Of a stretch of 64,000 bases of DNA, positions 1 to 64,000 are shown in pieces. Numbering within the stretch: position 1 is the stretch's first letter; the number at the start of each line of letters is the position of its first letter. The DNA is from Thermotoga petrophila RKU-1 (lineage in GTDB: Bacteria > Thermotogota > Thermotogae > Thermotogales > Thermotogaceae). The position numbers were made by a program, and so were the translations under genes. Below the pieces are notes generated by a model. It was not told the DNA's origin. It was given only the letters and a program-made list of their open reading frames with translations, and made no database searches. The stretch is from positions 1,736,001-1,800,000 of the forward strand of contig NC_009486.1 of assembly GCF_000016785.1 (NCBI RefSeq). The letters run 5' to 3'.

Positions 1-45
1 TTTTTCTCTCTCCAAAATGAAGCGCACTATTTCCTTGAAGGTCAT
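1..45 (-). CDS. Start of a HARE-HTH-type protein (partial, runs off the window)
   Basis: Only the first 15 codons are inside the window, read leftward from an ATG at 45. They give MTFKEIVRFILEREK, preceded by a good ribosome site (AAGGAGTGATAGG). This closely matches the first 15 residues of the protein at 35464 (MTFKEAAYFILKREK), which begins with a HARE-HTH-like winged helix. The gene is divergent from an archaeal-type ATPase at 184, just as the 35464 gene sits beside another such ATPase. Family assignment rests on this short match only. Confidence 0.6.
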   Translation of the reverse strand, partial: MTFKEIVRFILEREK

Positions 46-138
46 TCCTATCACTCCTTGCAGGATTCCTTACAAATATGTTACCACTTCAAAATCTGAG
101 AGGGAAAAGCTTCTATGTTACTTCTGCCCCCGAAAGCA

Positions 139-164
139 ACTTCCGACCCCGGAAGTGATATAAT
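139..164 (+). promoter_or_regulatory. Inverted repeat and -10 box ahead of the ATPase gene
   Basis: A perfect 7-bp inverted repeat (ACTTCCG 139-145, CGGAAGT 150-156, 4-bp spacer) lies directly upstream of a consensus TATAAT at 159-164. No convincing -35 box was found. The position suggests an operator for a repressor or activator acting on this promoter, which is inference. Confidence 0.4.
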
Positions 165-183
165 AAAGATGGAGGTGATCGAC

Positions 184-1266
184 TTGCTCTTCTCCCTCAC
201 TCCCAAGACGAAAAAGGAAGATCTCTTCGACAGAGAAAAAGAACTGAAAGACCTCGAAAAACTGCTCCAAACCTACCCGATCGTTGTGATCACCGGTCTG
301 AGACGGGTTGGAAAGTCCTCCCTCGTGAAAGTCTTTCTGAACGAAAGCGATCTCTTACACATAACCGTGGACGGAAGAAGACTCTACGAAACATCGGGAG
401 GTAACATCTCATCCCATCATCTCACAAGATTTCTCGGAGAAGAGCTGTCCAGAATATCGAAATCTCAGAAACTTCTGAACGTTCTCAAGAGGGTCCGTGG
501 GATCACGGTGAGTGGAACATCGATAGAACTCAATCCAAAGGAGTTCAGTCTCTCTGATCTTCTCGAAAAGCTGAACGAAACGGCAAAGAGGCGAAAGAAA
601 AAGATGGTCATCTTCTTCGATGAGGCGCAGTATCTCAGATACTACGGCTCTCGCGGCGGAAGCGATCTTCTGGCACTCCTTGCCTACTCCTACGACAACT
701 TCGAAAACGTACGCTTCATCATCAGCGGTTCAGAAGTCGGCGTTCTCCACGATTTTTTGAAACTCGAAGACTACAGCTCACCCCTCCACGGCCGTGGAAT
801 AGGTTTTCTCACGGTGAGACCGTTCACCTTCGATCAATCCGTGGACTTCCTCATGGAAGGCTTTCGAGAGGTGGGAGAGAAGGTCAACTTCGACGTGGAA
901 GAAATCGTGAGAGAAATAGACGGCATAGTGGGGTATCTCGTCCTGTTTGGAGTGAAGTACCTCGAAAAGAAGAACAAAGATGAAGCGCTGAAAGAGGTGT
1001 TCCATGCCGTGAAGGCCCTTTTTGAAAAGGAAATGGAAGAGCTCAGAAAAAGGAGCGAAAGGTATCCGTTCATATTGAGACAGATCTCAAGAGGTATAAA
1101 CACCTGGTCTGCTCTGAAAAACATCTTTCGTGCAAAAGGCGACTTCATCGGCGACTCCCGATTGTACTCTCTCCTCGAAACTCTGGAAAAGATGTCCTTC
1201 ATAGAAAAAACACAGAGCGGATACAGAATAGTTGATCCGGTTTTTGAGAAGATTTTGAGCGAATGA
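184..1266 (+). CDS. Archaeal-type AAA ATPase (PF01637-like)
   Basis: A P-loop ATPase of about 360 residues. It has a Walker A motif (TGLRRVGKSS, about residues 38-47) and a Walker B-like FFDEAQYL near residue 145, typical of the archaeal ATPase family common in thermophiles. I chose the TTG at 184 because GGAGGT at 171-176 lies 7 nt upstream. An in-frame ATG at 115 would give an N-terminus unlike the family and would span the promoter. The C-terminal third resembles the winged-helix part of such ATPases, but the protein is shorter than the 457-residue relative at 34053. It is divergent from a HARE-HTH gene at the window edge. Function is unknown; relatives are often predicted to be mobile-element or defence linked. 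Confidence 0.75.
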   Translation: MLFSLTPKTKKEDLFDREKELKDLEKLLQTYPIVVITGLRRVGKSSLVKVFLNESDLLHITVDGRRLYETSGGNISSHHLTRFLGEELSRISKSQKLLNVLKRVRGITVSGTSIELNPKEFSLSDLLEKLNETAKRRKKKMVIFFDEAQYLRYYGSRGGSDLLALLAYSYDNFENVRFIISGSEVGVLHDFLKLEDYSSPLHGRGIGFLTVRPFTFDQSVDFLMEGFREVGEKVNFDVEEIVREIDGIVGYLVLFGVKYLEKKNKDEALKEVFHAVKALFEKEMEELRKRSERYPFILRQISRGINTWSALKNIFRAKGDFIGDSRLYSLLETLEKMSFIEKTQSGYRIVDPVFEKILSE

Positions 1267-1280
1267 AACGGAGAAATTCG

Positions 1281-1688
1281 CTACTTTCCTTCCGTGGTTT
1301 TCCGGTACTCTTCTTCTGTAACAGGTCCAAACCACTCTGCAGGACCGAGATGAACCTGTGTACTGATACCTATATGTACGAGTTCTTCATTGGGGGCCGC
1401 GCCATGCCAGTGAACCACGTTCGGTGGTATCTCCACCACATCACCTTTTTTCAAAACTCTTGCGGGTTTTCCTCTTTCCTGGTAAAAGCCTCTTCCCTGG
1501 GTCACGATCAGGATCTGCCCTCCTGGATGGCTGTGCCAGTGTGTTCTCGCTCCTGGCTCGAACACCACGTTGTATACCTGTGTGTTGAATACTCCGTTTT
1601 CGTCAGTAACCAGCATCTTCACCCAGACGTTCCCAGTGAAGAAGTCGCTCGAGCCTTTAGAACCCTTTTCAAAGATATCATCCACCAT
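1281..1688 (-). CDS. Small cupin-fold protein
   Basis: A 135-residue single-domain cupin. The metal-binding motifs are visible: HWHSHPGGQ in the first box and VVHWHG in the second, separated by a GDVVEIPP turn. A strong Shine-Dalgarno (GAGGAGGT) precedes ATG 1688. It is the last gene of a minus-strand run with an esterase and two aldo-keto reductases, all divergent from an AraC-type regulator. That cupin + AKR + AraC grouping is a recurring bacterial arrangement, usually linked to aldehyde or carbonyl detoxification. Substrate cannot be read from sequence. It matches my memory of T. maritima TM1010. Confidence 0.8.
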   Translation of the reverse strand: MVDDIFEKGSKGSSDFFTGNVWVKMLVTDENGVFNTQVYNVVFEPGARTHWHSHPGGQILIVTQGRGFYQERGKPARVLKKGDVVEIPPNVVHWHGAAPNEELVHIGISTQVHLGPAEWFGPVTEEEYRKTTEGK

Positions 1689-1702
1689 GGTTGTACCTCC
1701 TC

Positions 1703-3607
1703 TTAGTGGTTTTTCATGTTTTTCACCCAGAATTCTATTGCTTTGTCAATCCATTCTTCCGCAATGGTACCTTCTCCAAGCCCAAAACCATGTGAAAGCC
1801 CAGGAAAAACAATTATTTCTGCATCAGTTCCATTTGCCTTAATCCTTTTGATCCTGTCCATCATAACCCTGTAAGGTACGATTGGATCGCTTGTTCCTAC
1901 AACTGCGAATGTTGGTGGTTCTTTCCCAGTAACATCTGTCAAAGCAGTATATTGCATTATTACAGCTGCCGGACGTGGATATCTCTTTTCTCCAAAACTC
2001 TCAGTACCATGGCTTCCGACCCACGCTACAACACGGGCTCCAGCAGAGCCTCCCCACAATGAATAATCTTGCATATCTATTCCAAGTTCATCGGCGTTCT
2101 CATATAGAAACGCAATTGCTCTTGCAAGATCTTCACAAGCAGCTTGAGGATCTGGACGATAAATTAAAGCAAAAGCGTTGTATCCTCTTTTGCTGAGTTC
2201 AAGAGCATGTGGAAAACTGTCTTGCATTGCTCCGACATATACGAATCCTCCACCCGCAACGATAATAGCTGTCTTTGCACCTTCATTACCACGAAAGAAA
2301 AACAACCCTGTGTCTTTTTTGCTTGGATCCTTTAATTTTTCTTCATCGGAGTAGATATCATAGAAAATAGTTTCCCCTGCATCAGCCCGTTTTTTAAGAT
2401 AATTAACAATTTCTACCGTTTTACTTGGGTTGATATTGCTATACCACATGAGAGAAAGTTCTCCAAGAGTATCTCCACTGTAGTAATTTTTGTTTGTTGG
2501 AAAAAGAAGTCTACCAAAATCCTTAAAAGCTGGATATTTAATTACCTCTTCAATTTTTGTATTTACAGTAAAATCCTCTTGAGATTGGCTCTTCTGCAAA
2601 TTCGTCTCAGCCTCCGACAAACCTTTTTTGATATTATTTTGAACACCCCAAAATGCTTTCAACCCGTTGTAGATATACTCCATTGCAGCCTTCATATCAT
2701 GAGAATACCCCTCCTTAACACGAAACGCAAAATTACCGTCATGTCTTTCATCGATATTGATAAAATAAGGGGACATTTCCATAAGCTCTACTCTGGCTTT
2801 ATCGTAGCTGTACGCAAAGTCATTCGTCCCTGTAATAATGAAGACAAAATAATCATTCAGATCATGTCTACGAGCTGTGGCAAAGATCTCCTCATCATCC
2901 AGAGTGGTACCGCAACTCATCGGCAGGAAATAGCGGAAGTAATCGAGGGCGTATTGGAATGTTCGCCAGGTTGCAACCGCACCCATGGAAAACCCTCCGA
3001 ATCCACGATGGTCACGGGAAGCGATTAGGTCCTCTCTTGACGTGCTTGCAGCATAGGTGCTGTAGGTCCCTTCCACCGCAGGGATCAAATCGTTCACCAA
3101 TTCATTATGGTAGTTCCTTGTCAACTGCATTGCCAGGGAAAAGCTGGCAGAATCCAGTCCATTTTCATTCGTGTTGTTATAAGTCGGACATACTATGATC
3201 AGCGGCCTGATCTCTCCTGCAGCAATTGCATTATCAATGACATTCTTAAGCGGAGAGGGTCTATCTGGAGTGCCGAGCATGGTGGTTTCATCTCCCCAAC
3301 CACCGTGCATCAGATAAAAGACATCGTATTTTCGGTTTTTATCATAGCCATGAGGAAGATATACGATTGCACGTTTTTTAAGGGTCTTTGATTTTTCAGA
3401 ATAGGAGAAAGATTCATAAGTGTCATAATATAATTCCACCAATGTTCCTGATTGAGATGATGGTCTGAAATATTCGTTTGGAATCTCTTTCAATTCCTGA
3501 GGAATCTTTATGTTTATTACTTCTGATGCCACATTATCACTTCCAAAGCCCAGAGTCCACACAAGAAGGGTCAGCACAATCATCGAAATATTTCTCATTT
3601 TTATCAT
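1703..3607 (-). CDS. Secreted two-domain esterase (alpha/beta hydrolase, tandem)
   Basis: A 634-residue protein with a hydrophobic N-terminus like a signal peptide (about residues 5-22). The first half is an esterase-D/feruloyl-esterase-type hydrolase with an oxyanion-loop MHGGWG and nucleophile motif GFSMGA. The second half is another alpha/beta hydrolase with nucleophile motif GGSAGA and a likely catalytic His in LSHGFG. Two complete-looking hydrolase domains in one chain suggest a polysaccharide deacylase, for example of acetyl or feruloyl xylan; this is inference. ATG 3607 is used, but ATG 3598 (preceded by GGGATG) is equally possible. It lies between AKR and cupin genes with short gaps. 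Its codons look more AT-rich than its neighbours, so it may be a later insertion in the operon. Confidence 0.75.
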   Translation of the reverse strand: MIKMRNISMIVLTLLVWTLGFGSDNVASEVINIKIPQELKEIPNEYFRPSSQSGTLVELYYDTYESFSYSEKSKTLKKRAIVYLPHGYDKNRKYDVFYLMHGGWGDETTMLGTPDRPSPLKNVIDNAIAAGEIRPLIIVCPTYNNTNENGLDSASFSLAMQLTRNYHNELVNDLIPAVEGTYSTYAASTSREDLIASRDHRGFGGFSMGAVATWRTFQYALDYFRYFLPMSCGTTLDDEEIFATARRHDLNDYFVFIITGTNDFAYSYDKARVELMEMSPYFINIDERHDGNFAFRVKEGYSHDMKAAMEYIYNGLKAFWGVQNNIKKGLSEAETNLQKSQSQEDFTVNTKIEEVIKYPAFKDFGRLLFPTNKNYYSGDTLGELSLMWYSNINPSKTVEIVNYLKKRADAGETIFYDIYSDEEKLKDPSKKDTGLFFFRGNEGAKTAIIVAGGGFVYVGAMQDSFPHALELSKRGYNAFALIYRPDPQAACEDLARAIAFLYENADELGIDMQDYSLWGGSAGARVVAWVGSHGTESFGEKRYPRPAAVIMQYTALTDVTGKEPPTFAVVGTSDPIVPYRVMMDRIKRIKANGTDAEIIVFPGLSHGFGLGEGTIAEEWIDKAIEFWVKNMKNH

Positions 3608-3616
3608 CCCAGAAAA

Positions 3617-5691
<2,075 letters not shown>

Positions 5692-5718
5692 CTTAACAGA
5701 AAGGAGATGAAAAAAATC

Positions 5719-6618
5719 ATGGATGAATTCGATCACACTCGGAGAAAGCTGATTGAAAGGATTTTACATCTCACAGAAAAACAACCCGTGGTGAGACCAC
5801 TTCCGGGTCTGACTGTGGGCAGGAGGGAGTCTCCTACAGAACCTTCCACTTACATTCTTCCGCCATCGATATGCATCGCAGTTCAAGGTGCAAAGCGCGT
5901 TCTTATCGGAGAAGAGTACTACGTTTATGACGTGGAGAATTTTCTTCTCAACTCTTTCGACATTCCCGTGATTGCCCAGGTGATAGAAGCTTCTAAGGAA
6001 AAACCTTATATCGGAATAACCTGGGAGATAGACATGGAGATCCTCATGGAGATCGTTGTTGAGCAAAAGCTCAATACAAGACCCATCGCGTCATCCCGCG
6101 GTACATCGCTGGGGAAGGTCACTTACCAGCTCTTAGACGCTTTCAAAAGGATGCTGGATCTCCTTGATGAACCGGAACACATTTCCGCACTCCTTCCCGT
6201 GATAAAAAAAGAGATCATCTACAGGCTCCTTGTGAGCGAACAGGGATCAAAACTCATCCAGATTGCGCTCTCTGGAAAGAACGATGTGATAGCAGCATTG
6301 AATTATCTGAAAGAACACTTCAGCGAACCCGTGAACATGAAAAAGCTTGCCGAGATGGTGGGAATGAGCGTTTCGACTTTTTATCAGAACTTCAAGACTC
6401 TCACCGGCATGACTCCCCTTCAGTATCAGAAGAAACTCCGGTTGTGCGAGGCAAGGAAGCTTCTCATGGCAGGTCATGACGTTACAACCGCAGCCTACCA
6501 GGTGGGATACGAGAGCCTCTCTCAGTTCAGCAGGGAGTACAAAAGATTCTTCGGTGTTTCTCCTTCACAGGATGCAAAGAGATTGAGGAACAGTAATTTA
6601 ATGGATGTGGTTCACTGA
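5719..6618 (+). CDS. AraC-family regulator with AraC_N (YqhC-like) domain
   Basis: A protein of about 299 residues. The N-terminal half matches the AraC_N domain (PPSICIAVQGAKRV with LLNSFDIPV), as in YqhC-type regulators. The C-terminal 100 residues carry two helix-turn-helix motifs (LAEMVGMSVSTFYQNFKTLTG and VTTAAYQVGYESLSQFSREYK). AAGGAG at 5701-5706 abuts an ATG at 5707, so the ATG at 5719 is preferred, although 5707 cannot be excluded. It is divergent from two aldo-keto reductases. In E. coli YqhC activates an AKR and an aldehyde reductase, so local control of this operon is a reasonable inference. Confidence 0.85.
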   Translation: MDEFDHTRRKLIERILHLTEKQPVVRPLPGLTVGRRESPTEPSTYILPPSICIAVQGAKRVLIGEEYYVYDVENFLLNSFDIPVIAQVIEASKEKPYIGITWEIDMEILMEIVVEQKLNTRPIASSRGTSLGKVTYQLLDAFKRMLDLLDEPEHISALLPVIKKEIIYRLLVSEQGSKLIQIALSGKNDVIAALNYLKEHFSEPVNMKKLAEMVGMSVSTFYQNFKTLTGMTPLQYQKKLRLCEARKLLMAGHDVTTAAYQVGYESLSQFSREYKRFFGVSPSQDAKRLRNSNLMDVVH

Positions 6619-6827
6619 GGATTGGGAAAGAAAGGGTTTTGGAAAGATATTTGTCCTGTTCACGTATTAATCGGAAATTGGTATGTGTTCTCCTGTTGTG
6701 ATATTTTTGCTTCCCAGTTAGGCTATGAAGAAGCCGTACACAATGCTCCACAGATAATATCAAGAAGGGGTGGTTCTATGAGGGTACCTTTTCCAGAATT
6801 TCCGTTCTCGGCGAAAAAAATCATCAC

Positions 6828-7055
6828 ATCATAAAAATCGATATGAACAGAAACATCGATAAAGATCGGCTGAAACGCCACATGGTTGAGGCACTGTTTT
6901 CTGCTGGAAGCAAATCTGGCGTGAAAGTGATAGCTGAAGGCGTGGAAACGATCGAAGAGTATAAAACTCTTCGAGACTTGGGTATCGAATTGATGCAGGG
7001 ATTCCTTTTTGCAAAACCTGAACCCGACCCGGTTCAAAGTGTTCAGCTCCCCTGA
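6828..7055 (+). pseudogene. Remnant of an EAL-domain c-di-GMP phosphodiesterase
   Basis: The reading frame holds only the C-terminal third of an EAL domain: IIKIDMN, then VKVIAEGVETIEEY, LGIELMQGFLFAKP and a stop at 7053-7055. The EAL signature and the upstream catalytic residues are absent. The preceding 200 bases have no matching domain in any frame and contain stops. It is therefore a decayed fragment and not an active enzyme. Confidence 0.75.
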
Positions 7056-7163
7056 AAGGTACTCGTTCATACCGAAACGGATAGCAAAGGATACAAACAC
7101 CTGATCCAGCTTGAAAAGCTTTTTCCGTTCAATGGTTATAGAGCAAAGTCATCTGTTTTTTTG

Positions 7164-7193
7164 TTGCTACAAGAAATGCTTCTGTGCTATAAT
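7164..7193 (+). promoter_or_regulatory. Promoter of the first DUF438 gene
   Basis: TTGCTA (7164-7169), an 18-bp spacer and an extended -10 TGCTATAAT with TATAAT at 7188-7193. The second DUF438 copy (46987-48285) has the same TGCTATAAT extended -10 on its own strand, so the promoter core was probably duplicated with the gene. Confidence 0.55.
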
Positions 7194-7243
7194 ATGCTCG
7201 GAGTCGGTAATTAGGTGAGAATAATTAAAAAGGGGAGATTCCT

Positions 7244-8545
7244 ATGGAAAGAGAAAAAGTGGAACTTTTTAAGGAAGTGCTGAAAAAACTCCACGAAGGG
7301 GAAGACGTGGAATCCTTGAAAAAACAATTCGGAGAACTGCTCTCGCAGATTCCACCGTTCGAGATACCCGTCATCGAGCAGGAATTGATAAAAAGCGGTG
7401 AGATAGACGTAAGAGACATCATCAAGATGTGCGATCTTCATGTTGAGTTCTTCAGGGGAGCCGTGTCAGAAGCCGGCAGAGAAATAGAAAAGCTCCCGAA
7501 TGGACACCCGCTAAGGACGCTCTACGAGGAGAACAAACAGATACTAAAAGATGCGGAAGCTTTGAGTTTGCTTGCTTCCAGCACGTTCTCTCTTCCAAAA
7601 GACGATCCTCGCAGGAAACAGTTCTACGAAAAACTCGTGCAGCACGTCTCAGGGCTTCACAGAATAGGTCTCACCCATTACACGAGGGAAGAGATGCTGA
7701 TATTCCCATACATCGAGAGAAGAGGTATCACAGCCGTTCCAACGGTCCTCTGGTCCAAACACGACGAGATCAGATTGAAGATAAGACTCCTTCTCAATCT
7801 TTTGAAGAAAGAAGAATCTGATGAACGGCTGAAAGAAGAAGCCCTGGAACTTTCAAGGATGCTCTCAGACATGGTCTTCAGAGAAAACAACATACTCTAT
7901 CCGACACTGAAGGTGCTTTTCTCTGAAGGTGAGTGGAAAGCGATAAAGCTGCTGGAGAAAGACATAGGATACTACAAGATTGAAGTGACAGACGAGTGGG
8001 AAACTTCAGCGGAGCCTGTTCTTCCACACCAGATGGATCCAACCGTTTCCCCTGAAACTTACGAGAAACTTCCCGATGAGATCAAAAGGGTTGCCGGAAT
8101 GCTCACTCCAGACACCGAATACTCGTTGGTTCGAGACAACGATATGGAAATAGAAAGTGGTTATCTGTCTTTGGAAGAACTGAACGCTATTTTCAAAACG
8201 TTGCCGTTCGATATAACCTTTGTGGATAAACACGGAAGAGTACGTTTCTTCTCTGGAGGTCACAGGATCTTCCACAGAGCTCCCACCGTTCTTGGAAGAC
8301 CGGTCCAGTTCTGTCATCCCCCAAGGAGCGTTCATATCGTGAACAAAATTCTCAAGGCTTTCAAAGAGGGAAGAAAAGAACCTGCGGAGTTCTGGATCAA
8401 CATGGGTGACAGAAAGATCCACATACGATACTTCCCGGTCCTGGACAAAGAGGGAAACTATTTGGGGACACTGGAAGTGGTGCAGGACATTACAAGGATA
8501 AAAGAACTCGAAGGAGAAAAGAGACTTCTCGACTGGAAAGACTGA
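7244..8545 (+). CDS. DUF438 / hemerythrin-like / PAS sensor protein (copy 1)
   Basis: A 433-residue soluble protein with three parts. An N-terminal DUF438 helical domain spans residues 1-70. A hemerythrin-like four-helix region (about 85-230) contains THYTREE and SKHDE. A C-terminal PAS domain (about 305-425) contains VDKHGRVRFFSGG and FCHPPRSVH. Hemerythrin-like domains bind a di-iron centre and PAS domains can bind haem or flavin, so an oxygen, NO or redox sensing role is plausible. No output domain is visible. A nearly identical copy lies at 46987-48285 on the other strand. GGGGAG precedes the ATG at 7244. Confidence 0.85.
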   Translation: MEREKVELFKEVLKKLHEGEDVESLKKQFGELLSQIPPFEIPVIEQELIKSGEIDVRDIIKMCDLHVEFFRGAVSEAGREIEKLPNGHPLRTLYEENKQILKDAEALSLLASSTFSLPKDDPRRKQFYEKLVQHVSGLHRIGLTHYTREEMLIFPYIERRGITAVPTVLWSKHDEIRLKIRLLLNLLKKEESDERLKEEALELSRMLSDMVFRENNILYPTLKVLFSEGEWKAIKLLEKDIGYYKIEVTDEWETSAEPVLPHQMDPTVSPETYEKLPDEIKRVAGMLTPDTEYSLVRDNDMEIESGYLSLEELNAIFKTLPFDITFVDKHGRVRFFSGGHRIFHRAPTVLGRPVQFCHPPRSVHIVNKILKAFKEGRKEPAEFWINMGDRKIHIRYFPVLDKEGNYLGTLEVVQDITRIKELEGEKRLLDWKD

Positions 8546-8575
8546 AAAAGCGCAGGTTCTCCTGCGCTTTTTTCA
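8546..8575 (+). terminator. Rho-independent terminator
   Basis: A GC-rich hairpin (GCGCAGG, loop TTCT, CCTGCGC) with flanking A and T runs, ending in TTTTTT, immediately after the DUF438 stop codon. Confidence 0.9.
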
Positions 8576-8649
8576 ATCATTCGTTTTGTAACCCATAGGT
8601 CTTCTCTTTGTTGCCCAATTTAAACGATGAAATTTATGTTTTCTGATAG

Positions 8650-8671
8650 TATATAAGTGATAAATTATATA
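8650..8671 (+). promoter_or_regulatory. Inverted repeat, probable ArsR operator
   Basis: TATATAA (8650-8656) and TTATATA (8665-8671) form a 7-bp inverted repeat with an 8-bp spacer, overlapping AT-rich -10-like sequence just ahead of the arsR-type gene's ribosome site (AGAAGGTGAT). Placement fits autorepression by the ArsR protein; this is inference. Confidence 0.45.
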
Positions 8672-8684
8672 AGAAGGTGATTAT

Positions 8685-9011
8685 ATGAAGCTTCATGAGT
8701 TGTTCCATATCCTTTCAAACGAAACCAGGCTGAAGATTTTAACTCTTCTTCTGGAGGAAGAGATGTGCGTTTGTCAGATACTGGCAAATATAGGAACAAC
8801 TCAGCCGAACATTTCACAGCATCTCCATGTTCTCAGAAACCACGGCATTGTCAAATCTCGCAGAGAAGATTCCTTCGTTTACTATTCGATCGATGAAAGA
8901 TTCATCGAAGAATATCCGTTCCTTTTCACTATTCTCGAACGTGCGAGAAAGGAATATGATGTTAAGACCGTTAACTCCTGTTCTTTACCAAATCTATCAA
9001 ATAAGGAGTGA
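8685..9011 (+). CDS. ArsR-family metal-responsive repressor
   Basis: A 108-residue winged-helix repressor. The recognition helix region is TTQPNISQHLHVLRNHGIV, and the metal-sensing box before it is EEMCVCQI, the ELCVCDL-type motif with two cysteines that binds As(III), Cd or Pb in ArsR/SmtB proteins. A further Cys lies near the C-terminus (NSCSLP). It is the first gene of an operon with a membrane permease and a small thioredoxin-like protein. It should repress the operon and release it on metal(loid) or thiol stress (family knowledge); the true inducer is unknown. Confidence 0.9.
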   Translation: MKLHELFHILSNETRLKILTLLLEEEMCVCQILANIGTTQPNISQHLHVLRNHGIVKSRREDSFVYYSIDERFIEEYPFLFTILERARKEYDVKTVNSCSLPNLSNKE

Positions 9012-9016
9012 GAAAT

Positions 9017-10105
9017 TTGGCGACCTTCATCCTGATCGCACTGATCTTTGTGGCTTTCTATTTCGTTCCGTTCGGGCATCCAATTGTTGATCAGAGTATC
9101 CTGAACGGGTTCTATTTGCTCCACGAATACGCACGTGAACATGTTCTCCTGTGTCTTGTTCCCGCGTTCTTCATCGCGGGAACGATATCGGTGATGCTCA
9201 AAAAGGACGCCGTTTTGAAACTCCTTGGCCCAAACGCTAGAAGGATCATTTCTTATCCTGTTGCTGCGATTTCCGGTGGTATTTTGGCCGTCTGTTCCTG
9301 CACCATTCTTCCGCTCTTTGGAGGGATCTACAGAAAAGGTGCGGGTATAGGCCCTGCAACCACTTTCTTGTTTGCTGGGCCTGCCATAAACATCGCAGCG
9401 ATATTTCTGACAGCACGAGTTCTCGGATGGGATTTGGGACTTGCCCGTCTCATCGCAACGATAACAGCGGCTGTCCTCATAGGTTTGATCATGGAAATGA
9501 TCTATCAGGAAAGGGGAGAAGGTGGACTCGCGTTCACCTCCGATGACGATCAGTACGGTGTAAGAGGAATAATATTCTTCTTGATACAGCTTGGATTTCT
9601 GGTAACGAGTTCTCTTGGTATCAACCAGACCTTCAAATATTCCCTGATGACAGTACTTGGGCTTTCTGCACTCTTCATGGCTTTGTTTGGTTTCAAAAGG
9701 GACACCGTTCAAAACTGGCTGTACGAAACCTGGGATTTTGCAAAGAAGATACTGCCGTATCTCTTCATCGGTGTGTTTTTCGCGGGTGTTTTGACCAGGC
9801 TTTTGCCACAGCAGGTGGTAACGGCACTTCTTGGAAGCAACGGCTTTTTATCCAATCTCGTAGCGTCCGTCATAGGTGCTCTCATGTACTTTGCCACTCT
9901 TACGGAGGTTCCAATAGTTCAAGCTCTGCGAGAACTTGGAATGGCAAAGGGACCGACTCTTGCGCTTCTCATGGCCGGTAATTCCCTCAGCCTTCCGAGC
10001 ATGATCGTTATCACAAAACTCCTTGGAAGGAAAAAGGCCTTCACCTACTTTGGTCTTGTGGTCATCTTTTCGACTCTGTTTGGACTGATATACGGAGCGA
10101 TTTAA
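9017..10105 (+). CDS. ArsP/DUF318-type membrane permease
   Basis: A polytopic membrane protein of about 362 residues from the PF03773 permease family. It shows around eight hydrophobic segments and the conserved AVCSCTILPLFGGIYRKGAGIGPA and FAGPAINI signatures. Related proteins export trivalent organoarsenicals (ArsP) or serve as putative sulfur/metal permeases. The GTG at 9008 overlaps the arsR stop and lies on the Shine-Dalgarno itself, so the TTG at 9017, 8 nt after AAGGAG, is the better start. Translational coupling to arsR is likely. The downstream CxxC thioredoxin-like gene supports a role in thiol- or metalloid-linked transport. Confidence 0.85.
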   Translation: MATFILIALIFVAFYFVPFGHPIVDQSILNGFYLLHEYAREHVLLCLVPAFFIAGTISVMLKKDAVLKLLGPNARRIISYPVAAISGGILAVCSCTILPLFGGIYRKGAGIGPATTFLFAGPAINIAAIFLTARVLGWDLGLARLIATITAAVLIGLIMEMIYQERGEGGLAFTSDDDQYGVRGIIFFLIQLGFLVTSSLGINQTFKYSLMTVLGLSALFMALFGFKRDTVQNWLYETWDFAKKILPYLFIGVFFAGVLTRLLPQQVVTALLGSNGFLSNLVASVIGALMYFATLTEVPIVQALRELGMAKGPTLALLMAGNSLSLPSMIVITKLLGRKKAFTYFGLVVIFSTLFGLIYGAI

Positions 10106-10118
10106 AAGGAGGGATAGT

Positions 10119-10361
10119 ATGGCAAAGAAAGTGGAGATACTTGGGAAAGGGTGTCCGAGGTGCAAACAGACAGAAAAAATCGTGAGAATGGCAATCGAAG
10201 AACTGGGAATCGATGCGGTCGTTGAAAAGGTTCAGGACATAGACGAGATCATCTCAAGAGGTGTCGTGGCAACTCCTGCGGTAGCGGTGGACGGAAAAGT
10301 TGTCATCTCTGGCAGAATTCCATCTTTGGATGAAGTCAAAAAGGTACTTCAGCAGGCTTAA
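10119..10361 (+). CDS. Small thioredoxin-like redox protein (CPRC)
   Basis: An 80-residue thioredoxin-fold protein of the small archaeal-type 'redox-active disulfide protein 2' family. The active site is GKGCPRCKQTEK and the cis-proline loop is VVATPAVAVDGK. It lies 13 nt after the permease with AAAGGAGG upstream. Such proteins commonly accompany ArsR and PF03773 permease genes and may reduce the transported metalloid or thiol complex; substrate not determinable. Confidence 0.9.
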   Translation: MAKKVEILGKGCPRCKQTEKIVRMAIEELGIDAVVEKVQDIDEIISRGVVATPAVAVDGKVVISGRIPSLDEVKKVLQQA

Positions 10362-10381
10362 AACAGAACTCTGTTTAAGAT

Positions 10382-10411
10382 AAAGCCGCCTTCTCAGGCG
10401 GCTTTGTTTGT
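10382..10411 (+). terminator. Rho-independent terminator of the arsR operon
   Basis: AAAGCCGCC, loop TTCTCA, GGCGGCTTT, then a T-rich tail (GTTTGT). It marks the left edge of the AT-rich BREX island. Confidence 0.9.
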
Positions 10412-10721
10412 ATTATTCTTCATCAAAAGCCTCTCTGAAGAGTTTTTTCAATCTCTGACATCCTTCCAAGACCAGCTCGTACCTCGCAAAGCAAAAAACT
10501 GAGACATTGCCTGTTAAATTCATTTACAATTGTGTTATAATTACTATACCATATATGGGTTTTTACGCATACCGGCCATCCTTTCCTAAGATATTCAAAA
10601 CCAGGCAACTCTTTCCTGAGTTCTTTCTTCATATCCTCTGTCAGTGTCTTCAATTTTTAGTATGATGATTTCATAGGGAGTTTTAAGGAAAACGTCATAG
10701 TGAAGTTATTTATCAGAACAC
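10412..10721. other. Gap at the left edge of the BREX island, no supported gene
   Basis: AT-rich spacer. A 76-codon minus-strand reading frame (10423-10653) opens with a plausible MKTLTEDMKKELRKELPG stretch but has no recognisable domain and changes character after about 30 codons. It may be the 5' remnant of a lost gene. No RNA gene or repeat was recognised. Confidence 0.4.
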
Positions 10722-10750
10722 TTGCCTTTAGGCTACTAGAATGTTATAAT
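10722..10750 (+). promoter_or_regulatory. Strong promoter upstream of the BREX operon
   Basis: TTGCCT (10722-10727), a 17-bp spacer and extended -10 TGTTATAAT with TATAAT at 10745-10750. It is about 400 nt before brxP and fires into an interrupted small reading frame, so it may drive that gene, the BREX operon, or a long leader. Confidence 0.6.
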
Positions 10751-10752
10751 AA

Positions 10753-11034
10753 ATGAAAAAAAAGAACAAGGGATATCATCTGACAGTTGCGAATACTCTT
10801 GTTTGTGAATCAAAAAAAGGCTATAAAATGATAAACTCAAAACTTGGGAAAATCAGACAGATTAACTTGAAAGATTTGTTCTAGAAAGATAGAGACTTTT
10901 ATTTAAAGTGGAGTACTGAAACAATAAAAGTGGTTAGCAGTGTATTATTAAAAAAAAGACATAAAGTGATCCCTGGACAAAATTCATTGTTCGATTTTGT
11001 GAGATTACCCTTTGATTCTGTTGACGAGAAGTGA
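10753..11034 (+). pseudogene. Interrupted small ORF ahead of brxP, not recognised
   Basis: A 93-codon frame from ATG 10753 to TGA 11032-11034, broken by one in-frame TAG at 10882-10884 (codon 44). The protein reads naturally on both sides of the stop: GKIRQINLKDLF, stop, KDRDFYLKW. That stretch faintly resembles the GKYKG...DPxYLKW element found after some exonuclease domains, but I do not assign a family. Codon use is AT-rich like the island. The promoter overlaps its start, leaving almost no leader, so it may be a decayed BREX accessory gene. Confidence 0.4.
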
Positions 11035-11086
11035 ATATTTAGTTTCAGTCTTAGTTCTTTCTCTTGATTTTTTATTCCTTCATGAG

Positions 11087-11117
11087 TTCAGATATCTGAA
11101 AAATGTTAGATTATAAA
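11087..11117 (+). promoter_or_regulatory. Palindrome and -10 box ahead of brxP
   Basis: A 14-bp perfect palindrome TTCAGATATCTGAA (11087-11100) is followed by TATAAA at 11112-11117, with GGTGGAG and ATG 11153 downstream. The palindrome occupies the -35 position, so it could be an operator for a regulator of the BREX operon. No WYL or other BREX regulator gene is seen nearby. Confidence 0.4.
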
Positions 11118-11152
11118 CTCGTGGTCAAAAACAACAGTAAGGTGGAGAAAAG

Positions 11153-13324
11153 ATGTATAAAGTAACTTGGGATTGTGTTTCGAATGGTGTTTTGTTAGTG
11201 AATGATGCGAATGGTTCCAACGTTATAGCTCCGCCGCGTCCTGTTTTTTTTGAAGAATTAGATCTTTTGGGCTTTAATGAATTCTGGGAATACCCTAAAG
11301 CTCAAGAACCATTGCTCTGGGCTATTGGAAGAAGATATTACTATAAAGGGGAACTAGTAGCTGAGGCTAAAGGCGGAAACATATTTGAACCACCTGAAAT
11401 AATACTCATCGAAAAAGGACAAAATCTCAAGTTGGAACCAATAGATATTAAGAAGGTGATTGAAAAAAATAAAGAAGCTTTATTTGTGTTGGAGAATGAA
11501 GCTTTGGATTTTATAGAGCATACATATAAAGTTTACAAAAAAAAGGGATACCTATTTGCTGTGTCTTATAGTGGAGGAAAAGATTCACAGGTCGTATTAG
11601 ACCTTGTAACAAGAGTTGTACCTTGCGATGATTTAGTAGTTATCTTTTCAGACACCACAATGGAAATTCCGTATACATATGAAAATGTAGAAAAAACTAA
11701 AGAAGAGTATGAGAAACGATATCCTGGATTAAAATTTTACGTAGCAAAGCCACCGAAACCAATGATGGAGTTCTGGAAGGAATTCGGTCCGCCTAGTAGA
11801 GTTCATAGGTGGTGTTGTACTGTTGCCAAAACCGCACCTTTTATAAGAATCATCAAAGCGATTTTTGGAAAAACAGCAGGTGAGAATAGTAAAACTAAAT
11901 TGATTGTTTTTGATGGTATTCGCTCAGAAGAAAGCGCTCGACGCAGTAATTACCAGCGATTGGGGATAGAGGCAAAACATATTTTGCAAATTAATGCAGA
12001 AGTTATTAGAGACTGGAATACTTTAGAAGTGTTCTTGTACCTTTACTACAGAAACTTACGTATGAATAAAGGGTATAGATATGGTTTGAACAGAGTTGGA
12101 TGTTCTGTGTGCCCTTTTGCATCGGAATGGTCGGAGTACATTATATACAGTATGCATAGCGATCTTATTGATAAATATGTTAAAATATTAGAAAATTATA
12201 TAAATTACCTAGGCGTTGAAGATCCGATGAAAATTCAAGAGTACATAATCCAAGGACAATGGAAAAAAAGAGCAGGTGGGGAAGGAATTAACAGTAATGG
12301 AAAACACCTGGAATTGATCTCAGAAGATGGCAAATTGGTTGGTATAATTAGGAATACTAGAAATTCTAGCGAAAATTTTCTTGAATGGGTCAAAGTAGTA
12401 GGGGACATTTTCTATAAACACAGCCCAAACAATAAAACAGAAGGGGAAATAAAAGTTAGCAACAACACTCATCAATTTAATATATTAAAAAAACATAAAA
12501 ATGAGGTCGTTGAAATACAAACCGCCAATGATAAAGTATTTGAAAATAAAATCAAACGCATACTTTATAAAACCACTTATTGTGTTAATTGTGGTGCATG
12601 TGAAGCGGAATGTCCAACTAATGCATTGTATGTACTTCCTAGTGTCAAAATAGATGGTAATTTATGTACTCATTGTGGAAATTGCTTGTATTTTGTTGAG
12701 AAAGGGTGTTTAGTTGCAAAATCATTACAAATGGCAGAAGGTGGTAGGAATATGGGCAAAATGAGCAGAGATAGTAAATTAAAAGGATTTGGAAGATATT
12801 TGACTTTTGGTTTAAGAGATGATTGGTTAAGTGGCTTTTTAAATAATCCAGAAGAATGGTTTGCTGAGAATAATTTGGGCAACAAACAGATAGAAAGCAT
12901 GAAAGTCTGGTTATTAGATGCTGAACTCATAACTAAGGATAAATTACCCACTCCATTGGCGAAAAATATTAGGGAGATCTACTTACGACATAAAAACCTT
13001 GCTTGGGAATTGATTTGGGCAAATTTGTATTACAACTCACCAGTTTGTAGATTCTTTATTGAAAATATAGAGTGGAATGAAATTAAATCCGTAAAAGAAA
13101 TTACTGAAATGGTAGCAGAACTGGATAACACTATATCGGAAAGGACAATAAAGAGTGGTCTCTCTTCTCTGTTTAACACTTTTGAATTTTCTCCTTTAGG
13201 CAAAGAATTAAAGATAGGAATAATAGAAAAAGAGGGAAGGGAAAGATACGTAAAAAAATTGGCACAGACAATATTCACCCATTGTCGGTTGCATACAGCC
13301 TTTATAAGGCAGCAGAGCATGTAG
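11153..13324 (+). CDS. brxP: BrxP: PAPS-reductase-fold / ferredoxin / DUF4007 protein of type 4 BREX (frame broken)
   Basis: A 723-residue reading frame. Residues 130-345 are a PAPS-reductase/PP-loop domain with SGGKDS (140-145), RWCCTVAK (219-226), DGIRSEESARR and a later GCSVCPFASEW. Residues 475-515 carry two [4Fe-4S] motifs (CVNCGACEAEC and CTHCGNC). From about 545 the sequence is DUF4007-like (LTFGLRDDWLSGF). brxP defines type 4 BREX, and its chemistry is probably sulfur or nucleotide activation for DNA marking (inference). The last 21 residues are out of frame: DUF4007 resumes in the -1 frame at an A7 run (13252-13258) and continues to 13554, so the intact protein would be about 799 residues. 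GGTGGAG precedes the ATG. Confidence 0.85.
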   Translation: MYKVTWDCVSNGVLLVNDANGSNVIAPPRPVFFEELDLLGFNEFWEYPKAQEPLLWAIGRRYYYKGELVAEAKGGNIFEPPEIILIEKGQNLKLEPIDIKKVIEKNKEALFVLENEALDFIEHTYKVYKKKGYLFAVSYSGGKDSQVVLDLVTRVVPCDDLVVIFSDTTMEIPYTYENVEKTKEEYEKRYPGLKFYVAKPPKPMMEFWKEFGPPSRVHRWCCTVAKTAPFIRIIKAIFGKTAGENSKTKLIVFDGIRSEESARRSNYQRLGIEAKHILQINAEVIRDWNTLEVFLYLYYRNLRMNKGYRYGLNRVGCSVCPFASEWSEYIIYSMHSDLIDKYVKILENYINYLGVEDPMKIQEYIIQGQWKKRAGGEGINSNGKHLELISEDGKLVGIIRNTRNSSENFLEWVKVVGDIFYKHSPNNKTEGEIKVSNNTHQFNILKKHKNEVVEIQTANDKVFENKIKRILYKTTYCVNCGACEAECPTNALYVLPSVKIDGNLCTHCGNCLYFVEKGCLVAKSLQMAEGGRNMGKMSRDSKLKGFGRYLTFGLRDDWLSGFLNNPEEWFAENNLGNKQIESMKVWLLDAELITKDKLPTPLAKNIREIYLRHKNLAWELIWANLYYNSPVCRFFIENIEWNEIKSVKEITEMVAELDNTISERTIKSGLSSLFNTFEFSPLGKELKIGIIEKEGRERYVKKLAQTIFTHCRLHTAFIRQQSM
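13252..13258 (+). other. Slippery A7 heptamer (A AAA AAA) in brxP
   Basis: In the brxP frame the codons are GTA AAA AAA TTG. A -1 slip at this heptamer gives GTA AAA AAA ATT GGC, which continues smoothly into the DUF4007 C-terminus. The phase is exactly that of a canonical -1 slippery site. It may be programmed frameshifting, transcriptional slippage, a real one-base deletion or a sequencing error. Confidence 0.7.
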
Positions 13325-13554
13325 GAAGTAGGGATTTCACCGTATCGGAATTGTACGGCAAAGAATTCAAAGGAGGACCATATAAGTTATTTGGAATTTC
13401 AAAAGATAAATTAGAAAAAATTTTAAGGGGTCTTCAGGAAGATAAAGAGCAAATCTTAAGGGTAGATTTAATTGCCGACTTAGACAATATTTACTTGAGA
13501 GAGGACCTTTCATCTTTGGATATAGTAAGAATTGCAGAGGGGAAATTAAAATGA
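13282..13554 (+). CDS. C-terminal part of the BrxP DUF4007 domain in the -1 frame
   Basis: A 90-codon frame if begun at TTG 13282, but it is open further upstream and joins brxP at the A7 run. The residues (PLSVAYSLYKAAEHVG, FTVSELY, GGPYKLFGISKDKLEKILRG, then DLDNIYLREDLSSLD) are the conserved C-terminal half of DUF4007. It has no ribosome site of its own. The stop (13552-13554) overlaps the brxC ATG, as expected for an operon that once read through. Best read as the end of brxP and not a separate gene. Confidence 0.7.
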   Translation: MSVAYSLYKAAEHVGSRDFTVSELYGKEFKGGPYKLFGISKDKLEKILRGLQEDKEQILRVDLIADLDNIYLREDLSSLDIVRIAEGKLK

Positions 13555-16500
13555 GGTATGAAGAAATTATAGAATTAAATGATTACTTTCAACCGGTTTA
13601 TGATTTGGAAAATGAAATTGGAACATATTGGAAACAATTTATTCCTAATGAGAAATTTTATAAAATGCTATCGGAAACAATAAACTCACTTGAGAGTAGC
13701 AACCCTGAAGAAAGAAAATCGATATGGCTTCAGGGAGCTTATGGCACTGGAAAAAGCCACGCAACTGCTGTAGTAAAACACATTCTTTTCGATGAACTTG
13801 ATGAGATAAATGATTTCATCGAAAATCTAGAAGGGCAGATAAAGTTTAAAATAAAAAATTTCCGTAAAAATAATAGGGTTTTTCCGGTTATTTTAAAAGG
13901 AACATCTTCTGTTATTGATAATAGGACCCTTGCATTGGTACTTGAAAAAGCAACAAAAAATTCCTTAAAGAAAGAAGGAATCGAACTCACTACAAAAACC
14001 GATTTTGATAAAATAATCACAAAATTAAAAAGTGATGAGATAAATTGGGAAAGAGTTTTCAAAGGAACAGAGTTAGAGTTCTACGGGACCAAGGAAGATA
14101 TAATTTCTAAACTTCAACAAGGGGATGAATATATATTAACCAAGATAGAAGAGGCACTTTCACAAAAAAGCATTCACTTTTCTACTGAAAATATTGCAAA
14201 CTGGTTGGTAGAGGTAAGAAACGAACTAAAAGATAAAGGAATTGCAGATTATTTAGTAATTTATTGGGATGAATTCACCGGGATTTTGGAACTCCCTAAA
14301 TCTGGTCTATTATTGACGGAATTGCAGAATATAGCAGAACTATCTATCAATAAAGGTGTTTATTTGTTTGTTGTTGCCCATAGAAAACCCTATCAGACAA
14401 ATATTTCAAGAGATGATGTAGAGAAAGTTCTTGGAAGATTTAAAGTGTTGGATTATTCAATGGAGCCTGTAACTACTTACCACATTATCGACGCTGCTAT
14501 TAAGAAAAAAGATATGGACAGATTTATAAAAATCAAAGATGAATACATAGATTCAGTGAAACCTTTAATAGAAGAAATTACAGGAAGTGAAGGAACAAAA
14601 GTTCAAAAATCCTTAGAGAACCTTTTCCCTATCCATCCTTATACTGCATATTTAGCAACTTTTATAGGAAGAAATATTGGCTCTACAGAAAGGAGTATAT
14701 TCGAATTCCTTTATGGTAAGGCTGGAGCGGAAATCAGCTTCAAGAAATTCATAAAAGAAAATCCAGAAGAAAAAGGAAAGATATTTTTGACAGCAGATTA
14801 TCTCTGGGACTTTTTCTATGAAGAATTTGAAAGGATGGAAAGTGAAAAAGTTCATGCCGTGTTGGAAAAATATAAACTACATAAGAACTCTTTGGAAGAG
14901 AAAGGTGATGAATATTTATCTGTGTTTAAAGGAGTTCTTCTTCTAAACCTTCTTTACGGATTTGTGGAGGTTGGGGAATTTTCTCTTGTTGCTCCTTCCG
15001 AGAAGAACATAATAAATCTTTTTGCTGGTGTTATTAATCAGAAAGATTTAACTGTCATCCTATCATTCATTGATGAAAAGCAAATTATCAATAAAACACC
15101 AGATAACTTATACTTAATTACAAGCTCAAGTCTACACTCGAGAGAAGTTGAAACTGAGAAAAATAAGATAAAAAATGAATATGATACAATTGACAGAATA
15201 CTTAATGGAGAGCAAAAAAAAGAGCTACAAGACACGATTAGAGCTTCCGTAAATAGAGATGTTGAGTTCATAATAATGGACGCTAATTCAAAAGAATATC
15301 TAATAAGGAGTAAAATAGAAAAAGCCTTTAAAAAAGACCATGCAATTCACTTGTGTTTGTTTTTAGGAAAAAATGATCAAGAACTACAACAAATAAAAGA
15401 TATATTAAAGAGTATTTCTAATGATGACTTTAGAAATATAATTTTTGTTGTATCTGAAATAATTTTGGATAATAAAACATTCAATAGATTCATAGAGTAT
15501 AAAGCAAGGGCGATAGTTGCAGACAGACATAATTATACTGAAGAGAGAAGGATAAACGAGGAATATGCAAGGAAAATTATTGACGACTGGATCAACCAAG
15601 TAAAATCTGGATACATCGAGTGGTTTTTTCGGGATGAGACTGGTAAAGAACTGATGAATCAATTTAGTAGAAAGATAAACGAGGAATTGTCCAGAAAGAT
15701 ATTTTCCTATGGTTTAGAGAATATAGCTAGAACTCAAAAGAATAGAAACATTTGGACATACAAACGATCTAAAACTTCTGTCGAAATATTTTTATTCGCC
15801 AATAGTAGAGAGGATATAGAAGAAAAAACATCTGGAAGTCTAGAAAAATATTTACGAGAGATTATAAAAGATAACAACGGAGAATACATCGTAGATGCAA
15901 ATCTGAAAATAAAAGATGATGTTCCTGAAAATCATCCTCTAAAAAAGATGTATTTAGAAGTAAGAAAAGTCTTTGAAAAAGAAAAGAGCAACGGAGTGTT
16001 TAATCTAGGGGAAGCTCTAAGGTTCCTGACCAAACCACCATATGGGTTATACCTCAATATGGTTAGTATGGCGGCAATTAGCTTTTTAATGAGGGAATAC
16101 ATCGGTAAAATTTTTGAGGCGGGAACAGGAATACCAATTCAAAAAGAGGTAATGAGAGATAAAATACTAACCTTATTCGATTACTGGGGAGAAGGAACGC
16201 GTGGAGAAAAGTTGGAGGTTCGTTTTGGAACAAAAGATGAAGAACAACTTATTGAAATTCTGAAAGATTTGTTTAGACTTGAAGATGTTAGAAGTTTGAA
16301 TGATGCAAGGTGGAAAATTAGAGAATGGATTAAAAAACAAGGATTTCCGATATGGGTATTCAAATTCGCAGAGAATATAAATGAAAATACTAAAAAAGCT
16401 ATAGATACCATTTTTGAGCTCATTCAATCAATTGATAGAGAGCTCACACATGAAAAGATAAAGGATTATCTAAATACCATAGAGGGCTTAGAGTATGATC

Positions 16501-16922
16501 TTAGCAATTTAATAATCCGAGAGAATCCGAAAGAGATGTTTAAAAAGTGGTTGAAAAGTATTGAAGGAATTGAAATTTCGTCCGAGGATATAGAAGAGGT
16601 TATAGACTACATTAGAAAAAATATGCAAGAAGAGGTTGCTTCTTGGACAGAAGGCAAAGTTAGAGAAAAGGTTAAAGATTGGAAACTTAAAGAATTACTT
16701 AAAAACCAGCAAAAAGAATCGAGAAGCCCTAAGCAGGGTAATGAAACAGCCACCCCCCGAAATAATTCAATATCTGAAGAAAAGGTGGAGGATATTAAAC
16801 AGGATATTAAACAACAAATCGAAAGCTGTTCCGCAGAGAAGATCAGAGAAATTTTAATTAAACTGATAGACAAACACCCCGAAATCGTAAAAACAATTAA
16901 AGAATATCTGGAGGAGGATTAA
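13551..16922 (+). CDS. brxC: BrxC: large P-loop ATPase of BREX
   Basis: A 1123-residue ATPase. Walker A is GAYGTGKSH at 62-70 and a Walker B-like region is LVIYWDEFTGI near residue 240. The rest is long, charged and helical, as in BrxC/PglY proteins. The start ATG overlaps the stop of the brxP second frame, and the gene ends in TAATG overlap with pglZ, so the four genes are one operon. BrxC is essential for BREX restriction and modification (family knowledge) and is thought to form an ATP-dependent DNA-bound assembly with PglZ. AT-rich codon use matches the rest of the island. Confidence 0.9.
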   Translation: MRYEEIIELNDYFQPVYDLENEIGTYWKQFIPNEKFYKMLSETINSLESSNPEERKSIWLQGAYGTGKSHATAVVKHILFDELDEINDFIENLEGQIKFKIKNFRKNNRVFPVILKGTSSVIDNRTLALVLEKATKNSLKKEGIELTTKTDFDKIITKLKSDEINWERVFKGTELEFYGTKEDIISKLQQGDEYILTKIEEALSQKSIHFSTENIANWLVEVRNELKDKGIADYLVIYWDEFTGILELPKSGLLLTELQNIAELSINKGVYLFVVAHRKPYQTNISRDDVEKVLGRFKVLDYSMEPVTTYHIIDAAIKKKDMDRFIKIKDEYIDSVKPLIEEITGSEGTKVQKSLENLFPIHPYTAYLATFIGRNIGSTERSIFEFLYGKAGAEISFKKFIKENPEEKGKIFLTADYLWDFFYEEFERMESEKVHAVLEKYKLHKNSLEEKGDEYLSVFKGVLLLNLLYGFVEVGEFSLVAPSEKNIINLFAGVINQKDLTVILSFIDEKQIINKTPDNLYLITSSSLHSREVETEKNKIKNEYDTIDRILNGEQKKELQDTIRASVNRDVEFIIMDANSKEYLIRSKIEKAFKKDHAIHLCLFLGKNDQELQQIKDILKSISNDDFRNIIFVVSEIILDNKTFNRFIEYKARAIVADRHNYTEERRINEEYARKIIDDWINQVKSGYIEWFFRDETGKELMNQFSRKINEELSRKIFSYGLENIARTQKNRNIWTYKRSKTSVEIFLFANSREDIEEKTSGSLEKYLREIIKDNNGEYIVDANLKIKDDVPENHPLKKMYLEVRKVFEKEKSNGVFNLGEALRFLTKPPYGLYLNMVSMAAISFLMREYIGKIFEAGTGIPIQKEVMRDKILTLFDYWGEGTRGEKLEVRFGTKDEEQLIEILKDLFRLEDVRSLNDARWKIREWIKKQGFPIWVFKFAENINENTKKAIDTIFELIQSIDRELTHEKIKDYLNTIEGLEYDLSNLIIRENPKEMFKKWLKSIEGIEISSEDIEEVIDYIRKNMQEEVASWTEGKVREKVKDWKLKELLKNQQKESRSPKQGNETATPRNNSISEEKVEDIKQDIKQQIESCSAEKIREILIKLIDKHPEIVKTIKEYLEED

Positions 16923-19315
16923 TGAAAATAGAGAACTTTTATTCTCTTGAAAAATTATACGATAGAATAAAACAGGATAAAAATTCTAAAAGAATCTCTG
17001 ACAGGAGGTTTCCAATAAGGCTTATCTTCATTAATTCTTTCGAAGAATTACAAGAAATTATTAGATTTCTGAAGGATGATTGTGGTGCTGAAAGTAAAGA
17101 AATAACGGAACTTCTATCTAGCAAAGATCAATGGCTAACACCAAATGAAATAGTAAATTGGATAAAGGGAATATATAACAATGCTGTCGTAACCTCGCTC
17201 TCAGAATTTTTGAGATTTCAAAATAAAGAAAATTTTTATATAACTTTAAAAAAATTAACTGAAATCGAAACACAAAATAATATAAGAATTTATATACCAT
17301 TAGTTGGATTATGTGAAAGATTTAAACAAGAGTTCTGGACAAATTTTTACAGAAAGGAAGAATGGGCACCGATTTGGAAGTTAGAAAGCCATTCTCAAAA
17401 AATAATTATATATCAAATAAATTTTGAATTAAATTATGAAAATCTTTTTCTGCCAGAAAACTTTGAAATAGTACTTACCACTGAAGAATGGCTAAATGTT
17501 TGGAAAAAGGGAAACATGAAAGGTATTCTATCCTTGTCTAAATCTTTGTCATGCTTTTATAAAAATTTTCTCCCAGATCAAGTATTTGAATTGAGAGAGA
17601 TTTCAAACCAAAAAGAATTTCTTAAAGATATTTTTGAAATCAATGTTCCGATAGAGTTTAAAGATGATGAAAAGGAGTTTTGGAATGAACTCATAAAAGA
17701 AGCAGTTAGATATAATCAAAAAGGACTAACTATAGAGAATATATTTTTGAGTCATTTTAATCTTGGAAGCGCAGAAAAATTAACATCTGAAGAATTTCTT
17801 GATCGCTATTTAAGAACTAATGAACATTATGAAAGGTGGCTAATTAGAAATTTTTTGTTATCTTTAGGTAAGTTTAAATCTTCTTATTTATACAAATGTT
17901 TCGAAAGATTAGGGGAATTAAAAGAAAAGGATTTGATAGAAAAGTTATGGTTAGAAATATTTAACTTACCTTTCGAAACACTAACTGAAGATATTTTTTC
18001 CGAGAGAAGAGAATTTTTAAATTTCATACATAAGAAACTCAATATATCAGCTCAATTCATAGAAAGAAAACTCGATAATGCGCTTGATAACATAAAAAGT
18101 TATCCATTAAAGAAAAAACTCAAATATTTGACCAACATAACATTTATTGAAAGAAGATATATTATTTCCGAATTAAAAAACACTAATATTAATATTCAAG
18201 AAATTATTCCTGATCTAAAAAGAGTTTATCCAGAATTAGCATATTATCTGGATTGGGACTTAATAAAGCCCGATAATGAAGTGGATAATTGGATACTTGA
18301 ATACTTTAAAAAGTACAACTGTTCGAAAATAAGGCATACTAAATCTCAAAAAATAGAAGAATTAATTAGTAACAAAAACAAAGATAAGTCTACTTTTTCG
18401 AATTGGTATTATTCTTTGCCTAAAGCAGAAATAGCAAAAGATTTCAAATATGTGTGGATAGATGGATTGGGAGCTGAGTGGTTTCCGTTAATAGTTAATC
18501 TACTTAACAAATATGGCAAAGAGAACGGAAAAATTATAAAAAAGAAAATGCTTACACGAGTCAATTTGCCAAGCATTACAAAATGCAATAGATATGAATT
18601 TGAAAGAATTGAAGATTTAGATAATCATATACATAACCAAAAATCATATAATTATCCAGATGATTTAATCAAAGAAATTGAACTTATAGAAGAAATTGTG
18701 AAGAAAATTATGGAAATGCCGGACGATAGAATATGTATTGTTTCAGATCATGGATTCAGTTTTTTGTGTTTGAAGGATTTTGATAACTTCAAAAGATTCA
18801 ATTTTTCAAACGCCGAACATGAGGGAAGATACATGTGGATTGACAAGATAGATTATAAAGATGACGAATATTTTATTGTTTGGAATGTTGATGAAGGAAA
18901 TTGCCGGGATAGAAAAGTCCTTGTGGCATTGAAACATGTGTCATTAAATAACACTCCTTATAGAGAAGTCCATGGAGGTGCCACGCCTGAAGAAGTTTTG
19001 GTGCCTTATATTGTAATAGAAACTGAAAAAAATAAAGATGAAATTAAATATAAAATTGAACTTACTGATCCTGAGGTATGGATAACCAATCCTGTAGTTC
19101 AATTCAAAATATATCCACAACCTTCGTATATTCCTGAAGCTTTCTTCAATGAACAATTATTGAATATGTCGTACGAGAAAGAGAATGATATCTATAAAAT
19201 AGATCTAAAAGGTTTAAAAGCTGGGACATACACGATAATGTTGAAGATAGGGGATATGAACTATCAAATAAATGTAACTATCAGAGGAGGATTTAAAGAG
19301 AGGGATCTTTTATGA
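16922..19315 (+). CDS. pglZ: PglZ: alkaline-phosphatase-superfamily protein of BREX
   Basis: A 797-residue protein. The N-terminal 500 residues are a poorly conserved helical region. The PglZ domain follows, with metal-binding motifs WIDGLGAEW (about 512), CIVSDHGF (about 605) and HGGATPEEVLVPY (about 683), the alkaline phosphatase/phosphodiesterase fold. The C-terminal about 90 residues look like a beta-rich Ig-type domain. Start and stop overlap brxC and brxL, so translation is coupled. PglZ is the one component found in every BREX type; its exact reaction is not settled. Confidence 0.9.
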   Translation: MKIENFYSLEKLYDRIKQDKNSKRISDRRFPIRLIFINSFEELQEIIRFLKDDCGAESKEITELLSSKDQWLTPNEIVNWIKGIYNNAVVTSLSEFLRFQNKENFYITLKKLTEIETQNNIRIYIPLVGLCERFKQEFWTNFYRKEEWAPIWKLESHSQKIIIYQINFELNYENLFLPENFEIVLTTEEWLNVWKKGNMKGILSLSKSLSCFYKNFLPDQVFELREISNQKEFLKDIFEINVPIEFKDDEKEFWNELIKEAVRYNQKGLTIENIFLSHFNLGSAEKLTSEEFLDRYLRTNEHYERWLIRNFLLSLGKFKSSYLYKCFERLGELKEKDLIEKLWLEIFNLPFETLTEDIFSERREFLNFIHKKLNISAQFIERKLDNALDNIKSYPLKKKLKYLTNITFIERRYIISELKNTNINIQEIIPDLKRVYPELAYYLDWDLIKPDNEVDNWILEYFKKYNCSKIRHTKSQKIEELISNKNKDKSTFSNWYYSLPKAEIAKDFKYVWIDGLGAEWFPLIVNLLNKYGKENGKIIKKKMLTRVNLPSITKCNRYEFERIEDLDNHIHNQKSYNYPDDLIKEIELIEEIVKKIMEMPDDRICIVSDHGFSFLCLKDFDNFKRFNFSNAEHEGRYMWIDKIDYKDDEYFIVWNVDEGNCRDRKVLVALKHVSLNNTPYREVHGGATPEEVLVPYIVIETEKNKDEIKYKIELTDPEVWITNPVVQFKIYPQPSYIPEAFFNEQLLNMSYEKENDIYKIDLKGLKAGTYTIMLKIGDMNYQINVTIRGGFKERDLL

Positions 19316-20733
19316 ATGAGTTAGATGAAAAGATAAAGAAAATATTTTCAGAGGAATCTGTGTTTAAAAGTCCAAAAGAATATAGAATGTTTTCTGGATA
19401 TAATCTTCCATCTTTTGTTAAGGATTGGATATTAAGGAAGTTTACAGACGAATTTGGAAATTTGGATGTAGATGCTTTAAAACTTTTTTTGAATACCCAC
19501 ATTGCACATAAAGGAAGCAAAATAAAAGGGACTCTTTTAAATGACTTAAAAGAAGTTACATTGCTTGCGAGAATTATAGTGGAGCCAGATATAAAGTCAG
19601 GAATATTGAGATTCTCTATACCTGATATCGGTATAAAACTCGACGAAGGACGAATTCCCCCTCATGTTGCTAAGAAGTATCTGGAGTTGAAAGGAGGAGA
19701 AGTTTGGGGTGTCGTTAAATTAGCTTATATTCCACCCGAAGGAAAACAAAAAGGAACAATAGAAATAGTGGATTATAAACCATTTAAACCTTATGAAGTA
19801 GATGTAGAATATTTCAGAGAGAAACGAAAGGAATTTACTTTAGAAGAGTGGATAGATCTTTTAATACGTTCTATGGAATACAACCCCAATGGGTTCGAAT
19901 CACTTTCTCAAAAGTTATTATTTCTAGCCCGACTTCTCGTTTTTGTTGAACCAAACTTGAATATGATAGAATTGGCACCTAAAGGAACGGGCAAGTCTTA
20001 TACATTTAATAATTTAAGTAAATACGGTTGGGTTATAAGTGGCGGCACTGTTTCAAGGGCAAAGTTGCTTTACGATGTAGCTCGTTCGACTCCCGGTATA
20101 ATAACCCGCTATGATTTTGTAGTCTTAGATGAGATTGAGAGTATAACATTTACAGATCCAAGCGAATTACAGGGAGCTTTAAAAAATTATTTGGAATCAG
20201 GGAATTTTTCTGTGGCAAACTATAGAGGGGTTTCTTCTGCAGGTTTCATGTTATTGGGAAATATTCCACTAACAAAAGATAGAAAACCACTACATAGCAA
20301 ATACTTCGTTAATTTACCAAAATTCTTTCAAGATTCTGCTTTGCTAGACAGATTCCATGGTTTCATTGAAGGATGGAAATTACCTAGAATGCGAGAAGAT
20401 TTAAAGTTGAGAGGATACGCATTGAATGTTGAATATTTCTCTGAAATATTACATAAGCTAAGAACAACTCCAGATTTTACTAAGATAGTGGATTCTTTGT
20501 TAGATATACCTAAAAATGCAGATACGAGGGATACTAGAGCTATAGTAAAAATATGCACAGGATATTTAAAACTGATTTTCCCCCATGTACACGAGAGAGA
20601 TGACATTAGCAAAAATGAATTTGAAACGTTTTGTTTAAAACCAGCAATAAAAATGAGAAAAATCATTAAGAGCCAAATAAGTCTAATCGATAATGAGTTC
20701 AGTGATACTTTACCTGAAATTAAAATCAAATAA
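19312..20733 (+). CDS. brxL: BrxL: Lon-like AAA+ protein of BREX
   Basis: A 473-residue protein of the BrxL family. Walker A is APKGTGKSYTF near residue 224, followed by the characteristic GWVISGGTVSRAKLLYD; Walker B is FVVLDEIES near 275; a GNIPL stretch and an RFHGFIEGW box follow. The family forms DNA-binding hexamers related to Lon, but with no clear protease active site. The ATG overlaps the pglZ stop (ATGA). It is shorter than typical type 1 BrxL (about 680 residues), so the C-terminal Lon-protease-like part is reduced or absent. Last gene of the type 4 set. Confidence 0.9.
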   Translation: MNELDEKIKKIFSEESVFKSPKEYRMFSGYNLPSFVKDWILRKFTDEFGNLDVDALKLFLNTHIAHKGSKIKGTLLNDLKEVTLLARIIVEPDIKSGILRFSIPDIGIKLDEGRIPPHVAKKYLELKGGEVWGVVKLAYIPPEGKQKGTIEIVDYKPFKPYEVDVEYFREKRKEFTLEEWIDLLIRSMEYNPNGFESLSQKLLFLARLLVFVEPNLNMIELAPKGTGKSYTFNNLSKYGWVISGGTVSRAKLLYDVARSTPGIITRYDFVVLDEIESITFTDPSELQGALKNYLESGNFSVANYRGVSSAGFMLLGNIPLTKDRKPLHSKYFVNLPKFFQDSALLDRFHGFIEGWKLPRMREDLKLRGYALNVEYFSEILHKLRTTPDFTKIVDSLLDIPKNADTRDTRAIVKICTGYLKLIFPHVHERDDISKNEFETFCLKPAIKMRKIIKSQISLIDNEFSDTLPEIKIK

Positions 20734-20904
20734 CTATATCCGTTCATCATCTAAAAAGCAAATACGTAACTCTGCGTACCACCTTATTCAAATTCTCTAT
20801 ATGACATTGGATATCATAGAAGTAGAATGTATCAAAGTATTTTGTGATAAAAACAACGCTGTCTTTGTTAAATTTGCTGTATTCCACTCAAATTGTACAC
20901 AAAA

Positions 20905-22232
<1,328 letters not shown>

Positions 22233-22255
<23 letters not shown>

Positions 22256-25200
22256 CGATAAAATCCGCCCCGATGAAAAGCACATCTGGATCTGTATGAG
22301 CATAGAGATCACGAGAATACATCGGATAAATCCGTGCTGGAAGAAGATGAAACACCCCCTCTGCAGTCGCCCTCCAGACGTAGTCAAAACTATCACCGTA
22401 AAGGTATCGGGCAAAGAGCGCAACCCTGTCCGTTCGAATCTCCCTTCCAGAGTACCACGCGTCCCATGAAGAGTACCAGCTGTACGAGAACTTGTTTTCC
22501 TCGATCCCTTTTTCTCTGTAGTTCGAGAGCACCTGCGCGCAGGACGGAATGAAATCCTCCACTATGAGGTAGTTCCCGTCTCCTTCAACCCTCACCACCG
22601 TTTTGATTATGTCTCCCAACTCTATCCTCACATCTTCAACATCGAAGACCACCTCGAAAACTCTGTTCCGAAGAGTCTTTGAAGACCCGCTGAAGCGTAT
22701 GTTCTCCGCAACCAGCTTTTTTCCATCCCAGAAGAATACCCTTCTGGCAACGAACGGAAGATCCACGAACTCTCCGTTCCTGTACCAGTACGTTTTGTTT
22801 TCTCCCCTCAGCAGGATCTCATCCATCGTGCAGGACAGCCCCGTAACGTCTTCAGGAACGGGTATCTTTTCATCACCGATCAGCACGAATCCTTTCATGA
22901 GAAAGACAAGACCACTCTTCATGAAACCTGCGTCCATCACGTCCAGATACCTGGTGATAGTGTTCTTTTCCGTATCATAGACGAGCGCTTCGTTTCTGAG
23001 AACTACAAGAATCAGGCCGTTGAACGTTTCGATCCTGAAGAACGTGTAAGTCTCTCCTTTTATTTTCACTTCTGCACCGTCTATCTCGAGGGGAAATCCT
23101 CTGTATTCGATTGTCTTCTTCCAGTACTCGTACGGCAGGATGTAGAGTTCTTCGTTTTGCTCTTTCTCGACAGGGTGTATCGAGTGCGGTACGTATCCTC
23201 TCCCGATCGGCACGAAGGCATCTACAATCATTTTTTTCTCCTCTATCAGGAGTTCGTACCTTTTGTAGAATTCTCTTTTTATCTCCAGGCCTTCACTCAC
23301 AGACTCTTTCGGAACTTCGACGTAGGTTATCTCCACCTCCACGATGCCTTTTCCAGAAACGATCAGTGAACCGGGAACGAGAGATCTTTCTTCACCTGGC
23401 TTCAGTTCGAAGGTGTTTTCGGAGTTGATGACTTTCAGTGTGGTTGAAGCGTACTCCGGCATCGCCTCAAGGAGAGCCAGAATAACAAAGGACGTGTCCT
23501 TTGTGGAAGTCCAGAAGGCGCTGTCTTTTTTCAAGAGAAGGTAATTTGCCAGTTTTCTTTCCAGTTCCGGAAATTCTTTCCACTTTGCAAGAGCCCTGAG
23601 GAAAACGCTGTTGAGCTGGATTTCACTGATGAGGGGGTTATCGGAAGATATTTTCAGATAGGCCTTCTGCTCGTCCTGGACGACGTAGTTCATCAGCTGT
23701 TTCAGAGCCTCTTTTGAACTCAAACTCAGAAACACCAGATCCACTTCGCTTTCTGGCCTGAACGGCTCGTGATCTACTCCGTACAGATCGAGAACGTACG
23801 ATCCGTAGGCCGACGGATGTTCCCTGAGATACTCTATTCCTCTCTGCAGGACGCTTTCTGCGACATCGTATCCCGCCTTCATGGTGAAGTACAGCCCTTC
23901 CATCACGTAGCAGGTCATGAAGTCATCGGATTCGTCGAATCTGAACCATCCCCAACCGCCATCGTTGTGCTGGTAGGAGTAGAGTCTGAACAGCCCCCTC
24001 TGGATGATCTCTTCCAGGTTCTCCACCTCTATTCCTACACTTGCTGCAACCACGGCCGGGAAGAACCGGCTCATGGTCTGTTCGACACAACCGTACGGGA
24101 AGTCTACCAGCCTTTTCAGGCTATCCTCGACGAGCGGAACGATGCTGTCCAGAAACCTTATCCTCGATGAGATGAACTGCTCCGGGATCTTCAGCGTCTC
24201 TTTCCCGTCCAAGAGCATGATGCGGTAGAATTCCCTTTCAAAAGCGAATCTTTCAACGGGCAGTCTCATGGAGACCGCGTCGCTCAGATCACCTCCAACC
24301 GCAGTAAATTTCACAAAACTTCCTTCAGAAGCAAAGACAGCCTTCACTGTCCAGGTCTCTGTGTGTGAGGAGTTCGCCTCCATCAAAAAGCGTCTTGAGG
24401 AACTCCCCTCGAGGAGTTCTATGTTCTCGGGAAGTTCCACCATGAGTTGAACCGGAAGCGTCTTCGAAGTCCTGTTGAAAACGGTTGCGGATATTTTTAT
24501 CACATCACCCTCCCTCAAAAAAGACGGAAGGTGAGGCATCAGATAGAACTTTTTGGAAACGACCATTTCGCTTTCTGCCTGGGAGAATCGATCCTTTGAG
24601 AAACCGTAGGCCGTTGCCCTGAAAGAAGTGATGCTGTCTGGGACCTTGAAGCTCACCCTCGCGATTCCGTTGTGAAGCTCCAGTGAAGGAATCCAGAGGG
24701 CCGTGTCCGGGAAGTACTCCCTGACGTTCAACTTAGATGGAATGGCGTTCTGTTTGAAATCGGCGAAGGTCTTCTCCTCCGGGAGGGAAGCGAGTTTGTT
24801 TCGGAACGAATCCCTTGAAACATAGAGTCTCCAGTAATGCGGAAATCCTCCTCTTGTTTGGGGATAGTTCATGTGAGGATAGAGGAAGTTTTCGAGCACC
24901 GGTGGTTCTGCTCCAACCATGGCGTATATCGCTTCATCAACGAGGAAAAGACAGACTCTGTCCACATTCGATTCGATCGTGATCTGTGCCATTTCTCCAG
25001 GTTCGTACTGATCCTTGTCGAACAGAATCTTCATGGTGGTGAAATTCGTGTCGAGCAGAACGTTCAGCCTTTCCAGCTTGTAGATACGCCCATTGTCGTC
25101 GAGTCCTATGAAGCTGAGGAAGAGATTCTTCTCAGGGATATCTTTCGGTATTCTGACACGCAGGTTGACAGACCCGGTGAAGGAGACAGGAATAGTGTCG

Positions 25201-26837
25201 TAAACCCTGTTTGAGACGATTCCCAGAACTCCCATCACCTTACCAGGTGCAAGGATCTGAACCGAAAGTTCATCTCCAGGTTTCACCGTGTTCGTTGCTG
25301 GATTAATGACGAACTCGCTGCTTGTTCCTGCACCGTAGTAAGCGTACACGTAGAGGTGAGTTTTCGCCTTTCCGAAGGAGAGTTCTATTCTGTAACTTTC
25401 TGGTTCTTTTGGAGTGAAAGTAACGATCGCTTCGCCGTTTTCCACGACCACCGTACTCGTTGAATCTTTGGAAGAGACGGTGAGCAGTCCATCTAAAGGA
25501 TTTCCGGAAAGATCCGTCACTTTCACCTTCACCCTCACCTGCTTGCCCGGTGAAGCGAAAACGTACCGATTCATCGGAGATATCAGAACGTTGTCTGCGT
25601 ACACCTTCACAGACCTTGTTTCCTCAATCTGACGCTGGCTTTCATCCGTCACGATCACCTCCAGCCGGTAGAACCCCTGAAATCCTTCTTCTGTTTTCAC
25701 ACCGAGTCTGAGGTTTCCCTCTTCGTCTGTGAAGTCCGTTCCCCTGTAAACCAGATATCCGCTTCCTTCCTCTGGAAAGGCTCGAACGTAGTAGGCAACC
25801 TGCGCTTTCGCAACAGGCTGGTCGTTGAAGTACTTCACCCTGACAAGGTAGTTCACAACTTCGCCGGATATGTACAAGTCTTTATCCGTTTCGATTTCGA
25901 CTTTGTACTCGGGCTTTCTGTATTCTTCCACCAGAAAATATTCGTAGTAGCGTCTTCCTCCATGATCGACCTTCACCCTGTAGAGTCCGACCGGGGCTGT
26001 GTCTGGAAGCTTCATAAAACCGTTGAATCCACCGAGCTCGTCGGTTTCAAGCTCCGATCTGTAAACTTCGTTGTTCTTTGTGTCGAAAATGGAAACGGTT
26101 ACTTTCGTTTTCTCAAAGGCTCTGTAGAGACCCTCTTCAAAAGAGAAGATCTGACCTCTGAAGTGGACCGTGTCGGAAGGTTTGTAGATCGGCCTGTCTG
26201 TGACAAAGAAAAGCTTTTCTCTTTCAAGCCCTCCACCTGAAAAGTACACCCCTCCCAAAAATCGAGAGTCCCCGTACCTGATGTAGAACGTGTCGAAGTG
26301 TTTCGTGATAGAAACGACCCCGTCTTTGCCGGTGAAAACTCTGTCGATCAGTTTCGAATCTTCAAAGGGAAGGACCTCCGCTCCTTCCACAAAATCACCA
26401 TCTGAGTCGAACACGTGGAGCCTCAGCTTTTCGCTGTCGGAAAAGTAAATCACCTCCAGATCGGTGACGATGAACAGGCCCCTGTCCATCACCTTTCTGA
26501 AAACCGTCCCCTCGTTGGAAACCAGAGTCGCAAAGTAAAATCCCCTGTCTTTCAGTGGAAATGAGAATTCTTTCCACTCCTCTGAGGAGAACTTTTTACT
26601 GTAGATAGGACGTGTTATCTCTAACAGCGAGAAGTTGAAGTTTTCTGGATCAAAAACTGCCTTCAAAAAGTCTTCTTCACTTATCTTCCACACGTTCAGG
26701 GTGACATCCTCCAGATCTGAGATCACAAAGAAGAGTCCATCATCTGGATGCAGAACAGGATATCTAGAGAAATAGGCGTATCCTCCAAAAAGACTGAAGC
26801 TGATCAGAAGAAAAACCAAGAAAATCAATCTCTTCAT
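22233..26837 (-). CDS. Bacterial alpha-2-macroglobulin (copy 1, full length)
   Basis: About 1534 residues with a signal peptide (KRLIFLVFLLISFSLFGG) and no lipobox. It contains macroglobulin domains (ITDRPIYKPSDTVHFRGQ), the bait region and the thioester motif PYGCVEQTMS near residue 915, in which Cys and Gln form the reactive thioester. After it come the helical thioester domain (NDGGWGWF) and a C-terminal domain. Such proteins trap proteases in the periplasm (family knowledge). AGGGGG lies just upstream; ATG 26837 fits the spacing better than ATG 26843. It heads an operon with the HExxH peptidase and DUF1175 protein. A truncated paralogue lies at 48464. Confidence 0.9.
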
Positions 26838-26876
26838 ACCCATCCCCCTCTTTCACATTTTTAAAATGTTAATTCT

Positions 26877-26885
26877 ATGATACCA
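26877..26885 (-). promoter_or_regulatory. Extended -10 of the macroglobulin operon
   Basis: On the minus strand TGGTATCAT, an extended -10 (TGn then TATCAT), lies about 40 nt before the macroglobulin start. No clear -35 was found. Confidence 0.4.
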
Positions 26886-26930
26886 CTTAACGAAAGAAAA
26901 GCAGAAGCTCGATTTTCAAACGTGATCATT

Positions 26931-26990
26931 TGGTAAATTTACCATATCGTAACATTATTCAACGTCTATGTAACATTAGAATGTTATCAT
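26931..26990 (+). promoter_or_regulatory. Palindromes and extended -10 ahead of the sulfur operon
   Basis: A 14-bp perfect palindrome TGGTAAATTTACCA (26931-26944) is followed by TAACATTA (26950-26957) and, 21 bp on, an inverted repeat TAACATT/AATGTTA (26971-26977, 26980-26986). The second arm runs into an extended -10 TGTTATCAT (TATCAT at 26985-26990). The layout suggests two operators over the tusA operon promoter. The HTH-TusA protein at 29389 is a possible ligand, by inference. Confidence 0.5.
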
Positions 26991-27042
26991 TTTCACAAGG
27001 ATTGAGATTTTTTTCACAAAAACTCAAGGGGAGGTGTGCGGT

Positions 27043-27282
27043 ATGGCGAAGTACCAGGTCACCAAGACTTTGGATGTGAGAGGAGAGGTGTGTCCAGTGC
27101 CCGATGTTGAAACCAAAAGAGCCCTGCAGAACATGAAGCCAGGAGAAATCCTCGAGGTGTGGATCGACTATCCGATGTCGAAAGAAAGAATCCCGGAAAC
27201 TGTCAAAAAACTCGGCCACGAAGTTCTGGAAATCGAAGAAGTGGGTCCAAGCGAATGGAAGATTTACATCAAAGTGAAATAA
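27043..27282 (+). CDS. TusA/SirA-family sulfur carrier
   Basis: A 79-residue TusA-like protein. The signature is LDVRGEVCPVPDVETKRAL, with the Cys that carries persulfide sulfur, followed by a PMSKERIPETVKKLGHEV segment. Start ATG 27043 with GGGGAGGT upstream. It begins an operon with a YeeE/YedE transporter and three DsrE-superfamily proteins, so it likely passes sulfur from an imported compound to acceptors (inference). Recognised as the TM0983 equivalent. Confidence 0.92.
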   Translation: MAKYQVTKTLDVRGEVCPVPDVETKRALQNMKPGEILEVWIDYPMSKERIPETVKKLGHEVLEIEEVGPSEWKIYIKVK

Positions 27283-27297
27283 GGAGGTGCAGACGAC

Positions 27298-28296
27298 ATG
27301 GTCTGGACCGGTCTACTGATCGGAGTATTGTTCGGTGTAATCCTTCAGCGCGGTAGGATCTGCTTTAACTCTGCCTTCAGAGATGTTCTGATCTTCAAAG
27401 ACAACTACTTGATGAGGCTCGCAGCGCTGACGCTTGGTCTCGAATCCATCACACTCTTGATCTTCGCTCAGGCCGGCATCATAACTCTCAACCCCAAACC
27501 CCTCAACTGGATTGGAAACATCGTCGGTGGATTCATCTTCGGAATAGGAATGGTGCTCGCTGGTGGATGTGCTTCGGGAGTGACTTACAGAACTGGTGAA
27601 GGAATGACAACAGCGTGGTTCGCAGCTCTGGCCTACGCTTTGACGGCTCATGCTACAAGTAAGGGATTGTTCTCGGGATGGATCAAATGGCTGAACAACT
27701 ACACGGTGACAGTTTCGAACACGAATCCCATTTACGCGCCAAAGACTGGGCCAACTATCGCAACGGTGCTCGGTATCAGTCCATGGATCGCCTCAATTAT
27801 CTTCCTTGCGCTCATGCTCTGGTATGCCTTCGGAGTGAAGAATAAGTCTCAGAGGCCTTCCAAATTGAACTGGATCGCTGCTTCTGTTCTCATAGCGATA
27901 CTCGCACCCATAGCCTGGTGGGCAAGTGCGAGCACAGGAAGAAACTACGGTCTTGGTATCACAGGAGGCTGGATAAATCTGGTTTCTGTTTACGCAAACA
28001 ACGCCCCTCTGAACTGGGGAGGTGCTGAGATTCTCGGAATAATAATAGGAGCTGCCATATCCGCCATTGCAGGAAAAGAGTTCAAACTGAGAATGCCAAA
28101 GAATCCCAAAACCTACGCTCAGGTTCTTCTGGGAGGATTCCTCATGGGATTCGGTGCGGTAACAGCCGGAGGATGTAATATAGGTCACTTCCTCACCGGT
28201 GTCCCGACACTGGCCATCTCATCGATAGTAGCATCTATCTTCTTCATTCTCGGAAACTGGACAATGGCCTGGTTCCTCTTCGGAAGACAGAAATGA
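27298..28296 (+). CDS. YeeE/YedE-family sulfur-compound transporter
   Basis: A 332-residue integral membrane protein with about nine or ten hydrophobic segments and the internal repeat typical of YeeE/YedE (PF04143). The conserved cysteine motifs are GMVLAGGCASGVTYRTGEG in the first half and GFGAVTAGGCNIGHF in the second. Family members transport thiosulfate or persulfide sulfur by relay between cysteines. It lies 15 nt after tusA with AAGGAGG upstream. The TusA partner is typical of the family. Likely the TM0982 equivalent. Confidence 0.9.
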   Translation: MVWTGLLIGVLFGVILQRGRICFNSAFRDVLIFKDNYLMRLAALTLGLESITLLIFAQAGIITLNPKPLNWIGNIVGGFIFGIGMVLAGGCASGVTYRTGEGMTTAWFAALAYALTAHATSKGLFSGWIKWLNNYTVTVSNTNPIYAPKTGPTIATVLGISPWIASIIFLALMLWYAFGVKNKSQRPSKLNWIAASVLIAILAPIAWWASASTGRNYGLGITGGWINLVSVYANNAPLNWGGAEILGIIIGAAISAIAGKEFKLRMPKNPKTYAQVLLGGFLMGFGAVTAGGCNIGHFLTGVPTLAISSIVASIFFILGNWTMAWFLFGRQK

Positions 28297-28312
28297 CAAG
28301 GGGGAAAAAATC

Positions 28313-28669
28313 ATGAAGATAGGAATACAGGTGATGGTTCCACCCTATACGTATGAAGATCTGGATACCGCCATAAAGATCGCTGAAGCCGCAATGGAAA
28401 AAGGTCATGAAGTGACACTCTTTCTCTTCGCGGATTCCGTCATATGTACTAACAAGAACATAAAGCCAATCAAAATCGACAGAAACATTCCACAGAAACT
28501 TGTAGAACTTATGCAAAAAGGAAACTTCGAGGTTCATATATGTGGAATATGTATGGACTACAGAGGGATAACCACAGACATGATAATAGAGGGTTCGAAA
28601 CCAAGCGGCCTCCCAGAACTCGCAAACCTGATTGCCACCTGCGACAGATTCATAAATCTGATGGCTTGA
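28313..28669 (+). CDS. DsrE-family protein (TusD-like)
   Basis: A 118-residue Rossmann-like DsrE-superfamily protein beginning MKIGIQVMVPPYTYED. Cysteines lie in VICTNK and in FEVHICGICMDYRG, the latter near the position of the sulfur-carrying Cys in DsrE/TusD. It is in an operon with the next two DsrE-superfamily genes, an arrangement like tusDCB, so a heteromultimeric sulfur relay is likely. Likely the TM0981 equivalent. Confidence 0.85.
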   Translation: MKIGIQVMVPPYTYEDLDTAIKIAEAAMEKGHEVTLFLFADSVICTNKNIKPIKIDRNIPQKLVELMQKGNFEVHICGICMDYRGITTDMIIEGSKPSGLPELANLIATCDRFINLMA

Positions 28670-28678
28670 GGTGGGATC

Positions 28679-29032
28679 ATGAAGAAAATACTGTTTGTAG
28701 CCTATCAATCACCGGTTGGAAGTGTCTGGGTTAACGAAGCATTCAGAACTGCCTTTGGAATGTACGGAGAGGATCTGGAACCAAGTGTTCTCCTAATTGA
28801 AGAGGCTTCTGTTGCGTTATCCAAAAATACGAAGCCGGAGATGCTGGGACTACTTCCTCTCTCGATCTGTCACAAATACATCAAAAGATACGGTACCAAA
28901 GTTTACGCAGTCAAACAGCATCTTGAGAAGTACAGGGTAAAAGAACTGGACGAGAATTTCGGGGCAGAAGTGATCGACGAAGCGAATCTTCCAGAATTCT
29001 TACACAGCTTCGACTACGTTATATTCATGTGA
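28679..29032 (+). CDS. DsrF/TusC-like protein
   Basis: A 117-residue DsrE-superfamily protein (MKKILFVAYQSPVGSVWVNEAFRTA). It aligns in length and opening strand with DsrF/TusC. TusC-type subunits normally lack the catalytic Cys and have a structural role. Here the only Cys is in LSICHKY. It sits 9 nt after the previous gene. Likely the TM0980 equivalent. Confidence 0.8.
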   Translation: MKKILFVAYQSPVGSVWVNEAFRTAFGMYGEDLEPSVLLIEEASVALSKNTKPEMLGLLPLSICHKYIKRYGTKVYAVKQHLEKYRVKELDENFGAEVIDEANLPEFLHSFDYVIFM

Positions 29033-29043
29033 GGTGATAGGAG

Positions 29044-29307
29044 ATGGCACTCGTACTCGTCAAGTACGGAACGGATCATCCCGTGGAAAAGCTCAAAATA
29101 AGATCTGCAAAGGCAGAAGATAAAATAGTTCTCATACAAAATGGTGTTTTCTGGGCTCTGGAAGAACTCGAGACACCAGCAAAGGTCTACACAATCAAGG
29201 ACGACTTCCTTGCGAGAGGATATTCCGAAGAGGATTCAAAGGTTCCACTGATCACTTACAGTGAATTCATAGATCTTCTGGAGAGTGAAGAGAAGTTCAT
29301 CGGCTGA
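29044..29307 (+). CDS. DsrH/TusB-like protein
   Basis: An 87-residue protein beginning MALVLVKYGTDHPVEKL. I recognise it as the TM0979 family of T. maritima, whose structure is known and which is DsrH/TusB-like. It has no cysteine, unlike many DsrH proteins, so it is probably a structural subunit of the DsrEFH-type assembly. Last gene before a hairpin terminator. Confidence 0.88.
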   Translation: MALVLVKYGTDHPVEKLKIRSAKAEDKIVLIQNGVFWALEELETPAKVYTIKDDFLARGYSEEDSKVPLITYSEFIDLLESEEKFIG

Positions 29308-29348
29308 TGGGATTTAGATGTAGTAAAATAAGACTAAGTCAACAGCAG

Positions 29349-29371
29349 GCCGCGGCTCGTCCGCGGCTTTT
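29349..29371 (+). terminator. Hairpin terminator or attenuator before the HTH-TusA gene
   Basis: GCCGCGG, loop CTCGT, CCGCGGC followed by only four T residues. It separates the dsrE-type genes from the fusion regulator. The short T tract suggests partial read-through, so the regulator could be co-transcribed at a lower level. Confidence 0.65.
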
Positions 29372-29388
29372 GCAGAAGGTGGTAACCC

Positions 29389-29934
29389 ATGGGACGGCGT
29401 GGAAGCGTTTTGACACTCTTTAAAACCTTATCGAATCAGACACGACTCGACATTCTGATGCTTTTGAGAGACAGTTGTCTCACCGCTTCAGAAGTGGCGG
29501 AGAAACTGAAGATCAATCCCTCAACCGCTTACAGGTATTTGAACCAGATGGTTAAAGCGGGGATCCTCAAAGTCTTAAAGACACCCGAAGGTGACAGGTA
29601 CGATTTTTCTTCTGTTCAGGTGTTCAGGATGCTCGAAGCAGCAGTGGAATTGCTCCACGAGAACGAAAAAGAAAAGAAAATTTCCAGTATCACCTCAGTA
29701 GAAGAGTCGTCTGGATCGACAAAACTTCTCGATATGCGAGGACAAATATGTCCTGTTCCAGAGATCACGACCAGAAAAGAACTGGAAAAACTCCAGCCCG
29801 GAGAAACCTTGATCATAGTATGTGATTATCCCCTTTCAGGAGAGAGGATCACAAGTTTTTCTCTGAGAGAAGGCTATGAAGTGGCCACTGAACAGATCGG
29901 ATCTGTGATGAAAATCTACATAAAGAAACCGTAA
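29389..29934 (+). CDS. ArsR-type HTH fused to a TusA domain
   Basis: 181 residues. The first 85 form a winged helix (TLSNQTRLDILMLLRDS, then LTASEVAEKLKINPSTAYRYLNQMVKAGIL). After a charged linker the C-terminal 75 residues are a complete TusA domain (LLDMRGQICPVPEITTRKELEKL, then DYPLSGERITSF) with the persulfide-carrying Cys retained. A DNA-binding domain joined to a sulfur carrier, next to a tusA-yeeE-dsrE operon, suggests a regulator that senses persulfide load directly (inference). ATG 29389 has AGAAGGTGG upstream. Confidence 0.85.
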   Translation: MGRRGSVLTLFKTLSNQTRLDILMLLRDSCLTASEVAEKLKINPSTAYRYLNQMVKAGILKVLKTPEGDRYDFSSVQVFRMLEAAVELLHENEKEKKISSITSVEESSGSTKLLDMRGQICPVPEITTRKELEKLQPGETLIIVCDYPLSGERITSFSLREGYEVATEQIGSVMKIYIKKP

Positions 29935-30414
29935 TCTCCTTAAAAATTGAAAAGGATCGGAAATAGAAGGATAAACTAAGGAAACGAGCACTGAGAATAT
30001 GAACGCAACGAGCCCAAAATTCAGAAGGGCGAATTCGTACAGTCTCTCTACTCCAAAAGTAGCCGCGTAGAGTGCGTATCCTATCATCCCCGCTTCAAAA
30101 CCTGTCATGAGCATCGGGAAATATTCAGAATCAAACTTCAAAGGCTTTTTCAGGAACTTTCCCAGGAAAAGCAGCAGAATACAAATTCCAAAGCTTGAAG
30201 CAAAGAGTGAAAAGTACTCCAGGTTGAAATTCGCAGTCGAAAAGGCTGTGAACAGAAACGAAGGTAGTCCTATGTTCAGGACAAGTTTTTTCAAAGAGAC
30301 TATTACTGTCTCTTTCTCCTTGAAAAAATTTAATCTCCTTAAAATATATCCCATCATAACCAAAACGAGGATTGGAAGTACTTTCAGTAAAACAGTGAGA
30401 TATTTTTCAAACAT
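29836..30414 (-). pseudogene. Truncated auxin-efflux-carrier (AEC) family transporter
   Basis: The first 150 residues match the N-terminal half of an AEC permease, with four or five hydrophobic segments starting VLPILVLVMMGYILRR and including LVLNIGLPSFLFTAF. Family members are about 300 residues. Here homology stops and the remaining 40 codons are antisense to the 3' end of the HTH-TusA gene. The second half of the transporter is missing, so it is unlikely to function. Confidence 0.7.
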
Positions 30415-30439
30415 AAAAAGCCTATTCTTTGTTCTATTT

Positions 30440-30468
30440 TTGACTGATGTTGATGAATTTGTTAAAAT
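30440..30468 (+). promoter_or_regulatory. Promoter of the HD-GYP / H-NOX operon
   Basis: TTGACT (30440-30445), exactly 17 bp, then TAAAAT (30463-30468) with an extended TGT upstream. One of the best promoter matches in the window; it serves the 42-aa ORF and the two signalling genes behind it. Confidence 0.65.
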
Positions 30469-30489
30469 TAGCGTTAGAAGGTGTCGTTA

Positions 30490-30618
30490 GTGAAATCATC
30501 CACGTTTCTGTATATGATTGTACCAGTAATTGTTTTAACAGTTGCAGAAATACTTTTTGTTGTAACCCAGGCGGATCAGAAAAATCTTAGTTTGATATCT
30601 CCTGTGTCAGGAGGGTAA
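30490..30618 (+). CDS. 42-residue membrane peptide
   Basis: A GTG-started frame with GAAGGTG just upstream, encoding KSSTFLYMIVPVIVLTVAEI, LFVVTQADQKN and LSLISPVSGG. It has one transmembrane helix and a short polar tail. It starts 22 nt after a strong -10 box, and its stop at 30616-30618 is 3 nt before the next ATG, so translation is probably coupled. It could be a small regulator or anchor for the signalling proteins downstream, or the remnant of a longer receptor N-terminus. Confidence 0.5.
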   Translation: MKSSTFLYMIVPVIVLTVAEILFVVTQADQKNLSLISPVSGG

Positions 30619-30621
30619 AAA

Positions 30622-31932
30622 ATGAATCTAACACTGAGGGTTCCTCTTGAATCCTTCGTTAAGCTTTTTCGAGAAATGGGAGTTCTGGAATACAGATACT
30701 TTGTGAAACATTCGATCCAGGTTGCCAACATCACCACAGAGATTGTTGACCGCTTGAAACTACCCTTTGAAAAAGATGAAGTTTACCTTTCGAGTCTTTT
30801 GCACGATGTTGGACTGATCCTGAAAGTTTCCATCGGTAACTACGAACTCTTCGTTGAAATGTTTGGAAAAATACCCGATATGGAAAGGATCGTTCTGACG
30901 CTTGACAAAAACGATCATCACTCTGTGATTTCGTGGATGGTAGTGTCTCAGATACCGCTCTGTTCTGATTGTTCAAAATCGATCCTTTATCATCACACCC
31001 CTTATCAGAAAATAAATGAAAAGGACTCAATCGTGACCCTTTCCAATTGTGTAAAAACGGCGGATGTTATCTCACTCAAACTTCTAAAATACACAGGATC
31101 GGATAAAGAGCTGGACGCAGAATCCATTGATGAAATAATATCTTCTATTCAGAAAGATCAAGGGATAATTGATGAGGTGAAAAAAGCAGCTGTATATCTG
31201 TTAAAAGATTTCACAAAGCATCATCTGTTTCTGGAAGAAGAACCGCAATTTCACTCGGAAAAAATGTTGAGCCTCGAAGAATACAATCACTACGCGATGA
31301 TACTTTCCGCATTGTTAGACTTTCGAAGTCCATACACGAGAAGTCATTCTTTTGCTGTTGCGAGGGTTTCGAAGCTGCTGGCAGAGGAAATTTTAGGAGA
31401 AGCAGATGCCGCGCTGGCCTTCACCGCTTCTCTTTTACACGATATAGGAAAGATAAAAACACCGCTGAGCATCTTGCACAAGAAAGGCAGGCTTCAAGCC
31501 AGCGAAATGATAATAATGAAGAGACACGTGGTGGATACCTACTACATGCTTGAACGCGCTGGTTTGAGGCTTTTCTCTTTGATCAGTGCTGCGCACCACG
31601 AAAGGCTCGATGGCAGCGGTTACCCGACTGGCTTGAAAGGTGATCAAATGCCGTTCCTTCAGAAATTGATACAAATATGTGATGTTTTCTCCGCACTGAC
31701 CGAAAAGAGACCATATCGAGATCCTGTGGAAATTCACGAGGCACTGGATATAATTGAACAGGAAGCCATCAATGGTAAACTGGACGGTTTCATCGTCCAG
31801 AAATTGAAGGAGATAGCAAACAACCTGGACCTTCGAGAAGAGATATCCTTCAAGCACGTGTTCGAAGAACTGTTCAAGGATCGTGTCGATGAAGTAATTC
31901 AAATGATAAGTTTGATGTCAAAAATGATTTAA
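30622..31932 (+). CDS. Double-HD protein with HD-GYP c-di-GMP phosphodiesterase domain
   Basis: 436 residues. The N-terminal 200 contain a degenerate HD domain (KHSIQVANITTEI, SSLLHDVGLI). The C-terminal part is a canonical HD-GYP domain (SHSFAVARVSKLL, TASLLHDIGKIKTP, HHERLDGSGYPTGLKGDQM, DVFSALTEKRPYR). HD-GYP enzymes hydrolyse cyclic di-GMP at a metal centre. No sensory or membrane segment is in the chain; input may come from the adjacent H-NOX receptor or the small membrane peptide (inference). GGAGGG is 5-10 nt upstream. Confidence 0.88.
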   Translation: MNLTLRVPLESFVKLFREMGVLEYRYFVKHSIQVANITTEIVDRLKLPFEKDEVYLSSLLHDVGLILKVSIGNYELFVEMFGKIPDMERIVLTLDKNDHHSVISWMVVSQIPLCSDCSKSILYHHTPYQKINEKDSIVTLSNCVKTADVISLKLLKYTGSDKELDAESIDEIISSIQKDQGIIDEVKKAAVYLLKDFTKHHLFLEEEPQFHSEKMLSLEEYNHYAMILSALLDFRSPYTRSHSFAVARVSKLLAEEILGEADAALAFTASLLHDIGKIKTPLSILHKKGRLQASEMIIMKRHVVDTYYMLERAGLRLFSLISAAHHERLDGSGYPTGLKGDQMPFLQKLIQICDVFSALTEKRPYRDPVEIHEALDIIEQEAINGKLDGFIVQKLKEIANNLDLREEISFKHVFEELFKDRVDEVIQMISLMSKMI

Positions 31933-31956
31933 ACTTTATTTTCGGGAGGGTGGAAC

Positions 31957-33774
31957 ATGAAGGGTTTTGTTGTCAACATCTGGCTTCAAACCTGGTCACG
32001 TATTTTTGGAGCTGACGTTGTAAAAGAAATGAAGAATAAGTACAATGTTCCCGATACTTTTTACAATCCCCTCGAGGATGTCCCCGATGAACTCCCCGTG
32101 AATATGTCCCGGGAACTGGCATCAAGAAAAGGGATCACTTACGAAGAACTCTGGTACAAGACAGGTAAAGAAAACCTGAAAACCTTCTTCGAACATTACC
32201 CGGAATACTTCAAAAAGACGAGTTTTCTTTCTTTCATGGCTGCTATGGACATGGTACACAGAGTTCTTACCAGAAGGATCAAAGGAGCGAAACCTCCGAG
32301 AATCTTCTTCAAACTCCTTTCATCACGTAAAGCGCTGATAAGGTATGAATCGAAACGAAATTTCAAAAATTATTTCCTTGGACTCATGGAAGCGGCTTCT
32401 GAGTTTTTTAATGACCCGATCAAATATAAAGTGGTGGGAGAAGGTAGCATCGACGGTAGAAACTACCTCGAAGTCGAAGTGGAAGCCACAAAAGAGTACG
32501 GAAAATTCGAAAAACTAAGGAGTTTGATCGTTCTTGGGGCAGGATTCGTGAAATCTCTGGTTCCGATAAATGTTTTCATGATACCACTGTTCAGTTTCGT
32601 TTTTATCTTTATCATCTTCACATTTTTGCCATTCGGAAACCTGATCAGGTCTATTTTAAGTGCCCTTCTCATTTCTCTTGTAATGGTGATTGACACGAAA
32701 GACCTCAAAAAGGGATTGAATGTTCTGAAAGAAGCTTTAAAACTCGTTTCTCGAAAGAACTTTGACAATCCAGTTACAGTAAGTGGGCTAAAAGAGTTCT
32801 CTGATCTTTCCGCTGAACTGAACAGTGCCGTAGAAAAGATCAAAGAAATCATAGTGGGTATACTGGGAGACGTTCAAGAAATAGACGCCTACTCGTCGAG
32901 AGTAGTAGATGCAGTAAATTCCATGAAGGAACAGCTTGAAACCATGAGTTCTCTTTCGAGTGAAATAGCCACCACAGCTGTACAGATAAGTAACGATACG
33001 GAAAGGATATCGAGTGCAGTTACAGCAAACGTGGAAACCATCACATCGATCATTTCCGAACAAACACAAATCATAAAATCTCTCAATGAGGCCGTGTCAC
33101 TCATTGTTCAATCAGCAAATAACGTTGAGCAATCAGCGGACGGTATAGTGAAGATGAGTCAGAGGTTCTCCAAACTTGTTGAAGAGGCCAAAAATCTCCA
33201 GGAACAGGCTGGTATGATCATGCAAGTTGCCGCAACCGTATCTAATATAGCTGAACAAACGAATCTTCTTGCACTCAATGCCGCCATAGAAGCTGCAAGG
33301 AGTGGAGAAGCCGGAAGAGGTTTTGCGGTGGTTGCCGATGAAATCAGAAAGCTTGCCGAAGAGAGTCGCAGCTCCTCTTCAAAGATAGCAGAGTATCTAT
33401 CGACCATAAACACAGGTATCGACAAACTCGTTCAAACCATACAAGCTGAATTTGAAGAGATGAAGGAACAATCGAATCAGCTCCTCGAGAGTTCGGAGAG
33501 GAACAAAGAATCCAGCGAAGTTATATCTTCCATATCGCAAAAACTCAGCGATCTCATAGATGTCCTGAATCAACAGGTTGACAACCTCAACGGTATAACA
33601 AACAGCATCCAGAATCTGCTTGCAATTTCTGAAGAGAGCTCAGCAACAGCAGAAGAAATAAGTTCCTCGATACAGAATTTCTTCTCCCAGTTGAAAGTTG
33701 TTCTTGATAGCGTGAACGAAACTATAAATCTGCTTTCGGTGATAAAGGAAAACTTCAAAGACATGGTGCTGTGA
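31957..33774 (+). CDS. H-NOX haem-domain methyl-accepting chemotaxis protein
   Basis: 605 residues. Residues 1-185 are an H-NOX domain: proximal haem His101 (DMVHRVL), prolines in GAKPPR and the YxSxR propionate clamp at Tyr130, Ser132, Arg134. Tyr139 (NYFLGL) aligns with the distal Tyr140 that stabilises bound oxygen in the Thermoanaerobacter H-NOX. Two membrane helices span about 205-250. A methyl-accepting cytoplasmic domain follows, with the hairpin tip [20 protein letters not shown]. It should direct movement in response to O2 or NO. GGGAGGGTGG precedes the ATG. Confidence 0.92.
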
Positions 33775-33799
33775 ATCTGCAGAAAAACACACAATGCGG

Positions 33800-33823
33800 G
33801 GAGCCTTTGGCTCCTCTTTTTTT
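33800..33823 (+). terminator. Rho-independent terminator after the H-NOX receptor
   Basis: GGAGCC, loop TTT, GGCTCC, then CTTTTTTT-type tail, 25 nt after the stop codon. Confidence 0.85.
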
Positions 33824-33936
33824 AATCACAACAGGACGTTTTTCCTTCATTTCTTCGTCCGATTTTTGAAAGGCTTTCAGAATACTAGCTGCTTTTTCAC
33901 CCCAGAACCCAAGTGGTGGATACTTTTCAAATCGTA

Positions 33937-34031
33937 GTGTCGTAAAATTGACATTTTACGACACAAGAAAATTGAACTCTTATGATTATACTCATGAGTA
34001 TAATACTCAATGGTATAATACTTCTAAGTAT
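33937..34031 (+). promoter_or_regulatory. Cluster of palindromic operators ahead of the second ATPase gene
   Basis: Three nested symmetric elements lie within 95 bp. A 12-bp perfect inverted repeat (GTGTCGTAAAAT 33937-33948, ATTTTACGACAC 33953-33964) has a 4-bp spacer. A 20-bp perfect palindrome covers 33985-34004, built on ATACTC/GAGTAT. A third inverted repeat is ATACTT/AAGTAT (34018-34031). TATAAT-like boxes lie between them (34001-34019). This looks like a tightly controlled promoter; the regulator is not identified. Confidence 0.65.
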
Positions 34032-34052
34032 ATAAATCCAGGAGGTAAGACC

Positions 34053-35423
34053 ATGAAATTCTACAACAGAAGAAAAGAACTTGACTTTTTTCAGAAGGTA
34101 AAAGGCATGGACAGAAAGTATTTTGTTGTGGTATTCGGAAGAAGACGTATCGGAAAAACCACATTGATAAGAAAAGCCTTTGAAGATACAAAGGCCTTTT
34201 ACTACTTTGTGGAGGTTAAGAAAGAAGAGACACTCTTGAAAGATCTGAGTTTTTCTTTCTCAAAGGCTGTGTACAGTAACTGGTACGATTTGTTTTCTGA
34301 ACTCTTCAACAGATACGAGTACATCGTGTTCGATGAGTTCCAGAATTTTCATAAGGTGAATCCGGATATTCTATACGCTCTTCAGCACGCATGGGACGAT
34401 AACAAAAACAAAACAAAGATGATTGTACTCGGCTCTTATGTGGGCTTGATGAAGAACATTTTCACGGATGAGAAGATGCCGTTGTTTGGCCGAGCAGACA
34501 GCATCATCAACATCAAAGAATTTCCTCTTGGTGAAACAGTTTCTATGTTAAAAGACTTTGGATACGATGTTCACGAGGCATTCCAGATATACGCAATGGT
34601 GGGAGGTGTTCCAAAGTATCTGTGGCTGTTCAAAGACAAAAGAGACATCAAGCAACTGATCTACGATGTCTTCATCGACGAATTTGCTCCTCTTAGAGAG
34701 GAGGCAAGGAACCTTCTGATATCGGAATTCGGCTCAGAACACAAGACGTACTTTTCTATACTGGAGGCAATAGCGGGAGGTATGAAATCACTGTCTGAGA
34801 TTTCCGATTCTTCCGGCATAGAAACGACGAAACTTTCCAAGTACTTGACCGAACTTTCAGAGATCTACGAGATACTGTCGAAAGAGCGCCCTTTGCTCTC
34901 CGAAAAGAAGAGAAACTACAAATACAGGATCAAAGATCATTACTACAACTTCTTCTTCAGAAACATTTACAGGAATTACTCCATCATGGAATACGCTCCA
35001 GAAAAAGCCCTTGAAATCGTCTGGAATAACTTCAACCAGTACATGGGTTTCCAGTTTGAGGAGATATGCAGACAGTTCCTTCTGGAAAATCCCGGCTTTT
35101 TTGGTTTTATACCGAAAGATGTTGGAAAGCACTGGGGGAGGGTTCCTCACAGAAAAAACGAGTCGTACGATATAGACCTTGTTGCGTACGATGATGAGAA
35201 CGTGTTGTTTGGAGAATGCAAGTGGTCTAACAAAAAAGTGGGAGAAGAAGAATATCGAAAACTCCTTCTGAGGAGCGAATATGTGAACACTAGAAAAAGA
35301 AGAAAGATCTACGCTCTTTTTTCCAGAAGTGGCTTTGAAGAAAATCTTCTAAAGTTGAAAAGCAAAAATCTCTTTCTCATCACACCGGAAGATATGATGA
35401 GGGTGTATGAAGTAGTAAAATAA
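34053..35423 (+). CDS. Archaeal-type AAA ATPase with C-terminal DUF234-like domain
   Basis: About 457 residues from ATG 34053 (GGAGGT 34041-34046). Walker A is FGRRRIGKTTLI (about 29-40) and Walker B-like is YIVFDEFQNF (about 90). The C-terminal 180 residues include a winged helix (SLSEISDSSGIETTKLSKYL) and a nuclease-like DUF234 region ending with DIDLVAYDDENVLFGECKW, a D...ExK arrangement like PD-(D/E)XK enzymes. It is 40 nt ahead of a HARE-HTH endonuclease-like gene; the same kind of pair occurs at the left edge of the window. Probably a mobile or defence-linked ATPase; the function is not established. Confidence 0.82.
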   Translation: MKFYNRRKELDFFQKVKGMDRKYFVVVFGRRRIGKTTLIRKAFEDTKAFYYFVEVKKEETLLKDLSFSFSKAVYSNWYDLFSELFNRYEYIVFDEFQNFHKVNPDILYALQHAWDDNKNKTKMIVLGSYVGLMKNIFTDEKMPLFGRADSIINIKEFPLGETVSMLKDFGYDVHEAFQIYAMVGGVPKYLWLFKDKRDIKQLIYDVFIDEFAPLREEARNLLISEFGSEHKTYFSILEAIAGGMKSLSEISDSSGIETTKLSKYLTELSEIYEILSKERPLLSEKKRNYKYRIKDHYYNFFFRNIYRNYSIMEYAPEKALEIVWNNFNQYMGFQFEEICRQFLLENPGFFGFIPKDVGKHWGRVPHRKNESYDIDLVAYDDENVLFGECKWSNKKVGEEEYRKLLLRSEYVNTRKRRKIYALFSRSGFEENLLKLKSKNLFLITPEDMMRVYEVVK

Positions 35424-35463
35424 AGATGAAAAAATGAAAAAAATAGGTTAATGAGGCGATATC

Positions 35464-37218
35464 ATGACCTTCAAAGAAGCTGCCTATTTCATTCTGAAAA
35501 GAGAAAAAAGACCCATGACTGCAAGGGAAATAGTGGAAATAGCCCTGAAAGAAAAGTTGATAAAAACTTCCTCCAAGTCACCTGACAGGGACCTGGCAAT
35601 ACAGATCTACGATGATATCAGACTGAACGGAGAGAACTCACCATTTGTGAAGGTGGGAAGGGGGCTTTTTGGATTGAGAGAGTTTTATGAACAGAAAAGA
35701 GAAGAAACCGTTGGAGAGGTGCAACACCTCATAAGAAGGCTCGAGGAGACACAGTACAGAAGCAACTCTCCCTCAGAGTTCGAAGAGGTCTTAAAAGAAG
35801 CCTTTTCTTTTCTTGGATTTGAGACAGAACTCAAGGGGGAACCAGGAAACACGGACGTTGTTCTCAAAGCGAAAATAGGGCGCGATGAGTCATACACAGT
35901 GAACGTGGATGGGAAAACCAGCAGGTCTGGGAAGATCTCAGACGTTCAGATAGACTGGCTTTCACTTGAAGATCACAGGGAGAAAACAAAAGCAAATTTC
36001 ATTGTGGTTGTTGGTCCCGACTTTTCAAAAGGAAACGTGGAAAAAAGAGCCCAAAAAAGTGGCGTTGTTCTTTTGAAGGTGAAAGATCTGATAGAACTTT
36101 TGAAAGAACATGCCAGATACCCATTCAATCTGCTTGAGTTAAAAAGACTCTTTGAAACACCCGGTAACGCTGATTATGTTGTAGAAGAAATCATAAGATC
36201 TCATCGAGACAGGACAAATTTTCTGGAAAACCTGAAACTCATAGTGGAGGAGATGGAAAATCTACAGAGTTTGCTCGGGTACTTCTCCGTTGATTCACTG
36301 GTTGCAAGAACGGAACTGGGACCCCAGATGATAAAAAGCGTCATAGACCTTCTGAACTCACCCCTGATAAAAGCTGTTGAAGAGGTTTCGGAGGGGAAGT
36401 ATGTTCTGGTTATTCCCAAGAGGGAACTTTCAAAACTCTTTGGAAGACTTGCTTCAGCCTGTGAACAAGAAAAAGAACAAAAAGAACAAGATGATGTGAA
36501 GAATAAACTTGTGAAGAATGAACTTACGAAGGATGAACTTATAAAGTATTTATCTCGAACTGAACGTGTTCCAACCGTTCTCAGGGAAATACTCCTTCCC
36601 CTGTGCTTGAAACATGGTGTTGTTTCAAGGGAAATGATAAAAGAAGAACTTGTTGTAAGAAAAATGGCACAGAATTTGGGACAGGCTGGATTGGTTTTGT
36701 CGACGGTTTCGAAAGCAATAGGAGAAAATGAACTATTGGAATCAATCATATCGTATGACAAACTCAAGCCTTGGAAGAAAGATAACTTCAGGTTAAAAGA
36801 AGAGTACAAAGAAATGGTCCACGCTGTTATCGAAGAACTTAAAGGAAAAGAGCAACCAAAAACCGATTTGAAGAACAGACTCGTGGAATATTTATCTCGA
36901 ACTGAGCGTGTCCCAACCGTTCTCAGAGAAATACTCTTTCCTTTGTGCTTGAAGTACGACGTTGTTTCGAGAGAAATGGTAAAAAAAGAACTCGTTTTAA
37001 GAAAAATGGCGAAGGATTTAGGACAGGCCGGACTGGTCTTATCAACAGTTTCAGCAGTGATAGGAAGAGACGAACTGTTGGGAGCGATCATAATGTACGA
37101 CAAGCCCAAGCCCTGGAAGAAAGATAACTTCAGATTGAAAGAAGAGTACAAAGGATTGGTGCAGGAGGTTATCGAAGAGCTTAAAGAGATAAAAGGAAAT
37201 CTACAGCATGGAACCTGA
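35464..37218 (+). CDS. HARE-HTH / PD-(D/E)XK endonuclease-like protein with duplicated C-terminal domain
   Basis: 584 residues. Residues 1-75 form a HARE-HTH-type winged helix (REIVEIALKEKLI, NSPFVKVGRGLFGLREF). Residues 100-230 fit a restriction-endonuclease fold: Glu near 106, then Asp131 (GNTDVVL) and Asp149-x-Lys151 (VDGK). Residues 361-449 and 475-563 are two copies of a helical repeat (LSRTERVPTVLREIL, GQAGLVLSTVS, KPWKKDNFRLKEEYK). HARE-HTH domains occur with restriction enzymes and in RNA polymerase delta and are thought to recognise DNA or modified bases. It follows the ATPase by 40 nt. Function unproven; a DNA-targeting nuclease is the best guess. Confidence 0.7.
   Translation: MTFKEAAYFILKREKRPMTAREIVEIALKEKLIKTSSKSPDRDLAIQIYDDIRLNGENSPFVKVGRGLFGLREFYEQKREETVGEVQHLIRRLEETQYRSNSPSEFEEVLKEAFSFLGFETELKGEPGNTDVVLKAKIGRDESYTVNVDGKTSRSGKISDVQIDWLSLEDHREKTKANFIVVVGPDFSKGNVEKRAQKSGVVLLKVKDLIELLKEHARYPFNLLELKRLFETPGNADYVVEEIIRSHRDRTNFLENLKLIVEEMENLQSLLGYFSVDSLVARTELGPQMIKSVIDLLNSPLIKAVEEVSEGKYVLVIPKRELSKLFGRLASACEQEKEQKEQDDVKNKLVKNELTKDELIKYLSRTERVPTVLREILLPLCLKHGVVSREMIKEELVVRKMAQNLGQAGLVLSTVSKAIGENELLESIISYDKLKPWKKDNFRLKEEYKEMVHAVIEELKGKEQPKTDLKNRLVEYLSRTERVPTVLREILFPLCLKYDVVSREMVKKELVLRKMAKDLGQAGLVLSTVSAVIGRDELLGAIIMYDKPKPWKKDNFRLKEEYKGLVQEVIEELKEIKGNLQHGT
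36547..37153 (+). repeat. Tandem 265-bp duplication inside the HARE-HTH gene
   Basis: 36547-36811 and 36889-37153 are direct repeats offset by exactly 342 bp (114 codons), still clearly similar at the DNA level. They keep the reading frame and make two copies of one protein domain. Silent and conservative differences show that the duplication is not very recent. Confidence 0.85.
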
Positions 37219-37270
37219 GAGAGAAAAAGGCGACCGTATAGGGGTTTAGATTATTTGCAGCTCGTAAGCC

Positions 37271-38665
37271 TCATGAAGTGTACCTTATGTATATCGATTC
37301 CACTTTTATTGCTTCTTTCTCAAAATCCAGGAGATCACTTTCCGTGAAAACATCCTTTTCAACCTTGTCTACGAACATCACATATATTTTCGAAAATTCT
37401 TTCGATGTGGATCTTCTCAATATTCTACCCATTCTCTGTATCCATTGCCTTACGCTACTTGTACCAGCCACAATGATCCCTGTTTCTGCGGCCGGAACAT
37501 CAAATCCTTCATCCAGAGCCTTGCATGCCACAAGAACATTTATCCTTCCATCTTTGAATTCAGATATACTTACCAGTCTTTCTTTTACAGGCATTTTCGA
37601 ATGATATATCCCAGCGGCAAATCCTATCTTCTTCAGGTATTTGAAAATGTATTCGGCAATTTCAATTCTCTCGTGAAATATTAATACTCTTTCTTTGTCA
37701 AGTTTTTCCTCACTAAACAACCATTTAAGAGCGTACAATTTGGATTTTGAGGTGTGGATCACAGATTTCCTTTGATTCAAAAGAGCAATGTATCTTGTTA
37801 TAAGTTCATCTCCGTTTTTTTCGTGGATCATATTCAACCGCTTGATAAAATTGACATGAGAAGTTTCCTTTAACTCTGGATACTTGTATATCAAAGCCTT
37901 TGTGAGTTTGTTTATTTTTTCTGTTAAATCCTCATAAATAACTTCTTCTGATGGAGTAAGGGGAACTTTCAGTTTCACAATTTTATAGGGGGGTATTATT
38001 CCATCTTTCAAAGCATCGCTGTAAGTGTATGTGTAAATCACATTACCAAGATTTGGCACGAGTTTTTCTTCAAAGCCGTAGTCTCCATACCTTTCCGGAG
38101 TGGCAGAAAGTCCCAGTGTGTATGAAAAGGGTATTTCGAATATTCTGGAATTCTCTTTGCTTCCATACCTGTGGCATTCATCGGCAATCAGAAATAAGTC
38201 TTCGTGTTTGAAAAATCTTTCGTAATGTTCTTTCAGATACCTTCTTGCCGAGTTAATGACATATATCAGTATGTTTCTATCTTCAACATTCTCTTTTTCT
38301 TTTCCATAAAAAACACCTATGTTTTCTCTTGGTATGTGAAGTTTATCCATTATCTCGATGAGCCATTGATCGAGAAGAACGGTGGTAGGAACAACTATTA
38401 TTACTTTTAAACCACCCTCACTGTATGCTTCGGAATTAAATAGATCCGATATCAAAGAAAGAGCGAAGATCGTTTTCCCTGCACCAGTAACAACTTTAAC
38501 AATGCCTTTCCCACCATTTTTCCACCATGCTTTTTTTGCTTCTTTTTGCCATCTGTAGAGTTCAACGGAAAGCTTCCAGGGAGCATCAACGAAGTCATCA
38601 GAGAAGAATTCATCTACGACTCTTTTACATACTTCGCAATCAAACCTATCGCAGGTTTTTTTCAA
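37271..38665 (-). CDS. SF2 DECH-box helicase of the DUF499/PglZ/DUF1156 module
   Basis: 464 residues. N-terminal cysteines (Cys5, Cys10, Cys13) may bind a metal. Helicase motifs are visible: motif I VVTGAGKTIFA (59-69), Ia VVPTTVLLDQW, II ADECHRYG (161-168), III LGLSATPERYG (about 186), IV-V LVACKALDEGFDVP, and VI QWIQRMGRILRR (about 415). This is the COG1061-type, like XPB and the helicases of restriction and DISARM-like systems. It is the last gene of the minus-strand operon and overlaps the upstream small gene by 20 nt. Presumed DNA translocase or unwinding subunit of a defence system. Confidence 0.88.
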   Translation of the reverse strand: MKKTCDRFDCEVCKRVVDEFFSDDFVDAPWKLSVELYRWQKEAKKAWWKNGGKGIVKVVTGAGKTIFALSLISDLFNSEAYSEGGLKVIIVVPTTVLLDQWLIEIMDKLHIPRENIGVFYGKEKENVEDRNILIYVINSARRYLKEHYERFFKHEDLFLIADECHRYGSKENSRIFEIPFSYTLGLSATPERYGDYGFEEKLVPNLGNVIYTYTYSDALKDGIIPPYKIVKLKVPLTPSEEVIYEDLTEKINKLTKALIYKYPELKETSHVNFIKRLNMIHEKNGDELITRYIALLNQRKSVIHTSKSKLYALKWLFSEEKLDKERVLIFHERIEIAEYIFKYLKKIGFAAGIYHSKMPVKERLVSISEFKDGRINVLVACKALDEGFDVPAAETGIIVAGTSSVRQWIQRMGRILRRSTSKEFSKIYVMFVDKVEKDVFTESDLLDFEKEAIKVESIYIRYTS

Positions 38666-38864
38666 AATTCTTTATTGATGATATTTTTTTGAGAGTTTTT
38701 TCTAAATCCGGAATGATTTCTTCAGGAATGTTTCCTTTCTTCGTTAACTCCCATCCAGCTTTTTCCAGTATACAGGCTATTCTGTCTAATCCAAACGTTC
38801 GGGCTCTCCTTGCCAGGTGATGAAAATGCCAGCCTTCCCACCCATATAGTTTCATTTTGAACAT
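38646..38864 (-). CDS. Small conserved-looking protein of the defence operon, unknown
   Basis: 72 residues (MFKMKLYGWEGWHFHHLARR, then FGLDRIACILEKAGWEL). Aromatic and basic N-terminus, helical C-terminus, no recognised domain. It overlaps the helicase start by 20 nt and follows the next upstream gene by 1 nt, so it is firmly inside the operon and probably a real subunit or adaptor. No function assigned. Confidence 0.6.
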   Translation of the reverse strand: MFKMKLYGWEGWHFHHLARRARTFGLDRIACILEKAGWELTKKGNIPEEIIPDLEKTLKKISSIKNFEKNLR

Positions 38865-38865
38865 C

Positions 38866-39273
38866 TCACGATTGTAAGTTCAGTGGAGCAATAAAATGTT
38901 TAGAATCCACCTGCTTCACTCTACCAAATATGGGATATAATAAAAATGATGCATCTTTATAGTTTATTATTGGCCTCTCAAAACTCTCTACAATTTCAAT
39001 TTTCCCTTCAACAACGATCTGGATTATGTAATTCCCTCTCACAAGAAAGTTTGCAGCGTCTTGAAGGAGGTTTCTTATTTCTCTCGAAACTTTTTCAGGT
39101 TCCTCCGAGTAATAAAGCAAGCTCTCTATACCAAAGACAGCAAGGTTAAGTGGAAGTTCTTCTTCTCTGTAAACCTGTCTTAAAAACTCAACTATGCTCA
39201 TTCTGTCTTTAAAAATCTGATCTGAATATTCTTTCTTTTCTATGATATTAAATCCTATATCCATGTTTGCCAT
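38866..39273 (-). CDS. Unknown 135-residue protein of the defence operon
   Basis: Begins MANMDIGFNIIEKKEYSD; mixed alpha/beta with a helical central part (AVFGIESLLYYSEEPEKVSREI). GGGGGTG lies upstream of the ATG. No family recognised. It occupies the place taken by DUF3780-like small genes in related DUF499-DUF1156-helicase loci, but it is shorter and I see no sequence signature to confirm that. The gap to the methylase is only 23 nt. Confidence 0.6.
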   Translation of the reverse strand: MANMDIGFNIIEKKEYSDQIFKDRMSIVEFLRQVYREEELPLNLAVFGIESLLYYSEEPEKVSREIRNLLQDAANFLVRGNYIIQIVVEGKIEIVESFERPIINYKDASFLLYPIFGRVKQVDSKHFIAPLNLQS

Positions 39274-39296
39274 TACTCACACCCCCAACTGCGTTT

Positions 39297-42047
39297 CTAC
39301 CCAAGCCATCTGCTTTTGATAAATGTTATTAAGTCTTTGTAGGTTCTATCGTTTTCAATTTCATGGAGATATTCGAGGGTTCTGATGACTGCCTGTGAAG
39401 ACCACAATGTTTTCTCATCCTTGATTAGAGAACTCTCAAACTTTAAGATTGTCCCCTCTTTCCAGAGGTGATAGAGGTAATGAACTCTATCAATAGCAGA
39501 AAGATCTCTTTTTGATTCTATGATCTTTGCTCTCTCTTTTGGTGTCAAAATTAAAAGCTGGCTTCCTTCTTTTTCTACGAGTCCTGATTCCAGAACTTCT
39601 TTCATTGGAATGTTTCTCATCTTTAGGGCTTTGTTTAGGGAATCATAGGATATGCTCGTTTTTCCAGCCATGTAGAATAGATAGACGGCTGTTAAGGTGT
39701 CAGTCTCTGATGCAATCTGATTAAAACGGGTGTGCATGAGTTGAGAATCGACTATTTCTCTTATTGAAGATAGAGCTTCGTCAATGGAGACTCTCTTATC
39801 GTTCTTATAAACCTCCGGATAATATTTGGAGTAGAGTTCAAGGCACTTTCCTATGGTTATGACAAATATGTCCTCCTGTGACAAGTTGCGTTTCCTTGTT
39901 TCAAGCCTTTTTATCTCATCCTGAACTTTGAAGTAAATTTCATCTTCTATCTGCGACCAGTATCTTTTTTCTGGTTTTTCTTTTCTTTTTCTGCAAACAA
40001 CAACCATGTCATAGCGAACATTTGCTTTTTGGAAAATGTGTGGACTGACATCTGATTCCGATTGAACAGGATAAATGGCTGAAATGTAAAAGCCCGCATT
40101 CAGAACGGATTGCAAAACTGCTCCCCAAGCCTTCTCTTCCTGATGGTGGAATGTGAAAACCATCAAGCCGTCGTCTTTGAGTTTTCTGTTTGCCTCCTTG
40201 AAAACAGCAGTTAAGCCTTCAATAAAATCCTTTTCATCTTTGCCCTGAACTTTGTTTACTATAATCTCCGTTGCGTTTGGCACATGCTCACTTCTGAAGT
40301 ATTCGTATTTGTCTTTCAATGCCAAGCGAAGCCATGCATAGTAAAATTCGGAAAGCTCGGAATACATAACATTGCCGTAATAAGGTGGGTCTGTTATCAC
40401 TGCATCGACGGATTTATCTGGAATATCAAGATAAGAGGAATCCCCACATGTTATCATCGCATTTGCATCACTATCGTTAAAAATATTACCGAGTTTCCCA
40501 ATTATCTGCATTTTCATGGGTTTTTCTAATGTTTTGCCGTTTTGGATGTATTTTTCGAAGGGTTTTATGTTGAATTGTTTTCCTTCAATTATTTTATCGA
40601 TTTCATTAATAAAGACTCCTCTTCCGGATCGGGTTCCCCATACATTGTTTTCTACAGGATTTAAAGGAGGATGAAATGCATGTCTTCCAAACATGTCTCT
40701 TAGATGATTCTTGGTTCTTGCATATTCACAAAGCATATTATGGTAGTTTAGTGCTTCCGAAAACGTAATTACCAAAAACTCTTTTACATTCTCATCTACA
40801 TCCAACTCTAAAATTGACTTCAAAAGTCTCCCAAGGCTCAAAAGCTGTCTTTCATTGAACATGTCTTTCCAGTATTTGTAGCCATGGTTTTCAATAAGTC
40901 TCGGATAAGTCTCTTGACCTTTTGGAATTTCAGTATCCGGTATGTACTTCCCAAGCCACTCCTTCTCTACACTCTTAAACTCTTCCTTTGCTCTCTCAAA
41001 AAGGACAAAATCAAACTCATCTGCCTGCTTGTAATCTTTTCTTCCACAGTGCGGGCAGTAATACTCAACTGCATAAAGTCTTTCTTCTGGCTTTCCTGTC
41101 TTCTTAATCGCTTCAACGATCACGCTTTTTTGCCCACAATTTGGGTTTGTACAAATATAATATTTCCCTTCTACATTTCCATCCTTATCAGGATTAAACT
41201 TCTTTCCACACCTTGGACACTCTGTATCTTTTTCATAATTATTGACAACAAAAATATTTTCACACTCTGGACAAATCACATGATAACCCTTCCCGTCTCT
41301 TGTTTTCGCAAGCATGTAGCCTCTGAAAAGCGGGATCTTTGTTCCACAGGCAAGGCAGGGAACTTCCTTTATCCAGAAGTAATACATTGTGTCAGCAAAT
41401 ATGTTTTTCTTAAAGCCAATCTTTGACCCATCTTCAAACCAGTACTGCCCATATACTTCCTTTGGATCATTCGCAACCTTTAACTTCTCAACCACTTCTT
41501 TTAAAACATCTTCAGGTTCTCTACTGTTGATCTTTGCGTATTCTTCCAAACAATGTGGGCATATCGTCTTATAGTATTTTTTTATTTCATCAGCAACCTG
41601 ACTTTCTAATTTCTTAAATGTTTCCTCTAACTTTTCAATATCCACCGGTTCTACTATCTTTTTTACTAGAAACCATGCAACTGGATTCAAATCCTGGGCA
41701 ACAACTTTACAGCCTGTTCTTAAAGCTTCAACAACAGTAGTTCCACCACCCATCATGGGATCAAGCACAACCTTTCCACCAAAATCAACATCTTTCAGAT
41801 ACAAAAGCCACGGATTCTCAAGTTCTTCTTTCGTTATTTTTCGCCATTTGCCCGTTCTCTCGTCCAAGACTTTGGTATTTTCATCTACAAGTGTGTAAAG
41901 AACAATGGTTCTAAATACACTTCCAAGCCTCCTTGCCCACCATTTGTGAATGAAAAGAACTGGTCTGAACTTTTCTTTTGCGTGAGCTTCCTTTTCTGCA
42001 ATCTCGTTCACATGTTCTATAGGAAAATCTTTTTCAATAGGTCTCAT
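39297..42047 (-). CDS. DUF1156-type adenine-specific DNA methyltransferase
   Basis: 916 residues. The N-terminus has the DUF1156 signature (FRPVLFIHKWWARRLGSVFR) and an SAM-binding motif VVLDPMMGGGTTVVEAL (about 93). A central insert carries several zinc-ribbon cysteine pairs (CPHCLEEYA, CLACGTK, CPECENIF, CPRCGKK, CPHCGRK). The catalytic DPPYYGNVMYSE motif is near residue 550, which marks N6-adenine or N4-cytosine methylation. DUF1156 proteins are found in defence islands with DUF499 ATPases and helicases. It would mark self DNA while other subunits attack unmarked DNA (inference). ATG 42047 overlaps the stop of the DUF3800-like gene. Confidence 0.9.
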   Translation of the reverse strand: MRPIEKDFPIEHVNEIAEKEAHAKEKFRPVLFIHKWWARRLGSVFRTIVLYTLVDENTKVLDERTGKWRKITKEELENPWLLYLKDVDFGGKVVLDPMMGGGTTVVEALRTGCKVVAQDLNPVAWFLVKKIVEPVDIEKLEETFKKLESQVADEIKKYYKTICPHCLEEYAKINSREPEDVLKEVVEKLKVANDPKEVYGQYWFEDGSKIGFKKNIFADTMYYFWIKEVPCLACGTKIPLFRGYMLAKTRDGKGYHVICPECENIFVVNNYEKDTECPRCGKKFNPDKDGNVEGKYYICTNPNCGQKSVIVEAIKKTGKPEERLYAVEYYCPHCGRKDYKQADEFDFVLFERAKEEFKSVEKEWLGKYIPDTEIPKGQETYPRLIENHGYKYWKDMFNERQLLSLGRLLKSILELDVDENVKEFLVITFSEALNYHNMLCEYARTKNHLRDMFGRHAFHPPLNPVENNVWGTRSGRGVFINEIDKIIEGKQFNIKPFEKYIQNGKTLEKPMKMQIIGKLGNIFNDSDANAMITCGDSSYLDIPDKSVDAVITDPPYYGNVMYSELSEFYYAWLRLALKDKYEYFRSEHVPNATEIIVNKVQGKDEKDFIEGLTAVFKEANRKLKDDGLMVFTFHHQEEKAWGAVLQSVLNAGFYISAIYPVQSESDVSPHIFQKANVRYDMVVVCRKRKEKPEKRYWSQIEDEIYFKVQDEIKRLETRKRNLSQEDIFVITIGKCLELYSKYYPEVYKNDKRVSIDEALSSIREIVDSQLMHTRFNQIASETDTLTAVYLFYMAGKTSISYDSLNKALKMRNIPMKEVLESGLVEKEGSQLLILTPKERAKIIESKRDLSAIDRVHYLYHLWKEGTILKFESSLIKDEKTLWSSQAVIRTLEYLHEIENDRTYKDLITFIKSRWLG

Positions 42048-43060
42048 TTCATTCCCTCCAAATCAAACAAAGTCATGCCATTCAAATCATCATTTATAAC
42101 TATTTCCTTGGTCATAATATCTTCAAATTGCCATTCTCCATTTGCAATGCAGGCTTCGGAGATTGCGAAGGACTTATAATGACCGCTATGAACGAAATTT
42201 TTTCCTCTCTTTCTTTTGTCTATCATCTCCTTTACTGGATAGGCAATTATGCTTTTCTTATCTATATCTGGAGAAAACTTTTGCCATTTTATTCCTTTAA
42301 GGCAGGATTGAATGACACTTCCCAAGAGCATATCTGCAAGTTGAAGCATATTTGCATAAACATAATTTTCAGTGTCCTTAGAGTATTTCCTATGATCTGA
42401 TGCTAAATGGAGAATCTCTGCATCTAACGGTATCTCCACATATTTTTTTAAATTTCCAGAAAGACTTTGCTCGATTAACCTCCAAACAATTCTATCTTCA
42501 CTCAACTTTCTATGATACGGTTTTCCGTCGGTTATTATTTTCAAAATTTTAACCTTATTGTCCTCGTCGTATAAATAGTGCACAGCCCCTTTAAGAAGCA
42601 TACGAAGTATGGTTTCATTAAATCGCACTATTTTTTCTTTTCTACATTCGCCACCATAGAGTGCTAAAATATCAGAAGTTGGAGTTGGGAAGAAAATAAC
42701 AGCAATTTTACAACGAAGTGGCTTTTCAAAGATATTTGAACCTTTTGAACGTAAAGCGTCAACACCAAATATGACTAATTGTTTTCCTGCTTCGTCAATT
42801 TTTGTCCATTTATTTCCAGATATTTCACTAAAGTGGAACTTGTGGAATGCTGAGAATTTTCTCCGAAGTTCCTCTATTTTTGAAAATAACATTTTCAATG
42901 GGTTTAATTCAACTTCTTCTTCTCCGAAAAGTGAACTTGAATAAAAAAGACGAAGCTTTTCAGGAACAAATAATAAAATATGTCCACTCAATTTCTTTTC
43001 ACCGGCCCTATTTGTCTCGTCGTGAAATACCAAAACATCACTTTCTGTTCTCATCTTCAT
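42044..43060 (-). CDS. DUF3800-like (RNase H fold) protein
   Basis: 338 residues from ATG 43060, which follows GGGGGGAT by 4-5 nt; a longer frame to 43111 crosses remnant sequence. The opening VFHDETN resembles the FxDESG strand of DUF3800, a central IITDGKPYHRK follows, and ANMLQLADMLLGSVIQ resembles the QxADxxxG helix. DUF3800 is an RNase H-fold family with conserved acidic residues, common in defence and mobile elements and possibly nucleolytic. It lies between the broken MNT/HEPN pair and the methylase. Assignment is by motif only. Confidence 0.65.
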   Translation of the reverse strand: MKMRTESDVLVFHDETNRAGEKKLSGHILLFVPEKLRLFYSSSLFGEEEVELNPLKMLFSKIEELRRKFSAFHKFHFSEISGNKWTKIDEAGKQLVIFGVDALRSKGSNIFEKPLRCKIAVIFFPTPTSDILALYGGECRKEKIVRFNETILRMLLKGAVHYLYDEDNKVKILKIITDGKPYHRKLSEDRIVWRLIEQSLSGNLKKYVEIPLDAEILHLASDHRKYSKDTENYVYANMLQLADMLLGSVIQSCLKGIKWQKFSPDIDKKSIIAYPVKEMIDKRKRGKNFVHSGHYKSFAISEACIANGEWQFEDIMTKEIVINDDLNGMTLFDLEGMK

Positions 43061-43079
43061 TTCAATCCCCCCAAGTTTT

Positions 43080-43187
43080 TCAACACCAACCAGAAATTCC
43101 AAGAACTCCACCGCATTTGAAAAATGAAATGCTCTCCAACTCTTTTGCTCTTCTCCAGTATCTGACGATTTTTTCCCTCTCGTTCAT
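43080..43187 (-). pseudogene. HEPN-domain remnant
   Basis: A 35-codon frame starting with an ATG that overlaps the nucleotidyltransferase stop (ATGA). MNEREKIVRYWRRAKELESI is typical of the first helix of HEPN proteins that pair with MNT nucleotidyltransferases. The frame closes after 35 codons. A HEPN-like continuation (HFSNAVEFLEFLVGVEKLGG) sits in another frame that runs into the DUF3800-like gene, so the rest has been deleted or frameshifted. Confidence 0.5.
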
Positions 43188-43493
43188 ACAACTACACCTT
43201 CTTTTTCGACGTTGATGATGAACGGAAAGACTTCTCTGTATCTATCCCATTCCTTCCTCGAATAAATGCTTACATCCAGAACAACATCGTATTTGAGGTT
43301 GAGTTCATAAGCAATGTCGCAAATAGATTCCCTCACTTTAATATCAACGTCTCTGTCCAGTATCACAAGGATATCAATATCCGATTCCCCTTCTGTCTCT
43401 TGCACAAGAACCGAATAGTATAACCTCCATCTTGCCAAATTTTTCAGAAAACTTTTCCTTGAATTCTGCTACTATCTGGAGTATTTCCATCAT
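43184..43493 (-). pseudogene. MNT-type nucleotidyltransferase with a frameshift
   Basis: The first half (MMEILQIVAEFKEKFSEKFG, then VILFGSCARD) starts at 43493, overlapping the PglZ stop. The second half (ETEGESDIDILVILDRDV onward) is in another frame and ends at 43184. The GSxAR...SDID active site is thus split by an indel near 43395-43410. Antitoxin MNT proteins AMPylate their HEPN toxin partner. Here both partners are broken, so the pair is inactive unless the frame is restored. Confidence 0.75.
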
Positions 43494-44386
43494 TTCACCA
43501 CTTCCAAAACAGGTACAAAGCACTCCATCAAACTCAGGCCGCCGTGAATATAAATACTGTATCTTCCAGGAACAGGCCACGAATAACGAGACTTTGCCAA
43601 ATAATATCCATTAAACTCCTTGACGTATCCCACCTTTATCAAATCTTCAACGTCGTTACCATCTATTTTCACGTATCTTTTACTACCAAAAATTTGCTGG
43701 AATTTTCTCTTTGCTTTGTCTGGGACAGGAAAAACAAAACCTGCTTCCGTCCTTATATATCCATGATCGGATGTGATTACTATCCTCTCGGCTTTGATTT
43801 TTGATAAAATTTCGAGGACTATCTTCTCCACAACTTTATACATTTCTTCAAGCGATGAAATTACGGTGTGACCCGCTTGGATCTTATCTAACATTACATC
43901 CGGGAACTGTGACCAGATGTATTTTTCACGGCCTGTAAGCTTTATGTTCTCAGGATTATTTATCTGATTGAAATCGTTCATGGATTTCCTTATCTTTTCT
44001 CTGAAAAATTCAGTATCTGATGGCACGGCAGAAAAGTTAAACCCATGCTTTACATTGTACCCTTCTTTCTCTAGACGTTTAGACAACAATGCACTTTCCC
44101 TTATACTCATTCCATCCATAATTACAACGACTGAATCTGGATATAACTGGAAAACATCCTTTTCTTTCAGGCATGCTTTTGCAAGCAAATCATAAAATTC
44201 CCAGTATGATTTCAAAATAAACTCTTCAAAACTTCTTTCTTTTTCTTCACCTCTGCTATAATAATTTCCAATCTCATGTTCTTCCTCAGCCACATTTGAC
44301 CATAGCTCTAAAAGTTTTTTGCCAACTGTTATGACTGGATTGGTATCTTTTATAAGATCCATTACAAAATCAGTTTTAACTTTCAT
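43490..44386 (-). CDS. Compact PglZ-domain protein
   Basis: 298 residues, much shorter than the BREX PglZ at 16922. The alkaline-phosphatase-superfamily motifs are present: VVVIMDGMSIRES (Asp91, Ser94), RIVITSDHGY (Ser206-Asp-His-Gly-Tyr) and HGGLSLMECFVPVL near 281. It is essentially a PglZ catalytic domain alone. It overlaps the DUF499 ATPase stop by 11 nt, so the two are translated together and likely act as a pair, as BrxC and PglZ do. Confidence 0.85.
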   Translation of the reverse strand: MKVKTDFVMDLIKDTNPVITVGKKLLELWSNVAEEEHEIGNYYSRGEEKERSFEEFILKSYWEFYDLLAKACLKEKDVFQLYPDSVVVIMDGMSIRESALLSKRLEKEGYNVKHGFNFSAVPSDTEFFREKIRKSMNDFNQINNPENIKLTGREKYIWSQFPDVMLDKIQAGHTVISSLEEMYKVVEKIVLEILSKIKAERIVITSDHGYIRTEAGFVFPVPDKAKRKFQQIFGSKRYVKIDGNDVEDLIKVGYVKEFNGYYLAKSRYSWPVPGRYSIYIHGGLSLMECFVPVLEVVK

Positions 44387-46820
44387 CTTTTCCCCTCCAA
44401 AGTATTATTTTTGCCTTAATTTCACAATCTTCCTGAAAGGGAAGTTGTTTGACGAATTTCATAATTTCTTGTTTGGAAAGCTTCTGCTTAAACCTGTATT
44501 CCACAAGGATCTCCTCAAATTCATCTTTCTCGCTTGTTCTAGCTTCGATCTGGCTGAGGATAACCCTGGGAGAATTTCCAGTAAGTGATAGTTCATCCTT
44601 CTCTTTTCTTTCGACAATAACCACATCAGTTTTATCATCATTTTCATTCTTGTCATCTCCCGTGATTTCTTCAACATTTTCCTCTTCATAAGTTTCGGAT
44701 TCTTCCGCAACTTGGGGTATATACTTTGGATGAATAACAACAAAGGATGGTTCTATACTCCTTGGAGATTCATCGATATACCACTTTCCTCTTTCTCCTT
44801 GGATTATCACCCTTTTATCTCTATGCAGATCTCTTATAGCTGTGTAAATTGTCTCGTCATCCAGAATAAAGGGATACCTTCTATATTTTTTGAAATCATC
44901 TATCAATTCTTCTATTCTTATACCGTATGGCTTGTTCTGTGTTAATTCAACGATAAAATCACAGATAACTCCCGGATCACCTTTAGCTTTTTCCCTTATA
45001 GCATTTATTTCAGCACTTACATTTATTAGCCTGCAATCTAACTCCCCTTCGTGTTCAACCCATTTAACAATATAACCATAATAAGTTCTTATTTTGTCTG
45101 CAATGCCCTTTTCTTCGTCCTGAATGATTTTCTTTAATTTTAATTTTTCTCCCTCATCTTTCACCTGGTTCATTAAATTCTCGGCAGCTTTCAATCTTTT
45201 GGCCTTCTCCAAAATTTCAAATGAGAATATTGTATTTACCACAGGTAGTACAAGAATGTAAGTATTCTGCCATGTTTTCCCTTTATAAAACTCACTCAGT
45301 TTAGCTTTTAATGTATCATTCACACCCCAAGATTCTGGTGATACAACGATCTTTAATTTGTTGTGATCGGGTATTTCATCAAAACCAAATATAAAAACCC
45401 TATTTTCGAAAACATCCTTTTTCACTATTTCAACTATTCTCTCTTTGACATCCTCTTCTGAAAGCTTGCTCTTTTCCTTCTCAAGCAATGCATAAATGTT
45501 GAGATCGTGTTTGAATAAGTAAACATCATTTTCCCTGTGAAGATAGTAGGGTTTTCCGTAGATATTTTCAAGATTCACAAGAATGGAATTTAAAGTATGC
45601 CCTTCAGTTGGACTAAATATCGATAGCAGGATATCTGATTTTGTTGCCCCATGGGTTTTCTCATTCAATGTAAAAATCAATACCGTTTTCAATATCTCTT
45701 TAGCAAACTCGATATCTTTTACTCTTTCCTTGTCAAACTCATATTTTTCCATTAATTTCAGATCTATGCCTCTAAAAGCGTTTTCATCAATATCACTGAG
45801 TAGGATTAAGTCTTTCCTTTCGTAATTATCTTTTACAGCATCGGCGAGAACGTTTAACATGCCTCTTACGTTCTGCCTTTCTGACGCGGCTTCATATATC
45901 TGGAAGAGAGTATCCAAGAGTAAAGGATGGAATGGATATGTTCTGATCATCCTCCGTTTGTAATTTTGAATATCTTCAAGTTTTATTGGAGAGGAAGAAT
46001 ATGCATTAATATATTTCTCAACCACACTTTCTATTTTATCCCTATCTGAATTTTCTATATTTTCGAAAAGTCGATGCAGTACTACTTTCTCTCTATCTTC
46101 AATTGGGCTTACATCTATTCTTATTGGTTTTGTTCTGTTAAAAATTTTCTTTAATCCCTCCTTTTCTTCCAGGAACGTTATAAAAACAAATAACCTCTTT
46201 GTTGGATCTGCCGCTACTTCCAACAGATGCTCTAAAAACGTCTCATTCTGTTCAATAAGATGTGCCTGCTTTTCTGGATCAAAAGCACCATACCAGTTTT
46301 CTATTTCATCAATGAATATTGCGACGGTATCATCACCGATTGCTTTCTCAATTTGATCGGTTGTTGGAAATCTTTTGACTTCGTTGAGTATGTCTTCCTT
46401 TCCTAAAAGTTTAAAAATAGGTTCCCATAAGTGGTCAACATCGTATCTTCTCGTGGAAACTATGACTGAGCGGGATTTCTCAGGTAATTCAAAATCCAAC
46501 TTCCATTCTTTTCCCCAATTTCTTGCTAGCGATGGGTTGTTGAATAAGTGGTAAAGAGTTATCAAAGTATGAGATTTTCCCGAACCATAAGGACCTACAA
46601 GTAAAAAACCTCCTTGAAAGGATTTTCCTGTTACCTTCTCCTTTATCATCTCAAGAATAGTTTTTATTGCTGAAGATGGATAAGTGATTTCCAGGAATTC
46701 TTTAGGATTGTTTTCAAGACGTTCTTCTTTTGTATCTACCTTGTGGGTCTGTATTACTCCTTGAAAAGTTCCCTCTAAAACATCTTTCCTCGGCTTTAAG
46801 ATGTCTTTTATCCTGTACAT
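44376..46820 (-). CDS. DUF499-type P-loop ATPase
   Basis: 814 residues. Walker A is VGPYGSGKSHTLI (75-87) and Walker B is VAIFIDEIENWYG near 170. A long helical region and an acidic, low-complexity segment (about residues 700-735) precede a C-terminal domain ending in KQLPFQEDCEIKAKIILW. It is recognised as DUF499-like and related in style to BrxC and PglY. It is first in the minus-strand defence operon with GGGGGTGAAAAG before the ATG. Expected to power DNA loading or translocation for the PglZ and methylase subunits (inference). Confidence 0.85.
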   Translation of the reverse strand: MYRIKDILKPRKDVLEGTFQGVIQTHKVDTKEERLENNPKEFLEITYPSSAIKTILEMIKEKVTGKSFQGGFLLVGPYGSGKSHTLITLYHLFNNPSLARNWGKEWKLDFELPEKSRSVIVSTRRYDVDHLWEPIFKLLGKEDILNEVKRFPTTDQIEKAIGDDTVAIFIDEIENWYGAFDPEKQAHLIEQNETFLEHLLEVAADPTKRLFVFITFLEEKEGLKKIFNRTKPIRIDVSPIEDREKVVLHRLFENIENSDRDKIESVVEKYINAYSSSPIKLEDIQNYKRRMIRTYPFHPLLLDTLFQIYEAASERQNVRGMLNVLADAVKDNYERKDLILLSDIDENAFRGIDLKLMEKYEFDKERVKDIEFAKEILKTVLIFTLNEKTHGATKSDILLSIFSPTEGHTLNSILVNLENIYGKPYYLHRENDVYLFKHDLNIYALLEKEKSKLSEEDVKERIVEIVKKDVFENRVFIFGFDEIPDHNKLKIVVSPESWGVNDTLKAKLSEFYKGKTWQNTYILVLPVVNTIFSFEILEKAKRLKAAENLMNQVKDEGEKLKLKKIIQDEEKGIADKIRTYYGYIVKWVEHEGELDCRLINVSAEINAIREKAKGDPGVICDFIVELTQNKPYGIRIEELIDDFKKYRRYPFILDDETIYTAIRDLHRDKRVIIQGERGKWYIDESPRSIEPSFVVIHPKYIPQVAEESETYEEENVEEITGDDKNENDDKTDVVIVERKEKDELSLTGNSPRVILSQIEARTSEKDEFEEILVEYRFKQKLSKQEIMKFVKQLPFQEDCEIKAKIILWRGKDES

Positions 46821-46946
46821 CTCTTTTCACCCCCTATTTTTTCATAACAAATTGATTTTTTCAGAATATCCCTTTTTTCTACAATGTTGATTTGTTTCCT
46901 AATTCGATTTTACCTCAATTTAATATATGGAAAACAATAAAACAGA

Positions 46947-46962
46947 CCCTCCAGAGGGAGGG
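46947..46962 (-). terminator. Terminator of the second DUF438 gene
   Basis: CCCTCC/GGAGGG hairpin with a 4-nt loop. Read on the minus strand it is followed by TCTGTTTTATTGTTTT, 24 nt after the DUF438 stop. Confidence 0.7.
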
Positions 46963-46986
46963 CCTGGAAACGTCAGAATTTTCACC

Positions 46987-48285
46987 TTATTTCCAGTCCA
47001 GGAGCCTTTTTTCTCCCTCGAGTTTTTTTATGTCGGTGATGTCCTGAACTACTTCGAGTGTGCCCATGTAGTTTCCGTCCTCGTCCAGAACCGGGAAGTA
47101 TCTTATGTGGATTTTTCTTTCTCCCATGTTGATCCAGAACTCTGCAGGGTTTTTTCTTCCTTCTTTGAAGGCTTTTAGAATCTTGTTCACGATATGAACG
47201 CTCCTTGGTGGGTGACAGAACTGCACCGGTCTTCCGAGGACAGTGGGTGCCCTGTGGAATATTCTGTGGCCTCCTGAGAAGAACCGAACTCTGTCATGTT
47301 TGTCCACAAAGGTGACATCGATTGGCAGTGTCTTGAAAATTGCGTTCAACTCCTCCATGGAAAGGTATCCGCTTTCCAGTTTCAGATCATTTTCTCGAAC
47401 AAGTGAATACTCAGTGTCAGGTCTGAGTGCTCCTACAACCCTTTTGATCTCTTCTGGGAGCTTTTCGTACGTTTCGGGAGGAACGGTTGGATCTATCTGG
47501 TGTGGGAGGAGCGGTTCTGCAGAAGTTTCCCATTCTTCCACCACTTCCACCTTGTAGTATCCTATGTCCTTTTCAAACATCTTTATGGCCTTCCATTCAC
47601 CTTCGGAGAGAAGAACCTTCAGAGTCGGATAGAGAATATTGTTTTCTCTGAAGACCATATCTGAGAGCATCCTTGAGAGTTCGAGGGCTTCTTTTTTCAG
47701 TCGTTCATCGTCCTCTTCTTTTTTCAGGAGGTTGACCAGGAGTTTTATTTTCAATCTCACCTCATCGTGCTTTGACCAAAGAACGGTGGGAACTGCGGTG
47801 ATTCCCCTTCTTTCGATGTATGGGAATATAAGCATCTCTTCTCTTGTGTAGTGCGTGTATCCTATTCTGGAAAGTTCAGACACGTGCTGGACGAGTTTTT
47901 CGTAGAAGTTTCTTCTTCGGGGATCTTCATTCTGGAGGGAAAACGTGCTAGAAGCCAGCAAACCCAGAGCCTCTGCGTCTTTGAGTATCTGTTTGTTCTC
48001 CTCATAAAGAGTCCTCAGAGGGTGACCCTCTGGGAGGTTTTCTATTTCTCTGCCAGCCTCTGAAACGGCTCCTCTGAAGAACTCAACATGAAGATCGCAC
48101 ATCTTGATGATGTCTTTCACATCGATTTCACCTTCTCTGAGAAGTTCCTGTTCTATAACGGGAATTTCAAAAGGTGACAACCTGGAAAGCAACTCACCAA
48201 ACTGTTTCTTCAAAGATTCTATATCCTCTCCTTTGTGAAGCCTTTTGAGTATGTCCTTGAAGATTTCCACCTTTTCTTTCTCCAT
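46987..48285 (-). CDS. DUF438 / hemerythrin-like / PAS sensor protein (copy 2)
   Basis: 432 residues from ATG 48285 (GGGGAGTGAG upstream). The domain order is identical to copy 1 at 7244: DUF438, hemerythrin-like (THYTREE, SKHDE), PAS (VDKHDRVRFFSGG, FCHPPRSVH). Most residues are the same over the full length. It lies on the opposite strand and is divergent from the second macroglobulin gene. Two near-identical copies in 40 kb imply duplication or repeated acquisition and possible recombination. Confidence 0.85.
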   Translation of the reverse strand: MEKEKVEIFKDILKRLHKGEDIESLKKQFGELLSRLSPFEIPVIEQELLREGEIDVKDIIKMCDLHVEFFRGAVSEAGREIENLPEGHPLRTLYEENKQILKDAEALGLLASSTFSLQNEDPRRRNFYEKLVQHVSELSRIGYTHYTREEMLIFPYIERRGITAVPTVLWSKHDEVRLKIKLLVNLLKKEEDDERLKKEALELSRMLSDMVFRENNILYPTLKVLLSEGEWKAIKMFEKDIGYYKVEVVEEWETSAEPLLPHQIDPTVPPETYEKLPEEIKRVVGALRPDTEYSLVRENDLKLESGYLSMEELNAIFKTLPIDVTFVDKHDRVRFFSGGHRIFHRAPTVLGRPVQFCHPPRSVHIVNKILKAFKEGRKNPAEFWINMGERKIHIRYFPVLDEDGNYMGTLEVVQDITDIKKLEGEKRLLDWK

Positions 48286-48327
48286 ACCACTCACTCCCCT
48301 CAACTATAGTTAGGTCATCCTTATTAG

Positions 48328-48336
48328 ATTATAGCA
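48328..48336 (-). promoter_or_regulatory. Extended -10 of DUF438 copy 2
   Basis: TGCTATAAT on the minus strand (TATAAT at 48328-48333), matching the extended -10 of copy 1. No good -35 is seen. Confidence 0.5.
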
Positions 48337-48420
48337 TGGGATGATTTTCAGATCTTACTGCCGAACCAACTGAAGCGGATCGCTGTATTACACTTTTCAA
48401 AAAAATTGATTTATGTTTAG

Positions 48421-48429
48421 TGATATAAT
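48421..48429 (+). promoter_or_regulatory. Extended -10 of macroglobulin copy 2
   Basis: TGATATAAT (TATAAT at 48424-48429), 35 nt before the ATG at 48464; a TTGATT lies only 12 bp upstream of the hexamer, too close for a classical -35. Confidence 0.45.
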
Positions 48430-48463
48430 AACACAAACGACAGAGTAAACTGGGGGTGGGGGT

Positions 48464-51400
48464 ATGAGAAGTTTGTTTTTTTCTTTCATGGTCTTTATGG
48501 CTGCTTTTCTCTTTGGAGGATATGCGTATTTTTCCGGAGATCCTATACTGCGAGTTGGTGAAGGAATTTCTTTCGTCGTTTCGGACATGGAAAATGTTGT
48601 CTTGAATGTGTGGAAAGTGGAAGACGAAGAGACATTCTTGAAAGCCGTCCTCACCGAAGAAAATTTCGATTTCTGGTGGCAGGAGAACAATCCCCTTGTT
48701 TACAGAAAAACATTCTCTTCAAGGAACGAGTGGAAAGAATTCTCCGTTCCTTTGAAAGAAAAGGGCTTTTATTTTGCCACTTTGACAACCCCGTTGGCAG
48801 GAACGTCTGTGATAACAAGAGAACTCGACAGGGGATTGTTCATCGTTACCGATCTTGAGGTGATTTACTTTTCCGATGGAAGCAGGACCATGCTCCATGT
48901 TTTTGATATCGACGATGGTTTCGCGGAAAAAGCAGAAGTGTTCTTGTACAGAGATTCAATATTAGTTGGCAGACTTTTCACCGATGAATATGGAACCGTC
49001 GAAGTCAACGATCGTTTCGATACGGTTTATGTCAGGTATAAAGACTCTCGCTTCATTGGTAATGTGTATTCCCCTAGAAGATTTGTTGAAGATGAGAAAC
49101 TCTTTCTCATCACGGACCGACCCATTTATAAACCGTCCGATACTGTTTACTTCAGAGGACAACTTTTCAAGGTTGATGGGAACGTGTACAGGGCTTTTGA
49201 AAGCACAGGAGTAACCGTGACTGTTTTCGACACGAAGGAAAACGAGATCTACAGGTCAACTTTTGAAACCAGTGCACTCGGAGGCTTCAGCGGAGATTTG
49301 AAATTACCAGACACGGCTCCAGTTGGTCTTTACAGGATAAAGATCGAGCATGGTGAGAACACGTTCTGGGAGAATTTCCTGGTTGAGGAGTACAGAAAGC
49401 CAGAATACAGAGTAAACATCGAAACCGACAGGGAAACGTACATATCTGGAGAAGTTATAAACTATCGGATCAGGGTAAAGTATTTCAACGATCAGCCGGT
49501 CGAAAAAGCAGAGGTTGCCTATTACGTTCATGCGTTTCCGGAAGACGAAAATGGTTATCTGGTCTACAGAGGAACAGGCTTTACGAACGAAAAGGGAGTT
49601 CTGGAGTTTGGCGTGAAGACCCAGGAAGGTTTTCAGGGAGTCTACGCTCTGGAGGTCATCGTGGTAGATGTGAGTCAGAGACAGATCGAAGAAAAAAAGA
49701 CGGTAAAGGTATACGCTGATGACGTTTTAATCTCTCCACAGGACAGGTTCGTTTACACATCTCCTGGAAATCAGGTGAGGATGACTGTGAAGGTAACGGA
49801 TCTGTCAGGAAACCCTCTGGAAGGTGTTCTCTACGTCCTGCACGATGATTCAACGAGCACAGCGGTTGTGGAAAACGGTGAAGCAACTTTCACGTTCGTT
49901 CCATATGAAGTCAGAGACTATAAACTGGAACTGTCCTTCAAGAAGGCAAAGACACATGTTTACGTGTATGCCTACCATGGTGCAAGAACGAGCAATGAGT
50001 TTGTGATCGTCGCAGAAAGCGACACGGTGAAACCTGGTGATAGAATACCGGTTCGTCTCCTTGCCCCTGGTAATGTGAAGGGTGTTCTGGGAATTACTTC
50101 GAAGAGGATCTACAAAACGATTCCCGTTATCTTCACAGGTTCCACCGAATTTCTCGTTGAAATCCCTGAAAATATCCTGGAAAAGAACATTTTCTTTGTT
50201 TTTACTGGATTCGACGAAAAAGGCGAAATCTATCTGACGAAAAAACTGGATGTTTCTTTGAATACCAATTTCACCGACATGGAGATAAAGTTCGACAAAG
50301 ACCAGTACGAACCAGGAGAAATCGCACAGATCACCATAAAATCCAGTGTGGATGAGATCTGCATCTCGGTGGTCGATGAGGCGATATACGATCTTGTGGG
50401 GACAGAGCCACCTGTTCTCGAAGAATTTCTGTATCCTTCCATGAATTATCCACTGGTGAGAGGAAACTTCGCGTCCGGATGGATACTTTACGTTTCGAGG
50501 AATTCGATCCGAAACAAACTTGCTTCGTTGCCCGAAGAGAAAACCTTTGCCGATTTCAAACAGAATGCTTTCCCCAGTAGGGTGAATGTCAGAGAATACT
50601 TTCCTGACACAGTCCTGTGGATACCTGATGTGAAACTCCACGACGGTACGGCGAGGATAAGTTTCAAGGTGCCAGACAGCATAACCTCGTTCAGAGCAAC
50701 TGCCTATGGTTTTTCAAAGGACAGATTTTCTCAAGGAGAAGAAACCATCGTTGTTTCTAAGGATTTCTACATAACACCACATCTTCCCTCCTTCCTGAGG
50801 GAAGGAGACATCATGAGACTATCTGCAACTGTTTTCAACAGAACGGGGAAGGAGCTTTTCGTCGAGATCAGAATAGAGCTGCCTGATAACATAAAACTCG
50901 TTGAAGGAAACTCGTCGAGACATTTCTTGATGGAGGCGAACTCATCTCACACTGAGACCTGGACCGTGAAGGCGATTTCTCCTTCCGAGGAAAGTTTCGT
51001 GCAATTCTTTGCAAGCGGAGGCGATCTGAGTGATGCGATTTCACTGAAAGTTCCTGTCAGAAGGTTCGCTTTTGAGAGGGAATTTTATAGGATTATGTTC
51101 ATAGACGGAGAAGAAACAGTGACGCTTCCAGAAGGGCCGTTTGTTTTCTCGAAGATAAGGTTTTTGAGCGGCATAACACCACTCATCGAGGATAGTTTGA
51201 GGGAACTCATAGGATTTCCGTACGGATGTGTTGAGCAGACCATGAGTCGGTTCTTCCCTGCGGTGGTTGCGGCCAACCTGGGGTTGAAGGTGGAAGATCT
51301 GGATGAAATCATACGAAAAGGATTGTTCAGAATATATTACTATCAGCATGCTGACGGTGGATGGGGATGGTTTGTTACAGACAAAACCAACAATTTCATG

Positions 51401-52522
51401 ACATGCTATGTTATGGAAGGGTTGTATTTCACAATGAAAGCAGGTTATAATGTGGCAGAAAGTGTTTTGGAGAGAGGAATAGAGTACCTCAAAGCCCATC
51501 CATCGGCTTACGGTTCCTACGTTTTGGATCTGTACGACATCGAGCACGAACCGTTCGAACCCCAGACCCCCGCAGATCTGGTTTTCCTGAGTATGGAGTC
51601 AAAAGAAGCGTTGACGAAGGTGCTGAAGTACGTAGTCCAGGACGATCAAAAGGCCTATCTGAAGGTGACTTCTGAAGACCCCCTCATCAGTGAGATACAA
51701 CTCAACAGTGTCCTGCTCAAAGCCCTTGTGAAATGGAAAGAGTTCCCTGAACTCCAGAAAAAACTGGTTAACTACCTTCTTTTGAAGAAAGAGGGATACT
51801 TCTGGACTTCCACGAAGGACACCTCTTTTGCGATCCTTGCACTCCTTGAAGCGATGCCAGTGTACGAATCTACCTCTTTGAGGGTTTTAAACTCTGGAAA
51901 AGAGTTCGTACTGAGATCAGGAGAGGAGAGCCAACTTGTCCCTGGACCTCTGATTGTCTCGGGCAATGGTGTGGTGGAGGTGCACGTTGTACATCCAGTT
52001 GTACCGAAAGAGTCTGTGAGTGAGGGCATGGAGATAAAAAGAAAGTTTTACAAGAGGTATGAGCTTTTCATAGAAGAGATAAGAAGCCTCGTGGATGCCT
52101 TCGTGCCGCTTGGAAGAGGCTATGTACCGCATTCGATACACAGGGTTGAGGAAGAAAAGGACGATGAACTCTTCATCTTACCTTATGAACTCCGGAATGA
52201 AACTGTCGAGTATGGAGGAATCACCATGAAAGTGAATGGTAACAGAGTCGAGATAAAAGGAGAGACGTACTCGTTTTCCAGGATAAAGACACAAAACGGT
52301 TTGATTCTCATAGTTCTTGGAAATGAAGCTCTCGTCTATGATCCGGGAAAAAACACAGTCACAAGGTATCTGGAGGTTCTGGACGGAGATTTCGTTGGAG
52401 ACAGGGGGGAGACAGATTCTACTATGTGGCTGCAGAAGGGTACGACCTGGAAAAATTATCGGATGTGTCTTTTTCGGAAGAAGAAATCAGAGAATGGACA
52501 AAAGGAGAATGTTGTTCCATAA
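48464..52522 (+). CDS. Alpha-2-macroglobulin (copy 2, C-terminally truncated)
   Basis: 1352 residues. A signal peptide (RSLFFSFMVFMAAFLFGG), macroglobulin domains and the thioester motif PYGCVEQTMS (about residue 921) are intact and clearly paralogous to copy 1. Similarity ends near TRYLEVLDGDF (about 52393). The last 40 residues are an out-of-frame reading of the downstream GGDEF gene. About 225 residues of the C-terminal domain, plus the partner peptidase and DUF1175 genes, are absent. The trap mechanism needs the C-terminal domain region, so activity is doubtful. GGGGTGGGGGT precedes the ATG. Confidence 0.85.
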   Translation: MRSLFFSFMVFMAAFLFGGYAYFSGDPILRVGEGISFVVSDMENVVLNVWKVEDEETFLKAVLTEENFDFWWQENNPLVYRKTFSSRNEWKEFSVPLKEKGFYFATLTTPLAGTSVITRELDRGLFIVTDLEVIYFSDGSRTMLHVFDIDDGFAEKAEVFLYRDSILVGRLFTDEYGTVEVNDRFDTVYVRYKDSRFIGNVYSPRRFVEDEKLFLITDRPIYKPSDTVYFRGQLFKVDGNVYRAFESTGVTVTVFDTKENEIYRSTFETSALGGFSGDLKLPDTAPVGLYRIKIEHGENTFWENFLVEEYRKPEYRVNIETDRETYISGEVINYRIRVKYFNDQPVEKAEVAYYVHAFPEDENGYLVYRGTGFTNEKGVLEFGVKTQEGFQGVYALEVIVVDVSQRQIEEKKTVKVYADDVLISPQDRFVYTSPGNQVRMTVKVTDLSGNPLEGVLYVLHDDSTSTAVVENGEATFTFVPYEVRDYKLELSFKKAKTHVYVYAYHGARTSNEFVIVAESDTVKPGDRIPVRLLAPGNVKGVLGITSKRIYKTIPVIFTGSTEFLVEIPENILEKNIFFVFTGFDEKGEIYLTKKLDVSLNTNFTDMEIKFDKDQYEPGEIAQITIKSSVDEICISVVDEAIYDLVGTEPPVLEEFLYPSMNYPLVRGNFASGWILYVSRNSIRNKLASLPEEKTFADFKQNAFPSRVNVREYFPDTVLWIPDVKLHDGTARISFKVPDSITSFRATAYGFSKDRFSQGEETIVVSKDFYITPHLPSFLREGDIMRLSATVFNRTGKELFVEIRIELPDNIKLVEGNSSRHFLMEANSSHTETWTVKAISPSEESFVQFFASGGDLSDAISLKVPVRRFAFEREFYRIMFIDGEETVTLPEGPFVFSKIRFLSGITPLIEDSLRELIGFPYGCVEQTMSRFFPAVVAANLGLKVEDLDEIIRKGLFRIYYYQHADGGWGWFVTDKTNNFMTCYVMEGLYFTMKAGYNVAESVLERGIEYLKAHPSAYGSYVLDLYDIEHEPFEPQTPADLVFLSMESKEALTKVLKYVVQDDQKAYLKVTSEDPLISEIQLNSVLLKALVKWKEFPELQKKLVNYLLLKKEGYFWTSTKDTSFAILALLEAMPVYESTSLRVLNSGKEFVLRSGEESQLVPGPLIVSGNGVVEVHVVHPVVPKESVSEGMEIKRKFYKRYELFIEEIRSLVDAFVPLGRGYVPHSIHRVEEEKDDELFILPYELRNETVEYGGITMKVNGNRVEIKGETYSFSRIKTQNGLILIVLGNEALVYDPGKNTVTRYLEVLDGDFVGDRGETDSTMWLQKGTTWKNYRMCLFRKKKSENGQKENVVP
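52397..52415 (+). repeat. Direct 8-bp repeat at the macroglobulin/GGDEF junction
   Basis: GGAGACAG occurs at 52397-52404 and again at 52408-52415, separated by GGG. The first copy reads in the macroglobulin frame and the second in the GGDEF frame (11 bp apart). It looks like the microhomology scar of a deletion that joined the two genes. Confidence 0.6.
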
Positions 52523-53298
52523 GAAAGATCGCCGCCCTCATCGATAGAGAACTTCTAGACCAGGATCGATACAGAAAACTCGTTGAACATGCAAGGTTTG
52601 AAGAAATCAGATCTAACCTGTGCTTTGTTATCGATTTCAAAGGCAAACCCATGGTTCTTTTCAATCTGGACAACTTCGAAAGCGAAGATGCATTCAACGA
52701 AGTCTCCCTTGAATTGGTAAGGCTGTTTGCAACATACACAAAAATCCTCTTTGAGCGATTGAAAGTCGAAGAAGAGCTGGCAGAGAAAACTCGGCTTTTA
52801 GAGGTCTTTTCTTACTACGATCCCCTCACAGGTCTTCCCAACAGACGGCTGATGGAAGAGTTGAGCAAAAAGTTGTTAGCTCTTGCAAAAAGGGAAGGAA
52901 AGGAGATTGCTGTGGTTTTCCTGGATCTTTCGGGATTTAAAAAGATAAACGACACGTTCGGACATGAAGCGGGTGATCAGATTTTGAAGGAGGTTAGCAC
53001 CAGACTGAAAAGAGTCTTGAGAGAAAATGATGTTATTGCAAGGTTTGGAGGAGATGAATTCGTGTTCATCATATACGACTGTGGGAAAGATTGTATAGAG
53101 ACTGTTTTGAGAAGAATCTTGAACTCTCTGGAAAAACCACTCGACATAGAAGGACAGAAAGTGCAGATCTCTGGAAACTTCGGAGTGGCTTTCTACCCGA
53201 AAGATGGAGAAGAGTTCAACAATCTTCTCAGGAAGGCAGATTTTGCCATGTACCTGGCAAAAAGAAATAAGGAACATGTCAGATTCTACGAAGAGTAA
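52426..53298 (+). CDS. GGDEF diguanylate cyclase, 5'-truncated
   Basis: 290 residues from GTG 52426, but the frame is open back to the junction (GDRFYYVAAEGYD) with no ribosome site, so the natural N-terminus is lost. Residues 1-110 look like the end of a GAF-type sensor, followed by a short coiled coil. The cyclase domain is complete: YYDPLTGLPNRRLM, VFLDLSGFKKINDTFGHEAGD, a RxxD inhibitory site (RENDVIA) and the active site RFGGDEF. It could make c-di-GMP if expressed, perhaps by read-through from the macroglobulin transcript. Confidence 0.75.
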   Translation: MAAEGYDLEKLSDVSFSEEEIREWTKGECCSIRKIAALIDRELLDQDRYRKLVEHARFEEIRSNLCFVIDFKGKPMVLFNLDNFESEDAFNEVSLELVRLFATYTKILFERLKVEEELAEKTRLLEVFSYYDPLTGLPNRRLMEELSKKLLALAKREGKEIAVVFLDLSGFKKINDTFGHEAGDQILKEVSTRLKRVLRENDVIARFGGDEFVFIIYDCGKDCIETVLRRILNSLEKPLDIEGQKVQISGNFGVAFYPKDGEEFNNLLRKADFAMYLAKRNKEHVRFYEE

Positions 53299-53328
53299 TG
53301 TCACGACACAATCTGGAAGGTGATTTCC

Positions 53329-54090
53329 GTGGAGGAGTACCTGGAATATCTCAGGGTAGTGAAGAAAAGAAGCGAAAGAACACTGTACCAGTATCGCTCC
53401 ATTTTGAAGGAATTCGCCGAGTACGAACCCGTCACCCTTGATTCCTGGAGGGAATATCTACACAGAATATCAAGCAACGCTCCCACCACCCAGCGTAACA
53501 AACTCGTTGTGGTGAAAAACTACCTGAACTGGAAAGCAGACAGAGGAATTCTGAACGTGAAGGATCGCTTCTGGAACGAAGCCGAACCCCCTCGCTACGC
53601 GGTACTGCCGAAAGCCGTGGAACTCGAGGAAATCAAGCGCATCATCGAAGCATGTGATCATCGAATGTATAAGGCGATCTTCAAAGTGCTCGCCAACACG
53701 GGAATGAGGGTCTCAGAACTTGTGGGTCTTTCAATACAGGACATCTCACTGAACGATACCGCCAGAATACGAATAAAAGGAAAAGGCAACAAAGAAAGAA
53801 TCATCAACGTTTCCAGAGATCTGGTGGAAGAACTCGTGAGATCTGGTTTCTTCGAGAAAAAGCCCTCTGTTCGCTCGATACAGAGGGCCGTCAAACGATA
53901 CGCCAGAAAGGCTGGAATAAGAAAAAAGGTGACACCACACATTTTCAGACATTCCTTCGCTGTTGCTTTGATAGAGCGAGGAATTCCCCTGAACAAGATA
54001 CAGGCCCTTCTTGGTCACGCCAACATTTCAACCACTTCCATATATCTAAAAATAGCAAGCGAAGGGGTTGAGGTGCCGAAGATTATTTGA
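53329..54090 (+). CDS. Tyrosine recombinase, XerD/XerA-like
   Basis: 253 residues from GTG 53329 (GGAAGGTGAT upstream; an in-frame GTG at 53320 lies on the ribosome site). An N-terminal SAM-like core-binding domain (residues 1-90) and a C-terminal catalytic domain with RVSELVG (Arg), HIFRHSFAV (His-x-x-Arg), GHANISTTSIY (His and nucleophile Tyr). The size and neighbourhood fit T. maritima TM0967, the likely chromosome-dimer-resolving recombinase, and not a phage integrase. It adjoins the rearranged GGDEF gene by 30 nt. Confidence 0.85.
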   Translation: MEEYLEYLRVVKKRSERTLYQYRSILKEFAEYEPVTLDSWREYLHRISSNAPTTQRNKLVVVKNYLNWKADRGILNVKDRFWNEAEPPRYAVLPKAVELEEIKRIIEACDHRMYKAIFKVLANTGMRVSELVGLSIQDISLNDTARIRIKGKGNKERIINVSRDLVEELVRSGFFEKKPSVRSIQRAVKRYARKAGIRKKVTPHIFRHSFAVALIERGIPLNKIQALLGHANISTTSIYLKIASEGVEVPKII

Positions 54091-54265
54091 TGCAAAATAA
54101 GAGTAGCCATACCAAGTAATGTTCTATCGATTTAATATTATGAATAATCAAATTTCGACATACCTACACTTTGTTTCTTGATATCTTCTAAAGCAGATAA
54201 TAAAATAATACATTTCTATACAATACAGTATCGTAAACTAACATTTCTTGGTTGTTACCGAAAGA

Positions 54266-55072
54266 TTATTTCGAAACATCCTCGATGGTTCTGTTCAATT
54301 TGCCGCTTGTCAGGCCTTCCAGATCCAGCGTCACAAAGGAAAAACCTATTTTTCGAAGGTTTGAGACGATTTTCTCTCTTTTCTCCATGAAGACCTTCAT
54401 ATTCTCCTTCTTTACTTCTATCACTGCTAATCTGTACGGGAAAAATCTCACCCTCACTTCCTCAAAACCAAGATCTCTGAGAAAATTCTCTGCCGCCTCC
54501 ACCATTCTGACCTTCTCCATGTCCAGGCCAAAACCGTATGGAAACCTGGAGCACAGGCAAGCCATGGCAGGCTTGTTCCAGGTTGGAAGGCTCAGTTTTC
54601 TGGAAAAATCCCTGATTTCCTCCTTTGTCACTTCGAACTCTATAAAGGGATGCCAGATCCCATCTTCCGTGGAAGCCTTCACGCCCGGTCTGTAATCTTG
54701 AAGGTCAGAGAAGTTCAACCCATCTGCTATCACTTCGAATCCATGTTCTTTTGCCCAGTTTTTCACAACACTGTCTCTCAGTTTTCTGCACAGATAACAT
54801 CTGTCTGGAGGATTTTCTATGAGATGTCTACTTTTGAGTTCGTTCAACTCGATGAATTCATGTCTTATTCCGATGAGCCCTGCCAGTCTTTTTGCCTTTT
54901 CTATCTCCTTCCTTGGGATGACAGGAGAGTCTATTGTGAGTGCTACACTGTTTTCACCCAGTGCTTCGTGAGTGAGTTTTGCAAGGAGTGTGCTGTCCAC
55001 TCCTCCCGAGAACATCACCACGACTTTCTTTTTTTCTTTCAAAGCTTCCAGGATCTTTCTGATCTTGCTCAT
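54266..55072 (-). CDS. larE: LarE: sacrificial sulfur transferase for the nickel-pincer cofactor
   Basis: 268 residues from ATG 55072, overlapping the larB stop. The PP-loop SGGVDST (22-28) activates the substrate with ATP. Cysteines at 92 and 95 (RCYLCRK) and 172 and 174 (ACLCSRFPYG) stand where [4Fe-4S]-type LarE proteins hold a cluster, unlike the single-Cys sacrificial enzyme of Lactobacillus. If so, sulfur would be relayed through a cluster and not taken from the protein backbone. Third gene of larC-larB-larE. Confidence 0.88.
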   Translation of the reverse strand: MSKIRKILEALKEKKKVVVMFSGGVDSTLLAKLTHEALGENSVALTIDSPVIPRKEIEKAKRLAGLIGIRHEFIELNELKSRHLIENPPDRCYLCRKLRDSVVKNWAKEHGFEVIADGLNFSDLQDYRPGVKASTEDGIWHPFIEFEVTKEEIRDFSRKLSLPTWNKPAMACLCSRFPYGFGLDMEKVRMVEAAENFLRDLGFEEVRVRFFPYRLAVIEVKKENMKVFMEKREKIVSNLRKIGFSFVTLDLEGLTSGKLNRTIEDVSK

Positions 55073-55824
55073 CTTTCTGCACTCCCGATTCTTCTCAGAA
55101 TCCTCACGGCGGCTGCGGCAGCACCGACGGTGTTTCCTATGTTCACCACAAGAAGGCCTGGAACACACGTCTGAAGCATCGTTGTAAGAGCTCCCGTGCC
55201 CTCTCCACCGTGTCCGTAACCGATGGGCGTGGGAACTGCTATCACGGGAAGATCCGTCAGAGATGCTACGAGAGAAGGTAAAATTCCCTCCATTCCAGCG
55301 AAAACCATGATGAGATCAGCATCTTTTACCTGTTTCAACGCATAAAAAGACCGGTGTATTCCTGCAACACCTGCGTCATAAACCTTCCTCACTGTGGCAC
55401 CGAGTTCTTCGAGTATGAGAGAAGTTTCTTCAGCGAAGGGAACATCAGAAGTCCCCGCAGTTATTACGCCCACTGTTCCATCCAGTCTTTCAGGGATATC
55501 TTTCTTCTTCACAACCAGAAGCCTGCCTGCTTCTTTTATTTCATACTCTCTGAATCTGTCCTTTACCACCTTTTTCTTTTCCTCGTCCAGATGGGAAACA
55601 AAAGCGATTCCCTTCTTCTCCAGGAACTTTTCCACGGCCAGGATTATGTGCTTGGTTGTCTTTCCAGATGCAAAAACGACCTCAGGAAAGCCCTGCCGTC
55701 TTTCTCTTTCCAGATCCAGCATCAACTCATCAGTTCTTTCATAGAAAGTCTCCAGAATCTTCTTTTCTGCTTCCTCGAGCGCTATTTCACCCTTTAAAAG
55801 GGCATTCAGGATGCTCTCAAACAT
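55069..55824 (-). CDS. larB: LarB: NaAD carboxylase/hydrolase (PurE-like)
   Basis: 251 residues with a PurE-related C-terminal domain ([46 protein letters not shown]). LarB carboxylates nicotinic acid adenine dinucleotide and releases AMP, the first step in making the nickel-pincer nucleotide. It overlaps larC by 8 nt and larE by 4 nt, so the three are translationally coupled. Confidence 0.92.
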
Positions 55825-57010
55825 TTCCTTGAACCTCCGATATCTTCCTGTAGACTGCGTTATAGATCTCTTTGAGTGGCACCTCTTTTTCCTGTGCTAT
55901 CTTTTTGCAGGCTTCGTACTCTGGAGAGACGTTCACGACTTCAGAATCAAAATATGCCACTTTCACGGGGATCTTTCCGTATTCCGTCTCCACTGATATC
56001 ACCTTACGTGGTGCTTCCACCTTCTCGAGGTGAAAGACCCTTGCACCTATACTGGTACTTTCTTTGAAGAGAACTTTCAGGATCTGGTCTCTTTTTTCCT
56101 CAGAACATAGGACGGAAACTTTCACAGCCGGGCGGTTCTTCTTCATGTATATGGGGGTGTAGAAAACGTCTTTTGCACCCGTTTCGAACAGTTTTTCCAT
56201 GAGGTATCCAAAAAGTTGAGGATTCATATCATCCACGTTTGTCTCTATGAGGATGTCTCTTTCACTTTTTCCTTCCAGAAAGCCGAGGTATCCTCGAAGA
56301 ACGTTCGGTATCTCAAGATCCACTGTTCCGGCTCCGTATCCCACCTTTTCTATTCTCAGAATCGGTGTTCCGAACTCGTCGACCAGTTCCTTCAGGATCA
56401 CGGCTCCCGTTGGTGTGACGAGTTCTGCCCGCACCTTTTGATCCATGTAGATCGGTATGCCCTTCAGAAGTTCGGCGGTTGCCGGGGCTGGGACCGGGTA
56501 TCTACCGTGTTCTGTCATCACAAAACCGCTTCCTGTGTTGACGGCGCCGCAGAAGACTCTTTCCACACCGAGGAGTTCCAGCCCTACCACGGCTCCTGCA
56601 ATCTCTATCACCGCGTCCATGGCTCCCACTTCGTGGAAATGAACCTTCTCTTTTGGAAGACCATGGACCTTGCTTTCTGCTTCGGCGAGGGTTTCGAACA
56701 TCTCTGTTGCTTTTTCCCTCGCAGGATCCTCGAGCCTTTCGAGTATTTTCATTATCTCCGAAAGATGCCTTCCGTGGTGTTCATGATCTATGTGGTCTTC
56801 GTGGTGTTCTTTTCCTGGAAAGACAACGTCCACTTTCGTTGCGGTTATTCCCTTTTTGTTGACCTTCCTTATTCTCAATTCAAACTCGACGCCCAATTTT
56901 GAAAGGCGTTTTTTGAGCTCCTCAGGATCAACACCCAGATCGACAAGAAGCCCAAGGAACATATCACCGGCAATTCCGGAAAACGGATCGAGGTAGAGAA
57001 TCTTCTCCAT
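55817..57010 (-). CDS. larC: LarC: nickel insertion enzyme for the nickel-pincer cofactor
   Basis: 397 residues as a single frame, whereas in Lactobacillus plantarum larC is made by programmed frameshift. The opening is [22 protein letters not shown], with a His-rich [15 protein letters not shown] segment near 70-85 suited to nickel handling, then [20 protein letters not shown] and [13 protein letters not shown]. LarC inserts Ni in a CTP-dependent step (family knowledge). GGAGGGAGC precedes the ATG. First gene of the lar operon. No larA racemase is in the window. Confidence 0.92.
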
Positions 57011-57148
57011 TTCTCTGCTCCCTCCTTTAGAAATGAGTATATACTAATTGCCTTTCCGAACCAAGTAACATCTGAATTAAAACGAAGCACATCGAAGAAA
57101 TTCGAGTGAGAATACTAATAGAACGCCTGCGAGGGAGGGATGTAGAGG

Positions 57149-58795
57149 ATGCAGTGGAAAGACGTTGAGCCTCTGGTGAACGAACTTCTGAAGTTTCCTA
57201 TCTCTTCTTCTGAAGACTTCAGAAATTTTGTCAACAGGGTAACGGATTTCTTCGACCAGGTGGAGGAGGAACACGCCTGGCTCTACATCAGAATGACTGT
57301 GAACGCAGACAACAAAGAGTACGCAAAAGCCTACGAGGAGTTTATGAAAGAGGTCGTTGCAAAACTCAGACCCTATGAACAGAAGATCAAAGAAAAGATC
57401 GTCGAAAACGAACGTTTTGCACCACTTGGATACGAGCACATGATAAAGATCCTCAAGAACGATGTGGAACTGTTCAGGGAAGAGAACATCCCTCTTCAGG
57501 TGAAGGAGAGTATACTGGCCAAAAATTACGGAACACTCGTTGGAAGCATCGAGGTGGAATTCAAGGGAGAAAAGAAAACCCTCCAGCAACTCTCCGCCTA
57601 TCTGAAAGATCCCGACAGGTCCACAAGAGAACTTGCCTGGAGGAAAAGATACGAAGGAATATGGAGAGTGAGAGAAAAACTCAACGAACTCTTCGACGAG
57701 CTCAAAAACATAAGACATCAGCAGGCTCTGAACGCCGGCTTCTCCAACTACAGAGACTACATGCACAGGTTGAAGGGAAGATTCGAATACGCACCGGAGG
57801 ATCTGTTTGAGTTTCACTCTGCTGTGGAGAAAGAAGTGGTTCCGTACCTGATGGAAAGAACAAAACTCAGACAGAAAAAACTCGGTGTTGAGAGTGTAAG
57901 GCCGTGGGACACAGCGGTGGATGTGGATGGTAAAGTGTTGAAGCCATTTTCTTCGATAGACGAGTTCGTAGAAAAAACACAGCGGGCCCTGGAAAGAGTG
58001 AACCCTCTCTTTGCAGAAAGGTTTCGCCTCATGAAAGAGAAAAGACTCCTTGACCTTGAAAACAGAAAAGGAAAGGCTCCAGGTGGCTACAACCACACAC
58101 TTCCAAAGACGGGCGCTCCTTTCATCTTCATGAACGCGGTTGGACAGCCAGGGGATGTGAGAACGATCTTTCATGAGCTGGGGCACTCGATGCATTCGTT
58201 TGAAACACTGAGCCTCCCTGTGTTTTACAGACCCCACAGAATGGAAGTCGCTGAACTTGCTTCGATGTCAATGGAACTCATCTCCATGGAGTACTGGAAT
58301 GAGTTCTACGAAGACCAGGAAGATCTCAGGAAGGCAAAGATCGAAGAACTCGAAGGAGCGCTTTACTTTTTGCCGTGGTGCATGACCGTGGACGCCTTCC
58401 AGCACTGGATCTACACCAACCCAGATCACACACCAAAAGAAAGGGACGAATACTTTGCTTACCTGATGGACAGGTTCAACCCGGGAGTAGACTGGAACGA
58501 TCTGGACGAAGAAAAGAAAACGAGGTGGTTCTTTCAGCTTCACATCTTCGAGGTTCCGTTCTATTACATAGAGTATGGAATAGCCCAGATCGGTGCTCTT
58601 GCAATTTACAGGAACTATCTGGAAGACTCAGAAAGGGTTCTTAAAAATTACACCGAATTTCTGAGGGTCGGATGCTCTCTTCCAATCGATAAGGCCTATG
58701 AAACAGCAGGAATAAAGCTGGACTTTTCCAGAGACTACTTGAGGGAAATAGTGAATTTTGTTGCAGAAGAAATTGAAAAGCTGGAGATGGTATAA
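57149..58795 (+). CDS. pepF: Oligoendopeptidase F (M3 family)
   Basis: 548 residues, cytoplasmic. The zinc site is TIFHELGHSMHSF (HExxH), with the third ligand in the downstream MEVAELASMSMEL helix. M3 peptidases cut short oligopeptides taken up or produced by proteasome-like enzymes. Divergent from larC. GAGGGAGGG and TAGAGG lie before ATG 57149. Its last codons contain the extended -10 of the next transcription unit. Likely the TM0963 equivalent; the exact peptidase name is by family. Confidence 0.88.
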   Translation: MQWKDVEPLVNELLKFPISSSEDFRNFVNRVTDFFDQVEEEHAWLYIRMTVNADNKEYAKAYEEFMKEVVAKLRPYEQKIKEKIVENERFAPLGYEHMIKILKNDVELFREENIPLQVKESILAKNYGTLVGSIEVEFKGEKKTLQQLSAYLKDPDRSTRELAWRKRYEGIWRVREKLNELFDELKNIRHQQALNAGFSNYRDYMHRLKGRFEYAPEDLFEFHSAVEKEVVPYLMERTKLRQKKLGVESVRPWDTAVDVDGKVLKPFSSIDEFVEKTQRALERVNPLFAERFRLMKEKRLLDLENRKGKAPGGYNHTLPKTGAPFIFMNAVGQPGDVRTIFHELGHSMHSFETLSLPVFYRPHRMEVAELASMSMELISMEYWNEFYEDQEDLRKAKIEELEGALYFLPWCMTVDAFQHWIYTNPDHTPKERDEYFAYLMDRFNPGVDWNDLDEEKKTRWFFQLHIFEVPFYYIEYGIAQIGALAIYRNYLEDSERVLKNYTEFLRVGCSLPIDKAYETAGIKLDFSRDYLREIVNFVAEEIEKLEMV

Positions 58796-58796
58796 T
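58788..58796 (+). promoter_or_regulatory. Extended -10 promoter for the riboswitch transcript
   Basis: TGGTATAAT (TATAAT at 58791-58796) overlaps the end of the oligoendopeptidase gene. The predicted start near 58803 places the whole aptamer in the leader. Confidence 0.6.
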
Positions 58797-58824
58797 AACG
58801 TTTGGAAAAAAACAATAACCCAAC

Positions 58825-58876
58825 GGGCGATGAGGCCCGCCCAAACTGCCCTGAAGAGGGCTGATGGCCTCTACTG
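58825..58876 (+). promoter_or_regulatory. Fluoride riboswitch aptamer (crcB motif)
   Basis: The sequence has the fluoride aptamer layout: GGGCGATGAGGCCCGCC, then CAAACTGCCCTGAAGAGGGC, then TGATGGCCTCTACTG. This closely matches, from memory, the 52-nt T. petrophila aptamer whose crystal structure is known. P1, the pseudoknot bases and the internal stem are all formed. The 3' strand of the aptamer is also the 5' arm of the terminator at 58865-58895, so fluoride binding should prevent termination and turn on the genes behind it. These are MutS-like ATPases and not a fluoride exporter. Confidence 0.93.
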
Positions 58877-58904
58877 GCTTGATCAGTAGAGGCCATTTTC
58901 TTTT
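58865..58904 (+). terminator. Riboswitch-controlled intrinsic terminator
   Basis: TGGCCTCTACTG (58865-58876), a 7-nt loop and CAGTAGAGGCCA (58884-58895) form a 12-bp perfect stem followed by TTTTCTTTT. It shares its 5' arm with the fluoride aptamer. Confidence 0.92.
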
Positions 58905-58920
58905 GTGGGAGGGATTGAAA

Positions 58921-60438
58921 GTGATTCTTCCCAGCGTTCTTTTTGTGGACTCCGTGAGAACCATTCAAGTTTCCCAAGAAACCCTAAGAGACTTGAGACT
59001 TGATCGTGTGGTTCGAGAGATCGTTCAGGAACGGAATGATATTTTAGAGTATTACCTCTCACCTGTTCAGGATGAGAAAACCGTAAGGTACCGCCAGGAA
59101 GTGATGAAAGATTTGGAAAACAACGAAAAATTGCTGGAAGCCATCAGGAAGTTCGCAAAAGATATGGCATCGTTTCATCGACATATGAAAATGGTAGAGC
59201 AACTGGAGTACGAGTACAACAGAAAAGGATGGTTCCTGGAGACAGTCCTGATATATTGCGATGCGGTATCCGAACTGTCACGCGCTATGAACACTGCTAA
59301 ACTCCAATCCTCTGGACTGAGAAAATTTCGAGAGTACCTGAAAAGCTACGTTCGTTCTTCTTCCTTCGTTTCTCTTAAAGAAGAGGCTCAAAATGTGAAA
59401 CTGAAGCTCTCAAATGTAAACTACTGTATCATTATAAAACCCGGCATGTTCACGGTGAAACCCTACGAAGGAGAAAAAGAATACTCCCCGGAGATAGAGA
59501 AGGTGTTCTCAAGATTCAACCGCGAGAAATGCGCGGACGAGTTTCAATTCGATATTGAAGAGGGACTGGGGATGAGCCATATTGAAGCAAGGATTCTGGA
59601 GTTCGTATCGAGATTGTATCCAGAGCCCTTTACAACACTTGACCTTTTTTGCGAAAGAAACGGGCGTTTTACTGATAAAGTTATTCTGAACTTTGAGAGG
59701 GAAATACAGTTTTATCTCTCGTACTTGGATTTCATGGAACCTCTGAGAAAAAAGGGATTACCTTTCTGCTATCCTGAGGTGTCTTCTGATAAAAGCGAAT
59801 ACGTGGAAGACGCTTTCGACATAGCACTAGCCAGTGGTTTGCTGGATACCAGGCAGCTTGTTTTCAATGATTTTTATCTTGAAAACTCAGAGAGGGTGAT
59901 CGTCGTGACAGGACCGAACCAGGGTGGTAAAACAACCTTCGCAAGGATGATTGGTCAACTTCATTATCTTGCCGCCCTGGGACTTCCCATTCCCGCGAGA
60001 CGAGCGCGTTTGTTTTTACCCGACGCTATCTTCACTCATTTCGAAAGAGAGGAAAGGGTGCAGGATCAAATGAGCAAACTAGAAAACGACATCCTCCGTG
60101 TAAAAGACATCCTCGAAAGCACTTCCTCCGAAAGTTTGATCATATTGAATGAGATTTTTTCTTCGGCTGCACTGAGTGATGCTCTGTTTTTGAGCAAAGA
60201 AATTATGAAAACTATTTTGGAACGTGATTGCTTGTGTGTATGGGTTACCTTCCTTGATGAACTATCCAGAATGAATGAGAAAATTGTGAGCATGGTCGCA
60301 ACTGTCTCCCCTCAGGATCCAGCTGTGAGAACTTTCAAAATCATCAGAAAACCGGCTGATGGACGATCGTACGCTGTTTCGCTGGCGGAAAAGTATGGTC
60401 TCACATATTGGAAAATAAGGGAGCGTGTTGAACCATGA
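58921..60438 (+). CDS. MutS-like ATPase 1 (fluoride-riboswitch controlled)
   Basis: 505 residues from GTG 58921, with GGGAGGG 7 nt upstream; a frame start at 58864 would lie inside the terminator. The N-terminal 300 residues resemble the MutS lever/core helices, without mismatch-recognition (domain I) or connector domains. The ATPase has Walker A VVTGPNQGGKTTFARM near 331, then FTHFEREERVQDQ and Walker B LIILNEIFSSAALSD. Such MutS-related proteins of unknown function often occur in pairs. It overlaps gene 2 by 4 nt. Link to fluoride stress is regulatory only; the biochemical role is unknown. Confidence 0.82.
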   Translation: MILPSVLFVDSVRTIQVSQETLRDLRLDRVVREIVQERNDILEYYLSPVQDEKTVRYRQEVMKDLENNEKLLEAIRKFAKDMASFHRHMKMVEQLEYEYNRKGWFLETVLIYCDAVSELSRAMNTAKLQSSGLRKFREYLKSYVRSSSFVSLKEEAQNVKLKLSNVNYCIIIKPGMFTVKPYEGEKEYSPEIEKVFSRFNREKCADEFQFDIEEGLGMSHIEARILEFVSRLYPEPFTTLDLFCERNGRFTDKVILNFEREIQFYLSYLDFMEPLRKKGLPFCYPEVSSDKSEYVEDAFDIALASGLLDTRQLVFNDFYLENSERVIVVTGPNQGGKTTFARMIGQLHYLAALGLPIPARRARLFLPDAIFTHFEREERVQDQMSKLENDILRVKDILESTSSESLIILNEIFSSAALSDALFLSKEIMKTILERDCLCVWVTFLDELSRMNEKIVSMVATVSPQDPAVRTFKIIRKPADGRSYAVSLAEKYGLTYWKIRERVEP

Positions 60439-61940
60439 GAGTACTTTTGATGTACCCAGACAAGGATTTCAATTTGAAAAGAGAGTTGCCTTTCAATGCA
60501 GATGATTTGACAAGAGATCTCGGTTTAGATGTGATATTCGATCACATGGCAAAGGGAGATGGTTACCTGTATAGTGTTGTGAGAAATGTCATTCTGAATC
60601 CAGAAACCGATCTGGAGACGATAAAGTACCGCCAGGAAATTCTCAAAGATTGTATGAAAAACCAGAACGTCGTAAGGCGGTTGTTTCAGATACCGCTGGA
60701 GGTTCAAGAAAACAAGAAGAAAAATTGGTGGGGGGTTTTTGGATGGAAAACTCCTATCAATGTCCTGAACGGCTCCAGAAAAGCTTTAGAAGCCATGCTG
60801 GTAGCGCTCAGAGAGCTTAAAAAGTTGGCAGATGAACATCGTCACAATTTTCATTCTCGAGGCTTCACAAGGTTTTTCGAGATGATAAGGACGGAACTGG
60901 ATGAAGCCTACTTACAAACTGTGGAGAAGCATCTCATTAATTTGAGATTTTCAAACGGTATGTTGTTCAAAGTAAAACTCGGAAAAGGTAACGAAGGAAA
61001 AGATTACACCCTCTGCCAGCCTGACTCTTCAAGAAGCATCCTGAAAAGACTACTCAGTGTGAGACGAATGTATTCTTATAAATTACATCCAAGAGATGAA
61101 AGTGGAGCACGAGCACTGGAGAAGTTGACCAATTTGGGACTTCGCAGGGTAGCAGCCACAGTTTACTACGCGGCAGAGCATGTAGAAAAATTTTTGAACA
61201 AAATTCGAGAAGAACTGGCTTTCTATATTGGTTGTCTCAACTTGCTGGAAGATGTAGAAAAATCGAAGATAAGTTTTCCCGATCCCAAACCAATTGATGA
61301 GGACGATGTAACCGCCTTCAGAGGGCTTTACGATCTTAGTTTGCTTCTAATAAAGAGAAATAGAGTGATAAGTAACGATCTGAACACGCGTGGTAAAAGA
61401 GTTTTTTTCATCATGGGAGCGAATCGCGGTGGGAAGACCACTTTCCTGAGAAGTATAGGGCAAGCTCAGCTGATGATGCAAGCTGGTATGTTCGTTCCGG
61501 CGTCGTACTTTGAATCGAACGTTTGCAAAGGAATTTTTACGCACTTTAAAAGAGAGGAAGATCCAAGCTTGAAGAGAGGAAAATTTGAAGAAGAACTTGT
61601 CAGAATGAATGAGATAGTCCTTCATCTGCATAGAAGGTCTATGGTGCTATTCAACGAGTCCTTCTCATCTACGAATGAAATGGAGGGTTCCGAAGTGGCC
61701 TACCAGATTGTTCGAGCTCTACTGGACAGCCGTGTTAAAGTTTTTTACGTAACACACGTGTACGAACTGGCCCGCCGTTTTACAGGAGATGAAAGAGTGA
61801 TGTTTCTACAAGCAGAAAGGAAACCTACCGGTGAAAGAACCTTCAAGATCAAAGAAGGCCTGCCTTCGCAGACAAGTCATGCGAAGGATATATACCTCAA
61901 AGTGTTCAGATCATCAACTTCAACTTCACCATCCTCTTGA
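60435..61940 (+). CDS. MutS-like ATPase 2
   Basis: 501 residues, start ATG overlapping the gene 1 stop (ATGA). Same architecture: helical core, then Walker A FFIMGANRGGKTTFLRS near 326, FTHFKREEDPSLKRG, Walker B MVLFNESFSSTNEMEGS and VFYVTHVYELARRF. Diverged from gene 1 but clearly related, so the two probably form a heterodimer like eukaryotic MSH pairs (inference). Neither has the mismatch-binding domain. The 3' end runs 15 nt into the convergent TPM gene. Confidence 0.82.
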   Translation: MRVLLMYPDKDFNLKRELPFNADDLTRDLGLDVIFDHMAKGDGYLYSVVRNVILNPETDLETIKYRQEILKDCMKNQNVVRRLFQIPLEVQENKKKNWWGVFGWKTPINVLNGSRKALEAMLVALRELKKLADEHRHNFHSRGFTRFFEMIRTELDEAYLQTVEKHLINLRFSNGMLFKVKLGKGNEGKDYTLCQPDSSRSILKRLLSVRRMYSYKLHPRDESGARALEKLTNLGLRRVAATVYYAAEHVEKFLNKIREELAFYIGCLNLLEDVEKSKISFPDPKPIDEDDVTAFRGLYDLSLLLIKRNRVISNDLNTRGKRVFFIMGANRGGKTTFLRSIGQAQLMMQAGMFVPASYFESNVCKGIFTHFKREEDPSLKRGKFEEELVRMNEIVLHLHRRSMVLFNESFSSTNEMEGSEVAYQIVRALLDSRVKVFYVTHVYELARRFTGDERVMFLQAERKPTGERTFKIKEGLPSQTSHAKDIYLKVFRSSTSTSPSS

Positions 61941-62642
61941 TGCACCACCACCTCCGGAGGATCCTCCTCCAAATCCCCCGGATCCACCTGATCCACCCCT
62001 GGGGCCACCGAACCCACCTGGGAACCTGGGCCCCCTGTACCAGTATCCTCCTCTTCCCATGATGGAAGAGAAGATGATGAACGCGATGACAATGATAATG
62101 ATGGAAAGGCCGCTGATGTCCGTTCCTCTTTCGGGAAGATCGGAGGTTCCTGTGATCTCCACTCCGTACTCTCTGGCCACCTCCTTGGCGATCGCCAGAT
62201 AGCCGTAGTAAATGCCTTTGTCGTACTCTCCCTCTTTGAAATAAGGAATCACGTATTCATCGAGAATTCTTCCTGCCTTTCCATCTGGTATGGCGCCTTC
62301 CAGACCATAACCCACTTCTATCCTCACTTTTCGGTCGCTCATGGCGACAAGAAGAAGGACTCCGTTGTTCTTTTCTTTCTGGCCTATTCCCCATTCCCTG
62401 AAAAGCCGGTTCGCGTATTCTTCCACCGTGAGACCAGAAAGAGAAGGAACCACCACCACAACAACCTGAGCCGTCGTTTTTTTCTCCAGTTCTTTTCCAA
62501 CGGCAACGATCTTTTCCACCGTCTCTGAATCTAGCACACCCACATAGTCGTTCACATACTTGTACGGAGTGGGGGCTGGAAACTCAACGGAAAACAAAAG
62601 AACAAATAAAGCAGTGAGGATCAAAAAAAGGATTCTTCTCAT
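61926..62642 (-). CDS. TPM-domain (YgcG-type) membrane protein with Gly-rich tail
   Basis: 238 residues. A signal peptide (RRILFLILTALFVLLFS), TPM domain (about 30-155; VNDYVGVLDSETVEK, NNGVLLLVAMSDRKVRIEVG, LDEYVIPYFKEGEYDKGI), a transmembrane helix (GLSIIIIVIAFIIF) and a glycine/serine-rich tail. TPM proteins are encoded with LemA in many bacteria, as here, and may take part in envelope or protein-turnover functions. Convergent with the MutS-like pair. Confidence 0.88.
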   Translation of the reverse strand: MRRILFLILTALFVLLFSVEFPAPTPYKYVNDYVGVLDSETVEKIVAVGKELEKKTTAQVVVVVVPSLSGLTVEEYANRLFREWGIGQKEKNNGVLLLVAMSDRKVRIEVGYGLEGAIPDGKAGRILDEYVIPYFKEGEYDKGIYYGYLAIAKEVAREYGVEITGTSDLPERGTDISGLSIIIIVIAFIIFSSIMGRGGYWYRGPRFPGGFGGPRGGSGGSGGFGGGSSGGGGASRGW

Positions 62643-63205
62643 CAGAACTTCACCTCTGGCACCTGCTCTGCTCCGGCTTTTGCTTCAAAGTACTGTTTCT
62701 CTTCGAATCCGAACATCCTTGCAAAGATCACACCGGGGAACCTCTTTATAGCGGTGTTGTACCTTTTCACTGCTTCGTTGTAGTCTCTTCGAGCGACTGC
62801 GATCCTGTTTTCCGTTCCGGCGAGTTCATCCATGAGCTGGCGAAAGTTCGCGTCAGCCTTGAGATTGGGATAGTTTTCCGCTATGGCAAGAAGTCTTGAG
62901 AGGGCTGAAGAAAGCTCTGCATCAGCCTGGGCGCTCTCCTGTGGTGTTCTTGCACCTATCAGTTTCGCTCTTGCATTCGCTATCTCTTCGAGAATCTCTT
63001 TCTCGTGTGCAGCATATCCCTTCACCGTTTCCACGAGGTTGGGTATGAGATCTGCTCTCCTTTGAAGCTGGTTCTGAATCTGGCTGTACTTTTCCTTCAC
63101 TTCCTGTTCCAGCGAAACAAGGTAGTTGTAGTATCCTATCGTGGTGCCGATGATGATGACCACTACGATCAGAACGATTATCAGAACGATGAGGCCTTTT
63201 TTCAC
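62642..63205 (-). CDS. lemA: LemA family protein
   Basis: 187 residues from GTG 63205, preceded by GGAAGGAGGG. One N-terminal membrane helix ([19 protein letters not shown]), then the coiled LemA domain ([60 protein letters not shown]). A longer frame to 63268 has no ribosome site. It abuts the TPM gene, forming the common lemA-TPM unit. Function not established in general. Confidence 0.9.
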
Positions 63206-63230
63206 AGAAATCCCTCCTTCCACTTTTAAC

Positions 63231-63239
63231 ATGTTATCA
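63231..63239 (-). promoter_or_regulatory. Extended -10 of the lemA-TPM operon
   Basis: TGATAACAT on the minus strand (TAACAT at 63231-63236), about 26 nt before the lemA start; it overlaps a TAACATGTTA palindrome. Confidence 0.4.
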
Positions 63240-63354
63240 TGGAATTTTATGTTGTTGGAATTTCTCATTCGTAGATAATGTGGAAAAAATCTGTTTTCTG
63301 ACGATTAACGGAAATTATCAGCGTTTATTGTGATTTTTCTTCGTTTTTCTCATG

Positions 63355-63414
63355 TTGACGTTTTGCTTCTATTTGTGTTACCATTCTTGTGAAAACGATT
63401 TCGAAAACGTTTTC
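63355..63414 (+). promoter_or_regulatory. Promoter with two LacI-type operators ahead of ribokinase
   Basis: TTGACG (63355-63360), 18 bp, then extended -10 TGTTACCAT (TACCAT 63379-63384). Immediately downstream are two adjoining 12-bp boxes, GAAAACGATTTC (63391-63402) and the perfect palindrome GAAAACGTTTTC (63403-63414). These have the form of LacI-family operators and sit where a bound repressor would block transcription. A ribose-responsive LacI-type regulator is the likely ligand. Confidence 0.75.
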
Positions 63415-63442
63415 AAAGTTCCATACAAGGAGGAAACCACTA

Positions 63443-64000
63443 GTGATATCAGTTGTTGGAAGTTCAAACATAGACATCGTCCTCAAGGTTGATCACTTCA
63501 CCAAACCGGGAGAAACTCAAAAGGCACTCGAGATGAACATTTTTCCCGGCGGAAAAGGAGCAAATCAGGCTGTAACCGTTGCAAAAATAGGAGAAAGAGG
63601 CTGTTATTTTTTGACATGTTTGGGAAACGACGATTATGCAAGAATTCTCTCGGATAATTTTGAAAGGCATGGAATAAAAGGGTGCCTCCAAGTAAATGCC
63701 CCTACCGGAAGAGCCTTCATAGAGGTGGACAGGAACGGTCAGAACAGAATCATCATCTTTTCTGGTGCGAATGCCGAATTGAAGAAAGAGATGATCGATT
63801 GGAAAGCACTCTCTGAGAGTGAGATTCTTCTCCTTCAGAACGAGATCTCGTTTGAAACCACTCTGGAGTGTGCAAAGAGGTTCAACGGTATCGTAATTTT
63901 TGATCCTGCACCTGTACAGGGAATAAGCAAGGAAATCTTCCAGCATGTGAATTATCTTACGCCGAACGAGGAGGAGATCGAAGCTCTTTCGAGGGAAGTT
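63443..64000 (+). CDS. rbsK: Ribokinase (partial, runs off the window)
   Basis: 186 codons from GTG 63443 (AAGGAGG 6 nt upstream) to the window end. PfkB-family signatures: VVGSSNIDIVLKVDHF, the glycine-rich NIFPGGKGANQAVT motif that binds the sugar, and FDPAPVQGI and LTPNEEEIEAL further on. Phosphorylates ribose to ribose 5-phosphate. Likely the TM0960 equivalent and first gene of a ribose uptake operon beyond the window; the catalytic GAGD motif lies outside. Confidence 0.92.
   Translation, partial: MISVVGSSNIDIVLKVDHFTKPGETQKALEMNIFPGGKGANQAVTVAKIGERGCYFLTCLGNDDYARILSDNFERHGIKGCLQVNAPTGRAFIEVDRNGQNRIIIFSGANAELKKEMIDWKALSESEILLLQNEISFETTLECAKRFNGIVIFDPAPVQGISKEIFQHVNYLTPNEEEIEALSREV

Follow-up and report, generated by a model that had tools for sequence, protein, structure and literature searches.

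The gene run at positions 37271-46820 of the window, the whole 64,000-nucleotide stretch of Thermotoga petrophila RKU-1 DNA that was analysed, is probably a restriction-like system of the Type-3 BREX-related (BR) class, belonging to a thermophile sub-clade; the junction between the PglZ and methylase genes of such operons would act as a slot for cargo. As the original prediction had it, the genes share a single orientation, all on the minus strand, and overlap or sit close together; the run has a G+C content of 35-38%, against 43-50% in the flanking DNA. A DUF499-type ATPase, a PglZ, a DUF1156 N6-methylase and an SF2 helicase are all found with Pfam and PADLOC profiles (Table 1), which supports the reading of a defence operon that combines a methylase, an ATPase/PglZ pair and a helicase and is akin to Hma and BREX. 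A Type-4 BREX and an Mrr-type gene also lie nearby within the window.

Table 1. Features of the operon, from the highest coordinates down.
Feature	Coordinates	Strand	Basis
DUF499-type AAA+ ATPase, 814 aa, BrxC-like scaffold/motor, core	44376..46820	-	PADLOC HmaC 1.1e-24, DUF499 4.5e-12
Stand-alone PglZ, 298 aa, core, putative nuclease	43490..44386	-	Pfam PglZ 1.3e-6
Slot gene 1: MNT nucleotidyltransferase (antitoxin type), pseudogene	43187..43495	-	5-nt deletion
Slot gene 2: HEPN remnant with large internal deletions	about 43079..43190	-	DNA alignment to G005 HEPN
Slot gene 3: DUF3800-like, 338 aa from ATG 43060	42044..43060	-	Pfam DUF3800 0.0021, 19.2 bits vs cut-off 21
DUF1156 N6-adenine DNA methyltransferase, 916 aa, core	39297..42047	-	PADLOC HmaB 4.2e-42, Pfam N6_N4_Mtase 7e-14, DUF1156 1e-5
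p135, small conserved core protein, 135 aa, candidate iSTAND (BrxB/BrxF-like)	38866..39273	-	Position and sequence conserved
Helicase N-terminal part, 72-aa ORF	38646..38864	-	Split off by +1 base in A7, ~38660
SF2 helicase body, 464 aa, PbeA/XPB-like	37271..38665	-	PADLOC PbeA 1.1e-80 vs BrxHI/HII 3e-9

Genes of the operon and the state of the window copy

The ATPase has no match to Pfam DUF499, and its match to the PADLOC BrxC model is only 2.9e-6, far weaker than that to HmaC. The PglZ gene overlaps the DUF499 gene by 11 nt and encodes a single-domain protein that aligns to only the C-terminal half of the BREX PglZ models in PADLOC, with profile matches to the solved structures of PglZ (9nv3, 1.7e-7) and PorX (7pv7, 2e-6). 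The putative metal-site residues D91, D163, D207-H208 and H281 are invariant across 13 relatives. As PglZ from Type I BREX has been reported to be a metal-dependent nuclease (PMC12205998), it is doubtful that the operon has no obvious nuclease except the DUF3800-like protein, as had been proposed. The methylase is 86% identical to that of Desulfofervidaceae and 43% identical to those on haloarchaeal plasmids, and its alignment shows a cysteine-rich insert.

Neither of the two small proteins at first regarded as unknowns has kept that standing, one being a conserved core part and the other a fragment of the helicase. The first, p135, comes after the methylase in nearly all loci that reach far enough, in bacteria and archaea, at 20-85% identity, and is homologous to the small post-methylase gene of SNF2-type loci (L115 7e-10, L117 5e-11). 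Its sequence gave no match when searched against the PDB; the AlphaFold2 model is an alpha/beta fold (pLDDT 87) for which the top Foldseek matches are mostly P-loop NTPases, none of them significant, and p135 is a candidate for a BrxB/BrxF-like iSTAND. The second, the 72-aa ORF, was considered as a small antitoxin or accessory gene and rejected, as it is the helicase N-terminus in relatives: in G053, Desulfofervidaceae, S5B7 and KSB1 it forms with the body one ORF of 526-531 aa, which is unsplit at loci L047, L062, L063 and L065. At GAAAAAAACC the window has seven bases where the relatives have six, and the frame is shifted; programmed frameshifting at the A7 is disfavoured, since the run is absent from relatives. 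A full-length orthologue matches PbeA at 2e-80 and the helicase profile matches XPB structures (5.5e-33), with no HKD, TUDOR or REase domain found in the helicase; its full-length orthologues likewise lack a nuclease domain.

The original gene list overlooked that a HEPN-MNT pair separates PglZ from the DUF3800-like gene. Two frames of the MNT pseudogene match Pfam NTP_transf_2 and PADLOC PDC-S09. The two genes lie side by side, both broken in the window and both intact in G005 (MNT of 133 aa; HEPN of 130 aa, Pfam HEPN 2.6e-26) and at locus L074, with intact relatives of the HEPN in slots of Methanophagales (59%) and Actinomycetota (54%), the latter having the MNT in frame with PglZ. The fold ascribed to the DUF3800-like protein is only putative, the score falling short of the Pfam cut-off and the structure model having a pLDDT of 31. 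An N-terminal remnant of the protein is present in G005 and a C-terminal one in L074. The window protein has no BLAST similarity to the DUF3800 protein in a Chloroflexota slot (L075), which leaves homology between these two unsupported. Both the DUF3800-like and the HEPN-MNT genes are exchangeable cargo, outside the core.

It is a serious possibility, if not the favoured one, that the window copy is a decaying and non-functional system, as it carries three lesions relative to its relatives (the helicase frameshift, the MNT frameshift and the HEPN deletions) and the corresponding site in G005 is reduced to remnants, with a Type-1 BR there instead. Against this, the genes for DUF499, PglZ, the methylase and p135 are undamaged, and the helicase body still has a dN/dS of about 0.09; a difference of one base in a homopolymer may also reflect an error of sequencing or be absorbed by re-initiation. 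The window copy may thus be crippled by the helicase frameshift, unless the extra A is such an error.

Distribution of the backbone and the junction between PglZ and methylase

Outside this strain, the backbone and its order are found in many bacterial and archaeal phyla, a conservation that rules out chance as the source of the gene order. There are about 30 collapsed loci, in haloarchaea, methanogens, Methanophagales, Desulfofervidaceae, KSB1, Aerophobetes, Chloroflexota, WOR-3 and Enterobacteria; extra genome surveys brought few additional loci (about 1-3% of genomes), and a single-protein scan of viral contigs gave no match. All core genes have a dN/dS of 0.06-0.11 (about 0.07 for DUF499, about 0.08 for the methylase).

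The junction between PglZ and methylase holds inserts of at least 800 bp in 8 of 29 loci, with sizes of 0.9-7.5 kb, and since the other 21 are without a large insert the cargo is optional. Inserts of this size are absent from the neighbouring junctions, DUF499 to PglZ (0/28) and methylase to p135 (0/23; together 0/51), a difference with a Fisher p of 0.00015 in which kinship among the loci is not fully corrected for. At the junction between p135 and helicase, two of 11 loci (L063, L115) have inserts, and locus L066 has an MNT-like gene after the methylase.

The cargo is always oriented with the operon, frequently with stop/start overlaps, and in sister loci it differs while the cores stay 75-86% identical. 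It includes a complete Gabija with Ppl and Schlafen (GajA 5e-104, GajB 1e-154, Ppl 1e-57, SLFN_AlbA_2 4e-26), Hachiman (HamA 8e-22, HamB 1e-131), Fic (SoFic 2e-34), HD/wHTH, DUF3800 and HEPN-MNT. A mesophilic version of the operon, which sits on Klebsiella plasmids and has an SNF2 helicase, carries SIR2 (1e-87) and HerA (2e-225) in the slot, a pair that is also free-standing in E. coli. A Cmr CRISPR module (Cmr3 1e-84, Cmr5 4e-35) would be a further cargo in G105, as pieced together across a contig gap from two contig ends; the Cas10 gene is absent from the assembly, and the Cmr2 contig C429, considered as the missing part, was rejected as it carries a separate Cas10/Csm-like locus.

Auxiliary effectors embedded in BREX/BR loci have been reported before, but a search of the literature brought up no account of a fixed site for such plug-ins, in the main text of the Type-3 BR paper or elsewhere. 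The pattern of inserts suggests that this junction is an in-operon cargo slot, a positional point that appears to be new. A weaker possibility is that the cargo consists of ordinary neighbours within a defence island, inserted there by chance, with no special site or functional link to the core. Defence genes cluster in any case, as the Type-4 BREX and Mrr-type gene near the operon illustrate, most slots are without a large insert and the junction before the helicase has taken some too. Chance neighbours are harder to reconcile with a gene run that is unbroken on either side of one junction, with the constant orientation and frequent overlaps of the cargo and with adjoining junctions free of large inserts; the HEPN-MNT pair has moreover been retained in the slot, with a divergence (51-59%) like that of PglZ (51-58%).

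Relation to known systems

The Type-3 BR system was described by Rakesh & Krishnan (NAR, January 2026; PMC12839542), in whose account it consists of DUF499, a DUF1156 methylase, a stand-alone active PglZ, a nuclease-less helicase and a small iSTAND, the gene for the latter being present in 82% of taxa; the class is reported from 569 taxa. The component set of the operon, with p135 as the candidate iSTAND, is that of this published class, and the idea of an incompletely described system was not upheld to that extent. The operon shares with it a DUF499 of the PglZ-associated clade, the DUF1156 N6-methylase, a separate single-domain PglZ that is predicted to be active, a nuclease-less helicase and a small protein at the iSTAND position. 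The difference is in the helicase, which in the published class is SNF2/BrxHII-like, with the domain order TUDOR, SNF2, inactive REase, alpha+beta (PMC12839542), whereas that of the window is compact (about 530 aa at full length) and PbeA/XPB-like. As it does not follow the BrxHII order, the operon is filed as a non-canonical variant of Type-3 BR.

Membership of the operon in Type-1 BR (Hma) or in a DISARM-like class instead is highly improbable and was rejected, for although it shares the methylase and ATPase families with Hma and the top PADLOC models for these are HmaB and HmaC, it has a stand-alone PglZ and p135, which Hma is without, its helicase is not fused to a PD-(D/E)XK nuclease as that of Hma is, and a DUF499 tree built from PglZ-associated sequences and six Type-1 BR loci of Thermotogales, but no Type-2 sequences, places its ATPase in the PglZ-associated group and outside the Type-1 one, with support of 100/100. 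With PbeABCD, a CxC-ABC ATPase/DndE system, the helicase body is shared (PbeA family, 1e-80); PbeA has an N-terminal HKD nuclease (PMC10853773), and this nuclease, PbeC and PbeD are all absent from the window operon. BREX types 1-6 have in common with it a BrxC-like ATPase, a PglZ and the logic of N6-methylation, but use BrxC/DUF6079 and a multi-domain PglZ in place of DUF499 and a single-domain PglZ, and no BrxL or BrxA genes were seen in the operon.

Proposed mechanism and meaning

From the gene content it may be proposed that the DUF499 ATPase, methylase and PglZ assemble, aided by the iSTAND-like p135, into a complex that would scan DNA, with the methylase marking host sites with N6-methyladenine. 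At unmarked sites the XPB/PbeA-like helicase would translocate or unwind and PglZ would cut, for a presumed antiviral function. The slot admits additional defence or toxin modules that are complete in themselves, face the same way as the operon and in many cases are coupled to it in translation. These would probably act in reserve should the core be evaded; in the window the slot formerly contained HEPN-MNT, now broken, and presently has the DUF3800-like protein.

A precedent for a backup toxin genetically tied to a restriction system is PrrC/EcoprrI, in which a type I R-M enzyme silences the tRNase linked to it (PMC2610378). By analogy the cargo (Gabija, Hachiman, SIR2-HerA, Cmr, HEPN-MNT) might be interchangeable guards under the control of the core, firing when it is inhibited, but this is rather unlikely; PrrC is one specific toxin with known control, whereas here there are many unrelated modules and the control is only putative.

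It is apparent that an "unknown" thermophile system can now be placed, with its small parts identified and a swap of helicase shown within a published class. The fixed position of the cargo would offer a simple route to the discovery of unknown defence modules, by reading between PglZ and DUF1156, and would allow a test of whether the layers of immunity are wired to each other or just share a location, for which the version on Klebsiella plasmids should be amenable to tests in E. coli.

Class assignment of the operon

The Type-3 BREX-related (BR) operon of Thermotoga petrophila RKU-1 (genome of 1,823,511 bases in a single contig) was probably acquired, as its G+C content is 35-38% against 43-50% in the surrounding window DNA. 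Comparison with the Desulfofervidaceae locus gives a dN/dS of 0.06-0.11 for every core gene, although with dS >1 these values are only rough. Rakesh and Krishnan describe Type-3 BR systems as having a DUF499 ATPase, a DUF1156 N6-methylase, a stand-alone PglZ and a nuclease-less helicase (PMC12839542). The window, originally predicted to hold an incompletely described system, agrees with this definition except in helicase type, the published helicase being BrxHII-like whereas that of the window is PbeA-like (1e-80) and XPB-like (5e-33). The HKD nuclease reported as part of PbeA (PMC10853773) is absent from it. The expected conservation of gene order outside the strain, archaea included, was found, with DUF499, PglZ, methylase and the 135-aa protein (p135) in common order on haloarchaeal plasmids, in 18 genome loci and in further genome-survey loci. 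In the DUF499 tree the window lies inside a seven-row thermophile clade (support 100/100), itself within the PglZ-associated set and apart from six Type-1 (Hma) loci of Thermotogales, with the deeper forks unsure due to long branches.

A frameshift at TTTTGAAAAAAACCTGC, where relatives are one base shorter, severs the first 72 residues of the window helicase. The 72-residue protein is not the separate small unknown it was taken for, forming a single 526-531-aa ORF with the helicase in G053 (a genome of the same class, different family), Desulfofervidaceae, S5B7 and KSB1. Haloarchaeal loci L054-L058, L068, L069 and L072 have no helicase beside p132, which is followed by a Dam-type methylase, together with a convergent AAA/MoxR ATPase and another protein; in L109 a HerA/DUF87 ATPase directly 3' of the p135 homologue replaces the helicase.

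The gene for p135 stands as predicted, its status as an unknown does not, since it is conserved (identity 79-85% with close relatives and 34-39% with haloarchaeal proteins) and lies after the methylase wherever sequence reaches, with L066 one possible exception. Where the helicase is of the published Type-3 BR type (L115, L117), a homologue occupies the same position, and p135 is for this reason most likely the iSTAND gene, described as present in 82% of Type-3 BR taxa (PMC12839542). Its AlphaFold2 model (pLDDT 87, pTM 0.83) gave only weak Foldseek matches, mostly to RecA/RAD51, KaiC and AAA proteins, which might be what an eroded P-loop fold could give.

Features of the window and related loci, with contents of the slot between PglZ and methylase
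Feature	Location	Strand	Content
Type-3 BR operon	window 46820 down to 37271	minus	DUF499-type ATPase, PglZ, broken nucleotidyltransferase (MNT), broken HEPN, DUF3800-like, DUF1156 methylase, 135-aa protein, helicase
Type-4 BREX	window 11153-20733	plus	BrxP, BrxC, PglZ, BrxL
Hemerythrin/DUF438/PAS gene	window 7244-8545	plus
Hemerythrin/DUF438/PAS gene	window 46987-48303	minus
DUF234/ATPase_2 gene (PDC-S27)	window 33948-35423	plus
DUF234/ATPase_2 gene	L047 (G053) 506-1819	plus
HerA/DUF87 ATPase	L109 (G139) 12682-13866
Type-1 BR operon	L050 (G009) 6332-11072
Slot	window		MNT/HEPN/DUF3800-like
Slot	L074 (Methanophagales)		MNT/HEPN, DUF3800 fragment
Slot	L062 (Desulfofervidaceae)		Ppl, SLFN_AlbA_2, complete Gabija
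Slot	L065 (KSB1)		split HD protein, DarG-like wHTH protein
Slot	L075 (Chloroflexota)		DUF3800 protein
Slot	L097		Hachiman HamA/HamB, SLFN_AlbA_2
Slot	L115		Fic
Slot	L126 (Klebsiella plasmid)		SIR2-HerA

Cargo between PglZ and methylase

Gene-to-gene distances across 31 collapsed loci show inserts of 884-7512 bp at the PglZ-methylase junction in 8 of 29, compared with none of 28 at DUF499-PglZ, where a short overlap is usual, none of 23 at methylase-p135 and 2 of 11 at p135-helicase. Fisher's test gave p 1.5e-4 against the two flanking junctions and p 1.4e-3 against all three others, both approximate as the loci are partly related. Several loci have an identical stop/start overlap after PglZ regardless of the next gene. 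A ninth filled slot is inferred in Actinomycetota G105, where one contig ends in PglZ-MNT, HEPN and Cmr1 and another starts with a Cmr4-like RAMP, Cmr5, Cmr3 and methylase, Cas10 being absent from the pieces.

Sister loci differ in cargo, with Gabija in the Desulfofervidaceae slot and none in S5B7, and SIR2-HerA in Klebsiella and none in Aminobacter and Ensifer (PglZ 74-77% identical). A free-standing SIR2-HerA pair occurs in E. coli chromosomes (75% nucleotide identity to that of Klebsiella), therefore by sequence this cargo is autonomous. Cargo also seems, by eye, to lie inside the Type-1 operon of L050, where an AlbA-like protein separates helicase from methylase, and an MNT-like and a small gene separate methylase from DUF499.

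At the syntenic site, congeneric G005 has kept MNT (133 aa) and HEPN (130 aa, Pfam 2.6e-26) intact, along with the PglZ end (95% identical) and the first part of the DUF3800-like gene; alignment with it reveals a 5-nt deletion in the window MNT and large deletions in HEPN. The pair lies between PglZ and methylase in a Methanophagales archaeon (MNT 52%, HEPN 59% identical), as does HEPN (54%) in an Actinomycetota MAG, with MNT in frame with PglZ. Divergence of MNT and HEPN is about equal to that of PglZ, which suggests that the pair is a long-standing resident of the operon. The G005 remnants adjoin, on the opposite strand, a Type-1 BR operon (helicase-nuclease, methylase, DUF499) which they flank and which stands in place of the Type-3 system; judged from sequence, one BR type is replaced by another within one genus.

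Island and proposed action

The Type-4 BREX is complete, with PADLOC E-values near zero, and is 17 kb from the Type-3 operon, therefore one island combines a BREX of the phosphorothioate type with a BR system of the methylation type. The hemerythrin/DUF438/PAS genes, 86% identical and inverted, bracket the ~38 kb holding both; in other Thermotoga genomes searched the gene is present once or as a split copy, and one genome lacks it. The DUF234/ATPase_2 gene lies past the helicase end on the opposite strand, likewise (by eye) in G053, and may travel with the Type-3 system.

Auxiliary nucleases inside BREX/BR core loci, including HEPN, Schlafen and OLD/TOPRIM modules, are described by Rakesh and Krishnan (PMC12839542); no description of a fixed cargo position, or of whole systems (Hachiman, SIR2-HerA) in the slot, was found in a literature search that took in main-text passages of that paper. 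By analogy the core most likely acts like BREX, in which case N6-adenine methylation would mark self DNA, the ATPase would power scanning, and helicase and PglZ would carry out restriction, the PglZ of Type I BREX being described as a metal-dependent, BrxB-binding nuclease (PMC12205998). The cargo most likely supplies backup layers, with PrrC (PMC2610378) a precedent for its putative control by the core.
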